Origin: a virus
DNA: 34,953 nucleotides
Reading direction: 5' to 3' (one strand)
IMG/VR virus record: IMGVR_UViG_3300024999_000255
Location: 1 to 34,953 of that record
Part shown: positions 1 to 34,953 of the stretch, piece after piece
How positions within the stretch are numbered: the stretch's first letter is position 1
Layout of the letters: the number at the start of each line of letters is the position of its first letter
Program-made: the position numbers and the translations under genes
Notes under the pieces: model-generated
What the model saw: only the letters and a program-made list of their open reading frames with translations
The model's database searches: none
What the model was told of the DNA's origin: nothing

Positions 1-1180
1 CCCCCCCGGATGGACTCAATTGGAAGATGGGCGATGGATAGACGAGGAAGGAAGGTTGCAGGTCAATCCTGCCTTAACTGATTTTGGTCTGTACTATCCT
101 GATGGGTTTGTCGGTGACACGCCAACTGGCAGCGCAAAAGGTATCTACCTGTCAACGGCGGTGCAGGAAAACGATATGATGCGCTCTCTGTATCCTAATG
201 ACTGGGATAATACAGAGAGCGATGTGGTTGCGAGGACGTACCACCACCAGATTGTTTGGTACAACGGAAAGAACGAACTAGGGGTTGCGAAATATACGTA
301 CCCTGACGGAAATTACCTGGCTTTCTGGTTTGGGTTCGCAGGATACGGTCTGTATTATTTTGTCGGATATACAGCGACAAAACCAGCGCAAACACTTTCC
401 ACATCTGCCGGAACATTCAATCAGGAATCGTATGATGCGCTCATGGAGGTAATCCTTCAGGAAGACAGATCAACCTGGATATATGGAGATGGCACGGACG
501 GGCCGGAAGGGGCAGAAGGTGGGGACTCATGGGGAGGGCTATTTGACTTAACCCCATCTGATGGGTATGAATCGCAGCCGTTAATCACTACGTCGTCAGG
601 CACGTACAACGATGGCACGGCGCTGACCGGAGATCAGACGACAACAAACGTCTCCTACACCGTCGAGACAGTTATGCCAGCGCAGGACGCGACAACTGGA
701 TCGACTACTCCGCTTACCTATACCGAGATTCTGAAATTGACTAATAGCGGGTGGAACTCTTGGGCAAGGTCAATTGACCCGTTGGCGGCTGGGAAATTCA
801 TTAAATACACGGCAGCGTCCGGGGTAACGAGTGCATGTATCACTATTGCCAATAAGGGGATGGAGGGGGCAGGAGTAGCACGGTTTACCCACGGCATAAT
901 CTGTGATTCGTCCGGGGTCAGGGTTTACGAGAACGGAGCAATGGTGAAGATTCTATACGCCACTCAGACGGCATTGTCTGAATTGAGGATATACCGGCAG
1001 TCATCGAATACGATTGTTTACATGGCGATCACCGGAACATCTTCAGTAGTGTATACTAGCACTGTTCCGGCAAAGTCTCTGCTTATTCCACTCTATGCCT
1101 ATGGCTATCTTTATACGGCAGGAGACAAGATAATCTCCGCAGTCTTCAAAACTGGTGAAGTCCAGTATGGGAGCGTCTGA
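1..1180 (+). CDS. virion structural protein, 5'-truncated by the window edge
   Basis: The reading frame is open to base 2, so the gene begins before the window; a TTG at 20 is only an internal candidate start. About 390 residues are visible. The protein is rich in G, T, S and Y with little predicted helix, ends in VQYGSV, and has an acidic glycine-rich linker (about residues 155-175 from the TTG) between two beta-rich parts. This composition is typical of phage tail, fibre or other virion surface proteins, but I recognise no specific family. It overlaps the next start codon by one base and lies with four further virion-type genes on the same strand. Codon use is GC-richer than in most of the window. 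Virion assignment rests on composition and context. Confidence 0.55.
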   Translation, partial: PPGWTQLEDGRWIDEEGRLQVNPALTDFGLYYPDGFVGDTPTGSAKGIYLSTAVQENDMMRSLYPNDWDNTESDVVARTYHHQIVWYNGKNELGVAKYTYPDGNYLAFWFGFAGYGLYYFVGYTATKPAQTLSTSAGTFNQESYDALMEVILQEDRSTWIYGDGTDGPEGAEGGDSWGGLFDLTPSDGYESQPLITTSSGTYNDGTALTGDQTTTNVSYTVETVMPAQDATTGSTTPLTYTEILKLTNSGWNSWARSIDPLAAGKFIKYTAASGVTSACITIANKGMEGAGVARFTHGIICDSSGVRVYENGAMVKILYATQTALSELRIYRQSSNTIVYMAITGTSSVVYTSTVPAKSLLIPLYAYGYLYTAGDKIISAVFKTGEVQYGSV

Positions 1181-2361
1181 TGATAGGTTATGGTACACTG
1201 AGAATAGTTGATTACAAAGTAGCCATGTCAGGGGTTGGCTCCTTGATACTCTCTAATATTCAATCAGCCAGCGTAACAATGTCAGGCACTGGTGAGATGG
1301 TTGCTACCGCGTCAAGTAATTACGGCTATGCAACATTCCCCGCACTAGCAGGATTCGGTGGATATATCATAAGTTATGGGTCAGGTTATGCCGATTTCCC
1401 AGCACTTGAGGCTTACGCTGAAGGAGGGTTGTATGTCCCTACACTGACAAATTATGGGTATGCCACTCTTCCCAGGATGGTTTCTTCAGGTATACTTGGT
1501 ACTATCTCATATCTTGATGGTTCTACTGAATTTCCAGCCATGATTGCCAAGGGGGGAGAAGGAGAATATGGAGAAGGAGAAGTAGAGTTTCCCGCGCTTG
1601 TCTCTTCAGGTATTTACGATGCAACTCCATTCGAGCGCAAACTTTACAGTTTTTGTTACACTTTGGATGCCTTTGGTCGACGGCCAGTCTTTGTCGTCGT
1701 GCTTGACAATTCTGGTCAGATAGTTGATACCATTACTGGAAGTAATATATACATCTCTCAACTGTTGGCTTCAATGCAGATGACCGATACCTTTACAGTT
1801 ATTGGATCATTTCTTGCTTCGCTAGATACTTCTATAATAACAGATGATGTATTTATTGCTACATCTGGTGAGGCTGCTGCACTTGATAATGTTGTTGCAC
1901 TTGATAATACTGCTCGTGTATGGGTAGTTAATATAGATACTAATGCAATCAGTCAATATGATAATTATGGGTACCTTTCTTTCTATTCATATGAAGGTAA
2001 AAACTATGGTGTAGCAAAAGATGGTGTTTATGAATTGACTGGAAGCACTGATAATGGAATTGAAATAGATACACTGATTGATTTTGGGAAATCTGATTTA
2101 GGCTCAATTTATAAGAAGAGAGTTACTTCTGCTTATTTAGGAATAAGTTCAAGTGGAAAACTTTCATTAACAGTTGAAGCTGATGGACAGACTCGTACAT
2201 TTGAAATGAAAGAATCAAGTACTACAATGACAAAGCAACGTGTTAATATGGGAAGTGAACTTTCTGGATATTATTGGAATCTTATACTTACTAATAATGG
2301 CTATAATTTTGATCTTGAAAATATTATACTTGAAATCATGCAATTAAACAGGAGGCTTTAA
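1180..2361 (+). CDS. virion/tail-type protein with degenerate GYA-F-PAL repeats
   Basis: The protein is 393 aa and its ATG overlaps the upstream stop by one base (TGATG), so it is translationally coupled. The N-terminal ~150 residues carry at least four degenerate repeats spaced 25-30 aa, each built around aromatic-glycine then FPAL or a variant: GYATFPAL, GYADFPAL, GYATLPRM, GSTEFPAM, GEVEFPAL. The C-terminal ~240 residues are a separate domain without repeats. Such repeats are common in tail and baseplate-associated proteins, but the family is not recognised. Base composition changes inside the gene near 1740, from GC-rich upstream to AT-rich downstream, close to the junction of the two protein parts. 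This suggests a recombinant gene. Confidence 0.6.
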   Translation: MIGYGTLRIVDYKVAMSGVGSLILSNIQSASVTMSGTGEMVATASSNYGYATFPALAGFGGYIISYGSGYADFPALEAYAEGGLYVPTLTNYGYATLPRMVSSGILGTISYLDGSTEFPAMIAKGGEGEYGEGEVEFPALVSSGIYDATPFERKLYSFCYTLDAFGRRPVFVVVLDNSGQIVDTITGSNIYISQLLASMQMTDTFTVIGSFLASLDTSIITDDVFIATSGEAAALDNVVALDNTARVWVVNIDTNAISQYDNYGYLSFYSYEGKNYGVAKDGVYELTGSTDNGIEIDTLIDFGKSDLGSIYKKRVTSAYLGISSSGKLSLTVEADGQTRTFEMKESSTTMTKQRVNMGSELSGYYWNLILTNNGYNFDLENIILEIMQLNRRL

Positions 2362-3329
2362 TGGCTACTGCTGAAGAAACTATAAATACAATCATTGCGA
2401 ATGCATTAGTTACTGCGACCAATGCAACTACGTCTGCACAAGATGCAGCAGAAGATCTTATTAACAGTAATTCAGGTTTTTATCTTACACCACCCACAAC
2501 GGCTACAGGATTTACTGTTGAAGCAGTAGAGCCAGAAATACCAGTAGCAGATGATTCAACATATAATTATGAAGCAGAACGTGATGCATTAATTGCACTC
2601 TTATCTGGACAACTAGCAAACTTTTTTACTACTTATTATCCTTTAGCAAGTGACGCATTTGATGAAGCTACTAATTGGTTAGTAAACACGATTACTAATG
2701 GTGGAACAGGAATTCCGGCAGCACTTGAGGATCAAATAATTCAGCGCGAAAGAGATAGAATTATTAGGGATGGACAAAGAGTTTTTAATGGTATAGCTGC
2801 TGGGTATGCTGCGAGAGGATTCTCACTTGTCCAGGGTCCAATGATTTATGATCTTAACCAAGCATCCTTTGAACAGGCAGGCAGAATAGGTGTTGCTACA
2901 ACTACAGTTGCTGTAAAACAAATTGAGATAGCCATCGAAACTATTAAATTTGCCATTGGTAAGGCTATTGAATCTAGACTGGCAGCAATGCAGGCAGCAA
3001 TAGATTATATTAGAGCGCTGGCAGTAGCTCCAGATGCTGCTGCAAGAATTGCAGCATTGAATACAGATATCAAAGCTAAGATGATGAGTGCTGCTGCAGA
3101 TTGGTATAGAGCAAGACAGAATCGTGACCAGATGGTATTGCAATCAAAACTTGCTGAACTAGATGCTGGGATTGATGTTTACAAACATAGAAGAGATAAT
3201 TCTACTCAGAATAGTCAAGTTGATGTTCAAGCACTTGCTGCCGCGGCAGATGTTTTTGCAAAGACGGCACAAGCTGCCTTATCATCTTTGAACAGTGTTG
3301 TTTCTTCATCTCTCAATTCATTTGTATAA
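2361..3329 (+). CDS. alanine-rich helical putative virion protein
   Basis: The protein is 322 aa. Its start overlaps the previous stop (TAATG), with AGGAGG 6 bases upstream, so initiation should be strong. It is Ala/Thr/Ser-rich and mostly helical, with long amphipathic helices from about residue 120 to the end and an extended Pro/Glu-rich segment around residues 40-65. There is no signal peptide, cysteine or recognised enzymatic motif. A helical protein of this size between tail-type genes and a giant ejection protein could be a tail, neck or internal virion protein. That is inference from order only. Confidence 0.55.
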   Translation: MATAEETINTIIANALVTATNATTSAQDAAEDLINSNSGFYLTPPTTATGFTVEAVEPEIPVADDSTYNYEAERDALIALLSGQLANFFTTYYPLASDAFDEATNWLVNTITNGGTGIPAALEDQIIQRERDRIIRDGQRVFNGIAAGYAARGFSLVQGPMIYDLNQASFEQAGRIGVATTTVAVKQIEIAIETIKFAIGKAIESRLAAMQAAIDYIRALAVAPDAAARIAALNTDIKAKMMSAAADWYRARQNRDQMVLQSKLAELDAGIDVYKHRRDNSTQNSQVDVQALAAAADVFAKTAQAALSSLNSVVSSSLNSFV

Positions 3330-3353
3330 TAAAAATTAATCTGCGAGGCTAAA

Positions 3354-4463
3354 ATGGCTTTGAATCAAATTAAAGAAGAAAAGAAAAGAAAGTTAAAATC
3401 AGCCCCCTGGCTTAATAGAAGTAATCCTATGAGTACATATAATGAAGAGGGTAAGCCAATAACGCTGAATCAAACTCCTCGTATAATTAATGCAATTGAT
3501 AATTTAAAAAATACAGCAGAATATAGAAAAAGTATTAATGATCCTACAAAAGCTTTTAGTGCAGAAGCTTCTACTAATGAAAAAAACAATTTAAAATTTA
3601 TTAATTCTCATCCTGATAGAGTTGGTCAAGGAACGAGAATAGTTGAAAGAAATGTGTTACCATCAGTAAATACTTTACAAACTGAAAGTCCTAAAATAAA
3701 TGAAACTCCTAATGTCCAAAGAGATGCAGAGTTAGGTAAAATGACTGTATCAACTGATGGCGATACAACTACTTATGATATTGGTGAAAATACTCTTTCG
3801 TATAAAGGCGCCAAGGGTAAGATTAATTTACGAAATATAAATCAGCAAGCAGATAAGCAGCAACCTACTTGGGATGATTATTTTAATCAGCAAGCAGCAA
3901 GAAGAGATACTCTTCGTGGTAGATTCTTTGGAGTAAATCCAATAACTACAGAAGAGCCTAGTGATGATAGTATGGGTGGATTGTTTGTAAGAGGTATTCA
4001 AAGTAGAAAAGATAGGGCTGATTCACAAATAGAAAATGCTGAAGCAGAACAAGAGGTTAATCGTGCAAATTTTCTTTCTACTTTAGATCGTAATCAGATT
4101 GCAAGGGATCAACTTTCTCTTGATGCAGATAAGAATCGGATAGATGAGCAGGAAGTTATTGCAGAAAATAAATTGCGAGATATTCAGGGAGAGGTATTGC
4201 AAAATCCTCCAATTAATGAAAATCCATTAAAGCCCTTGGTAATTGAAGAACCAGATCCAAATGATCCTACTGGGATGACCAAGAGACAAGTAATTAAAAT
4301 GCCAAATGCTGAAGGCACAGGATATGTTGATAATATGCCAACAGCAACTACTACACCACAAGTTACTCCTGAACAAAGAACTAAGATTAATGCATTGATT
4401 AAATCTAATCCAAACATTACTAGAGAAGTTATTCTTCAGAAAATCGCTAATGGAGAAATATGA
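3354..4463 (+). CDS. hydrophilic, probably disordered putative virion protein
   Basis: The protein is 369 aa, with GAGG 7 bases before the ATG. It is highly charged, rich in N, K, E, Q and T, and contains almost no hydrophobic core segments. A helical stretch around residues 215-285 (rich in E, N and R) could form a coiled coil. No catalytic motif is recognised. It ends with ATG overlap into the giant gene (stop at 4461-4463, next ATG at 4460), so the two are coupled. Small hydrophilic proteins directly before a giant polyvalent protein are often internal virion proteins or scaffolds. The function stays unassigned. Confidence 0.5.
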   Translation: MALNQIKEEKKRKLKSAPWLNRSNPMSTYNEEGKPITLNQTPRIINAIDNLKNTAEYRKSINDPTKAFSAEASTNEKNNLKFINSHPDRVGQGTRIVERNVLPSVNTLQTESPKINETPNVQRDAELGKMTVSTDGDTTTYDIGENTLSYKGAKGKINLRNINQQADKQQPTWDDYFNQQAARRDTLRGRFFGVNPITTEEPSDDSMGGLFVRGIQSRKDRADSQIENAEAEQEVNRANFLSTLDRNQIARDQLSLDADKNRIDEQEVIAENKLRDIQGEVLQNPPINENPLKPLVIEEPDPNDPTGMTKRQVIKMPNAEGTGYVDNMPTATTTPQVTPEQRTKINALIKSNPNITREVILQKIANGEI

Positions 4464-7400
4464 TGGATGATTTTGATAAGATGTTTGGAGTTAGTAATGA
4501 AGATGAACCAGACGAATTTGACAAGATGTTTGGTGCTGTCGAGTCAGTAAAAAGCTCTGCTCCAACACCTGCTTCAACTGATTCTGATTTTATTCCTGGA
4601 GTCCAGAGAGGCCTTCAGAATCTTCAAGCATCTGCATATGGTGCTACTGCTCTTGCAGGATCAGGATTGAAAAAGCTTGGGATTGAATCTGCTGGTCAGG
4701 CTGTGCAAGACTTTGGCATGGAGGGCTATAACAGAAATATTGAAGAAGCCAAACAGTATCCTAAAAAGCATTCATTTAAAGAAGTAGCTTTTGGTAAAGC
4801 AGGAATTGGTGGTGCTATTGACTGGGCACAAGGAACCTTAGGTGAACTTGTTCCAAGTATGGCTGAAGCTGCGATCGGTGCTGGTATAGGATCTGTTGTA
4901 GCTCCTGGTCCAGGTACTGTTGCCGGAGGTTTGGCAGGTAGAACAATTCTTAAAAAAGGAATTGATGAAGCGGTCAAGAAGGCAATTAAAAGTGGAATTG
5001 GTGACTTAACCGAAGATCAGGTAAGGAAGCAACTTACTGGCCAAACCCTGAAGAAGTTTGGGGGCAAAGTTGGTATTGCCGGATCAGTTATGCCATTAGA
5101 ATCTGGTGGAATGTATGCGGAGTTGTTACAGGAAAAAGGTATTGATGCTCCTGAGACTGCCTTGCTGTTTGGGGCTCTGGCAACCTCATTAGAATTTGCT
5201 GGTGGTAACAGTAAGTTAGTTGATACTTTTGTTGATGCCCTAAGTAAGGGAGCAACTGGAACTGTTAAGAAATCAGCAAAAGAGTTGCTTACAAATATTC
5301 CTCAAGAAGCTCTGCAAGAAGGTGGGCAAGAATTGCTGAGTGTTCTTAATATTGTAGCGAATACAGATGAGAAGCTGTTGACTGCTGATAATGTTGAACG
5401 TATTATTGAGAGTATGGCTGCTGGTGCGATTGGTGGTGGTGCTGGTGCAGTAGTTAATGCGGGCTTCTCCGCGCAAGCAAAAGATCCTGGACCTGGAAAG
5501 ACTGATGCAGAGATTGAGCTTGACAGGCGAGCAGCAAACATTCTCAATCTGAAAGAAGATGAACTTGGTCAAAGCATCCAAACTTTAAATGATGCCCTCA
5601 AGTTGAATAAAGAAATTCTTGATGACCCTTATAAACTTGATCAGAAAGCAAGAGAGTTAAATGTTGATCCGGCTGAATTAATTAGAAAGACTGTTGAGGA
5701 TAATAAAAATAATCAAAGTCTCCTGGATCGGATTAATTCTGGAATCCAAAAGAAAGAAGAACTGGCTAAGAAGGAATATGAAGCTCTTTCTCCTGAAGAG
5801 AAGCAAGCAAAAGAGATTGAAAATAAATTAACTGAGAAAAGAATTGCTGATGCAAGCCAGCTAAATGAAAGGATTACAAATATTGACAACGAGATTACAA
5901 CTCTCTCTGAACAATATAATAGTAAGTTTGATCCTTATGCATTAGCTGCTAAGACATCACCAAGTGCAGAAGAAAGAAAAGTAATTGAAGATAAACTTAT
6001 TACATTGAACAAAAGGCGTAATGAGTTACTTGATAAAGAAACGCCTGAGGTTAAGAAGGCCTTTGCTCCATATACTACTAGAGATGGTAGGCAGAAATAT
6101 CTTGAGGAACTTTTTGGGACTGTTAATGTAGGAGAGAAGGTTGGAATAGAAAAAGATGCTGCTGAATCTGCGGAGGTTATAGAAAGTGAAATAGTACCAA
6201 AATCTATAGCTGATTATGCAAATCAAATAATTGCAAATAAGTCTCAGGAGAGATCAGCTTTAAATGAGCCAGCAAAATCAAGAACTCCTGAAGAAGAACA
6301 TAATCTAAGACAAATTGAAGATTATGTAAATTATATAAAGACATATATAAATAATAGTTTTACTCCTGAAGAAAGAAGTATTATTGAAAATTATTGGCAA
6401 GGTGTTAAAAAGGAATTGAATCTTCGCCAGGAAGAAATGACTCCTGGGACGGAAGCATTCATGAGGAAGAAATTCTTTGAGACACAACTTGCTAATATTG
6501 AAGGTAATGTTAAAAGTGATACAGCAACTCAAAGTGACGCAAAGCAAAATGTTGTTCCATCTTTAGCTGAACAGAATAAACGCCAGGCTTGGTTTCGTCA
6601 AATTGCTGAAAGTCTTGGAGATGTTCCACCAGTAAATAGGCAGGCAGTTGAAACTGAGATTCCTAGAAACTTGCCTGGAGGTTTGCCGAGTGGGTTCACT
6701 AATGAACAGCAAGTAGGTGTGGTTCCACAGTTTCAAGTAGCCGAAAAGCAAGAAGCATTAAGTAAAGTAAATCTTGAAGACATTAAGAAAACCTTTCCAA
6801 ATCAGACAATTAATCAACATGAGGATGGTTCAGTATATGTTCAGTTCAAGAATGGAAAAGGCGTAAAGATTAACAGTATTCAAAATGCTGGCGAAGGCTT
6901 CATTAAGTTAGCAATTGAAACTGGGCAGATGTCCAAAGGTCAAAGTATCCTTGGCATTACGATCGGGAATGAAATCCTACTTGATGAAAACTTTGCAGAC
7001 AATAAGACTCTTTGGCATGAGAACAAGCATGTCCTTGACAACCTGGGGCTGATTACAGAAGCAGATGACAGCGCATTGAATAAAGAGTTTAATAAACTTC
7101 GCAAAGCAGGAAAACTTGAATTTGCTCTCAGTACTCATGAAAATCCAAAGCAGAGGATGGTTGAAAATCGTGCGAACATGTTTGCTCAGATCATGGTCAA
7201 TCGAGAAGCATATCGGAGCACTGCTTTCGGTAAAGTGATCCAGCGAGTAATGGACTTCTTCCAGCAATTGTTTAGCTTTGGTCGGCAAACTGTATCTGGG
7301 CTGGCTCGTGAAGTAGAAAGTGGAAAGATTTATGAGCGTCAAGTTAATGGGCAGATTGTTCAAGTTACTGTTCCTCAGGCTGAAGAAGTAGCAAGTAAGT

Positions 7401-10400
7401 GGTACTCAGCACTTGAGAATGCAGTTGCTGGATTTAACCAGAAGCAAGCAACACCTGATCAATGGAAAGGAATGATTAAGAACTTTCCTGGACTTAAGCA
7501 GGATGAACTTGATTGGGTTGGTGTGAATGATTGGCTTGATAAGCAGGAAGGAAAAGTCAGTCAGGCAGACTTGTTGAAGTTTGTTCAGGAAAATAATGTT
7601 CAGCTTGAAGAAGTTGTGAAGGGAGAACAAGATATAGTAAATAAAATAAATGAAGAGTTAAAACCACTAGGGTATAGTTATGAAGAAGAATATGGTGATT
7701 GGTCTTTATTAGATGAAAATGGTGAGCTTGTTGAAGATGAAGATATTCCTAATGAAGTACATTCTATTATAAATGATGTTCATAATTTTGATCTTAATGG
7801 AGAAACTCAGCATTCTACTTATCAACTTCCAGGTGGAAAGAATTATAAAGAACTTTTATTAACTTTACCAACTAAAGATAATGTAATAGAACAAAAAATT
7901 AAAGAGTTTAAATCTTTAATGACACAAAAATATAACGTCATTGGTATGAATATTTGGGACGTTATGAATGAAGAAGAAACTAATCATTTAGCTAATCTTG
8001 ATTCTCAAACAAAAAAAGCTGATTACAAATCAAACCATTGGGACGAACCAAACATCTTAGCTCACATCAGATTCAATGAACGAATTGATGCATATGGAAA
8101 TAAAGTTCTTTTCCTTGAAGAAATTCAAAGTGACTGGCATCAGGCAGGAAAGAAGGAAGGTTATCAAGGAAATGCAACTTCTTTATTTAATTCCATAAAA
8201 GATTTTGCAGATAAGCATAATATTAAAATTCGTGCTGAAGAAGGTGATTATTTACCTGTACGTGAATATAAGCAACTTTTAGATAAAATTATAGAAGTAA
8301 AAGATATTAATATGGGGCAAATACTTGCTGAATATCATAATGATCCAAAGCAATCTTATGGTGTTCCCAATGCTCCATTCAAGAACTCTACTCAGTGGTC
8401 TCTCCTTGCCATGAAGCGAATGGTCAGGTATGCTGCTGAGAATGGTTTTGATAAAATTGCATGGACAACTGGACAGCAACAGTTTGATCGGTATGCTCAA
8501 GGCACTGAAGAAGAACAAGCTAAAAGACTTCATGGTATGCAAGAATTTTATGATAAGATTATTCCGAATACTTTTAATGCAGAGTTCAATAAGAACAAGT
8601 GGGGGAATGCGAAGGTTGAACAAATTAATATAAATCCATTTGAAAGTAATGAAAAAAATACAAATGGAATGCTATGGAAAAATCTCCCATCTCCAATAAT
8701 AGTTAACGCTATTCCAATCACTAACCGCATGAAATCTAAGGCACTCCGTGAAGGTATGCCGATGTTCGAGGTTCGTGAAGCCCCAACTCAGAAGATTAGC
8801 GATGATGAATATCAACAACGATATAAAGATAAGAATAATATAGTTCGTAGAATTGGGAAGACTCTTCACATGCGGGCTAGTGAAGTTAAGCAGTTTATAG
8901 ATAAATTTGGAGGCTCATCCTATACAAGATTGTTAAATGTAGATAAGCAACTTGCAATGGAGTATAGAAATATAGATATTAAAACAGCCAAAGAAATTAC
9001 TCATGCCCTTAAAGCAGCACATCCATTGTTAGAAAAAATTAAGTTAATGAGTAAAGCAGATCAATTTATTTGGAATGAGGCTACTCAATCAGCAGATAAA
9101 ATTAAGATTGAAAAGTTAGCCACTAAATATAATATGATTAATGAATGGCAAGAAGTTAGAAAAGTTTTAGATCAAATACATAAAAATGCTGAAGATGTAG
9201 GTTATAAAGTTGGCTATATAGAAGAATATTGGCCACGAATAATTAAAGATGTTGCTGGATTTTTACAAGCCACTAAAGATATATCTAACCAACCAGAATT
9301 TAGTAATCTTTTAGATAAGGAAGCTGCAAAGATTGGATTGGATAAAGAAAATTTTATTCGTAACTATCCAGAAAGAGCAGCAGATTTGATTAGTCATAAA
9401 ATTCTTAATCCTGGTTTTGGTATTGGAGGCCCAGGCAACATTCAAGCAAGAAAGTATGATATTGTTGATAAAGATTTAGCTCAGTTTTACATGGATAGTA
9501 ATGCTGCATTAATGAGCTATATCTATAGCATGACTAAAAAAATAGAAGCTAGAAAATTCTTTGGAAAAGTTCCTCCGAGAATAGCTGGCCTTAAAGCAGA
9601 TAGGTCACGTAAAGAATCAAGAATTAGAGAACTGGAATTGGTTGCTAAAAATGCACGCGATATTAATCCATCAGAAGCAGCTATAGCTAATAAGACAATA
9701 GATGATTTGTCTGGAGAATTAATTCAAATCGAACAAATTTTAGATGAATACAAATATCAGGATCGCGATTATACTGAAAATATTGGAGCATATGTAACAG
9801 AAAAAATCTTATCAGGAGAATTAAATCAAGATCATGAACATATGGTTAAGGAAATTCTACATGCTAGGTTTAACGAACATGGAACAACTGGCTTAGTTAC
9901 TGCCTTTAAGAATGCATCTTACATTGATGTATTGGGATCACCACTAGCAGCTGTAACTCAGATTGGTGATCATGCTTGGGCGATGTATGTAGCTCAAGTC
10001 TGGACACCTAAAGGACTGGCTAACTATATTAAAAATGCTGCAAAAGCTACAAGTGGGCAATTTAAAACTACTAAGAAACTATTTGGTGGATCAGAAATTA
10101 CAAAAGAAGATCTATACTTGGATCGAATAGCTCAAGAATTTGCAGATGGAACCACTTTAAGCAATGCCGTAAGTTGGGTTTTTAGAAAAGTTGGTCTTGA
10201 AAAAATGGATTCAATCGGCAAAGAGACATTAATTAACGTAGCTCATGATCGCTATAAACAAATGGCTAGTTCAGATGCAGGAAGAGCAAAATTAATGACA
10301 CAGCTTAAGCCAATTTTTGGTCCTTCCTCAGAGTCAGTAATTAATGATTTGCTCTCAAATAATCCTAGTGATAATGTAAAGATGTTATTGTATCATAAGG

Positions 10401-11272
10401 TGTTGGACTTTCATCCAGTAGCATTATCTTCAATGCCTACACCATACTTAAATGGTGGAAATGGTAGAGTGGCTTATATGCTCAAGACATATACTATTCA
10501 ACAGTTTGATGTTTTCCGTAGAGAAGCTTGGCACAATATGAAGAATGGTTATATGAATGCTCAAGAAAACGGATATAATGAGAATAATAAAGCACAAATT
10601 ATTGAAGGTATAACTAATATGGTTAAGCTGGCTAGTTTATTAGTGCTTGCTAATGCTGGTGCGGATGAGATTAAAGATTGGATGTTAGGGAAAGAAACAA
10701 AGTTTAGTGATAATGTAATTGAGAATTTTTTAGTTCTTGGTGGAGCTTCTAGATATATTAGAACTAAAGTTAGTCAAGAGGGGATAGGCAGTGGAATTGC
10801 TAGTCAATTAATGCCCCCATTTAGATTTTTTAATTCTGCTACTAAGGATGTAGGAGAAACTTATGATAATTATATAGCTGGTGATACAATGAACTTTAAT
10901 CATGCTAGAATAATTGAATCTATACCAGGACTGGGTAAGTTGTATTATTGGCATTGGGGAAGAGGAGCTGACTATAAGAAGAGTGACAACGAGCAAGAAT
11001 TTAGTAAGATTGGAAAAGAGGTAAAGCTATTCAAGAGGCAGCTTGAAAATTCTGAAGACAAACGAACTTTCTTGAATTCAAACCTGAATGGCTTCAAGCA
11101 AATGAAATTGCATGAAAATTTTCAAAGTGCTCTCAATCGAAATCAGGCAGTAATTAATAAGTTGAAAAAGATTGAACAGACAACAAATGTTCGGGAAAGG
11201 CTTGGACAATTGCAGCAGCAACGAGAGGTGATATTGAAAAGATATTTTGACATAACAAATACGGTGCAGTAA
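4460..11272 (+). CDS. giant polyvalent/ejection-type virion protein with HENKH metallopeptidase motif
   Basis: The protein is 2270 aa. It opens with two copies of a short acidic motif (DFDKMFG at residues 4-10, EFDKMFG at 19-25). A glycine/alanine-rich, glycine-zipper-like hydrophobic region follows (about 85-160 and again 315-335), then long charged helical segments (about 350-700). An HExxH zinc-peptidase motif, HENKH, lies at 853-857. A segment with WYSALENAV and later QLEEVV (about 978-1055) and a block with LEEIQSDWHQ, WSLLAMKRMVRYAAENGF and TTGQQQFDRY (about 1215-1345) resemble modules I know from large phage polyvalent proteins. The C-terminal ~450 residues are helical with hydrophobic stretches. 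Such proteins are usually packaged and injected with the DNA. Membrane insertion (glycine zipper) and proteolysis of host or virion protein are plausible roles. It is the last gene before the terminator. Confidence 0.75.
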   Translation: MMDDFDKMFGVSNEDEPDEFDKMFGAVESVKSSAPTPASTDSDFIPGVQRGLQNLQASAYGATALAGSGLKKLGIESAGQAVQDFGMEGYNRNIEEAKQYPKKHSFKEVAFGKAGIGGAIDWAQGTLGELVPSMAEAAIGAGIGSVVAPGPGTVAGGLAGRTILKKGIDEAVKKAIKSGIGDLTEDQVRKQLTGQTLKKFGGKVGIAGSVMPLESGGMYAELLQEKGIDAPETALLFGALATSLEFAGGNSKLVDTFVDALSKGATGTVKKSAKELLTNIPQEALQEGGQELLSVLNIVANTDEKLLTADNVERIIESMAAGAIGGGAGAVVNAGFSAQAKDPGPGKTDAEIELDRRAANILNLKEDELGQSIQTLNDALKLNKEILDDPYKLDQKARELNVDPAELIRKTVEDNKNNQSLLDRINSGIQKKEELAKKEYEALSPEEKQAKEIENKLTEKRIADASQLNERITNIDNEITTLSEQYNSKFDPYALAAKTSPSAEERKVIEDKLITLNKRRNELLDKETPEVKKAFAPYTTRDGRQKYLEELFGTVNVGEKVGIEKDAAESAEVIESEIVPKSIADYANQIIANKSQERSALNEPAKSRTPEEEHNLRQIEDYVNYIKTYINNSFTPEERSIIENYWQGVKKELNLRQEEMTPGTEAFMRKKFFETQLANIEGNVKSDTATQSDAKQNVVPSLAEQNKRQAWFRQIAESLGDVPPVNRQAVETEIPRNLPGGLPSGFTNEQQVGVVPQFQVAEKQEALSKVNLEDIKKTFPNQTINQHEDGSVYVQFKNGKGVKINSIQNAGEGFIKLAIETGQMSKGQSILGITIGNEILLDENFADNKTLWHENKHVLDNLGLITEADDSALNKEFNKLRKAGKLEFALSTHENPKQRMVENRANMFAQIMVNREAYRSTAFGKVIQRVMDFFQQLFSFGRQTVSGLAREVESGKIYERQVNGQIVQVTVPQAEEVASKWYSALENAVAGFNQKQATPDQWKGMIKNFPGLKQDELDWVGVNDWLDKQEGKVSQADLLKFVQENNVQLEEVVKGEQDIVNKINEELKPLGYSYEEEYGDWSLLDENGELVEDEDIPNEVHSIINDVHNFDLNGETQHSTYQLPGGKNYKELLLTLPTKDNVIEQKIKEFKSLMTQKYNVIGMNIWDVMNEEETNHLANLDSQTKKADYKSNHWDEPNILAHIRFNERIDAYGNKVLFLEEIQSDWHQAGKKEGYQGNATSLFNSIKDFADKHNIKIRAEEGDYLPVREYKQLLDKIIEVKDINMGQILAEYHNDPKQSYGVPNAPFKNSTQWSLLAMKRMVRYAAENGFDKIAWTTGQQQFDRYAQGTEEEQAKRLHGMQEFYDKIIPNTFNAEFNKNKWGNAKVEQININPFESNEKNTNGMLWKNLPSPIIVNAIPITNRMKSKALREGMPMFEVREAPTQKISDDEYQQRYKDKNNIVRRIGKTLHMRASEVKQFIDKFGGSSYTRLLNVDKQLAMEYRNIDIKTAKEITHALKAAHPLLEKIKLMSKADQFIWNEATQSADKIKIEKLATKYNMINEWQEVRKVLDQIHKNAEDVGYKVGYIEEYWPRIIKDVAGFLQATKDISNQPEFSNLLDKEAAKIGLDKENFIRNYPERAADLISHKILNPGFGIGGPGNIQARKYDIVDKDLAQFYMDSNAALMSYIYSMTKKIEARKFFGKVPPRIAGLKADRSRKESRIRELELVAKNARDINPSEAAIANKTIDDLSGELIQIEQILDEYKYQDRDYTENIGAYVTEKILSGELNQDHEHMVKEILHARFNEHGTTGLVTAFKNASYIDVLGSPLAAVTQIGDHAWAMYVAQVWTPKGLANYIKNAAKATSGQFKTTKKLFGGSEITKEDLYLDRIAQEFADGTTLSNAVSWVFRKVGLEKMDSIGKETLINVAHDRYKQMASSDAGRAKLMTQLKPIFGPSSESVINDLLSNNPSDNVKMLLYHKVLDFHPVALSSMPTPYLNGGNGRVAYMLKTYTIQQFDVFRREAWHNMKNGYMNAQENGYNENNKAQIIEGITNMVKLASLLVLANAGADEIKDWMLGKETKFSDNVIENFLVLGGASRYIRTKVSQEGIGSGIASQLMPPFRFFNSATKDVGETYDNYIAGDTMNFNHARIIESIPGLGKLYYWHWGRGADYKKSDNEQEFSKIGKEVKLFKRQLENSEDKRTFLNSNLNGFKQMKLHENFQSALNRNQAVINKLKKIEQTTNVRERLGQLQQQREVILKRYFDITNTVQ

Positions 11273-11279
11273 CAAGAAA

Positions 11280-11322
11280 GCCAGAACCTACGAAACATTG
11301 TGGGTTCTGGCAATTTTGTTTT
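11280..11322. terminator. bidirectional rho-independent terminator between convergent transcription units
   Basis: A 12-bp stem (11280-11291 with 11300-11311, one G-T wobble, outer part GCCAGAACC/GGTTCTGGC) closes an 8-nt loop. It is followed on the + strand by AATTTTGTTTTA. On the - strand the same stem is followed by TTTCTTGTT. It sits between the stop of the giant + strand gene and the stop of thyX on the - strand, as expected where two operons converge. Confidence 0.9.
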
Positions 11323-12184
11323 ATAAAAACTCTTCCCAAGGCATCATATTCATTACTCGTTGCATATCTGGATGAGCAGATTTTGATGTTCGTAGCTTCC
11401 TGATATGCGCCCATTCAGCAGCATCTGCTGTGACCACGATCTCGGTCTTCAGAGCATTGGGCAGGACGGCCCGGGCTTGTTGAGGTTTGAGGTTTTCTTC
11501 AAGAAGTTGTCTATAAGTATCTTCTGCATTCTCGCATAATTGCCAAAACATACTTTGAGCAAACCAATCCCAAGCTTCAAATCCATTTGGCTCAATAAAC
11601 TCCATGTTCTTGCCGCCGTAGTTCACATACCTGGTTGATTCCTGAGCAAAGCTGCATGGTCTGTGCCGAACCAATTCATGACTGACTCCACGATCACAAA
11701 TGAACTTGGCGCTGTACCTGTGGAGTTCCTTGGGGATTTCGTCATGAGGGCAAATTTCCCAAGATGACTGCAACGCCAGCATGCTTTGATCAAACAATGC
11801 TCCATATAATTCTACAAAGGGCATAAGCACTGCAGCGTATCTAATTTCCATAGTTACTTGCGCCCATGCTGTTAAACTACCGCCTACATAGATATAATTT
11901 TTCCATACTTTAACATTAATATATTTTCCTAACTGTTCTGTCATTAATGCAATATATGCAGGAGTGAAATTGTTATTAGCTCGTACCACAAAATTCGAAT
12001 GCTCAACCATAGCCAGATGCCCAGCCTTGATCAGCTTCTTGACAAACCCTTCTGCACTATCTTCAGTAATCTTGTCTTCTGACTTATAGCAAGTTCTTCC
12101 TGCCATCTCAATGAACTTAAGGGCAGCATTATATTCTGTAGGTACTGCTCCAAAGAATTCTACTGATGGTTTGATGATTTTCAT
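11321..12184 (-). CDS. thyX: flavin-dependent thymidylate synthase ThyX
   Basis: The protein is 287 aa. ThyX makes dTMP from dUMP using FAD, NADPH and methylenetetrahydrofolate. The signature RHR-x2-S-x4-STRY is at residues 173-186, preceded by a basic/aromatic helix with SHELV. An N-terminal segment containing the Cys-Tyr-Lys-Ser of a typical ThyX flavin pocket (31-35) and HLAMVEHSNF (56-65) also fits. The ATG at 12184 overlaps the upstream stop (ATGA) and has GAGGAG 6 bases before it, which fixes the start. It is the last gene of the leftward cluster and stops in the T-run of the bidirectional terminator. In the Z-genome model it would supply the thymidylate that pairs with aminoadenine. 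Phage thyX is common and is not itself diagnostic. Confidence 0.96.
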   Translation of the reverse strand: MKIIKPSVEFFGAVPTEYNAALKFIEMAGRTCYKSEDKITEDSAEGFVKKLIKAGHLAMVEHSNFVVRANNNFTPAYIALMTEQLGKYINVKVWKNYIYVGGSLTAWAQVTMEIRYAAVLMPFVELYGALFDQSMLALQSSWEICPHDEIPKELHRYSAKFICDRGVSHELVRHRPCSFAQESTRYVNYGGKNMEFIEPNGFEAWDWFAQSMFWQLCENAEDTYRQLLEENLKPQQARAVLPNALKTEIVVTADAAEWAHIRKLRTSKSAHPDMQRVMNMMPWEEFL

Positions 12185-12399
12185 ATTTTCTCCTCATGAT
12201 GTACACAGCCAAATTTTGGACCAGTCCAGAAATCACCACCTTCAGAATAAGAATATACCAAAGCATCCACTTTGTAACTATTACTCCCCCAATCCTCACA
12301 GAGTTTTTCGTGTGTGCATTCCCCTCCGATTATAGCATCGTCTAAAGCATATTCTCTATGTGGAAACTTCCAGTGTTTGCATGTTTCACAGTAGTTCAT
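12181..12399 (-). CDS. small Cys-rich hypothetical protein
   Basis: The protein is 72 aa, beginning MNYCETCKHW. I chose the ATG at 12399 because GGAG lies 10 bases upstream and the previous gene stops at 12404; the ATG at 12420 would overlap that gene. Cysteines occur as C-x2-C near the N terminus, then two more spaced about 25 and 31 residues later, and a final C-x-H-H. This suggests a zinc-binding fold as seen in many small phage proteins of unknown role. It overlaps thyX by 4 bases (ATGA), so the two are coupled. Confidence 0.7.
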   Translation of the reverse strand: MNYCETCKHWKFPHREYALDDAIIGGECTHEKLCEDWGSNSYKVDALVYSYSEGGDFWTGPKFGCVHHEEKI

Positions 12400-12403
12400 A
12401 ATA

Positions 12404-12676
12404 TCATTCTCCATCTTCATGAGCTAAAGCTGTTATTAAATCATTATACAAATCCTCTCTGGGATCAATTATAAAATCTTTTGCTATTTCTTCTCTCTTT
12501 GGTCTATTCATTAACTGTGCTTTTATTTTAGATAAAACTTGTATCTGATAATTGAGAACTTTAATCTTTTCCTTAATTGAAATTATACTAGCCTCTGTTA
12601 AGTTTTTATGAAGAAATTCTCGAAGCAACGGAGCATTAATATTTGCTTGATCAAGTGTTTTCAGATGTGATTTCAT
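12404..12676 (-). CDS. hypothetical helical protein
   Basis: I place the start at the ATG at 12676 (protein MKSHLKTL..., 90 aa) because AAGGA lies 8 bases upstream. The longer frame reaching 12745 has no comparable site. It overlaps the 3' end of the preceding small gene (stop at 12651) by 26 bases. The protein is mostly helical and charged, with a Leu/Ile heptad-like stretch (about residues 20-55) that could form a coiled coil. It ends DALxH-EDGE-like. No family is recognised. Confidence 0.6.
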   Translation of the reverse strand: MKSHLKTLDQANINAPLLREFLHKNLTEASIISIKEKIKVLNYQIQVLSKIKAQLMNRPKREEIAKDFIIDPREDLYNDLITALAHEDGE

Positions 12677-12845
12677 TATTAGTTCCTTCAACGATTTTAA
12701 TACAATCTTTAATTGCCTGTATGGTGGCGGCAGCTGTAACTCCATTAGGAATTATTACGTTGGCTGCATCTCTAGTTGGTTCGTTTTCACGATCAAGTAA
12801 GAAGGCTTGGAGTTTTTGCAACACGTTATTTTTGAAGTTAGGCAT
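12651..12845 (-). CDS. small hypothetical protein with hairpin-borne ribosome site
   Basis: The protein is 64 aa with an N-terminal charged helix, an NVIIPNGVTAAAT segment and a second short helix. No recognised domain. The Shine-Dalgarno GGAGG lies in the loop of a perfect 6-bp hairpin (12852-12868), about 10 bases from the ATG, so translation may be controlled by RNA structure. It lies between the small genes that separate the PurZ homologue from thyX. Confidence 0.6.
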   Translation of the reverse strand: MPNFKNNVLQKLQAFLLDRENEPTRDAANVIIPNGVTAAATIQAIKDCIKIVEGTNNEITSENT

Positions 12846-12851
12846 TTTTAT

Positions 12852-12868
12852 TACACCCTCCAGGTGTA
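12852..12868 (-). promoter_or_regulatory. hairpin presenting the ribosome-binding site of the 64-aa gene
   Basis: On the transcript strand TACACC and GGTGTA form a perfect 6-bp stem around a 5-nt loop, and the loop plus first stem base contain GGAGG, the ribosome site of the gene starting at 12845. This resembles a small translational operator. No known binding protein is recognised. Confidence 0.45.
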
Positions 12869-12878
12869 GTTAATCACT

Positions 12879-13103
12879 TCAAGTTTTGCATGGAACTTCT
12901 GGCTCAACAGAATTACCAGTTTTAATTACAGTTTGTTTTGCAGCCTTAGGAAAAGCTTTAACAATTTTCTTCTCTGTTATATGTCCAAGTGCAGCATTCA
13001 ATCTTTTGATCATTCCAGCCAGCCAGTCTCCATGAGATTTGAATTGCAATAATTCGCATTCGTCTAGAGCATTTTGTAAATCTAGTTCAGTTAGTTTTTT
13101 CAT
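12879..13103 (-). CDS. hypothetical protein downstream of purZ
   Basis: The protein is 74 aa from the ATG at 13103; a TTG at 13118 is an alternative but has no better ribosome site. The start lies inside the 3' end of the purZ frame (17-base overlap), so expression is probably coupled to purZ. The N-terminal two thirds are helical (ELDLQNALDECELL, then a Trp-containing helix), and the C-terminal third is basic with KAFPKAAKQTVIK. I see no catalytic motif. Because it is coupled to purZ it is a candidate accessory of that step, but that is inference. Confidence 0.6.
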   Translation of the reverse strand: MKKLTELDLQNALDECELLQFKSHGDWLAGMIKRLNAALGHITEKKIVKAFPKAAKQTVIKTGNSVEPEVPCKT

Positions 13104-14013
13104 AAGGTGTTTTAACAAACTCTTTTATTGATGAACCAAAGCCAAAAAGATTAAAATTGTATTGATCATTTAATGTATTTAACTCTTTTGATGAAATATA
13201 ATCACAATGATTTAAAACAAGATGCGTTGGTTGATTAATCTTTATTGCACTATTGACAAGTTCATATTGAAACCCTCCTACTCTTCTAACTCGTTTTGTT
13301 ACTGTAGTGTATTCTTCTGGTTTATTTAATTCCTGCCAAGAAGTTTCTTCTTCTAATGGTCCAGATTTTCCAGCAACTCTTATAGCTTTTGTTCTGCAGA
13401 CTAAAACAATTGTATCTACTGTTAATGGACTTATTCCAATTTCTGAAAGATACGATGCAGCTGTTGTATCACGAGATGTTACATATGGATAATGTGGAGA
13501 ATGATGAAGGGATAATCCAAATCCTTGAGTTCCTTCAATTATTAATCTTTTAGCAGAATGCATGATATCTATTGTATCTGCTATGTAAGGTTTAAGCTCT
13601 TTAAGGTCTTTTGCAAATATAATTCTATTACTTCTTAACAATTTATTTATCAATGCTGCTCCAGTACCAGAACAAGTTGAAGAAATTGATTTAAAATTAT
13701 TAAGTTCAAATGTTATATCTGTTCTATCAATACATACAGCTTTTGGATCTATAAATACTTTGCCTGGAATGTTTTTAATTTCTTGCAAAACTTTAATTGG
13801 ATCAATAAAGCTTCCAGCAGAAATTATTGAAACGGCTCCAGATAAAGAAGCTCCAGGAAAGTTATTAAAAACTAATCCTTCAACTGTATGTCCAGAGTTT
13901 ATTCCTCCAGATCTAACAACTACATCTGCATTTTGTTTCTTAGCAAAGTATAAGGCTGTTTTACCCTTGCCTTCAGATCCATATTGCCCTCCTACAACAA
14001 TAGTTGCTTTCAT
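13087..14013 (-). CDS. purZ: PurZ, N6-succino-2-amino-2'-deoxyadenylate synthase (adenylosuccinate synthetase family)
   Basis: The protein is 308 aa starting MKATIVVGGQ. The ATG at 14013 has AAGGA 9 bases upstream and follows the previous stop; an in-frame ATG at 14037 would lack this. The PurA-family P-loop reads GQYGSEGKGK (residues 9-18), with Ser13 where PurA has its catalytic Asp13. NSGHTVEG (39-46) keeps the catalytic His. TCSGTGAA (113-120), IEGTQG (159-164), YPYVTS (175-180), RRVGG (243-247) and a C-terminal NHCD (268-271, NKxD-like) match later PurA motifs. At 308 aa it is much shorter than bacterial PurA (about 430), as expected for phage PurZ. PurZ condenses dGMP with aspartate using ATP, and host PurB then releases dZMP. 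Known family facts are from memory, and activity is inferred. Confidence 0.9.
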   Translation of the reverse strand: MKATIVVGGQYGSEGKGKTALYFAKKQNADVVVRSGGINSGHTVEGLVFNNFPGASLSGAVSIISAGSFIDPIKVLQEIKNIPGKVFIDPKAVCIDRTDITFELNNFKSISSTCSGTGAALINKLLRSNRIIFAKDLKELKPYIADTIDIMHSAKRLIIEGTQGFGLSLHHSPHYPYVTSRDTTAASYLSEIGISPLTVDTIVLVCRTKAIRVAGKSGPLEEETSWQELNKPEEYTTVTKRVRRVGGFQYELVNSAIKINQPTHLVLNHCDYISSKELNTLNDQYNFNLFGFGSSIKEFVKTPYEKTN

Positions 14014-14026
14014 TAATTTATCCTTA

Positions 14027-14362
14027 TTAGTTTTCATGCTTAACTATCTTAGCAAGTTCTTGTTCTTTCTCACTCAACTTTGCATAAAGCATTCCTGCAT
14101 AGTGTGCAATCTTTAACAGATCAAGCATCTGTTGGCCTTCCCTAGAGTTTTTTCCATAACGATTTAGATATTTTTTCATCTGGGTGATAAAGTCAGCCTC
14201 GCTAAATTCAGAGCATTGATCATGACCTTTATCTCCGTATTGTGGAACTGTGTAAGATTCAATATGATTGTACACTCTTTTACTAAATTTTGACCATTCG
14301 ATTGCACGTAATGAAGGAATAGGTTCGTAATCTTCTTCTGATGGACAAGGATCAATTTGCAT
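14027..14362 (-). CDS. conserved phage-type hypothetical protein
   Basis: The protein is 111 aa with motif YTVPQYGDKGHDQC (residues 37-50), then KYLNRYGKNSREG and LLKIAHYAGMLY. I recognise this arrangement (PQYGD, YLNRxGK-R, DLLKIAHYA) from small conserved proteins of many phages that lie near nucleotide-metabolism genes. I know of no established function. It ends 13 bases before the purZ start, so it is in the same operon. The C terminus is charged and helical. Confidence 0.7.
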   Translation of the reverse strand: MQIDPCPSEEDYEPIPSLRAIEWSKFSKRVYNHIESYTVPQYGDKGHDQCSEFSEADFITQMKKYLNRYGKNSREGQQMLDLLKIAHYAGMLYAKLSEKEQELAKIVKHEN

Positions 14363-14384
14363 AGTTAAGCTCCATTAAAATATT

Positions 14385-14717
14385 TTATTCTTCTTTTCTG
14401 ATAATTTCTAATAGCTTAGAAAACCAATTTTTCTTTGTCTCTATAGTTTTATCAAGTTTTGATTTAAATTCATAATTGATACTAAGTCCTAAAGCAATAC
14501 CAGATAAATGAAGAGTACTATACTCAGAATTTTTTACTGTCATTGTAGCTATTATTTTATTTCCTTGAAAAACATTTACATCATAAAAACTTTTTTTATT
14601 ATCAATCGCAAAATGAAGATCTTTTATATAATGATTATTATCTGATCCAGAAATAATATCTAACTCACCTGCTAAAATCATATTATAAAAAGCATCTGTA
14701 AACGTAAATTCAGGCAT
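14385..14717 (-). CDS. hypothetical protein
   Basis: The protein is 110 aa, with an ATG just after the upstream stop and GGAGC 6-7 bases before it. It has alternating beta-like segments (residues 25-85) framed by an N-terminal short helix and a basic, Trp-containing C-terminal helix (KKNWFSKLLEIIRKEE). Its composition is strongly AT-rich, like its neighbours. No family is recognised. Confidence 0.6.
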   Translation of the reverse strand: MPEFTFTDAFYNMILAGELDIISGSDNNHYIKDLHFAIDNKKSFYDVNVFQGNKIIATMTVKNSEYSTLHLSGIALGLSINYEFKSKLDKTIETKKNWFSKLLEIIRKEE

Positions 14718-14719
14718 AA

Positions 14720-15034
14720 TTAAGCTCCATTATTATGTTTTTCTATTTTTGCTACAAGATCTTTCAAACCTTTTTCAATCTTATAAAGTCTTTCAAGTTC
14801 AGTAGTTGCTTGTAATCTTGCTGTACGTAATTCAAGTTCATCAATACCATAAGGGTTTCTAAGGTAAGATATCATAATATTTCTTTCCATAACTATTCTT
14901 TTTGTTGTATAAAGTGATTCATTTGTTGTAAAAGAATATGGGAAAAAACTTCCAGCATATAATTCTGGATGCAATGCTTGGCATGTTTTACATGCACTTG
15001 ATGGTAATGAACAACAGCAATTTATTCCTGACAT
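14720..15034 (-). CDS. hypothetical protein with N-terminal cysteine cluster
   Basis: The protein is 104 aa. AGGAG 11 bases upstream supports the first ATG. The N terminus has CCC followed by C-x2-C within about 20 residues, so a metal site is possible. The C-terminal half (from about residue 60) is a long charged helix with heptad-like Leu/Ile spacing, probably coiled coil. It lies between the exonuclease gene and two further hypothetical genes leading to purZ. Function unknown. Confidence 0.55.
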   Translation of the reverse strand: MSGINCCCSLPSSACKTCQALHPELYAGSFFPYSFTTNESLYTTKRIVMERNIMISYLRNPYGIDELELRTARLQATTELERLYKIEKGLKDLVAKIEKHNNGA

Positions 15035-15048
15035 AATAATCGATTCTC

Positions 15049-15675
15049 CTATATTTGCCCCATGTTAGGCGTCACAATTCCTCTATTTACCAACTCAAAA
15101 AAGCATCGCTTAGTTGCACTGATATCTGCATAAGCATCATGAGCACCATCGAAGCATTCACCAAATAAGTGCTCATGCAGCTCGGTTAGCTTGGGCCATT
15201 TTGCACGACCAGCCTTGTTTTTCAAGCCACACATTTTTACCACAGCCTTATCTTTCATGGTACAATGGTTTGGCAGATCCAAGTAAAATGCAGACCTAGC
15301 TTCATCAGTTAGGTTATCAAGGTTTCGTTCCATCATCTGATAAACGTAGTTCCAATCAAAAGCAAAGTTATGACATACAACTAAGTCAGCCTGCCGTAGC
15401 ATTAAGCCAAATTGTTCAGCAGCAATTAGTTCGTCTATGCCTTCTTGGTCGGCTCGCTCAATGGTGATGCCATGTACTTCTTGAGCATAATAATTCATTG
15501 ACCTGCCATTACTTTTGATGATTACATTCATTTGATCAAATTCTTCTTCTTGGCTGGCAAGAATTGCTCCAATCTGTACTGTCCATGCTTGCTCGGGATC
15601 GTTAGCTGGAAGAGCTTTTTTAATAAAATCTGAAGTTTCGGTGTCAAAAAAGAGTACTTTTGTAGCTGGTGTCAT
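15049..15675 (-). CDS. DnaQ-like DEDDh 3'-5' exonuclease
   Basis: The protein is 208 aa. Exo I is FFDTETSDF (Asp11, Glu13), Exo II is HNFAFDWNYV (Asp107) and Exo III is HDAYADISAT (His179, Asp184). This is the complete DEDDh set of the proofreading-exonuclease family related to the epsilon subunit of DNA polymerase III. The ATG directly follows the stop of the DUF3987-like gene (TAAATG), with GGAG 9 bases upstream. Because the polymerase in this cluster has its own exonuclease domain, this enzyme is extra. It could act in recombination, nucleotide salvage or additional proofreading. Confidence 0.9.
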   Translation of the reverse strand: MTPATKVLFFDTETSDFIKKALPANDPEQAWTVQIGAILASQEEEFDQMNVIIKSNGRSMNYYAQEVHGITIERADQEGIDELIAAEQFGLMLRQADLVVCHNFAFDWNYVYQMMERNLDNLTDEARSAFYLDLPNHCTMKDKAVVKMCGLKNKAGRAKWPKLTELHEHLFGECFDGAHDAYADISATKRCFFELVNRGIVTPNMGQI

Positions 15676-16947
15676 TTAGTTTTTCTCCATTTGATTTTTA
15701 ATAATATTTCTGTCCATCAATCTAAATACTGTTCTGTCAAGATATGTTGGATCACGAATCTTTTGTTTCTTCCTAATAGTGGTGTACATGCAAGTTGTGG
15801 CAGAATTCTCTGCTTTGAGTATCCCAGACTGTTCAGCCATTTCAACATATCCACGTAACTGAGGGATGTTGTCTACATCTAGGTGGAAATTTCTAACCAA
15901 TTCTGTCCACTCAAAAGATTCGTGAGCATCAATGAATGAAAGTATCTTTGCATAGATGTTAGCCTGACTGGATAATCCAAGTCCATAAAAAGCGTTTGGC
16001 ATTTCAAGTTCTGTTGCTTGCATTATAGCTAAGGCTTGCTCAAAATGTTCAGCCGTAATGATCATATCGTCAGACTCGGCAGCACAGACCAGCATGCAAA
16101 CCTTATTCAAATGAAGTGGCCGCCTATGATTATAGCCTAAAAATCGCTCACTTGGAACTCCAGATTCGTCATAATCTTGCTCATACCAGCGCACATAAGT
16201 TTTGAGAAAATCCTTACTTAGGGCGAACTGTCCAGATAGGTTTGCAATTTCTTGTAGATCATTTTCTAACTTCTTTTGTGTATCTTCCTCTTCTTCAGTC
16301 AAGAACTGTAAGGCTCTTCTTTGCTTCGGACCCTGGCCAACTACAAAAATGATCCGAGAGATTAGACCTCCACCAACAGCGTCTTGACTCAGCTTAGATT
16401 GCAAGAGACTAGGAGTTATGCATCCAAAAAGCGTTAGCCAACAATTGGATATGTCTTCAGTCTTTCTGGCTAAGGTTTTATACTTCCAAGTATCTGCACA
16501 ATCAAACAGGTCAGTCAGGGATGCTAAGAGCATCTGGTCTCTGTCGTTCAGGAAGACTTGAAATTCTTCTGACCAGATTGATACGCTCTTATGCTTGCGA
16601 GTAAGTCCAGCATGGTCAACATAAGTATCTTCACTGTCCATGAGTTCTCTATATAATGCCTGGGTGGAGCCTAGCGAATCTGCACCGATATTAACATCTA
16701 GTTTTTGTACAAAGCTCTTTGCAATCTTCATGGCTGTGCCTTTCCGTCCTCCAGGTGGACCGACAAGAGATACGAATAAATTAGGATAAACATAACCACG
16801 AAGTGCTCCCCAGTTACAATAGCACTTTCTTCGTAAGGCAGAAGCTATTGCAGTCAGTCCAGACCACAAATGGTATAGTTCTGGTGGCTCTGTTCGCTGT
16901 GTGTACTTCATATAGTGTGCCAACCAATTATCTAATTGCCTCGACAT
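15676..16947 (-). CDS. DUF3987-like phage replicative ATPase/helicase
   Basis: The protein is 423 aa. The N-terminal pattern PPELYHLWSGLTAIASALRR (residues 21-40), then YPNLFVSLVGPPGGRKGTA (54-72), is characteristic of the DUF3987 group of phage and plasmid primase-helicase-like proteins. GPPGGRKGT is the Walker A loop. A Walker B-like WSEEFQVFL follows near residue 125, and an LTLFGCITPSLL segment and a VGGGLISRII motif follow further on. The C-terminal ~110 residues look like winged-helix material. It lies between the polymerase and the exonuclease, so it is the best candidate for the replication helicase or primase-helicase. A separate primase is not visible. Confidence 0.75.
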   Translation of the reverse strand: MSRQLDNWLAHYMKYTQRTEPPELYHLWSGLTAIASALRRKCYCNWGALRGYVYPNLFVSLVGPPGGRKGTAMKIAKSFVQKLDVNIGADSLGSTQALYRELMDSEDTYVDHAGLTRKHKSVSIWSEEFQVFLNDRDQMLLASLTDLFDCADTWKYKTLARKTEDISNCWLTLFGCITPSLLQSKLSQDAVGGGLISRIIFVVGQGPKQRRALQFLTEEEEDTQKKLENDLQEIANLSGQFALSKDFLKTYVRWYEQDYDESGVPSERFLGYNHRRPLHLNKVCMLVCAAESDDMIITAEHFEQALAIMQATELEMPNAFYGLGLSSQANIYAKILSFIDAHESFEWTELVRNFHLDVDNIPQLRGYVEMAEQSGILKAENSATTCMYTTIRKKQKIRDPTYLDRTVFRLMDRNIIKNQMEKN

Positions 16948-16979
16948 GAAAAGGTTCCTTGAATAGCAAATACTAATTT

Positions 16980-16995
16980 AATGGGCTTTCCCATT
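16980..16995 (-). promoter_or_regulatory. small hairpin between polymerase and helicase genes
   Basis: AATGGG and CCCATT form a perfect 6-bp stem around a 4-nt loop in the 62-nt gap between the polymerase stop and the helicase start. It lacks a downstream T-run, so it is not a typical terminator. It could be an RNA-processing site or translational operator. Confidence 0.35.
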
Positions 16996-17009
16996 TTATT
17001 ATCTCTTAA

Positions 17010-19532
17010 TTAAAAACCTATCTTTTCAATAGCTTTATCACATTCTTCTTGAGTGAACTTACTGATCTCAGCCGTATTGCCAGCCCATTGGGTGCCTATC
17101 TTAGCATCCAAGCCAATAGTGAAACTCTTTCCCTTGTAAGTAAATGTGTGTGTCAAATGGTCTTTAATGATAAGAAGAATTTGAGGCAAGTTTATAATCT
17201 GATTTTTGTGAAACCTAAATACGAATGAATCATGAACAGTTGTCATACACCGAATGTCAAAGCCATCTTTGCCGAGCCGAGGATCATTCACTACCTTTAT
17301 CATTCCACGATTGAGCAACTCAGCTACAGTTGATTGAGGCTTGTAGCTATAGGCATTTCTGAATAGTGCTGCATTCATTTCACCTAAGAACCTGCGAGGC
17401 CGGCCAAATAAGTTGTAGAGAACTCGATTCTTTTGAACCTCTTCTTCGATTGATCTGTGCCAGCGTTTCAATCCAGGAAAGCGGTCAGAATAACTATCAA
17501 GTAATCGTTTGCATTCTGACTGTGATTTGAAAATTTCCTCCGCCGCTAGATTGTCAGAGAATGTCTGTGGGCCCATTGCATAGTTCGAGGCATGAACAAC
17601 CTTCTTGCCCATGTAACGCATGGTAGATTTCTGATCAGCCTTTTTAGTTTTAGCCTCATGAATTACTTCTTCAATTGAAACATTGAATATCTTGCTTGCA
17701 TTAAAGCTATGCACGTCAATTCCGGATTCGAATGACTGGATCATGTTAGCATCTTGAGTAAGATATGCAACTACATGAGCCTCAGCCTTAGCAAGATCAC
17801 ATTCGCAGAGAATCCAATCTGGATCAGCAATGAGATAATATTTAAAAACATATGGCTGATTCTGAAGGTTCGATCCAGTACCAAAATAAGTCTTTTCTGT
17901 AGCAATCCTGCCGGAAACTGTACCCGAGATTTTATGGTTACAACGGAGACGCTTATCATCATCGACTTGAATATTAAAGTATGTAGATACGAGCTTTTGG
18001 TACTTACGAATCTTTATTATGATTCTAGCTTCTTCAGAACCTTTAACATCTTTCTTTGCAATTCTGTGAAGGGCTACAGTATCACAGGTGACTGATCCAG
18101 TTTTGCGATTCACATATGGTTTAATCATACAAGTGCCGTAGAAGTATGCGACCATTTGTTTCGCTGAACCTGGATTAATTTCCTTGCCTGCAAGTTTATT
18201 CAGCTCTGCTTGAAGCTCAATCAGTTTGATTTCATACTCAGATTTGATCTTTTCAATTCCATCTGTGTCAGTCAAGATGCCATTGAATTCCATTTCTATG
18301 AGCGGCTTATGGAGGTTCATTGTATAATCCATAGCATCCATAGAATCGAATTCACCTAACTCTTCAAGAAGCTTCTCAGTTATTGGCAATAAGTATGCTG
18401 AGTCTTTGGCATTATAAGTCCAGTATTGTGGCCAGTTTTTAATAGCCTTAAGGTGTGATTGCTTACCTTCGTCTTTGTAATATGGAAAGTATGTGTAGGT
18501 TGAAGTTAGGTAATCAAGACCTTTCGGGAGTTCAGTATAGCAGATGTGTTGTGCAAGCATTGTATCAAAATAAAAGTTATCTGTTTTAATCATCATAGTA
18601 CGGAAAGTAAACATGATGTCGAACATTCCATTTTGACAAATTTTACCTATGGCTTCATCATTAAGTATTTCGGCTAGGCCAGTCCAGATTTTTATCTCTT
18701 CTGCTGTTTCCCAATAATTGCCTTGGTTGTTCATTAGAGGAACAGACATGGATAGAATCTTGTTATCATGATAAACTGCCAAAGAATAGCAGGTAATAAA
18801 TTCTGGCGTAGCTTCAATATCAAAAGCTACATATTGCTTTGTCTTAATCAATGCATAGAACTGCATGATTTCTTCAAAGCTAGGCTTGATTTTTATTTCT
18901 ACATTATCGGTGAGCAATTCTGGATCTTCAATGATTCGTAGGGCTTTTGTAAAGTCTGCAATCATTGTATAGAAGTGGATAGGCTGTCCGTATGGGAGGG
19001 TGAAAGATGGATGATAAGACAAACCTATTATCTTGCCAGCCAGTTTGTCTTTCAAATGAGGAAAGTCTTCAGCGTGGTAGAATGAGCCACGATATTTTGT
19101 GATTGAATCGAACTTAGGCTCGTCCAGCAAGAGTCGCATTGGAGTTGCCCCTAGCAACATTATGACTTTGCCGGGAAATTGAGCAAGTTCGTCAATTAAG
19201 GCTGCTTGCAACTTGCTCCAGTCTGGATGACGATAGCCTTTATCAGTCCATAAGACAGCGGTATTGTTTTTGGGAAACTTAGCTTTGCAAGCATTGGTGA
19301 GATAAATTTTATATCTAGCGAGTCTGACGGCTGCACAGATGCGATTAAGCTGAGAGCCTGTCGGACCTACGAATGGTTCGTTCTTCAGGACTTCTATCTC
19401 ACCTGGAGCTTCGCCAACCATTGCTATTTCAGCAGTGAGTATGTTATCAGTTGGAGCGCACTCTACAGCCAAGCAATTGAAAGAACCTTCTTTCTGCGGA
19501 GTTGCTGTAGTTGATATGCTTGGAATTATCAT
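17010..19532 (-). CDS. family A DNA polymerase with UDG-like N-terminal domain (candidate DpoZ)
   Basis: The protein is 840 aa. Residues about 30-200 resemble a family 4/5 uracil-DNA glycosylase fold: GEAPGEIE (40-47), PFVG-x2-G (53-59), TNACKAKFP (79-87) and YHPSF (173-177). The usual C-x2-C of the iron-sulfur cluster is not seen. The 3'-5' exonuclease is intact, with FDIEATPEF (Asp238, Glu240), NGMFDIMF (Asp305) and YNAKDSAY (Asp377). Polymerase motif A is CDLAKAEAHVVAYL (Asp579, Glu584). Motif B has R639, K643 and Y651, with His647 at the place of Phe762 of E. coli Pol I. Motif C is VHDSF (His767, Asp768). It is the replicative polymerase of this phage. PurZ context makes it a candidate aminoadenine-preferring DpoZ; sequence alone cannot prove preference. 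Confidence 0.9.
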   Translation of the reverse strand: MIIPSISTTATPQKEGSFNCLAVECAPTDNILTAEIAMVGEAPGEIEVLKNEPFVGPTGSQLNRICAAVRLARYKIYLTNACKAKFPKNNTAVLWTDKGYRHPDWSKLQAALIDELAQFPGKVIMLLGATPMRLLLDEPKFDSITKYRGSFYHAEDFPHLKDKLAGKIIGLSYHPSFTLPYGQPIHFYTMIADFTKALRIIEDPELLTDNVEIKIKPSFEEIMQFYALIKTKQYVAFDIEATPEFITCYSLAVYHDNKILSMSVPLMNNQGNYWETAEEIKIWTGLAEILNDEAIGKICQNGMFDIMFTFRTMMIKTDNFYFDTMLAQHICYTELPKGLDYLTSTYTYFPYYKDEGKQSHLKAIKNWPQYWTYNAKDSAYLLPITEKLLEELGEFDSMDAMDYTMNLHKPLIEMEFNGILTDTDGIEKIKSEYEIKLIELQAELNKLAGKEINPGSAKQMVAYFYGTCMIKPYVNRKTGSVTCDTVALHRIAKKDVKGSEEARIIIKIRKYQKLVSTYFNIQVDDDKRLRCNHKISGTVSGRIATEKTYFGTGSNLQNQPYVFKYYLIADPDWILCECDLAKAEAHVVAYLTQDANMIQSFESGIDVHSFNASKIFNVSIEEVIHEAKTKKADQKSTMRYMGKKVVHASNYAMGPQTFSDNLAAEEIFKSQSECKRLLDSYSDRFPGLKRWHRSIEEEVQKNRVLYNLFGRPRRFLGEMNAALFRNAYSYKPQSTVAELLNRGMIKVVNDPRLGKDGFDIRCMTTVHDSFVFRFHKNQIINLPQILLIIKDHLTHTFTYKGKSFTIGLDAKIGTQWAGNTAEISKFTQEECDKAIEKIGF

Positions 19533-19542
19533 TACAAGTTCC

Positions 19543-19728
19543 TTATAATTTTTTACCTACTTGAATTCCATTATCAAGCGTTACAATAAACACATTATCA
19601 CGAGTATCAAATATAATTTTATCAACAACTATGTTTTCTTTTAATACTACATTGTTTAACCAATATTGAACTCCTTGAGTAATACTAGCAATAGTAAAGG
19701 TCATTTGAACTGGCTTTGTATTTTCCAT
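19543..19728 (-). CDS. small hypothetical protein
   Basis: The protein is 61 aa. AGGA about 7 bases upstream of the ATG, overlapping the previous gene's last codons, supports the start. Its pattern is mostly beta (ASITQGVQYWLNNVVL, then DNVFIVTLDNGIQVG), compatible with a small beta-barrel. It lies 11 bases before the polymerase gene. Function unknown. Confidence 0.6.
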   Translation of the reverse strand: MENTKPVQMTFTIASITQGVQYWLNNVVLKENIVVDKIIFDTRDNVFIVTLDNGIQVGKKL

Positions 19729-19729
19729 T

Positions 19730-19999
19730 TTATATCCTATCCTTTGTTAATGATCCTGGATTCGGAGCCTTTATTTCCTGTTTGCAATCTAAGCAAAGAT
19801 AAGAACGAACTCGAATAACATTTGCACTGATGATGTTAATAGCAAAGTTATAGTTTGGCTCATTCTTATAGCCATTTGGCCAGCTCTTAGAGGCAAAACC
19901 TATTTCGAGTGGCACGATGTTTTTGTGTAGGCAACAGTTAGAACCAGGCGTAATGAGAGCTTTCTGTTCTGATAGTTGACCTACTTTATATTTTGTCAT
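19730..19999 (-). CDS. small zinc-ribbon-like hypothetical protein
   Basis: The protein is 89 aa from the ATG at 19999, which has GGAAA 7 bases upstream; the ATG at 20011 gives four more residues but has no ribosome site. It has CC-x-H in the first third and C-x2-C near the C terminus (LCLDCKQ), separated by a beta-rich segment. This is the spacing of a split zinc ribbon. Neighbours are another small Cys-rich gene and the polymerase. Function unknown. Confidence 0.6.
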   Translation of the reverse strand: MTKYKVGQLSEQKALITPGSNCCLHKNIVPLEIGFASKSWPNGYKNEPNYNFAINIISANVIRVRSYLCLDCKQEIKAPNPGSLTKDRI

Positions 20000-20030
20000 A
20001 ACTATTTCCATGAACTAATTTTATTTTAGG

Positions 20031-20144
20031 CTATGATGGAATTAAATATACTTTATCAGGCTTATTCTTTTTATCTAGCCACTTTAAGCATCTTTTCTCA
20101 CAATTAGTCTTAGCTTCTTTACAACAACATATAAGTTTTCCCAT
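20031..20144 (-). CDS. 37-aa cysteine-rich micro-protein
   Basis: This short frame begins with an ATG 3 bases after the stop of the methyltransferase gene, with AGAAGG about 9 bases upstream. It encodes MGKLICCCKEAKTNCEKRCL and then a basic, Trp-containing tail, 37 aa in all. It has five cysteines (CCC, then C-x3-C) and 9 lysines, so it looks like a tiny metal-binding basic peptide. Good ribosome site and tight spacing support it. Length makes it uncertain. Confidence 0.5.
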   Translation of the reverse strand: MGKLICCCKEAKTNCEKRCLKWLDKKNKPDKVYLIPS

Positions 20145-20146
20145 AA

Positions 20147-21577
20147 TCATAGACCTTCTACCTCAGCAGTTATCCCCAGATAATTTTCAAGTCTCTGGTA
20201 AAATTCTGGAATATACTTCTGGCTTTTATCACAACCAACTGGCATCATTTTTTCTTTAGCTGCACTAATTAAGCAATTGCCAGATCCTGCGAAGAGGCTC
20301 ATAAATAAAGTACCAGGTTTACCTAATGCTTTTAAGAAATGATCATAAAGTTCTATAGGCTTTTCCCACTGGTGAATTCGTTGAGAAGAACTGACTGTAC
20401 TTATGTTAATTGAAGATGACAAGCTAGGCGTATTAAACTGAGCATTGCCCTTACGCAGTAGTAAAAACATTTCCCAGTTGCTTACCATATTTGTCTTCGG
20501 CTTATTGGTACTGCCACCAACTTTGTTCCATGATCCAGGAGACTGAGTTCCAAATCCTATGTCTCTGGCAATGTTGTTGATCTGTAGAAAATGTTCTTTG
20601 CCTGTCCAGACTAAAGCCCAACTACAGTCAAGCATTTTCTCATAGACTAACGGAAGATAATTGAAATAAAAATCATAAAGTTCTTTTTCATCCCAATCTT
20701 GAGCTTTACATTCGATCTTATTCGTTTTACCATAATTGTCATTAAACTCAATCGCATAAGGAGGATCGAGTTCTACCATTCCTACAGAATTGCTTGGAAT
20801 CTTATCTAGGAAGGTCTTGTAGTTTTCAGCCACATAAATTACTTGAATACTAGAGCTGATTTGTTCTTGCTCATCGTTAAGGTCTTCATCATCTTCGTCA
20901 AACTCGGTAAGTTTTTCTTTGGCCTGCTTGGTTTTCTCAAACACATTCTGATTTACCGTATTTTTTATAGGTGCTGTCATGGTTCCGTTTTGCAACGCAA
21001 CTAAACGCCCTTTTTCAGCATCGGTAAAACTTCCCATTCGCTGAAGTGCCTTAGCTTGTTCACCAAGAGCTTTGTATGCTTCCTTAGCCCGGCCCTTAGT
21101 AGTCTGTTCTTTCAAGATTGGAAAGACTTTTAGAGCTTCAGCGAAAGCAAGATCAGTAGATAAGCCACCAAGACTGCACTTGAGCCTCTTGGCTGTTTCT
21201 CTGTAGCCCCAAGATTTACCTTCCTTGCCTGCGGCTTCAACCCAATAGTTGTGCAGCTTATACTTGAGGTCTATTTCCTCATGCCACAAGAATTCCTTGC
21301 GGTCCATATTACTAAGAAGTTCAATCAAGAAGTGATCGTCTTCAGTAATGCCGTCGAATACTCGGACTTCAATGGTTTCTTTGCCAAGTTTCTTAAAAGC
21401 CTCGATGCGATGCAAGCCATCGATTAATACGTTATTTGAATCTATGAGAATCGCATGAAGCTGGCCGACCATAGAGATTGAATCGGCTAGGCTGGAGATG
21501 TCACCAACTGCTGAACGTGCGCGGTCTTTGATGATAATGTCTGAGATATTTCTTTCTTCTATCTGAAATAATTGCAT
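20147..21577 (-). CDS. ParB-like domain fused to DPPY-type DNA methyltransferase
   Basis: The protein is 476 aa. The N-terminal ~80 residues are a ParB/Srx-like domain: DRARSAVGDISSLADSI, GQLHAILID, then DGLHRIEAFKKLG (53-65). A helical middle (about 95-240) includes an HTH-like region and an acidic linker (225-240). The C-terminal methyltransferase has DPPY (271-274, motif IV) before FAGSGN (429-434, SAM-binding motif I), so it is a beta-class amino-methyltransferase acting on N6 of adenine or N4 of cytosine. ParB-methylase fusions are common in phages and may protect DNA or act as anti-restriction. If adenine is replaced by aminoadenine here, the substrate becomes a question. It ends 3 bases before the Cys-rich micro-gene. 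Confidence 0.85.
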   Translation of the reverse strand: MQLFQIEERNISDIIIKDRARSAVGDISSLADSISMVGQLHAILIDSNNVLIDGLHRIEAFKKLGKETIEVRVFDGITEDDHFLIELLSNMDRKEFLWHEEIDLKYKLHNYWVEAAGKEGKSWGYRETAKRLKCSLGGLSTDLAFAEALKVFPILKEQTTKGRAKEAYKALGEQAKALQRMGSFTDAEKGRLVALQNGTMTAPIKNTVNQNVFEKTKQAKEKLTEFDEDDEDLNDEQEQISSSIQVIYVAENYKTFLDKIPSNSVGMVELDPPYAIEFNDNYGKTNKIECKAQDWDEKELYDFYFNYLPLVYEKMLDCSWALVWTGKEHFLQINNIARDIGFGTQSPGSWNKVGGSTNKPKTNMVSNWEMFLLLRKGNAQFNTPSLSSSINISTVSSSQRIHQWEKPIELYDHFLKALGKPGTLFMSLFAGSGNCLISAAKEKMMPVGCDKSQKYIPEFYQRLENYLGITAEVEGL

Positions 21578-21586
21578 AGCTTTAAC

Positions 21587-21877
21587 CTAATTTAAATTTT
21601 GAAACTGCCTTTTGATTAACTCGATTTGATCTGCTGAAAGTTTGCCAAGCAAGTCAGTTGCATTCTTGGTAGGATCAGCCAGCATCTTCTTGCCGCGCTT
21701 TGTTCCAGAGTTCTTGGAAATATTCTTCATTGCAGACTTTGTGATCTTTTGAGACTTTACAAGTGCTGCGTTCAGTGCAGAAGTTCGCATAGTCCGAACG
21801 CGTTCAATCAATCTGGCCTGCTCTGGATAAGACATTTCTAAGAATGATCGACAGTAAATACGATCCATTAGAGCCAT
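21587..21877 (-). CDS. basic hypothetical protein
   Basis: The protein is 96 aa with AGGAGGA about 6 bases before the ATG. It has an N-terminal helix (SFLEMSYPEQARLIERVRTMRTSAL), a Lys/Arg-rich centre and a C-terminal amphipathic helix (SADQIELIKRQF). Its net charge is strongly basic, so nucleic-acid binding is possible. It is sandwiched between the MazG-like and methyltransferase genes. I recognise the general look from phage genomes but no named family. Confidence 0.6.
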   Translation of the reverse strand: MALMDRIYCRSFLEMSYPEQARLIERVRTMRTSALNAALVKSQKITKSAMKNISKNSGTKRGKKMLADPTKNATDLLGKLSADQIELIKRQFQNLN

Positions 21878-21889
21878 AAATGATCCTCC

Positions 21890-22372
21890 TTATCTATGAT
21901 CTCCAGAACCACCTAGCTTGTTGCGTTCTTTACGATCAGCAAGTTTATTAATGTTCATTATTGCTATATCTTCAAGTGCTATTTCAAGGTCATAAGCTGT
22001 ACAAGCTACATACCACAAAACATCTCCAAGCTCTTTAGATATTTCAGCCTTATCAAGTAATGAAACAAGCCCATCTTTGTCACGATAAATCTTTTTGAGC
22101 TTACCTGCTACTTCACCAGCTTCATTGGCAAGTCCAAGAATGTGACAATCAAGAGCTTTGTCTGGTGGATAAATGTCAGTTGATTTTGCCAGGCTTTGAT
22201 ATTCATTGAAGGTCATCATATTATCCTTCGTCGGCTTAACTTCTTCACATTGATACCAATCAGAATAACTATCCTTACAAGATGTGTTCTGAAGACCATC
22301 TTTAGTACATACATGATCTGGTCCTCCATCATGCCAGTGCCATTTTCTGTATGGACAGCCCATATCGTTCAT
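21890..22372 (-). CDS. mazZ: MazG-like nucleotide pyrophosphohydrolase, candidate MazZ
   Basis: The protein is 160 aa. Residues about 53-160 are a MazG-like helical domain: NEAGEVAGKLKK (83-94; Glu84, Glu87), then SKELGDVLWYVACTAYDL (112-129; Glu114, Asp117), and the C-terminal KLADRKERNKLGGSGDHR typical of phage MazG-like proteins. ExxE and ExxD are the Mg-binding set. In Z-genome phages MazZ cleaves dGTP (and GTP) to the monophosphate, supplying dGMP for PurZ. An unusual N-terminal extension of ~50 aa has Cys6, Cys22, Cys32, Cys42 and several His/Trp, probably a metal-binding domain. The ATG at 22372 has GAGG 7 bases upstream; an internal Met at 52/53 would give the bare MazG domain. MazZ is inferred from PurZ in the same cluster; alone it would be called MazG-like. 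Confidence 0.8.
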   Translation of the reverse strand: MNDMGCPYRKWHWHDGGPDHVCTKDGLQNTSCKDSYSDWYQCEEVKPTKDNMMTFNEYQSLAKSTDIYPPDKALDCHILGLANEAGEVAGKLKKIYRDKDGLVSLLDKAEISKELGDVLWYVACTAYDLEIALEDIAIMNINKLADRKERNKLGGSGDHR

Positions 22373-22374
22373 AG

Positions 22375-22593
22375 CTATTCCTCTATGCCTGGCAAAGTTA
22401 ATGCCTTACCCTTGTACATATAATCAAGAACCTCATTCAGTTTTCCACCATTAATTATGCTTTTCAACGAAAGGAATATTTGCCTGAACAGTTTTGTTTG
22501 CTGTCCATGATGGAAGTGTTCCTGGACTTGTTCGTACAAATCCTTATCTATTCGTGCAGTTACTTTACATTCTTCTTTGAGCATTTTGTTCAC
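22375..22593 (-). CDS. small putative DNA-binding protein (ribbon-helix-helix-like)
   Basis: The protein is 72 aa from a GTG whose last two bases overlap the ligA stop (GTGA); an ATG at 22584 gives a protein three residues shorter. VTARIDKDLYEQVQEHF (11-27) reads as a beta strand followed by a helix, and GQQTKLFRQIFLSLKSII follows as a second helix, which fits a ribbon-helix-helix fold. The C terminus is MYKGKALTLPGIEE. A role in regulating the operon is possible. Confidence 0.6.
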   Translation of the reverse strand: MNKMLKEECKVTARIDKDLYEQVQEHFHHGQQTKLFRQIFLSLKSIINGGKLNEVLDYMYKGKALTLPGIEE

Positions 22594-24344
22594 CGTAATA
22601 AGTTAAAAAGTTGTTCCTCAGTTATCTGAGGTATGTTGTAACGAGTTGCCTTTTCTATCTTGGTTCTTCCTGGATCATCTCCGACAACTAAGTAATTTGT
22701 TTCTCTAGTTACTCCAAATGAAAATTCATATCCATAACTGTTCAGAATTTCAATCATTGTTTCCCTGGATTGGCTTAACGATCCGGTAATACAATAAATT
22801 GCTTTCGCTTCACTAGGTAATGGAGCGAAGGAAAAGTTTTTCATTTCCTTAATTGCTTCTGTATAAATAGTTGCAGCAGTAATAAAGCTACGTTTAGCAT
22901 TATCAGTTATGTGAATATTAATCTGGCCGGTTTTTAAATATTGGCAAAGCCGCAAAGATGACTTATATGCTAATCCTGGTAAGCCCAAGCCTGCTACAAA
23001 ATGTGCCATTGTGCATTGGTTATTCATTGAAAATACTTGTTCAGCAATGTTGCTATAAATTGTTACCCCGATTGTATTTATTATGTCTGGTACAATTTCG
23101 TAGCTAAGAGGATCAAGAAGTGCCCAAGGCTTGGTTGACAGAACTGAATAACATTTTTCATTCTGGAGTAGTTTTTCTATAATGCCTTCACCAACTCCGT
23201 CGATTTTTATTCCTTTTTGAGAGTAGAAGTAAGCAATGGATACAATTGATTTAGCTATGCAATTGTCGCCATTACAAACAAGATGTACTCCTTCCCACTG
23301 AAGAATTTCGCTACACTTTGGACATCGAACTGGAACTGGTTCATAAAGACTAGGATCAAGAAAGTTTCTAACACTTAATATTTTTGGAATTATTTCGCCA
23401 GCTTTACCTATAATAATGGTTGAGCTAGGTATAATCTCACGATCTTTAACCCACTGAGCATTATTACCTGTTACGCGATTATTTGTTGTACCACAAAGTT
23501 CAATTGGTTCATATACAACTGTTGGAATTGCCCGACCGAGTCTACTAATATTCCATTCAATGTTAACAACTTTTGTTTCTTTAACTTGGATCGGAGGCTT
23601 CCAGGCTATGCTCCAGTTATTGGTTTGGCCATTATTACCTGCAACCAGCCGAACTTTTTCGTCTGCAACCTTGATCATGATACCATCCATCGGATAGATT
23701 TTTGACCATTTGTTATATGTCTCAAGCAGAAAATCTCCCATAGCTTCTAAGCTACCGGAGTAGATGTATTCTTCAAATAGGTTGCCATGATTATGGGGGA
23801 TTGCTGTCATTAGGGCAGAAGGCTTGTCATATTTTCGGTCCAGCCAGCCAGCAACTACATTTCTTGGGTTGGCTCCATAATCTGGATTCCACTCGTTCAG
23901 TGGGATAAGAATCTCTACTGGTTGAAAATGCCTAAGTTGGAAAGGAAACGTAATGTATGGCATTAAGTGAGTTATGTCCCGTCCACATCTTCCGTCACCT
24001 TCAAGAGTTATGTTCACTCCAGTATCTGTAAGAGTTATAACTGCTGCACAGCCATCATATTTGGGCTCGATTCGAAGTTTGTAGCTGCCAAACCTTGTAA
24101 GGAATGGCTTAAGGTCGAGCATGTTGAATGCTTTATTCGTTCCATATATTGGATGCTTGTGCCAGGCTTTGCCAGTCAGTGCAGTCCGACCTTGTGCGGT
24201 ATGGTAAAGGATATTATTATGAGGGTCTATGGCATAAAGTTGTTGCCACAACAGATCGTATTCGCTGTCTGTCATGAATGGTATGCCAGAAGCATAGGCC
24301 ATGTTAGCTTGGGAGATTTCTTTTATGAGTTGTTCATGATTCAT
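22590..24344 (-). CDS. ligA: NAD+-dependent DNA ligase LigA
   Basis: The protein is 584 aa. It has a complete domain order for a bacterial-type ligase: Ia-like segment with PFMTDSEYDLLW (22-33), adenylation motif IEPKYDGCA (92-100; Lys95 is the nucleotidyl acceptor), GDGRCGRDIT (116-125), OB fold around 255-330, a four-Cys zinc finger (Cys341, Cys344, Cys357, Cys362), helix-hairpin-helix region, and a C-terminal BRCT domain (about 505-584, with YLVVGDDPGRTKIEKA). It is somewhat shorter than bacterial LigA (about 670 aa). AAAGGAG about 8 bases before the ATG sets the start. It seals nicks in phage replication and recombination. It is the first gene after the structured-RNA region. Confidence 0.96.
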   Translation of the reverse strand: MNHEQLIKEISQANMAYASGIPFMTDSEYDLLWQQLYAIDPHNNILYHTAQGRTALTGKAWHKHPIYGTNKAFNMLDLKPFLTRFGSYKLRIEPKYDGCAAVITLTDTGVNITLEGDGRCGRDITHLMPYITFPFQLRHFQPVEILIPLNEWNPDYGANPRNVVAGWLDRKYDKPSALMTAIPHNHGNLFEEYIYSGSLEAMGDFLLETYNKWSKIYPMDGIMIKVADEKVRLVAGNNGQTNNWSIAWKPPIQVKETKVVNIEWNISRLGRAIPTVVYEPIELCGTTNNRVTGNNAQWVKDREIIPSSTIIIGKAGEIIPKILSVRNFLDPSLYEPVPVRCPKCSEILQWEGVHLVCNGDNCIAKSIVSIAYFYSQKGIKIDGVGEGIIEKLLQNEKCYSVLSTKPWALLDPLSYEIVPDIINTIGVTIYSNIAEQVFSMNNQCTMAHFVAGLGLPGLAYKSSLRLCQYLKTGQINIHITDNAKRSFITAATIYTEAIKEMKNFSFAPLPSEAKAIYCITGSLSQSRETMIEILNSYGYEFSFGVTRETNYLVVGDDPGRTKIEKATRYNIPQITEEQLFNLLR

Positions 24345-24366
24345 AGGTTGGCTCCTTTAGAAGGAT

Positions 24367-24422
24367 ATTTATCTTTGCTAAACATTAATATTTTAGCAGA
24401 TTAATTCTTAGTAAAGATAAAT
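24367..24422. repeat. long inverted repeat upstream of ligA
   Basis: Arms 24367-24381 and 24408-24422 are complementary over 15 bases with one G-T pair (core ATCTTTGCTAA against TTAGTAAAGAT), with a 26-nt AT-rich loop. It lies between the hairpin terminator at 24429-24463 and the ligA ribosome site, so it could be a regulator site or the 5' leader structure of ligA mRNA. Confidence 0.6.
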
Positions 24423-24463
24423 AAAAATGATATGAGAGGCATTGGTATTATACCTCTCATATC
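24419..24463 (-). terminator. candidate intrinsic terminator of the structured RNA
   Basis: On the - strand an 11-bp perfect stem (24463-24453 with 24439-24429, GATATGAGAGG/CCTCTCATATC) around a 13-nt loop is followed by ATTTTTATTT. The stem is only moderately GC-rich and the T tract is interrupted, so read-through into ligA is likely. An alternative inner hairpin (GGTAT/ATACC) competes with it. Confidence 0.6.
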
Positions 24464-24593
24464 TTAGCTCTGCGTCCGATATCTTTTGTCAGGCGGCTAC
24501 GAGCTATAGCATTACACAAATGCTACTTTAGGTATAATCCTAACCATAGGCCAGATCTATGTGGATTATTAGATTCATACATTCAATTGTAGG

Positions 24594-24648
24594 TTGCTGT
24601 TCACTTACTTGCAAACCATTCAACAGTTCGTTCATAAGTGAACAGCAA
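24594..24648. repeat. 14-bp perfect inverted repeat
   Basis: TTGCTGTTCACTTA (24594-24607) is exactly complementary to 24635-24648, around a 27-nt loop. The right arm is part of a 21-nt sequence that recurs exactly at 34877-34897. It is the longest perfect stem of the structured region. Confidence 0.85.
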
Positions 24649-24649
24649 A
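24629..24649. repeat. 21-nt exact repeat, copy 1
   Basis: The 21 bases here, with the core dyad GTTCA-TAAG-TGAAC, recur exactly at 34877-34897, 10 kb away in the same orientation. The dyad is a candidate protein-binding site; here it also forms the right arm of the 14-bp hairpin. Confidence 0.85.
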
Positions 24650-24909
24650 TTTTGCTTAATTCAACATCTTGTAGGCGTCACATCAACGCCTCGTTCAGAA
24701 TGACATTGTTCAGGCAATGTCAAACCTAGTTAACTGAAAGTGGTAACTAGACTCTAATATCGAATTAAACTTGGTCATAAAGCTCCTTGGTTAAAAGTGA
24801 GTGGATAGTCTGTAGCGTGTTATCACTTTATCTCAGCCTCGGGTAGACATCAACGCGGGTTTATCCCCGTAGCAGACTGTTTCCCTATTCCACTCACATA
24901 GTAATTCAT

Positions 24910-25332
24910 TTAAACAACGCGAGCAATTTCATTCCTTGGCTGACCAACCTTGATCGGATTACCATCATCGTCTGTACTCATACCATCATTAAAACTGAGT
25001 TCAGCCGTAAAATTGAGGCCGACCAAATCTGATTCGTCGGTTTCTTGGTCAGGATCAAGCCCCAGTGCGCGAAGAAAATCTTTTACCATTCGCCACATGA
25101 GGTTGTTCTTTTCCTCATCGTCTCCCTGAAAATCTTTGTAGTTACCATACCAGAGAGTATGAAAAATAGTTGAAGCGTTATCTTCTCCGTCGATATTAAT
25201 AATAAGCTGACAACCATACCTGCCTGTACGCTGAGACTTGGTCTCTTTGACCTTAGAGATGGTCAGGTCATACTCGCCAACTTCAACAGGGGCCTTGTCA
25301 GGAATTTCGGACAGATTAGGAATCATAGACAT
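24910..25332 (-). CDS. DUF669-like phage protein, possible ssDNA-binding protein
   Basis: The protein is 140 aa. Its architecture is GEYDLTISKVKETKSQRTGRYGCQLIINIDG (beta-rich), then NLMWRMVKDFLRALGLDP (helix), then LVGLNFTAELSFND and QPRNEIARVV. This matches small phage proteins of the DUF669 type found beside Sak4-like ATPases and other recombination genes, which may act as single-strand binding proteins. I identify it by pattern, not by a diagnostic motif. It carries the shared AAAGGAGTATTA leader. It is the last protein gene before the structured-RNA region, whose 5' end begins only 12 bases after its stop. Confidence 0.6.
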   Translation of the reverse strand: MSMIPNLSEIPDKAPVEVGEYDLTISKVKETKSQRTGRYGCQLIINIDGEDNASTIFHTLWYGNYKDFQGDDEEKNNLMWRMVKDFLRALGLDPDQETDESDLVGLNFTAELSFNDGMSTDDDGNPIKVGQPRNEIARVV

Positions 25333-25470
25333 AGTTAATACTCCTTTAAATTGTGTGTTGCGTGACCAAAGAACTATTCTTCGATCAAAAGTTGATTGTT
25401 TTAGTTAATTATTAGTTTTGTTTTGAGTGTCTTGTTTTCTCCTTTTGTTTGCTTTAATTGATTTGGTTGA

Positions 25471-25659
25471 TTAACTGTTTTGATCTTTTTCAACTTCATT
25501 AATCTTTTTACTTGTAATAGTTACTACAAAGTCAAGTTCATATTCTGGACTAGCTGAAATGGTATGAAAAAGCCCATCAATAATTGAATCCTTTTCCTCA
25601 TCATCAACCTCAAAACAAATGACATCGTTATAACTTTTTGGTTTGAATCCAATTTTCAT
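25471..25659 (-). CDS. small acidic hypothetical protein
   Basis: The protein is 62 aa with AAAGGAG before the ATG. It is acidic in the centre (EVDDEEKDSIIDG) and beta-like after that (YELDFVVTITSKK). It sits between the Sak4-like and DUF669-like genes, so a role in the recombination set is possible. The 138-nt gap after it (25333-25470) contains a second AAAGGAG (about 25440) without a start codon at usable distance and a weak palindrome near 25369-25391, but no convincing gene. Confidence 0.6.
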   Translation of the reverse strand: MKIGFKPKSYNDVICFEVDDEEKDSIIDGLFHTISASPEYELDFVVTITSKKINEVEKDQNS

Positions 25660-25676
25660 AATTAAAACTCCTTTAA

Positions 25677-26483
25677 TTAAGCTGAGATGGATTGTGGAAT
25701 AACTGTTTTACCTGCCAAATAAGCTGCTGCAATCTGATCCATAGTTACATCTTCAACCTTGGCCATATCAAATACACGAGACTTTGCTTCAAAACTTAAC
25801 TTCTCTGTAAAATAGATCTGCCGCTTTGATCCTTGAACAGTTAAAAGATATACTTCATCAAAGTCTGCTCCAAGTGTCTGCCTAAATTGACCATTCACAG
25901 ATGGGTAGCGAGCTACTACTTGTTGATCACTATTCATCAGGGTGTGTAAATGAACAGTTGTAGCAACCGCACATGGAAGTTCTTGAAATGCAGTTACCAT
26001 CGTTGTCATCCAGTTAAGCAACTGTCCCCAGTGAGCAGGTGACATACCAAGTTTCATATCAATCTTTTTGCCTATTCCACTTGGAGTTACACCAGATTTC
26101 TTAGCTATCTCAGCAATAGCTTTTAAGTTTGCATTAGTTAAACTATCAGGAACTAACAAGCCATTATTATCTGCAAGCCACTGAAAGAATCCAGCTTTTT
26201 CATCCTCTTGAAACTGTCTCCAAAAATCTGAGAATAAAACTTTACTATCTGAAAAATCATCAATAGTTATATCTGATCGGTTTTTTGCAAACTTTTCTAC
26301 AGTCCTTCGGCCTCCATGATCAAACATGTAGTAGTGGAGTGGTCCTTTTGTATAAGTTGCAGTGAGATGTGTTTTTCCAGATCCACTATTACCTACAAGT
26401 AAGAATTTAAGATCAAAGCTTCGTTGACGCTCAGATAAAACTTTTTTGTTAAAACTTGGTGCTGTAGCTGCTTGTGGATTCAT
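25677..26483 (-). CDS. Sak4-like/AAA_24-type ATPase, putative recombinase
   Basis: The protein is 268 aa. FLLVGNSGSGKTHL (27-40) is a Walker A loop in a RecA/KaiC-like context. Next come MFDHGGRRTVEKF and a Walker B-like NNGLLVPDSLT near residues 110-120; MTTMVTAFQELPCAVATTVHLHT gives the next strand. This pattern is that of the phage ATPases grouped as Sak4 or AAA_24, which act as RecA-like single-strand annealing proteins with an SSB partner. Neighbours (Cas4/RecB-like nuclease, SSB-like protein) agree. Start follows the shared AAAGGAGTTTTA leader. Confidence 0.8.
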   Translation of the reverse strand: MNPQAATAPSFNKKVLSERQRSFDLKFLLVGNSGSGKTHLTATYTKGPLHYYMFDHGGRRTVEKFAKNRSDITIDDFSDSKVLFSDFWRQFQEDEKAGFFQWLADNNGLLVPDSLTNANLKAIAEIAKKSGVTPSGIGKKIDMKLGMSPAHWGQLLNWMTTMVTAFQELPCAVATTVHLHTLMNSDQQVVARYPSVNGQFRQTLGADFDEVYLLTVQGSKRQIYFTEKLSFEAKSRVFDMAKVEDVTMDQIAAAYLAGKTVIPQSISA

Positions 26484-26507
26484 TTAAAACTCCTTTAAAT
26501 GAAATAA

Positions 26508-27059
26508 TTATGCTTTCTTATAATCCAAAACCAACTTAACAAGTTCAGGATCAACTTCTATGATCTTAATTAACTGTTTCAAAGTCTCCGTTAATTTTTC
26601 CAGACTCCAATTGTCGATCTTTGTAAGTTTTTCATCAATCACAGAGAGTTTTTCCATATGCGTTTTGATACTCTCAGAAGTGGAAAGCATCTTATCTTTG
26701 AAGCGTTTTTCTGTATCTGAAAACTTCTTTTCAATCTCTGCATACTTAGTTTCTGCTTCCTCAGAAATACTTGAAAGAATTTCGTATGCTTTGTCAGCAT
26801 GAACTTTTGCTTGAACAGCCATATCGTCCATGCTTTCAATACTGTTTTGAATCTCTCGTTTCTGTGCCTCAGCAATGGTTAAGAGAAGTTTATCTGGATC
26901 AAGAACAGCAGCTTCTGTTTTGAGATGATCAATAAGGCTTTGTGAAAGTTCACATTCAACCAATTTATCATCGGCAAGATTGCTCTTAATCTTAATAGCT
27001 TCTTTACCTCTCCAGGATGAGCCTGCTTCGATTGTATAAACTAATTCAAATGTTTTCAT
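26508..27059 (-). CDS. coiled-coil hypothetical protein in recombination operon
   Basis: The protein is 183 aa. The N-terminal ~50 residues look beta-rich (FELVYTIEAGSSWRGKEAIKI). Residues about 65-150 are long charged helices with heptad spacing, strongly coiled-coil, and a short helical domain closes it. No cysteine, no catalytic motif. It lies between the nuclease and the Sak4-like ATPase with the same leader and short gaps, so it is probably a structural partner of the recombination complex. I do not recognise the family. Confidence 0.65.
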   Translation of the reverse strand: MKTFELVYTIEAGSSWRGKEAIKIKSNLADDKLVECELSQSLIDHLKTEAAVLDPDKLLLTIAEAQKREIQNSIESMDDMAVQAKVHADKAYEILSSISEEAETKYAEIEKKFSDTEKRFKDKMLSTSESIKTHMEKLSVIDEKLTKIDNWSLEKLTETLKQLIKIIEVDPELVKLVLDYKKA

Positions 27060-27086
27060 CTAAAACTCCTTTAAATGATAGTAATC

Positions 27087-28058
27087 TTAAACTTCACTCA
27101 ACCTCTGCTTTGTCTTTGCCTCGTGAAGTTCCGGATCCCATTCGGAATGAATAAAACCTTGAGGCGCCTTTTCCATCCAGTGCAACGGATTATTTCGGAG
27201 CCGGCAAAGATCATAATATGGACAAACTGAACTAAATGTTGTACAAGCATAGCCTGGATTCCTATGGAAGGATTGCAATACATCCGAGCGTTCCCGGCAG
27301 TTAATTTTGTCTTCTTCAAGTAGGTTTAAATTTTGCTGAATCTCATCTGCATAATGACAAAGATCAGACAAGAAGTGTTCAATCGCTGCGGATCGTTTGT
27401 TGATAGTGATTGGTACGAAGTCAATCTTGCTTTTCTGGCAAAGAGCAATTCTGTATGTAATTGTTGGGATTTTATCATAAAAAATTCTGCCAGCAGTTAG
27501 ATAACCGTCTGACTGGAATGACATTTCAAAAGTTTGGGGTGTCGTGGAGTAGATAGCTTTCGCTGTTTTGTGGTCGAGAATATCGATTCCATTTTCACCG
27601 CTGGAAAATATCAGGTCAATGCGGCCTATATAATTTGGCAGCTTCAAGCCCTTTACAGAAAGGTCAATGGAAAATGGTGCTTCAACAGCCAAGATTGAAC
27701 GATTTTTTACATCACTTACAAGAAAGCGATCCCAATAGCCCTTGTACATATTGGCTGCATGTCCAGGAGACTTAGGAAAGATCGCATCTTCATTTTTCCA
27801 GAATGGTTCGCCATCGAGCTTCCAAAGTTTGTGGAATGCTTTGATGGAAGTTTCAGTTGCATCAAGTACGGATGGGGAAGAATCCTTAATTAGGATGTTA
27901 TACGTAGATTCTAGGCCATAGTGCCAGCATGAACCAAACACGAGGTGGATGGATTGTCCAGCAGGCTTGAGGTTCATTACATATTGAAAAAGGAACCTGC
28001 GTGGACACGTGAGATAGGTTGATAATGCACTGTAGTCTATTTTTTCGTAAAAATTCAT
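27087..28058 (-). CDS. Cas4/RecB-like PD-(D/E)XK nuclease with likely Fe-S cluster
   Basis: The protein is 323 aa. It has the PD-(D/E)XK set: STYLTCPRRFLFQY (13-26), His46, GRIDLIF (145-151; Asp148), DHKTAK (162-167; Asp162, Lys164) and QSDGY (182-186). A cysteine at 18 plus three C-terminal cysteines (272, 279, 285) give the Cas4/AddB-type four-cysteine arrangement for an iron-sulfur cluster. This family degrades DNA ends 5'-3' or in both directions to prepare single strands for annealing. It is the first gene of the run nuclease, coiled coil, Sak4-like ATPase, small acidic protein, DUF669-like. Leader has AAAAGGAG. Confidence 0.88.
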   Translation of the reverse strand: MNFYEKIDYSALSTYLTCPRRFLFQYVMNLKPAGQSIHLVFGSCWHYGLESTYNILIKDSSPSVLDATETSIKAFHKLWKLDGEPFWKNEDAIFPKSPGHAANMYKGYWDRFLVSDVKNRSILAVEAPFSIDLSVKGLKLPNYIGRIDLIFSSGENGIDILDHKTAKAIYSTTPQTFEMSFQSDGYLTAGRIFYDKIPTITYRIALCQKSKIDFVPITINKRSAAIEHFLSDLCHYADEIQQNLNLLEEDKINCRERSDVLQSFHRNPGYACTTFSSVCPYYDLCRLRNNPLHWMEKAPQGFIHSEWDPELHEAKTKQRLSEV

Positions 28059-28097
28059 TGAAAAACTCCTTTTCGCTGAATTAATTCTTAGCTTTAA

Positions 28098-28391
28098 TTA
28101 AATATGAGTATCTTTGTAATGAAGTTCTAAGGTTTTACAAACTTTTTTGAGTTCGTTAGGTGTAAAGTATGAGCTAATACCTGCAGAAGCCATAATTTTT
28201 TCTGCATTCATGTAAGAAGTAATTAATCTGTAACCAAGTTTTATAACGTATAATGCTATACCAGACCAAATAAACCCAAATAGATAAGTAGCTCCATTAG
28301 TTAAAACAAGCCACCATATAAAACTTTCCTTAGTATTTGCTCCAAGCTCATTTAATGTACTGATAACAAGTTTAAGATTTTCAATATCCAT
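28098..28391 (-). CDS. small membrane protein
   Basis: The protein is 97 aa from the ATG at 28391, chosen because AGAGGA lies about 9 bases upstream; the alternative at 28421 has no such site. Residues about 24-54 (FIWWLVLTNGATYLFGFIWS and on) are hydrophobic enough for one long or two short membrane spans. The C-terminal part (residues 60-97) is soluble, basic, helical. A holin-like or membrane-anchoring function is possible, but location among recombination genes does not support lysis. Function unknown. Confidence 0.6.
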   Translation of the reverse strand: MDIENLKLVISTLNELGANTKESFIWWLVLTNGATYLFGFIWSGIALYVIKLGYRLITSYMNAEKIMASAGISSYFTPNELKKVCKTLELHYKDTHI

Positions 28392-28424
28392 TTGAGAAAT
28401 CCTCTCGTTGAACTTTACCAAGAA

Positions 28425-28510
28425 GCCGATTCCAACATCGTCATGTTGGCGATACCTGTTAATTCAGGTCGAATGGTGCGCATGGACTTGCTATCCAATG
28501 CGTTTCCGGC
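28425..28510 (-). ncRNA. 86-nt three-hairpin RNA element
   Basis: A closing GCCG/CGGC helix (28507-28510 with 28425-28428) encloses three consecutive hairpins on the - strand. They are CGCAT+GGA/TCC+ATGCG with one bulge and a 7-nt loop (28479-28502), ACCTG/CAGGT with a 6-nt loop (28454-28469), and CCAACAT/ATGTTGG with a 4-nt loop (28432-28449). The size and branching resemble a cloverleaf, but no T-loop sequence or regular acceptor stem is present, so I do not call a tRNA. It lies just downstream of the tRNA-like gene, probably in the same transcript. Confidence 0.5.
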
Positions 28511-28525
28511 AGTAAGAGTTAAAAA

Positions 28526-28654
28526 GTAGTGGGCAGGATTCGAACCTGCACTGAGAGAATGGTTTGAGCTTTACTCTCACCTCTGGATACCAGCGCGTCT
28601 ACCCATGTCCGGCTATCATCTTTCAAGCCGTTTCGTATTTTTCGCCACCACTAC
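28526..28654 (-). tRNA. tRNA-like gene, Leu-type D-arm, with insertion in the D-loop
   Basis: Acceptor GTAGTGG/CCACTAC (28654-28648 with 28532-28526) pairs perfectly, followed by TG and a D-stem GCG/CGC. The T-arm GCAGG-TTCGAAT-CCTGC is textbook. The D-loop end GGGTAGACGC is like tRNA-Leu. Between GGCGAAA and TGGGTAGA is an extra ~34 nt holding a CGGCT/AGCCG hairpin. The middle (about 45 nt) includes TGAGAG/CTCTCA but no 5-bp stem with a 7-nt loop and U33, so no anticodon can be assigned. CCA is not encoded, and the discriminator would be T. It may be a tRNA with insertions, a degenerate tRNA or a tRNA-like regulatory RNA. Confidence 0.55.
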
Positions 28655-28663
28655 TTTACTAAT

Positions 28664-29026
28664 TTACCGATTGTTGAACTGAGCCAAGACTGCATCCCTG
28701 ATTTCCGGAGGCAGATTGCCCAATGCTTCCAGAGCTTTCTCCTCGGCAGTCTTAGTAATGCGAAGAGTCGGTTTCCAGTCACTAAAATCCTCTGCTGTGA
28801 TGGCTTCGTCAGTATTGCTGAACTCGTTATTGTCATCCTTCTCTTCCAGTTTACGGCGAACCACTGCGCGGAAAGAAACCTTCAGCTGATTCTTAATCAT
28901 GTTCACGGTAAGATCCTCACCGAGAGCCTGTACCATCTCTTCGATAGTTCCGAGGTTCAATACTGCCGGCTCAGTTACGGTAATTTCCCTGGCTGCCTGG
29001 TTGCTAACTACTTTGATCATGCTCAT
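28664..29026 (-). CDS. hypothetical protein expressed from a strong promoter
   Basis: The protein is 120 aa with AGGAG about 8 bases before the ATG. The N-terminal part is beta-rich with a helix GTIEEMVQALGEDLTVNMIKNQLKVSFRAVVRRKLEEKD, then an acidic linker, then a C-terminal helix ALGNLPPEIRDAVLAQFNNR. It directly follows a near-consensus promoter and a ~100-nt leader, and is followed 9 bases later by the tRNA-like gene. So it is probably an abundant early protein. Family not recognised. Confidence 0.65.
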   Translation of the reverse strand: MSMIKVVSNQAAREITVTEPAVLNLGTIEEMVQALGEDLTVNMIKNQLKVSFRAVVRRKLEEKDDNNEFSNTDEAITAEDFSDWKPTLRITKTAEEKALEALGNLPPEIRDAVLAQFNNR

Positions 29027-29058
29027 TTTTGAATCTCCTAATTAGGGGTTTGTAGAAT

Positions 29059-29121
29059 GGGCGACATGCCCGACTTGAAAAAGGCTTTTTACGGCCCTTG
29101 GTGCTTTCCGGTAAAATCCGG
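29059..29121 (-). promoter_or_regulatory. structured 5' leader with two short hairpins
   Basis: Between the promoter at 29134-29162 and the start at 29026 the leader of about 100 nt holds CCGG-6 nt-CCGG (29108-29121) and GGGC-5 nt-GCCC (29059-29071) hairpins. No riboswitch family is recognised. Confidence 0.4.
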
Positions 29122-29133
29122 TATTGTTTGGGT

Positions 29134-29162
29134 ACAGTAACATAAAGAATCGCCCTTGTCAA
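29134..29162 (-). promoter_or_regulatory. sigma70-type promoter
   Basis: On the - strand TTGACA (29162-29157), a 17-nt spacer and TACTGT (29139-29134) match the host sigma70 consensus well (perfect -35). Transcription would run left into the 120-aa gene, the tRNA-like gene and the recombination operon. This is the clearest promoter in the window. Confidence 0.85.
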
Positions 29163-29240
29163 CAAATTTCTTTATTTTTTTAGCCTTTTTACTATTTCAT
29201 AAAATCCTTAAATACCATATCAATCTAAGACTTGACAAAC

Positions 29241-29432
29241 TTACTTTTTCTTTACCTCCTTTAGCCACTTATTCAGTTCAGCTATATATCGATTATTTGT
29301 TTCATTAATATCTTCTTGTATCTTTCTATATGGTAATCCCCAACTCTTTAGACTTTCTTCACTTGAAGCTATTATGTACTGTAATTCAAGTGCATCTCTA
29401 GCTGCGCGTATAGCTTCGATAGGAATATCCAT
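29241..29432 (-). CDS. small helical hypothetical protein
   Basis: The protein is 63 aa, helical and charged (AIRAARDALELQYIIASSEESLKSWG, then a second helix ending in KEVKKK). The ATG lies 2 bases after the stop of the small membrane-protein gene, so it is probably coupled. Function unknown. The ~200 nt after it contain the promoter and leader described separately. Confidence 0.6.
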   Translation of the reverse strand: MDIPIEAIRAARDALELQYIIASSEESLKSWGLPYRKIQEDINETNNRYIAELNKWLKEVKKK

Positions 29433-29434
29433 AG

Positions 29435-29593
29435 TTATTTGCTTACTTCTGAAAGAAGATTTTTACTTGCATAAGGTTGCAAAGCTGCCTGATCAATCGG
29501 AGGCGTGGAATACAATTTATCAATGAGAAGCACAAATAAGCCTACGACTATAAAAGAGGCTAAGAATAACAAAGTATTTTTTAGAGTCTTCAT
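29435..29593 (-). CDS. 52-aa single-span membrane protein
   Basis: GGAGG lies 5-6 bases before the ATG at 29593. The 52-aa product starts MKTLKNTLLFLASFIVVGLF and continues VLLI before DKLYSTPP, so residues 7-24 form one membrane span or an uncleaved signal anchor with a basic N terminus, followed by a ~28-residue external tail. Ribosome site and tight spacing to the next gene support it. Function unknown; Rz1- or holin-like roles cannot be claimed. Confidence 0.65.
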   Translation of the reverse strand: MKTLKNTLLFLASFIVVGLFVLLIDKLYSTPPIDQAALQPYASKNLLSEVSK

Positions 29594-29667
29594 TTTACCC
29601 TCCAATTATTTATTAATTAGATCTTTGAATGATACTACTTTGTCAAATTGCATATTTACCTTATAAG

Positions 29668-29850
29668 TTATTTATTAATAATTAGTATTCTTCGGTCAAG
29701 GCTGTTAACAAAATAAATCAGTTCGTTTGGCCGCTTGCTGATGGCATGTTTATGGTTCCAGGCATAAAAACTTTCACCGCGAGAAGTCTGATAAAGGTTC
29801 ATTCCGAGGAGTTCTGGCAAGAATTTACGCTTGATCACAATTTGCTCCAT
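29668..29850 (-). CDS. small basic hypothetical protein
   Basis: The protein is 60 aa, with ATG overlapping the previous stop (TAATG), so it is translationally coupled. It is Arg/Lys-rich with aromatic residues (GESFYAWNHKHAISKRPNELIYFVNSLDRRILIINK). It could be a small all-beta or DNA-binding protein. No family recognised. Confidence 0.5.
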   Translation of the reverse strand: MEQIVIKRKFLPELLGMNLYQTSRGESFYAWNHKHAISKRPNELIYFVNSLDRRILIINK

Positions 29851-30089
29851 TACTTAAGTTTCTTAATTTCAGCTAAGATTGTCTTAAAATCTTCTACCGC
29901 TATTGAGAGCTCTAGAGAAGAACCAATAGTTGCACAGTGATTATCTGGTGCTTGCCAAGAACCATACCCTTTTACGCCTTCTCTAGCAGAAATTAATGAT
30001 CTTGAGCTGAATTTTTCTTTAAGGTTTTCATAGCGATTATTTAATTCAATTAGCATTTTTTTATGAACTTTTTTATTTAATACTGGCAT
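29850..30089 (-). CDS. hypothetical protein
   Basis: The protein is 79 aa. ATG follows the stop of the upstream gene by one base, with AAGGAG 8 bases before it. The N-terminal helix is basic (KKVHKKMLIELNNRYENLKEKF), a Gly/Trp-rich centre (GVKGYGSWQAPDNHCATIG) follows, and a C-terminal helix ends it. No recognised domain. Confidence 0.6.
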   Translation of the reverse strand: MPVLNKKVHKKMLIELNNRYENLKEKFSSRSLISAREGVKGYGSWQAPDNHCATIGSSLELSIAVEDFKTILAEIKKLK

Positions 30090-30090
30090 G

Positions 30091-30258
30091 TTATTTCTCC
30101 TTCAGATCAAATATTGATTCGTAGAAGGCATGAATTGCTATTGCAGTCTCAATGGTGCTTTTACCCTTCATTAAGTCAAGCATAACTGCTATGCAGATTT
30201 CACAAGATAAGCCTTCTCGATATAGAGTGATTATTTTCTTGAGTTGTCGTTTGTTCAT
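30091..30258 (-). CDS. 55-aa helical hypothetical protein
   Basis: The ATG at 30258 overlaps the upstream stop (ATGA) and GAGG lies 7 bases before it. The product MNKRQLKKIITLYREGLSCE continues as two helices ending FDLKEK. RQLKKIITLYREG resembles the first helix of an HTH, so a small DNA-binding protein is possible. Coupled start and good ribosome site support a real gene. Confidence 0.6.
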   Translation of the reverse strand: MNKRQLKKIITLYREGLSCEICIAVMLDLMKGKSTIETAIAIHAFYESIFDLKEK

Positions 30259-30518
30259 AATTTAACCTCATTAAATTCAAGTTTTATGGTAGTTTCAAAA
30301 GGTGGATCACATCCTAAATAAATCATATGGCCAAATCTACTAAATAAAGTATGTAATTGCCATTTGCTCCAGCCATCAATATCTTCTTTTGGTGGATTAT
30401 ATGACAGTGGTTTTTTCAAACTTTTATTTAACTCATCATGTTGACGTTTATGCTCTTCTTTTCCAATTTTCGTTAGTTTAATAAAAACATAGTCGTTTAA
30501 ATTAAAATTGATTAACAT
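30255..30518 (-). CDS. conserved phage-type hypothetical protein
   Basis: The protein is 87 aa: NLNDYVFIKLTKIGKEEHKRQH (6-27), a spacer, then DGWSKWQLHTLFSRFGHMIYLGCDPPFETTIKLEF. I recognise this layout (N-terminal beta hairpin with LTxxGKE, Trp-containing helix with W-QL--LF--FG, C-terminal PFE-I) from small conserved proteins of many unrelated phages. Function is unknown to me. It lies 11 bases after the helicase gene. Confidence 0.7.
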   Translation of the reverse strand: MLINFNLNDYVFIKLTKIGKEEHKRQHDELNKSLKKPLSYNPPKEDIDGWSKWQLHTLFSRFGHMIYLGCDPPFETTIKLEFNEVKL

Positions 30519-30529
30519 ATGAAACCTCC

Positions 30530-32083
30530 TTAAAACTTAACATCATTTTCAAGTTCATTGATATGCTTACCAATAACTTTTTTAAACATTGTATTAGGAT
30601 AGCTTTCACTCATTTGATCTACTTGCCATTGTTCATAGGCAACCTGTCGGGCTTTGTCAAAAGTGTGAGGCCAGCAAGCTTCACATTTACTTACATCGAG
30701 TTGGTGTAGTGCTCGACTGGCGGCTACATATAATATGTTGGTTTCTTCAGTAGTGGGATTACCGTTATCACTGGGAACCTTAAAATCATTGGCCAAGCGA
30801 ACCTTTGACCATTCTAAACCTTTTGCTTTGTGTGCAGTAGTTATAGTTACATCGGATTCGGCTGGATCTTCCACAGTTGACTCAAGAATACTTAGTAAGC
30901 GTTCTCGGCCATAAAGTTCGATTAACTTTAGGATTGGCTTAATATCTCCGCCCATTGAAGAACTGGAATATTCAACAAGATCGATAAAGTTCTTAAAAAG
31001 GAATAGGTCTGGATGATTTGAATATCCTTGCAATTTGAGCTGAACTATAGAATTGATAAGATATGTAAGTTGTTGCGTTCCACCTAAGATGTGGACAGAA
31101 AGATTTTTACCAAGAGCTTCTATAGTTTCGGAAATAACTCCTTTGTTTGTCCGACAGAGAATAGCATCTACGCTTGGAAGTGGTTCATAATGGATTGAAG
31201 ATGTAACATCATCGTTGCCATGAAATGGAACATACTCGAATTGATATGGATAATAGTCAGTAATTATGGTGTTTGCCATACTGGCGATGTTCTCTCCGAA
31301 TCTGAAACTTCTAGTAATGTATAGCTTTGCCAGATTGTCATCTTGTAAGGCATTGACGGCACCGCGCCAAGCATAGATTTGCTGGAAATAGTCGCCAACA
31401 AAGATCTTTTGACAACTTTGATTCTTGATTACCTGCGCAATGACTGGGTTACTATCCTGGTATTCGTCGAAAAAGATAAAGTCTTTGTTAATGATTGGGT
31501 TTGTGAGGGCCCATATTTTCAAATAAACATCATGAGTGATGGGTATAGGCTTATTAACATTGGTCATTTCATTAAACACCAGATTTGCATGTTGTACAAG
31601 ATCTTCACGCATAATGTCCAGGTCGGCATCTTGTAAAATTGTTAATCTTGGCAAATGTTTGTACTGAATAACTTCGTCGCTGGAATAACAGTACTTGCGA
31701 ATCGTATTGAGAATTAAGTATCCTTTGTTAGCTGGACTATTGTATAACTGCCACTCTCCGATATCGAAAGTATCAGCCAGTTGCTTGCCTGTCAATTTGC
31801 TGAGCTTCTTCTTGTATTTATAGCCAACTGCTCCGTAAGCTAAAGCATGGCCGGTCTTGCACATTATGTTGCTGGAAAACTTGGTAGATGCTTCCTGGGC
31901 TAGGAGTTTGTTGAATGAAATGGACAGGCCATATCCTGACATTTTGCGGGCCATTGCAAGCAATAAAAAGGTTTTGCCACTTCCAGGAGGTGCCTGGATC
32001 GCATAATTGTTGCCATCAAGAATGGTGTTGACGTGCGCTTCTTGTTCGGTAGTAAGAGTCTTGCCTTTGTATTTCATTACCAT
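30530..32083 (-). CDS. UvrD/Rep-like superfamily 1 DNA helicase
   Basis: The protein is 517 aa. Q-motif-like LTTEQEAHV (10-18), Walker A APPGSGKT (31-38), motif II FFDEYQD (204-210), motif III QQIYAWRGA (234-242), motif IV-like SFRFGENI (259-266), motif V TTAHKAKGLEW and motif VI VAASRAL near the C terminus are all present. The set is complete for an active 3'-5' helicase of the UvrD/PcrA/Rep type, though it is shorter than bacterial UvrD. AAGGA about 9 bases upstream of the ATG supports the start. Likely works in replication restart or recombination. Confidence 0.93.
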   Translation of the reverse strand: MVMKYKGKTLTTEQEAHVNTILDGNNYAIQAPPGSGKTFLLLAMARKMSGYGLSISFNKLLAQEASTKFSSNIMCKTGHALAYGAVGYKYKKKLSKLTGKQLADTFDIGEWQLYNSPANKGYLILNTIRKYCYSSDEVIQYKHLPRLTILQDADLDIMREDLVQHANLVFNEMTNVNKPIPITHDVYLKIWALTNPIINKDFIFFDEYQDSNPVIAQVIKNQSCQKIFVGDYFQQIYAWRGAVNALQDDNLAKLYITRSFRFGENIASMANTIITDYYPYQFEYVPFHGNDDVTSSIHYEPLPSVDAILCRTNKGVISETIEALGKNLSVHILGGTQQLTYLINSIVQLKLQGYSNHPDLFLFKNFIDLVEYSSSSMGGDIKPILKLIELYGRERLLSILESTVEDPAESDVTITTAHKAKGLEWSKVRLANDFKVPSDNGNPTTEETNILYVAASRALHQLDVSKCEACWPHTFDKARQVAYEQWQVDQMSESYPNTMFKKVIGKHINELENDVKF

Positions 32084-32161
32084 GATTAATTCCTTTTAGT
32101 AAGAATCAAAGTCAAAACAAAACGTACTTCGTTGTGTATGGTTTTAAGGCTTTTCCTATTA

Positions 32162-32476
32162 TCATCTCACACACCTACCTTCCCCACGACACCGACTACA
32201 TTGGCTGGTGGCTGAGTGATATGGGCCATGGCTGACCCACTCACCAGATCCTTTGCACTCGGGACAAATTATCTTGTCTTGCTCTTCTTTGATTTCTTTC
32301 TGCAACCTATCATTTTCCAACTTCAAGGGATTGGGGATACAGTCGCTCCCTGTGGCCATGCCGTAGTTGTCATGCGCTCCCTCGGCCCATGATGCAACGA
32401 TATTTATCTGCTCATCTGTGGCTTGTATTTCTGCATCCTCAAAAGCTTCTGCTATGCAATTCTTCCAATAATCCAT
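32162..32476 (-). CDS. small protein with DnaJ-like CxxCxGxG zinc motif
   Basis: The protein is 104 aa. The C-terminal third has CPECKGSGEW and CSRCRGEGRC, two CxxCxGxG half-sites of a DnaJ-type zinc finger. The N-terminal two thirds are helical (EAFEDAEIQATDEQINIVASWAEGAHDNYG, then a charged helix). Phages often carry such proteins; function is not established. Ends about 80 bases before the helicase start. Confidence 0.7.
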   Translation of the reverse strand: MDYWKNCIAEAFEDAEIQATDEQINIVASWAEGAHDNYGMATGSDCIPNPLKLENDRLQKEIKEEQDKIICPECKGSGEWVSHGPYHSATSQCSRCRGEGRCVR

Positions 32477-32488
32477 TATCTAGCTCCT

Positions 32489-32716
32489 TTAATAATCATA
32501 ATCTGGTTCGTCAAGTTCAGCCTCTGGTACATCGGCCTCGCAGCAATCAGTTACAGGTGAACCATAGTCAGATGGATAGTGAATGCCTGCTTGACCGGCT
32601 GTGCAATGAGTGCCTGAGTAACTAAATGAATCGTCTAAGGCAATTATGCGACAGAGCTGATTGCAGGCTGTACAAAGAAAGTTAGCTGGGGTTTTGTAGA
32701 GTGGAAGGTTTTTCAT
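32489..32716 (-). CDS. small Cys-rich zinc-binding-type protein
   Basis: The protein is 75 aa. C-x2-C near residue 15 (LCTACNQLC), CTAG near residue 38 and CCEADVPE near residue 58 suggest one zinc site. The C terminus is acidic (EAELDEPDYDY). Similar short Cys-rich proteins with a Y-SGTHCT segment occur in many phages, function unknown. Twelve bases before the next gene. Confidence 0.65.
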   Translation of the reverse strand: MKNLPLYKTPANFLCTACNQLCRIIALDDSFSYSGTHCTAGQAGIHYPSDYGSPVTDCCEADVPEAELDEPDYDY

Positions 32717-32721
32717 GGCTA

Positions 32722-32997
32722 TTATTTATTATTTAACCAGTCTTTAAACTTCTTTTCACTTCCCCAACATTGGCTTGGTGCTTGATTATATAAAAAGCCT
32801 ATGTATGCGGGTAGATTTTGAATGTTTTCGTCATCTGCATTGTTAATGGCTCCGCAAAGATCATTTTTAAGAACTGCTGAAAGAAAGCCTCCTGGTTCAA
32901 TGTGGCCTTCAATGTAACGCTCTAATCCATACATCATACGTTCAGGGATGTAAAAATTACGAAAAGAATATTGTTTATTCTTAGTGAAGTCCCACAT
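32722..32997 (-). CDS. conserved phage-type hypothetical protein
   Basis: The protein is 91 aa with the pattern FYIPERMMYGLERYIEGH (15-32), EPGGFLSAVLKNDLCGAINNADDENIQNL, YNQAP and a terminal WGSEKKFKDWL. I recognise this pattern (Y-P-G-FL-AV--NDL--A---AD--N, ending in WGS) from small conserved phage and bacterial proteins of unknown function. Five bases separate its stop from the next ATG. Confidence 0.7.
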   Translation of the reverse strand: MWDFTKNKQYSFRNFYIPERMMYGLERYIEGHIEPGGFLSAVLKNDLCGAINNADDENIQNLPAYIGFLYNQAPSQCWGSEKKFKDWLNNK

Positions 32998-33010
32998 AAT
33001 AGTGCTCCTT

Positions 33011-33199
33011 TTACATTAACTCGGTTAAAAAATCTGGTTCCAGGTCAAAGTATTCTTCACATACATTTTCAGCGGCTTCAAGATCACCAGAAGCTATGTA
33101 TTCTTGCAAGGCTTCTTTGGCTTGATTGATTATGTCTTGTGCTTCAAGTGCAGATATGCCGTCACGTCGCATTAGGACTTCTTTGATAGATTCGCACAT
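33011..33199 (-). CDS. small acidic helical conserved protein
   Basis: The protein is 62 aa, all helical and acidic: IKEVLMRRDGISALEAQDIINQAKEAL, then YIASGDLEAAENVCEEYFDLEPDFLTELM. The RRDGISxxEA and EYF-LEPD motifs recur in small bacterial and phage proteins of unknown function. Two-helix bundle likely. Confidence 0.7.
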   Translation of the reverse strand: MCESIKEVLMRRDGISALEAQDIINQAKEALQEYIASGDLEAAENVCEEYFDLEPDFLTELM

Positions 33200-33211
33200 A
33201 ACAAGCTCTTC

Positions 33212-33562
33212 TTAGCTAAAAATACAATTTATATTATTACTGCCATCTTTAGCTGATTCTACTCTGTTAAATGGGGCTAATTTTCCTGTGGAATTAATTT
33301 CATTTAAATCCATTAAGGCAATTTCAAGAGCTCTTTCTCCTGAGAAGTCTAAAGATGTTAAGCACCAAGTACCATCTTGTTCAACTTTAAATCCTTCATC
33401 TCTTGGACAAAAACCATCTTCTGATCTGTCAGATAATGAAAATAAAGATATACCTTTCTGGGGATCAACCATTTTTACAAAAGCCTTTGTAATACTTTCA
33501 TCTCTGTCAATGTAATCAAATTCAACTCCAAGCATTGTTTTCATATTATCTCTTGTTATCAT
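33212..33562 (-). CDS. hypothetical protein, paralogue of the 106-aa gene at 34329
   Basis: The protein is 116 aa from the ATG at 33562 (AAAGGA 9 bases upstream; the ATG at 33571 sits directly on that site). It has GVEFDYIDRDESITKAFVKM, a beta-rich middle, then NEINSTGKLAPF and a C-terminal NCIFS. The layout and several positions match the 106-aa protein encoded at 34329-34649 (GHEFTYVFEDEDTMSAYIKK, EIKTTGKYLPI, CPF). Function unknown. Confidence 0.65.
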   Translation of the reverse strand: MITRDNMKTMLGVEFDYIDRDESITKAFVKMVDPQKGISLFSLSDRSEDGFCPRDEGFKVEQDGTWCLTSLDFSGERALEIALMDLNEINSTGKLAPFNRVESAKDGSNNINCIFS

Positions 33563-33610
33563 TTTTATCATTCCTTTTGGTTGTTAGTTCTTTAAATTCT
33601 TGCAGGATTG

Positions 33611-33868
33611 TTATTCCAAATCAGTTAAGTTAAGTCCCCTGGTTACTTTTGTCTTGCTGAATTTTTGCCTAACAAAGTCTGTGGATTCCTGGCTGGGTGG
33701 ATCTTTTGGATCTTGGCAGAGATAAATAATTCCGTAGTAAAAAGTAAGTTTGATAATCTGACTAGTTGTTAATTCAGCGGGATCGATTGCTTTAGCAAGT
33801 AGTCCGTCACGAGCTTTTGCAAGATCTTCGATGGTCATTCTGGTTGATACTACATGGGTTTTGCTCAT
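33611..33868 (-). CDS. small putative DNA-binding protein (RHH-like)
   Basis: The protein is 85 aa. THVVSTRMTIEDLAKARDGLL reads as a strand then a helix, and TTSQIIKLTFYYGIIYLC as a second helix, which would fit a ribbon-helix-helix repressor. The C-terminal ~35 residues are charged and extended. A role as regulator of the early operon is plausible. Only a weak ribosome site precedes the ATG, 2 bases after the previous gene's stop. Confidence 0.55.
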   Translation of the reverse strand: MSKTHVVSTRMTIEDLAKARDGLLAKAIDPAELTTSQIIKLTFYYGIIYLCQDPKDPPSQESTDFVRQKFSKTKVTRGLNLTDLE

Positions 33869-33870
33869 GA

Positions 33871-34317
33871 TTAGTTACCAATAGTTTGAGTTGCTTTAAA
33901 GGTTTGAATAATTGCTGCTTGTTGTTCTTTACTTAGGGTTGAAAGAATCTGCTGACAAAGAAGCTCAATGTTGACTGGTTCACTAGTTTTTGGCACCCTT
34001 ACCTTGGTTGATTCTTTCATTTTGATTGCGTGCTTATTCATGTTGAGATTATAATCTATGGCTTGATAAATGCTGGCTACGTCTTTCCAGGCCTCGTAGG
34101 CTTTATGATAAGCGGTTTGAGTAATTTCTTTCTCTTTGTTCAAGGGAATAAGTGCAGCTTTGGTGGATTCTAATCTGGTGATAAGTTCTTTCTGGTAACA
34201 AGTCTTACAAAGATGTTCGGACAATCCGATCTTACTAATGTTATGAGTTTCTTTTTCTGTTAAGTTGAAGGCGATTGCTTCATTGAGAGTGTTGCAAACT
34301 GGGCAGAGTTTTTTCAT
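33871..34317 (-). CDS. zinc-ribbon and coiled-coil hypothetical protein
   Basis: The protein is 148 aa. The N terminus has CPVC (5-8) and CKTC (37-40), a split zinc ribbon. Long charged helices follow (about 45-145), probably coiled coil. AGGAG about 8 bases before the ATG. Function unknown; a nucleic-acid or protein-scaffold role is possible. Confidence 0.65.
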   Translation of the reverse strand: MKKLCPVCNTLNEAIAFNLTEKETHNISKIGLSEHLCKTCYQKELITRLESTKAALIPLNKEKEITQTAYHKAYEAWKDVASIYQAIDYNLNMNKHAIKMKESTKVRVPKTSEPVNIELLCQQILSTLSKEQQAAIIQTFKATQTIGN

Positions 34318-34328
34318 GGCTAAGCTCC

Positions 34329-34649
34329 TTAGAATGGACAGCCTTCGAAAGATCCATTTGTTTGTATGGGTAAATATTTTCCGGTAGTTTTTATTTCTGT
34401 AAGGATTTTAATAATACCAGCTAAGTTATCTTCATAGCCTAAACAACAAGCACCTTCAGTTTCTTCTTCATCATTTAGTGGATAAAACTCATATCCGTTA
34501 TCTGTAACTAATGAAAAGCTCCAATAAGTCATGATCTTTTTATCTAAGTCTATCTTCTTAATATAAGCTGACATTGTATCTTCATCTTCAAACACATAGG
34601 TAAACTCATGCCCTTGAAAAGATATAATCTCTTCTATTGTCATTGTCAT
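34329..34649 (-). CDS. hypothetical protein, paralogue of the gene at 33212
   Basis: The protein is 106 aa; the ATG overlaps the upstream stop (TAATG) and GGAG lies about 7 bases upstream. GHEFTYVFEDEDTMSAYIKK near the N terminus, NDEEETEGACCL in the middle, EIKTTGKYLPI and a final CPF mirror the protein at 33212-33562. Mixed alpha/beta. The duplicated pair sits about 1 kb apart in the same operon. Function unknown. Confidence 0.65.
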   Translation of the reverse strand: MTMTIEEIISFQGHEFTYVFEDEDTMSAYIKKIDLDKKIMTYWSFSLVTDNGYEFYPLNDEEETEGACCLGYEDNLAGIIKILTEIKTTGKYLPIQTNGSFEGCPF

Positions 34650-34837
34650 TATGATCTCCGTAAGATTGCAAAGATTTCATTACTGTGAGATTGCTTAGTC
34701 AAGGTTTGTTTCTGAAATCTTAATGTGTTGCCAGCTTTGAGCCAGTTAATCAGTTCAAAATATGTCACTTTGGTAAGGTATTTCCAGCCCATATAGGTTT
34801 CAAAGCTGTTATAGAAACGAATTGTTTTCTTCTTCAT
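34649..34837 (-). CDS. small basic hypothetical protein, first gene of the leftward cluster seen here
   Basis: The protein is 62 aa, basic and aromatic (KKKTIRFYNSFETYMGWKYL), with two short helices. The nearest GGAG is 16 bases upstream of the ATG, longer than usual. It could be a small DNA- or RNA-binding protein. It lies downstream of the promoter-like sequence and the 21-nt repeat. Confidence 0.5.
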   Translation of the reverse strand: MKKKTIRFYNSFETYMGWKYLTKVTYFELINWLKAGNTLRFQKQTLTKQSHSNEIFAILRRS

Positions 34838-34865
34838 AATTGTAATGTTTTCTCCAGTGTGAATT

Positions 34866-34896
34866 TTTATAATGGGCGTTCATAAGTGAACAGCAA
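34866..34896 (-). promoter_or_regulatory. possible promoter overlapping the 21-nt repeat
   Basis: On the - strand TTGCTG (34896-34891) could be a -35 element, with CATTAT (16-nt spacer) or TATAAA (19-nt spacer) as -10, before the 62-aa gene. The spacer contains the GTTCA-TAAG-TGAAC dyad, an attractive operator position. Match to consensus is only moderate. Confidence 0.4.
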
Positions 34897-34897
34897 A
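34877..34897. repeat. 21-nt exact repeat, copy 2
   Basis: This copy is identical to 24629-24649. It lies 40 bases upstream of the last - strand gene start, in a promoter-like position, whereas copy 1 is inside the structured region. Confidence 0.85.
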
Positions 34898-34953
34898 ACT
34901 AATCGTTTGGTAATATAGCTTACTTTTACTTGATAGGTGTGTGAACTTGCAAG

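Follow-up and report, generated by a model that had tools for sequence, protein, structure and literature searches.

A phage genome fragment of 34,953 nucleotides (IMG/VR record IMGVR_UViG_3300024999_000255; hereafter, the window) carries a gene whose product is probably a PurZ-type synthase, a deoxyguanylate-aspartate ligase, belonging to a third clade that is mostly cellular. It is a single accessory gene under purifying selection, it apparently has no Z cluster around it, and it would support at most partial use of 2-aminoadenine. The MazG-like enzyme, ThyX and family A polymerase encoded nearby are probably standard replication genes of the phage lineage.

The purZ-like gene and its active site

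The purZ-like gene (13087..14037, minus strand; PF00709, 1.5e-36) encodes 316 amino acids from the ATG at 14037 or 308 from the ATG at 14013. Its GSEGKG motif, which stands in place of the GDEGKG of canonical PurA, occupies residues 20-25 or 12-17, respectively. The ATG at 14013 is the probable start, because a related locus (L002) carries an in-frame stop in the stretch 5' of the equivalent position. The initial annotation described a PurA homologue with GSEGKG at residues 12-17, which fits this start. The ORFs and domain matches bear out all four genes it placed on one strand (this homologue, a MazG-like enzyme, a family A polymerase and ThyX), and that strand is the minus strand. Pairwise dN/dS values of 0.14-0.29 (10 pairs) indicate purifying selection on purZ. 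A megablast of positions 12000-24000 against 50,697 phage records returned no match.

The PurZ profile NF038379 scores 212.7 bits, short of its curated cut-off of 300, and the archaeal PurA profile NF003295 is level with it at 211.6 bits (cut-off 368). The predicted structure (pLDDT 92.9) is comparably close to phiVC8 PurZ (6FM1, Z 38.6), PurZ0 (37.0) and archaeal PurA (36.9), and the fold search does not tell PurZ and PurA apart.

At the active site, Ser replaces the catalytic Asp of PurA (Asp13) in 5/5 sequences of the window clade, and Asp is retained in 12/12 canonical PurA proteins. At S-2L position 273, whose role in PurZ is discussed in PMC8342488, the window enzyme has Thr; Gly occurs there in all 12 canonical sequences. 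Ser23 and Thr273 are common to the window enzyme, dGMP-using PurZ and PurZ0, and condensation of dGMP with aspartate is the most likely reaction judging from these residues. At the donor site (S-2L Q308), Asp is found in the window enzyme (as Asp279), in 6/6 PurZ0 and in 12/12 PurA, and the eight PurZ proper sequences have Asn (seven) or Gln (one). Because this position holds the GTP-type Asp of PurZ0 and PurA, GTP is the likelier phosphate donor, and the ATP named in the initial annotation is unlikely.

The third clade also has a signature of its own, which the window enzyme and the cellular proteins have in common. Among the best 80 of 439 cellular loci, all confirmed, Ser replaces Ala at position 50 in 75 and His replaces Phe at position 306 in 65; Ala and Phe are present in 8/8 PurZ. 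The catalytic position is Ser in 69 of these 80 sequences and Gly in 10, a tally that is no census because one of the two search patterns that found the loci demands the active-site Ser.

Phylogenetic placement

Two trees agree on the position of the enzyme. The quick tree (84 sequences, including 26 of the 80 cellular loci and 30 of the 76 viral loci L105-L180) recovers a Ser/Gly superclade (support 100, 72 sequences) and a third clade (99, 38 sequences), with the window inside it (97). The careful tree (60 sequences, after removal of 24 by hand) gives 100/99 for the superclade (54 sequences), 98/97 for the third clade (bootstrap and SH-aLRT) and 100/97 for the window within it. The third clade, which consists chiefly of bacterial and archaeal chromosomal genes, is separate from both phage PurZ and PurZ0. 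Approximately unbiased (AU) tests reject the union of the window clade with archaeal PurA (p = 5.4e-4) and with the PurZ0 clade (11 sequences, p = 0.009); membership of, or sisterhood to, PurZ0 is contradicted by the trees and by the latter test. A sister relation to the whole PurZ clade (10 sequences) is not rejected (p = 0.209), but the trees place the window elsewhere.

These results support a place for the window enzyme within the PurZ/PurZ0 superclade and outside canonical PurA. The initial annotation had proposed such a phylogeny as a check, and its identification of the gene as PurZ stands at the level of the superclade, by tree and by residues; within the superclade, the trees put the enzyme in the third clade. 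The published phage PurZ tree (PMC12884076) contains two phage groups, with four archaeal sequences near the base. To this picture we add a third, well-supported clade that is chiefly chromosomal, spans many bacterial phyla and is associated with a conserved operon.

A conserved cellular operon

In cells, the third-clade gene often lies in an operon with the order exo - purZ - dcd - dnk (L024-L103). Among the best 80 of 439 loci, an exonuclease/kinase gene is directly upstream of purZ in 63 and a dCTP-deaminase-like gene directly downstream in 55. Searching the viral loci with the exo, dcd and dnk profiles gave no match in the window or its clade. Elsewhere among these loci, only the kinase part of exo was matched, fused to PurZ in L114, L115, L136, L138, L163 and L174; dcd weakly matched dUTPase-like ORFs in six loci, and dnk weakly matched one (L151). 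In many phages, purZ is followed by a dUTPase-like gene, a placement like that of the dCTP-deaminase-like partner in the cellular operon.

PADLOC gave the operon no name, the matches being weak ones to dCTPase, PDC-S44, DEDDh, Avs3b and VakA; a variant of the operon with an AAA gene weakly matched IetA/TRIP13. A literature search for a bacterial purZ operon found no account in the titles and abstract openings of the matches listed.

An accessory gene among ordinary replication genes

In the window, purZ sits between two small minus-strand ORFs, one of 79 amino acids downstream (12879..13118) and one of 111 amino acids upstream (14027..14362), that are conserved in relatives and mark the purZ-free site. 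Only 1 of the 30 related contigs that span this site has purZ; the other 29 retain both flanking genes without it, although these are not independent, as several look like one virus from different samples. Overall, purZ is present in 2 of 44 related records. It is thus a single accessory gene carried by part of the phage population.

Upstream of purZ, all on the minus strand, are a DnaQ-like 3'-5' exonuclease (15049..15675; PF00929, 7e-08; phrog_192), a DUF3987 protein annotated by PHROG as 'DNA primase' (15676..16947; PF13148; phrog_14296), the family A polymerase (17010..19532; PF00476), a ParB-like domain joined to an N6/N4 DNA methyltransferase with a DPPY motif (20147..21577; PF01555; phrog_12047, phrog_498), the MazG-like gene and an NAD-dependent DNA ligase (LigA, 22590..24344; PF03120, PF00533, PF01653). 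ThyX, a flavin-dependent thymidylate synthase (11321..12184, minus strand; TIGR02170, 96.4 bits, above the cut-off of 87.9), lies on the other side of purZ and occurs in relatives both with and without it.

The polymerase combines 3'-5' exonuclease (PF01612) and polymerase domains; at its N-terminus it also has a uracil-DNA glycosylase domain (PF03167, 4.2e-14), which was absent from the initial annotation. It scores 64.6 bits against DpoZ_1 (cut-off 500), 49.1 against DpoZ_2 (cut-off 350) and 192.1 against Pol I. In a midpoint-rooted tree with long branches in L231, L135, L142 and L229, it falls outside DpoZ-1 and DpoZ-2 and among PurZ-free phages (support 100). Profile scores and tree together speak against its identity as DpoZ. 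The protein is 98% identical between relatives with and without PurZ, and no residue separates the PurZ-bearing copies (n = 3) from the near PurZ-free ones (n = 28).

The MazG-like pyrophosphohydrolase (21890..22372, minus strand; PF03819; phrog_229, 7.4e-36) is of a common phage kind, and its best-scoring matches (best 25 of 427) are in phages such as those of Rhodococcus, Roseobacter and Mycobacterium. The ExxE/ExxD set reported for it is present: E84, E87, E114 and D117 are invariant among nine aligned MazG/MazZ proteins. Ile56 and Asp60, which recognise guanine in MazZ-1, correspond to Trp120 and Cys124 if the helix is aligned ungapped, and MAFFT inserts a gap there. PF03819 is a poor test for MazZ, because it missed the S-2L enzyme and matched nothing in phiVC8.

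At the mazG place, 16 of 30 loci have the window-type MazG, eight have another MazG-like ORF and six have neither; 15 of the 16 and seven of the eight are PurZ-free. At this place L232 has a divergent 125-aa MazG-like ORF (PF03819 E 0.002, below the cut-off; phrog_229 8e-05). All three PurZ-bearing records that cover the place hold some MazG-like gene, so the enzyme may still be a dGTP-cleaving partner of PurZ. However, a MazZ beside purZ and kept with it is not what is seen: the genes are 7.9 kb apart, a separation that the initial annotation passed over, and the exonuclease, primase, polymerase and methyltransferase genes lie in the interval along with several small ORFs; both kinds of MazG-like gene occur in PurZ-free loci.

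Homologues of DatZ, DutZ and DmtZ were not found in the window, which is a linear fragment; PF01966 missed the known DatZ of SH-Ab 15497. Neither a YfbR-like nor a dUTPase domain occurs in the window or in six PurZ-bearing relatives, themselves fragment records, one of 48.9 kb (L106). A dATP hydrolase could therefore be encoded beyond the ends of the fragment, or could belong to another enzyme family. The initial annotation had joined PurZ, MazG and the polymerase into a Z-genome biosynthesis module. Such a module is not supported, since no homologue of the Z partners was found and the non-DpoZ polymerase is shared with PurZ-free relatives; the purZ-free relatives and the distribution of PolA and MazG also speak against a module argued from co-location.

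Discussion

The window enzyme would join aspartate to dGMP to form dSMP, with GTP favoured over ATP as donor if the active-site residues are a guide. Host PurB and kinases would then convert dSMP to dZMP and dZTP, as in the published pathway. Because no dATP hydrolase is recognisable and a Z-selective polymerase is lacking, the purine pool would be expected to change, with at most part of the adenine in the DNA replaced by 2-aminoadenine, and this might blunt some restriction or nucleotide-based defences. Complete replacement of adenine is doubtful, because purZ comes from a mostly bacterial branch and stands alone among ordinary replication genes.

Could this be a genuine Z-genome phage after all, with PurZ, PolA and a MazG in the role of MazZ together placing 2-aminoadenine at every adenine? 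The PurZ-type active site, a MazG with four metal ligands together with a family A polymerase, the MazG-like gene in every PurZ-bearing record that covers the place and the survival of the sister relation to PurZ in the AU test all speak for it. We nevertheless consider it quite unlikely, given the lack of matches to DatZ, DutZ and DmtZ in the window, a polymerase outside both DpoZ groups and nearly unchanged in PurZ-free relatives, the occurrence of both MazG-like kinds without PurZ and the ordinary phage affinities of the MazG itself; the DPPY methyltransferase also weakly suggests a normal base as its target.

Ordinary adenylosuccinate synthetase activity, boosting AMP synthesis during infection, is very improbable. 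The nearly equal PurA and PurZ profile scores would allow it, but the catalytic Asp is gone, Thr occupies the place of the Gly at 273, union with archaeal PurA is rejected and 13 of 14 tested genomes with a cellular third-clade member hold a separate full-length PurA. It is unlikely, though less so than either of these, that the substrate is some purine besides dGMP and the product an aminoacylated nucleotide that acts in signalling, in antidefence or as a decoy and not as a DNA precursor. Its nearest kin sit in a conserved cellular operon that also encodes an exonuclease/kinase, a deoxynucleoside kinase and a dCTP-deaminase-like protein bearing a hydrophobic stretch, and the third clade has its own signature and some catalytic Gly; against this, the enzyme has the Thr273 and Ser23 of dGMP-using PurZ and PurZ0, and the operon partners have no match in the window. 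A PurZ-type synthase acting on dGMP as a lone accessory enzyme remains our preferred reading.

The phage population amounts to a natural experiment, with near-identical polymerases and flanking genes in the presence and absence of purZ. The Z content of PurZ-bearing and PurZ-free members would bear on whether one synthase and an ordinary polymerase suffice, and on the origin of Z genomes. More speculatively, bacteria and archaea may own a 2-aminoadenine-nucleotide operon for defence or nucleotide signalling, comprising the purZ-like synthase, a dUTPase/dCTP-deaminase-fold partner directly after it, a deoxynucleoside kinase and an exonuclease-P-loop kinase fusion. The phage could carry the synthase alone, as a counter-measure or as a minimal gene for DNA modification that is gained and lost while the rest of the genome stays unchanged. 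We put this forward tentatively, as a reading that is less likely than not.

Among known phages, Desulfofustis phage LS06-2018-MD01, Microcystis phage Mel-JY34 and ctMlz233 share with the window the PD-(D/E)XK nuclease, the methyltransferase and the DUF3987 protein, and their PolA aligns over most of its length, including the glycosylase part. Unlike the window, these three, Caulobacter phage Kuura and Pseudomonas phage Neko have no PurZ homologue (0/5 records). The PurZ enzymes of phiVC8, S-2L and SH-Ab 15497 share the fold, Ser23 and Thr273 and could be sisters by the AU test, but differ at the donor site and lie apart in the trees; in S-2L, moreover, mazZ and datZ are directly beside purZ, and neither is beside the window gene. 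PurZ0 (Gordonia phage Archimedes, 7VF6; Arthrobacter phage Wayne) has the Ser, Thr273 and the donor-site Asp at ~38% identity, and 7VF6 is the PDB entry that the clade profile matches best (298.6 bits), although union of the clades is rejected. Wayne also encodes a DutZ of the dUTPase type and a polymerase of the DpoZ-1 group, neither found in the window. The closest kin outside the window clade are the genes of the cellular operon, at up to ~50% identity, which belong to the same third clade and share the NSGHT and LNHxDY motifs; in cells they stand with operon partners, whereas the phage purZ stands alone.

A PurA homologue in a mostly chromosomal clade

All of the genes named in the initial annotation were recovered, and all lie on the minus strand. 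The PurA homologue (purZ-like) spans 13087-14037, minus strand, and ATG at 14013 is its likelier start because L002, a 94%-identical relative, has a stop in the stretch upstream. NCBIfam profiles are undecided on the identity of the enzyme, since its 212.7 bits for PurZ (cut-off 300) are level with its 211.6 for archaeal PurA (cut-off 368), and its predicted structure (pLDDT 92.9) is a near-equal fold match to phiVC8 PurZ, PurZ0 and archaeal PurA.

Alignment with reference enzymes (S-2L numbering) was more discriminating. Position 23, equivalent to Asp13 of E. coli PurA, is Ser in the window enzyme, 8/8 PurZ, 6/6 PurZ0 and 27/27 other viral sequences, versus Asp in 12/12 canonical PurA, and position 273 is Thr versus Gly in 12/12 PurA. 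Position 308, which touches the base of the phosphate donor, is Asp in the window enzyme, 6/6 PurZ0 and 12/12 PurA, and N or Q in 8/8 PurZ. The S-2L paper names S23, T273 and Q308 among the substrate-touching residues unique to PurZ (PMC8342488). The window enzyme has two of these three (S23 and T273), and its Asp at position 308 predicts GTP as donor, so the ATP originally proposed is probably not the donor. According to Tong et al. in 2023, GTP is reportedly the donor used by PurZ0. One sentence of a NAR 2026 paper (PMC12884076) assigns ATP and GTP to PurZ0 and PurZ in the reverse of the way its own introduction does. The window type also carries residues of a third clade distinct from PurZ and PurZ0, namely Ser at position 50 and His at position 306, which are absent from 8/8 PurZ.

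A quick tree built from 84 proteins places all Ser/Gly enzymes in a single clade (72 sequences, support 100) containing PurZ (100), a PurZ0-containing group (89) and this third clade of 38 sequences (99). Of the 38, 25 are chromosomal genes, 8 come from viral contigs and 5 are of the window type, which groups with 22 of the clade's members (97). A careful tree limited to 60 of the 84 is concordant (third clade, bootstrap/SH-aLRT 98/97; window enzyme with 19 others, 100/97). By AU tests, joining the window type to archaeal PurA is rejected (p = 5.4e-4), as is joining it to the whole PurZ0 clade (p = 0.009); a union with the PurZ clade as a whole is not rejected (p = 0.209). Given the trees, clade residues and AU results, the third clade is the best-supported placement, possibly as sister to PurZ. 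The proposed phylogenetic check separates the enzyme from archaeal PurA, and the PurZ call is correct at the superfamily level (Ser23, Thr273, Ser/Gly clade), but in the trees its clade differs from PurZ. A further viral PurZ-like group near PurZ0 (L118, L121, L129, L140, L160 and others) is matched by a separate PolA group, and in many of its members a dUTPase-like gene comes immediately after purZ.

Polymerase, MazG and the proposed Z module

tblastn of known DatZ, DutZ, DmtZ-DutZ and DUF5664 proteins against the window gave no match at E 1e-5. YfbR-like and dUTPase domain profiles, which detected both positive controls (phiVC8 and Wayne), found none in the window, the 48.9-kb record of L106 (a PurZ-bearing virus) or five shorter PurZ-bearing records. 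An HD-domain search, which missed SH-Ab DatZ, gave no match in the window or in five relatives.

The polymerase (17010-19532) combines uracil-DNA glycosylase, 3'-5' exonuclease and family A polymerase in one protein. It scores far under both NCBIfam DpoZ cut-offs and clusters (support 100) with L106 and five phages, apart from DpoZ-1 and DpoZ-2; score and tree place speak against a DpoZ identity. PurZ occurs in 0/5 of those phages, although L106 does hold it. The glycosylase domain is N-terminal on this phage polymerase, and relatives from other phages align across that part too.

The MazG-like protein (21890-22372) has all four metal ligands. Among the 30 loci that span its genomic place, 16 have a window-type MazG there (15 of them lacking purZ), 8 have another MazG-like ORF (7 lacking purZ) and the other 6 have neither; PurZ-bearing phages therefore do have a MazG-like gene, but most PurZ-free ones have one too, of either kind. 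The divergent ORF in the mazG place is exemplified by L001:1330-1707 (125 aa; seen in 8/30 relatives). Phage MazG matches are widespread (427 records), the 25 listed being from Rhodococcus, Roseobacter, Mycobacterium, Gordonia and Lentibacter phages. The window's largest gene (4460-11272, plus strand, 2270 aa) has no PHROG match.

Patchy distribution of purZ among close relatives

The strongest test of the Z module is comparison within the phage population. A polymerase-based scan gave 44 loci, and a search of 44 complete records (the window plus 43 from that scan) showed purZ only in the window and L232, the contig of L001; in L005 the first 21 purZ codons lie at the contig end. Both flanking ORFs are spanned in 30/44 loci, with purZ in 1 and missing from 29. 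Identity between the window polymerase and PurZ-free copies reaches 98.1%, and three PurZ-bearing polymerases cannot be told from 28 near PurZ-free ones by any residue. With no DatZ, DutZ or DmtZ match in the window, a polymerase outside the DpoZ groups and purZ-free relatives keeping that polymerase, the initial proposal of a Z-genome module is not supported.

Among 16 relatives with purZ-free junctions read, 10 bases lie between the two alignments in 2 and zero in 1, and a short ORF of ~215 bases occupies the purZ place in 8 (by eye; L234 5554-5769 and equivalents). L003 (2535-3655) has both this ORF and purZ, which makes the site resemble a hotspot of gene exchange. Pairwise dN/dS among five window-type genes (ten pairs) is 0.14-0.29, indicating that purZ is under selection. 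In L104, a 79%-identical relative, purZ directly follows a thymidylate synthase that by eye resembles ThyA (1633-2481 and 2497-3399), whereas in the window thyX is on the other side of purZ.

The window enzyme would most likely convert dGMP, Asp and GTP to dSMP, the substrate being inferred, and host PurB and kinases would yield dZTP. By analogy, phage DNA would contain partial Z at most, because incomplete S-2L clusters in E. coli gave lower substitution than the full cluster and the S-2L polymerase relies on DatZ for keeping A out, according to the S-2L paper (PMC8342488). Some benefit to the phage may be presumed. The genome also encodes a DPPY-type methyltransferase, a weak hint that a normal base is its target.

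A conserved cellular operon and its viral parallels

Among 80 cellular genome loci kept of 439, an RNase_H_2/P-loop protein of ~690 aa is encoded directly upstream of the PurZ-like gene in 63 and a dCTP-deaminase-like protein directly downstream in 55; both occur in 47, with a deoxynucleoside kinase as well in 28. This conserved bacterial and archaeal operon (L024-L103, e.g., L036:384-5089; RNase_H_2/P-loop kinase fusion, PurZ-like, dCTP-deaminase-like, deoxynucleoside kinase) is spread over many phyla, and a PADLOC run did not name it. The cellular PurZ-like gene is not the housekeeping enzyme, since 13/14 genomes tested also carry full-length PurA. A strongly hydrophobic 19-residue stretch occurs in 68/69 dCTP-deaminase-like proteins >280 aa, and the one modelled has a dCTP deaminase/dUTPase fold plus a long helix.

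In variant loci (L091:6058-8352, L085:6073-8685, L087:4280-6061, L098), a large protein after the PurZ-like gene replaces the dCTP-deaminase-like one; that of L091, the only one tested, is an AAA ATPase whose PADLOC match is IetA-like. In L093:4455-6062 and in viral L114, L115, L136, L138, L163 and L174, the PurZ-like enzyme is fused to a P-loop kinase domain that is related to the kinase at the C-terminus of the operon's exonuclease protein.

Interest centres on the third clade, on the operon seen in bacteria and on the natural comparison of phages with and without PurZ. In 39/76 viral loci, purZ has a dUTPase-like ORF no more than 3 kb away, an arrangement that parallels the cellular purZ-dcd order; the window has no such ORF.

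Follow-up and report, generated by a model that had tools for sequence, protein, structure and literature searches.

A virus-encoded PurZ-like protein with a P-loop serine common to PurZ, PurZ0 and many cellular homologues

The purZ-like locus

The stretch of DNA analysed here (the window) is a virus record of 34,953 bases, which may be a fragment. On its minus strand, at 13087..14013, lies a purZ-like gene for a Ser-type adenylosuccinate-synthetase homologue of 308 amino acids plus stop, assigned from profile matches, a predicted model and fold matching. The open reading frame runs from an ATG at 14013 to its end at 13087 and its product begins MKATIVVGGQYGSEGKGKTALYFAKK; a second in-frame ATG, at 14037, would lengthen the product to 316 amino acids, but the start at 14013 is preferred because an AAGGA-like site lies upstream of it and a close relative, contig L004, starts at the same place. 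The product matches the Pfam model PF00709 at 126.7 bits and phrog_1211 of PHROGs ('2-aminooxy adenylosuccinate synthetase') at 217.4 bits, whilst its score against the NCBI PurZ model NF038379 (212.8 bits) falls under the cut-off of 300 for that model and is equalled by that against an archaeal PurA model (211.7 bits). Its C-terminus is shorter than those of other Ser-type proteins.

Also encoded in the window are, on the minus strand, the thymidylate synthase ThyX (11321..12184, profile matches), a MazG-like nucleotide pyrophosphohydrolase (21890..22372, profile matches) and a DNA polymerase (17010..19532, profiles and alignment) that combines a UDG-like domain, a 3'-5' exonuclease and a family A polymerase with Tyr651 in helix O. 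At 20147-21577 lies a fusion of a ParB-like domain with a DNA methyltransferase that carries a DPPY motif. A single open reading frame of 2270 amino acids (4460-11272) gave patchy matches only, in four phage records. The type of thymidylate synthase has been swapped within one phage group: ThyA adjoins purZ in contig L007 (1633-3399), whereas the window (11321-14013) and L004 have ThyX.

Ser13 and the Ser-type family

Residues 9 to 16 of the product (GQYGSEGK; window 13966-13989, minus strand) include Ser13, whose TCT codon (13977-13975, minus strand) is identified by alignments and residue counts as the equivalent of PurA Asp13: without gaps, it aligns to Asp13 of Salmonella PurA, to the corresponding Asp of Pyrococcus horikoshii PurA and to the Ser of phiVC8 PurZ. 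The original prediction, which placed a Ser at the PurA Asp13 position of a 308-residue product and held that the NSGH motif with its catalytic His is kept, was right on both points, the motif being present in the alignment as Asn39-Ser40-Gly41-His42 (13888..13899, minus strand); the check that it proposed, alignment with characterised PurZ, likewise found Ser of phiVC8 PurZ in the same column. A sequencing slip was considered and rejected, since all five contigs of this phage group, of which one is identical and the rest 80 to 94% identical, have Ser13.

To place this residue in context, 85 rows were aligned, drawn from viral contigs, phage records, cellular loci and Asp-type PurA proteins. 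Positions 13, 207 and 211 split the Ser-type from the Asp-type rows with zero exceptions: Ser, Arg and Ile occupy them in 74/74 Ser-type rows, as against Asp and Lys at the first two in 11/11 PurA rows and Thr or Ser at the third in the Asp-type rows (Arg207 and Ile211 codons of the window gene, 13381..13395, minus strand). These three residues distinguish the Ser-type family as a whole from PurA. Val213, by contrast, was rejected as a deoxyribose mark, PurA having Val there too. In a cellular scan that permitted Ser or Asp at site 13 and retained the most window-like rows, Ser stood at the Asp13 site in 79/79 cellular loci among the matches listed.

It had further been proposed that Ser defines phage PurZ, that PurZ0 keeps Asp, and that the window copy is consequently PurZ and not PurZ0. 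Whilst Ser is indeed a mark of the PurZ-type family, it is found equally in PurZ0 and in the cellular loci just described, and the remainder of the proposal fails. The P-loop of the PurZ0 crystal sequence (PDB 7VF6, 'The crystal structure of PurZ0') is GGQFGSEAKGR, and GSEAKG is likewise present in the PurZ0-type proteins of four actinophages, Urla, Goodman, Hiyaa and Archimedes. A survey by Poubanne et al. 2026, in which PurZ and PurZ0 are pooled, finds Ser in 100% of its 147 phage sequences (PMC12884076). Ser13 does not separate PurZ from PurZ0 and was rejected as a marker for that purpose; other diagnostic positions, and the tree described below, point away from a PurZ of the phiVC8 type. 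The P-loop Ser would readily suggest itself as a signature of Z-DNA phages, yet it spans a far wider family, and because this includes PurZ0 and many cellular proteins Ser alone can neither call a Z-genome nor sort PurZ from PurZ0. In the window Ser13 is real and important, yet ordinary for the Ser-type family.

Predicted structure

A model of the window protein, predicted from 30 related sequences, has a mean pLDDT of 92.8 and the adenylosuccinate-synthetase fold. Its best fold match is phiVC8 PurZ with dGMP and ATP (6FM1; Z 39.5, rmsd 1.9 over 305 residues), nearly tied with P. horikoshii PurA (Z 38.3), PurZ0 (Z 38.0) and S-2L PurZ (Z 37.7). A dGMP-bound PurZ is thus the closest match, but sorting by fold had to be rejected, PurZ, PurZ0 and P. 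horikoshii PurA all falling within Z 39.5 to 37.7; nor does the fold settle the substrate, because the Asp-type P. horikoshii enzyme matches nearly as well.

Published structures do place the Ser near the guanine 2-amino group, as had been anticipated: Ser23 of S-2L PurZ lies 3.7 Å from the 2-amino nitrogen of dGMP, a distance that its authors consider too far for a hydrogen bond but compatible with guanine (PMC8342488). The residues listed for the base pocket of that enzyme are Y21, G22, S23, N49, T132, Q190 and V241 (PMC8342488), for which the alignment gives Y11, G12, S13, N39, T113, Q163 and V213 as the equivalents in the window protein.

Phylogenetic placement and competing assignments

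In a tree built with column 13 removed, all Ser-type rows still form one clade (support 100/96), with the short archaeal Asp-type PurA proteins just outside. Within it PurZ (100/99), PurZ0 (100/100) and a group of cellular kinase-fused proteins (100/100) each form a clade of their own. The window clade is separate from those of PurZ and PurZ0; it joins cellular proteins at 99/92 (23 rows), inside a third group of mixed cellular and viral rows (100/96). Sequence identity to the window protein is 38-49% for the cellular rows, with PurZ0 at 33-39% and PurZ at 29-37%. The marks K18, H171, T183, E191 and H269 are common to the window protein and the cellular group, compared with one mark held in common with PurZ and two with PurZ0. 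Cellular Ser-type paralogues, among them those of Mariprofundus (L102), Latescibacterota (L103) and Bradyrhizobium (L111), have K18, T183, E191, H269 and D271 as the window does, and are its nearest neighbours in the tree outside its own phage group.

Were the window protein instead a Ser-type PurZ of the phiVC8/S-2L kind, set off from PurZ0 by its Ser and serving a full Z-genome, its Ser13, its NSGH motif and its PurZ-like Asn268 would all be expected, as would the place of PurZ among the best structural matches; phiVC8 PurZ (PDB 6FM1, DgsS) and S-2L PurZ (7ODX) share with it the fold, the Ser at the Asp13 site, the base-pocket residues and the His42 motif, and an approximately unbiased (AU) test did not reject its grouping with PurZ (p 0.175). 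However, the Ser is present in PurZ0 as well, the tree keeps the window clade apart, and the window protein lacks Thr14 (9/10 phiVC8-type PurZ rows; Glu14 in the window, codon 13972..13974, minus strand), Phe266 (10/10) and Asn271 (10/10). Furthermore, queries with phiVC8 DatZ and MazZ-2 found no match in the window, itself perhaps a fragment, or in contigs L003-L007, and the window polymerase is without the Phe characteristic of DpoZ. We consider this assignment unlikely.

An enzyme of PurZ0 type, using GTP, is in our estimation no more probable. The P-loop of the window protein (GGQYGSE) resembles that of PurZ0, the actinophage enzymes (7VF6; Urla, Goodman, Hiyaa and Archimedes) having Ser13-Glu14, Asp271 and the fold in common with it; its top phage BLAST identities are Arthrobacter PurZ0-type proteins at 38-39%, and grouping with PurZ0 was again not rejected (AU p 0.076). 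The PurZ0 clade nevertheless excludes the window, whose Lys18 and Thr183 are unlike every PurZ0 row, and whereas dutZ occurs in every surveyed PurZ0 genome (PMC12884076), a scan of window proteins over the 35 kb of this possibly fragmentary record turned up neither a dUTPase-like/DutZ nor a DmtZ-like gene.

That the protein might be a short phage PurA making ordinary adenylosuccinate from IMP, with an incidental Ser, is very improbable, for although the archaeal PurA model scores the same as the PurZ model and P. horikoshii PurA (PH0438, PRK04293 family) is a close fold match that shares the short form without the bacterial PurA insertions, Asp13 is 99% conserved in PurA according to a published survey (PMC12884076) and the trio of Ser13, Arg207 and Ile211 seen in the window, in place of Asp13, Lys207 and Thr/Ser211, occurs in 0/11 Asp-type rows.

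We therefore favour, as not proven because the AU test rejects neither the PurZ nor the PurZ0 grouping, a placement of the window copy in a third Ser-type branch that is common with bacterial chromosomal and plasmid genes. The novelty would lie in a phage copy placed in this third, largely cellular branch, and is favoured to the same degree. Taking all observations together, we assign a probability of about 0.7 to the reading of the window protein as a PurZ-like dSMP synthetase of the third Ser-type branch, with Ser13 as a family mark and GTP as candidate donor.

Proposed chemistry

On the preferred reading the window enzyme would be a PurZ-like succino-amino-deoxyadenylate synthetase, in which O6 of dGMP is activated by a nucleoside triphosphate and then condensed with aspartate to give dSMP; this dGMP-to-dSMP chemistry is predicted as likely by analogy with characterised PurZ. 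By analogy with the family, host enzymes would convert dSMP to dZMP and dZTP, and replacement of the general base Asp by Ser13 would remove a carboxylate facing the guanine 2-amino group. The MazG-like enzyme may supply the dGMP, possibly from dGTP.

The identity of the phosphate donor may be considered from the base-binding segment His269-Cys270-Asp271 (13201..13209, minus strand, by alignment). At the last of these positions Asp is found in PurA, in PurZ0 and in nearly every cellular row, in contrast to Asn in 10/10 PurZ rows. The PurZ donor site is described as carrying Asn or Gln, said to clash with a 2-amino group (PMC8342488). One sentence of Poubanne et al. 2026 on ATP/GTP preference appears to have its order swapped, the introduction of the same paper giving ATP for PurZ (PMC12884076); we take PurZ to be ATP-using because the S-2L and phiVC8 structures agree in this (PMC8342488). 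Since the window enzyme also has Asp at this site, its predicted phosphate donor is GTP in preference to ATP.

Bearing on a Z-containing genome

The observations do not establish complete Z substitution in the genome of the window phage. Change of the helix-O Tyr to Phe is the sole residue change common to both DpoZ clades (PMC8599892). At this site the window polymerase has Tyr651, compared with Phe in phiVC8, and so bears no DpoZ mark. Phage S-2L replicates Z-DNA without DpoZ, however, so that Tyr651 does not rule out Z. No contig of the window group gave a match to partner genes from known Z clusters or from the cellular cassettes described below. In contig L029 (562-5385), which is viral and belongs to the third group, purZ is followed immediately by a dUTPase-family gene and the polymerase bears the DpoZ Phe; for these reasons the third group is compatible with Z-DNA.

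The DPPY motif is usual for adenine methylation, and the ParB-methyltransferase of the window would be odd if Z replaced all adenine. The nearest named relative of the polymerase is that of Desulfofustis phage LS06-2018-MD01 (31.8%); the whole 44-kb record of this phage contains no PF00709 gene, and purZ therefore looks like an accessory gene there.

Cellular relatives and their gene cassettes

Most of the 16 cellular genomes checked encode a full-length canonical Asp-type PurA beside the Ser-type copy; in two of the 16, G003 and G009, a canonical PurA was not seen. A gene of the DCD-like (dCTP deaminase/dUTPase superfamily) type lies within 5 kb in 34/40 short Ser-type loci, nearly always directly downstream, and several of these loci also contain a deoxynucleoside kinase; neither gene was found in the contigs of the window group. 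In Mariprofundus (L102:5964-10718) the full arrangement comprises an upstream RNase_H_2/AAA (RNase-H-like/kinase) gene, the Ser-type PurZ-like gene, the DCD-like gene and a deoxynucleoside kinase, and the same cassette recurs at L103, L104, L105 and L107.

A second cassette consists of an M78 peptidase, a P-loop kinase-PurZ fusion, a DUF7002 gene and sometimes a deoxynucleoside kinase (L131:6057-10276). Amongst the 39 kinase-fused loci, which fall between L128 and L180, the DUF7002 gene is downstream in 34/39 and the M78 peptidase upstream in 21/39; the cassette is also present in L272. The M78 peptidase scanned as an example matches the CapP model of PADLOC. Both cassette types are present on conjugative rhizobial plasmids, and 90 plasmid records match the Mariprofundus protein, canonical PurA possibly being among the matches.

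The function of the cassettes is a matter of hypothesis only; a search of the open-access literature yielded nothing relevant on the cellular cassettes, DUF7002 or PurA-like defence. Tentatively, and with the odds somewhat against it, bacteria and archaea could have dZ-nucleotide pathways of their own, the conserved cassettes making 2-amino nucleotides that serve the cell, perhaps in defence; the window phage would then have its gene in common with that pool and not with the known Z-genome phages. The third branch and the cassettes raise two testable questions, namely whether cells make 2-aminoadenine deoxynucleotides and whether phage PurZ genes derive from a cellular source. Beside cellular Ser-type genes there also occurs a family of approximately 250 amino acids that starts MQ[ND]RY.GD and has no Pfam match, at 19 loci including L117:9050-9811 (minus strand).
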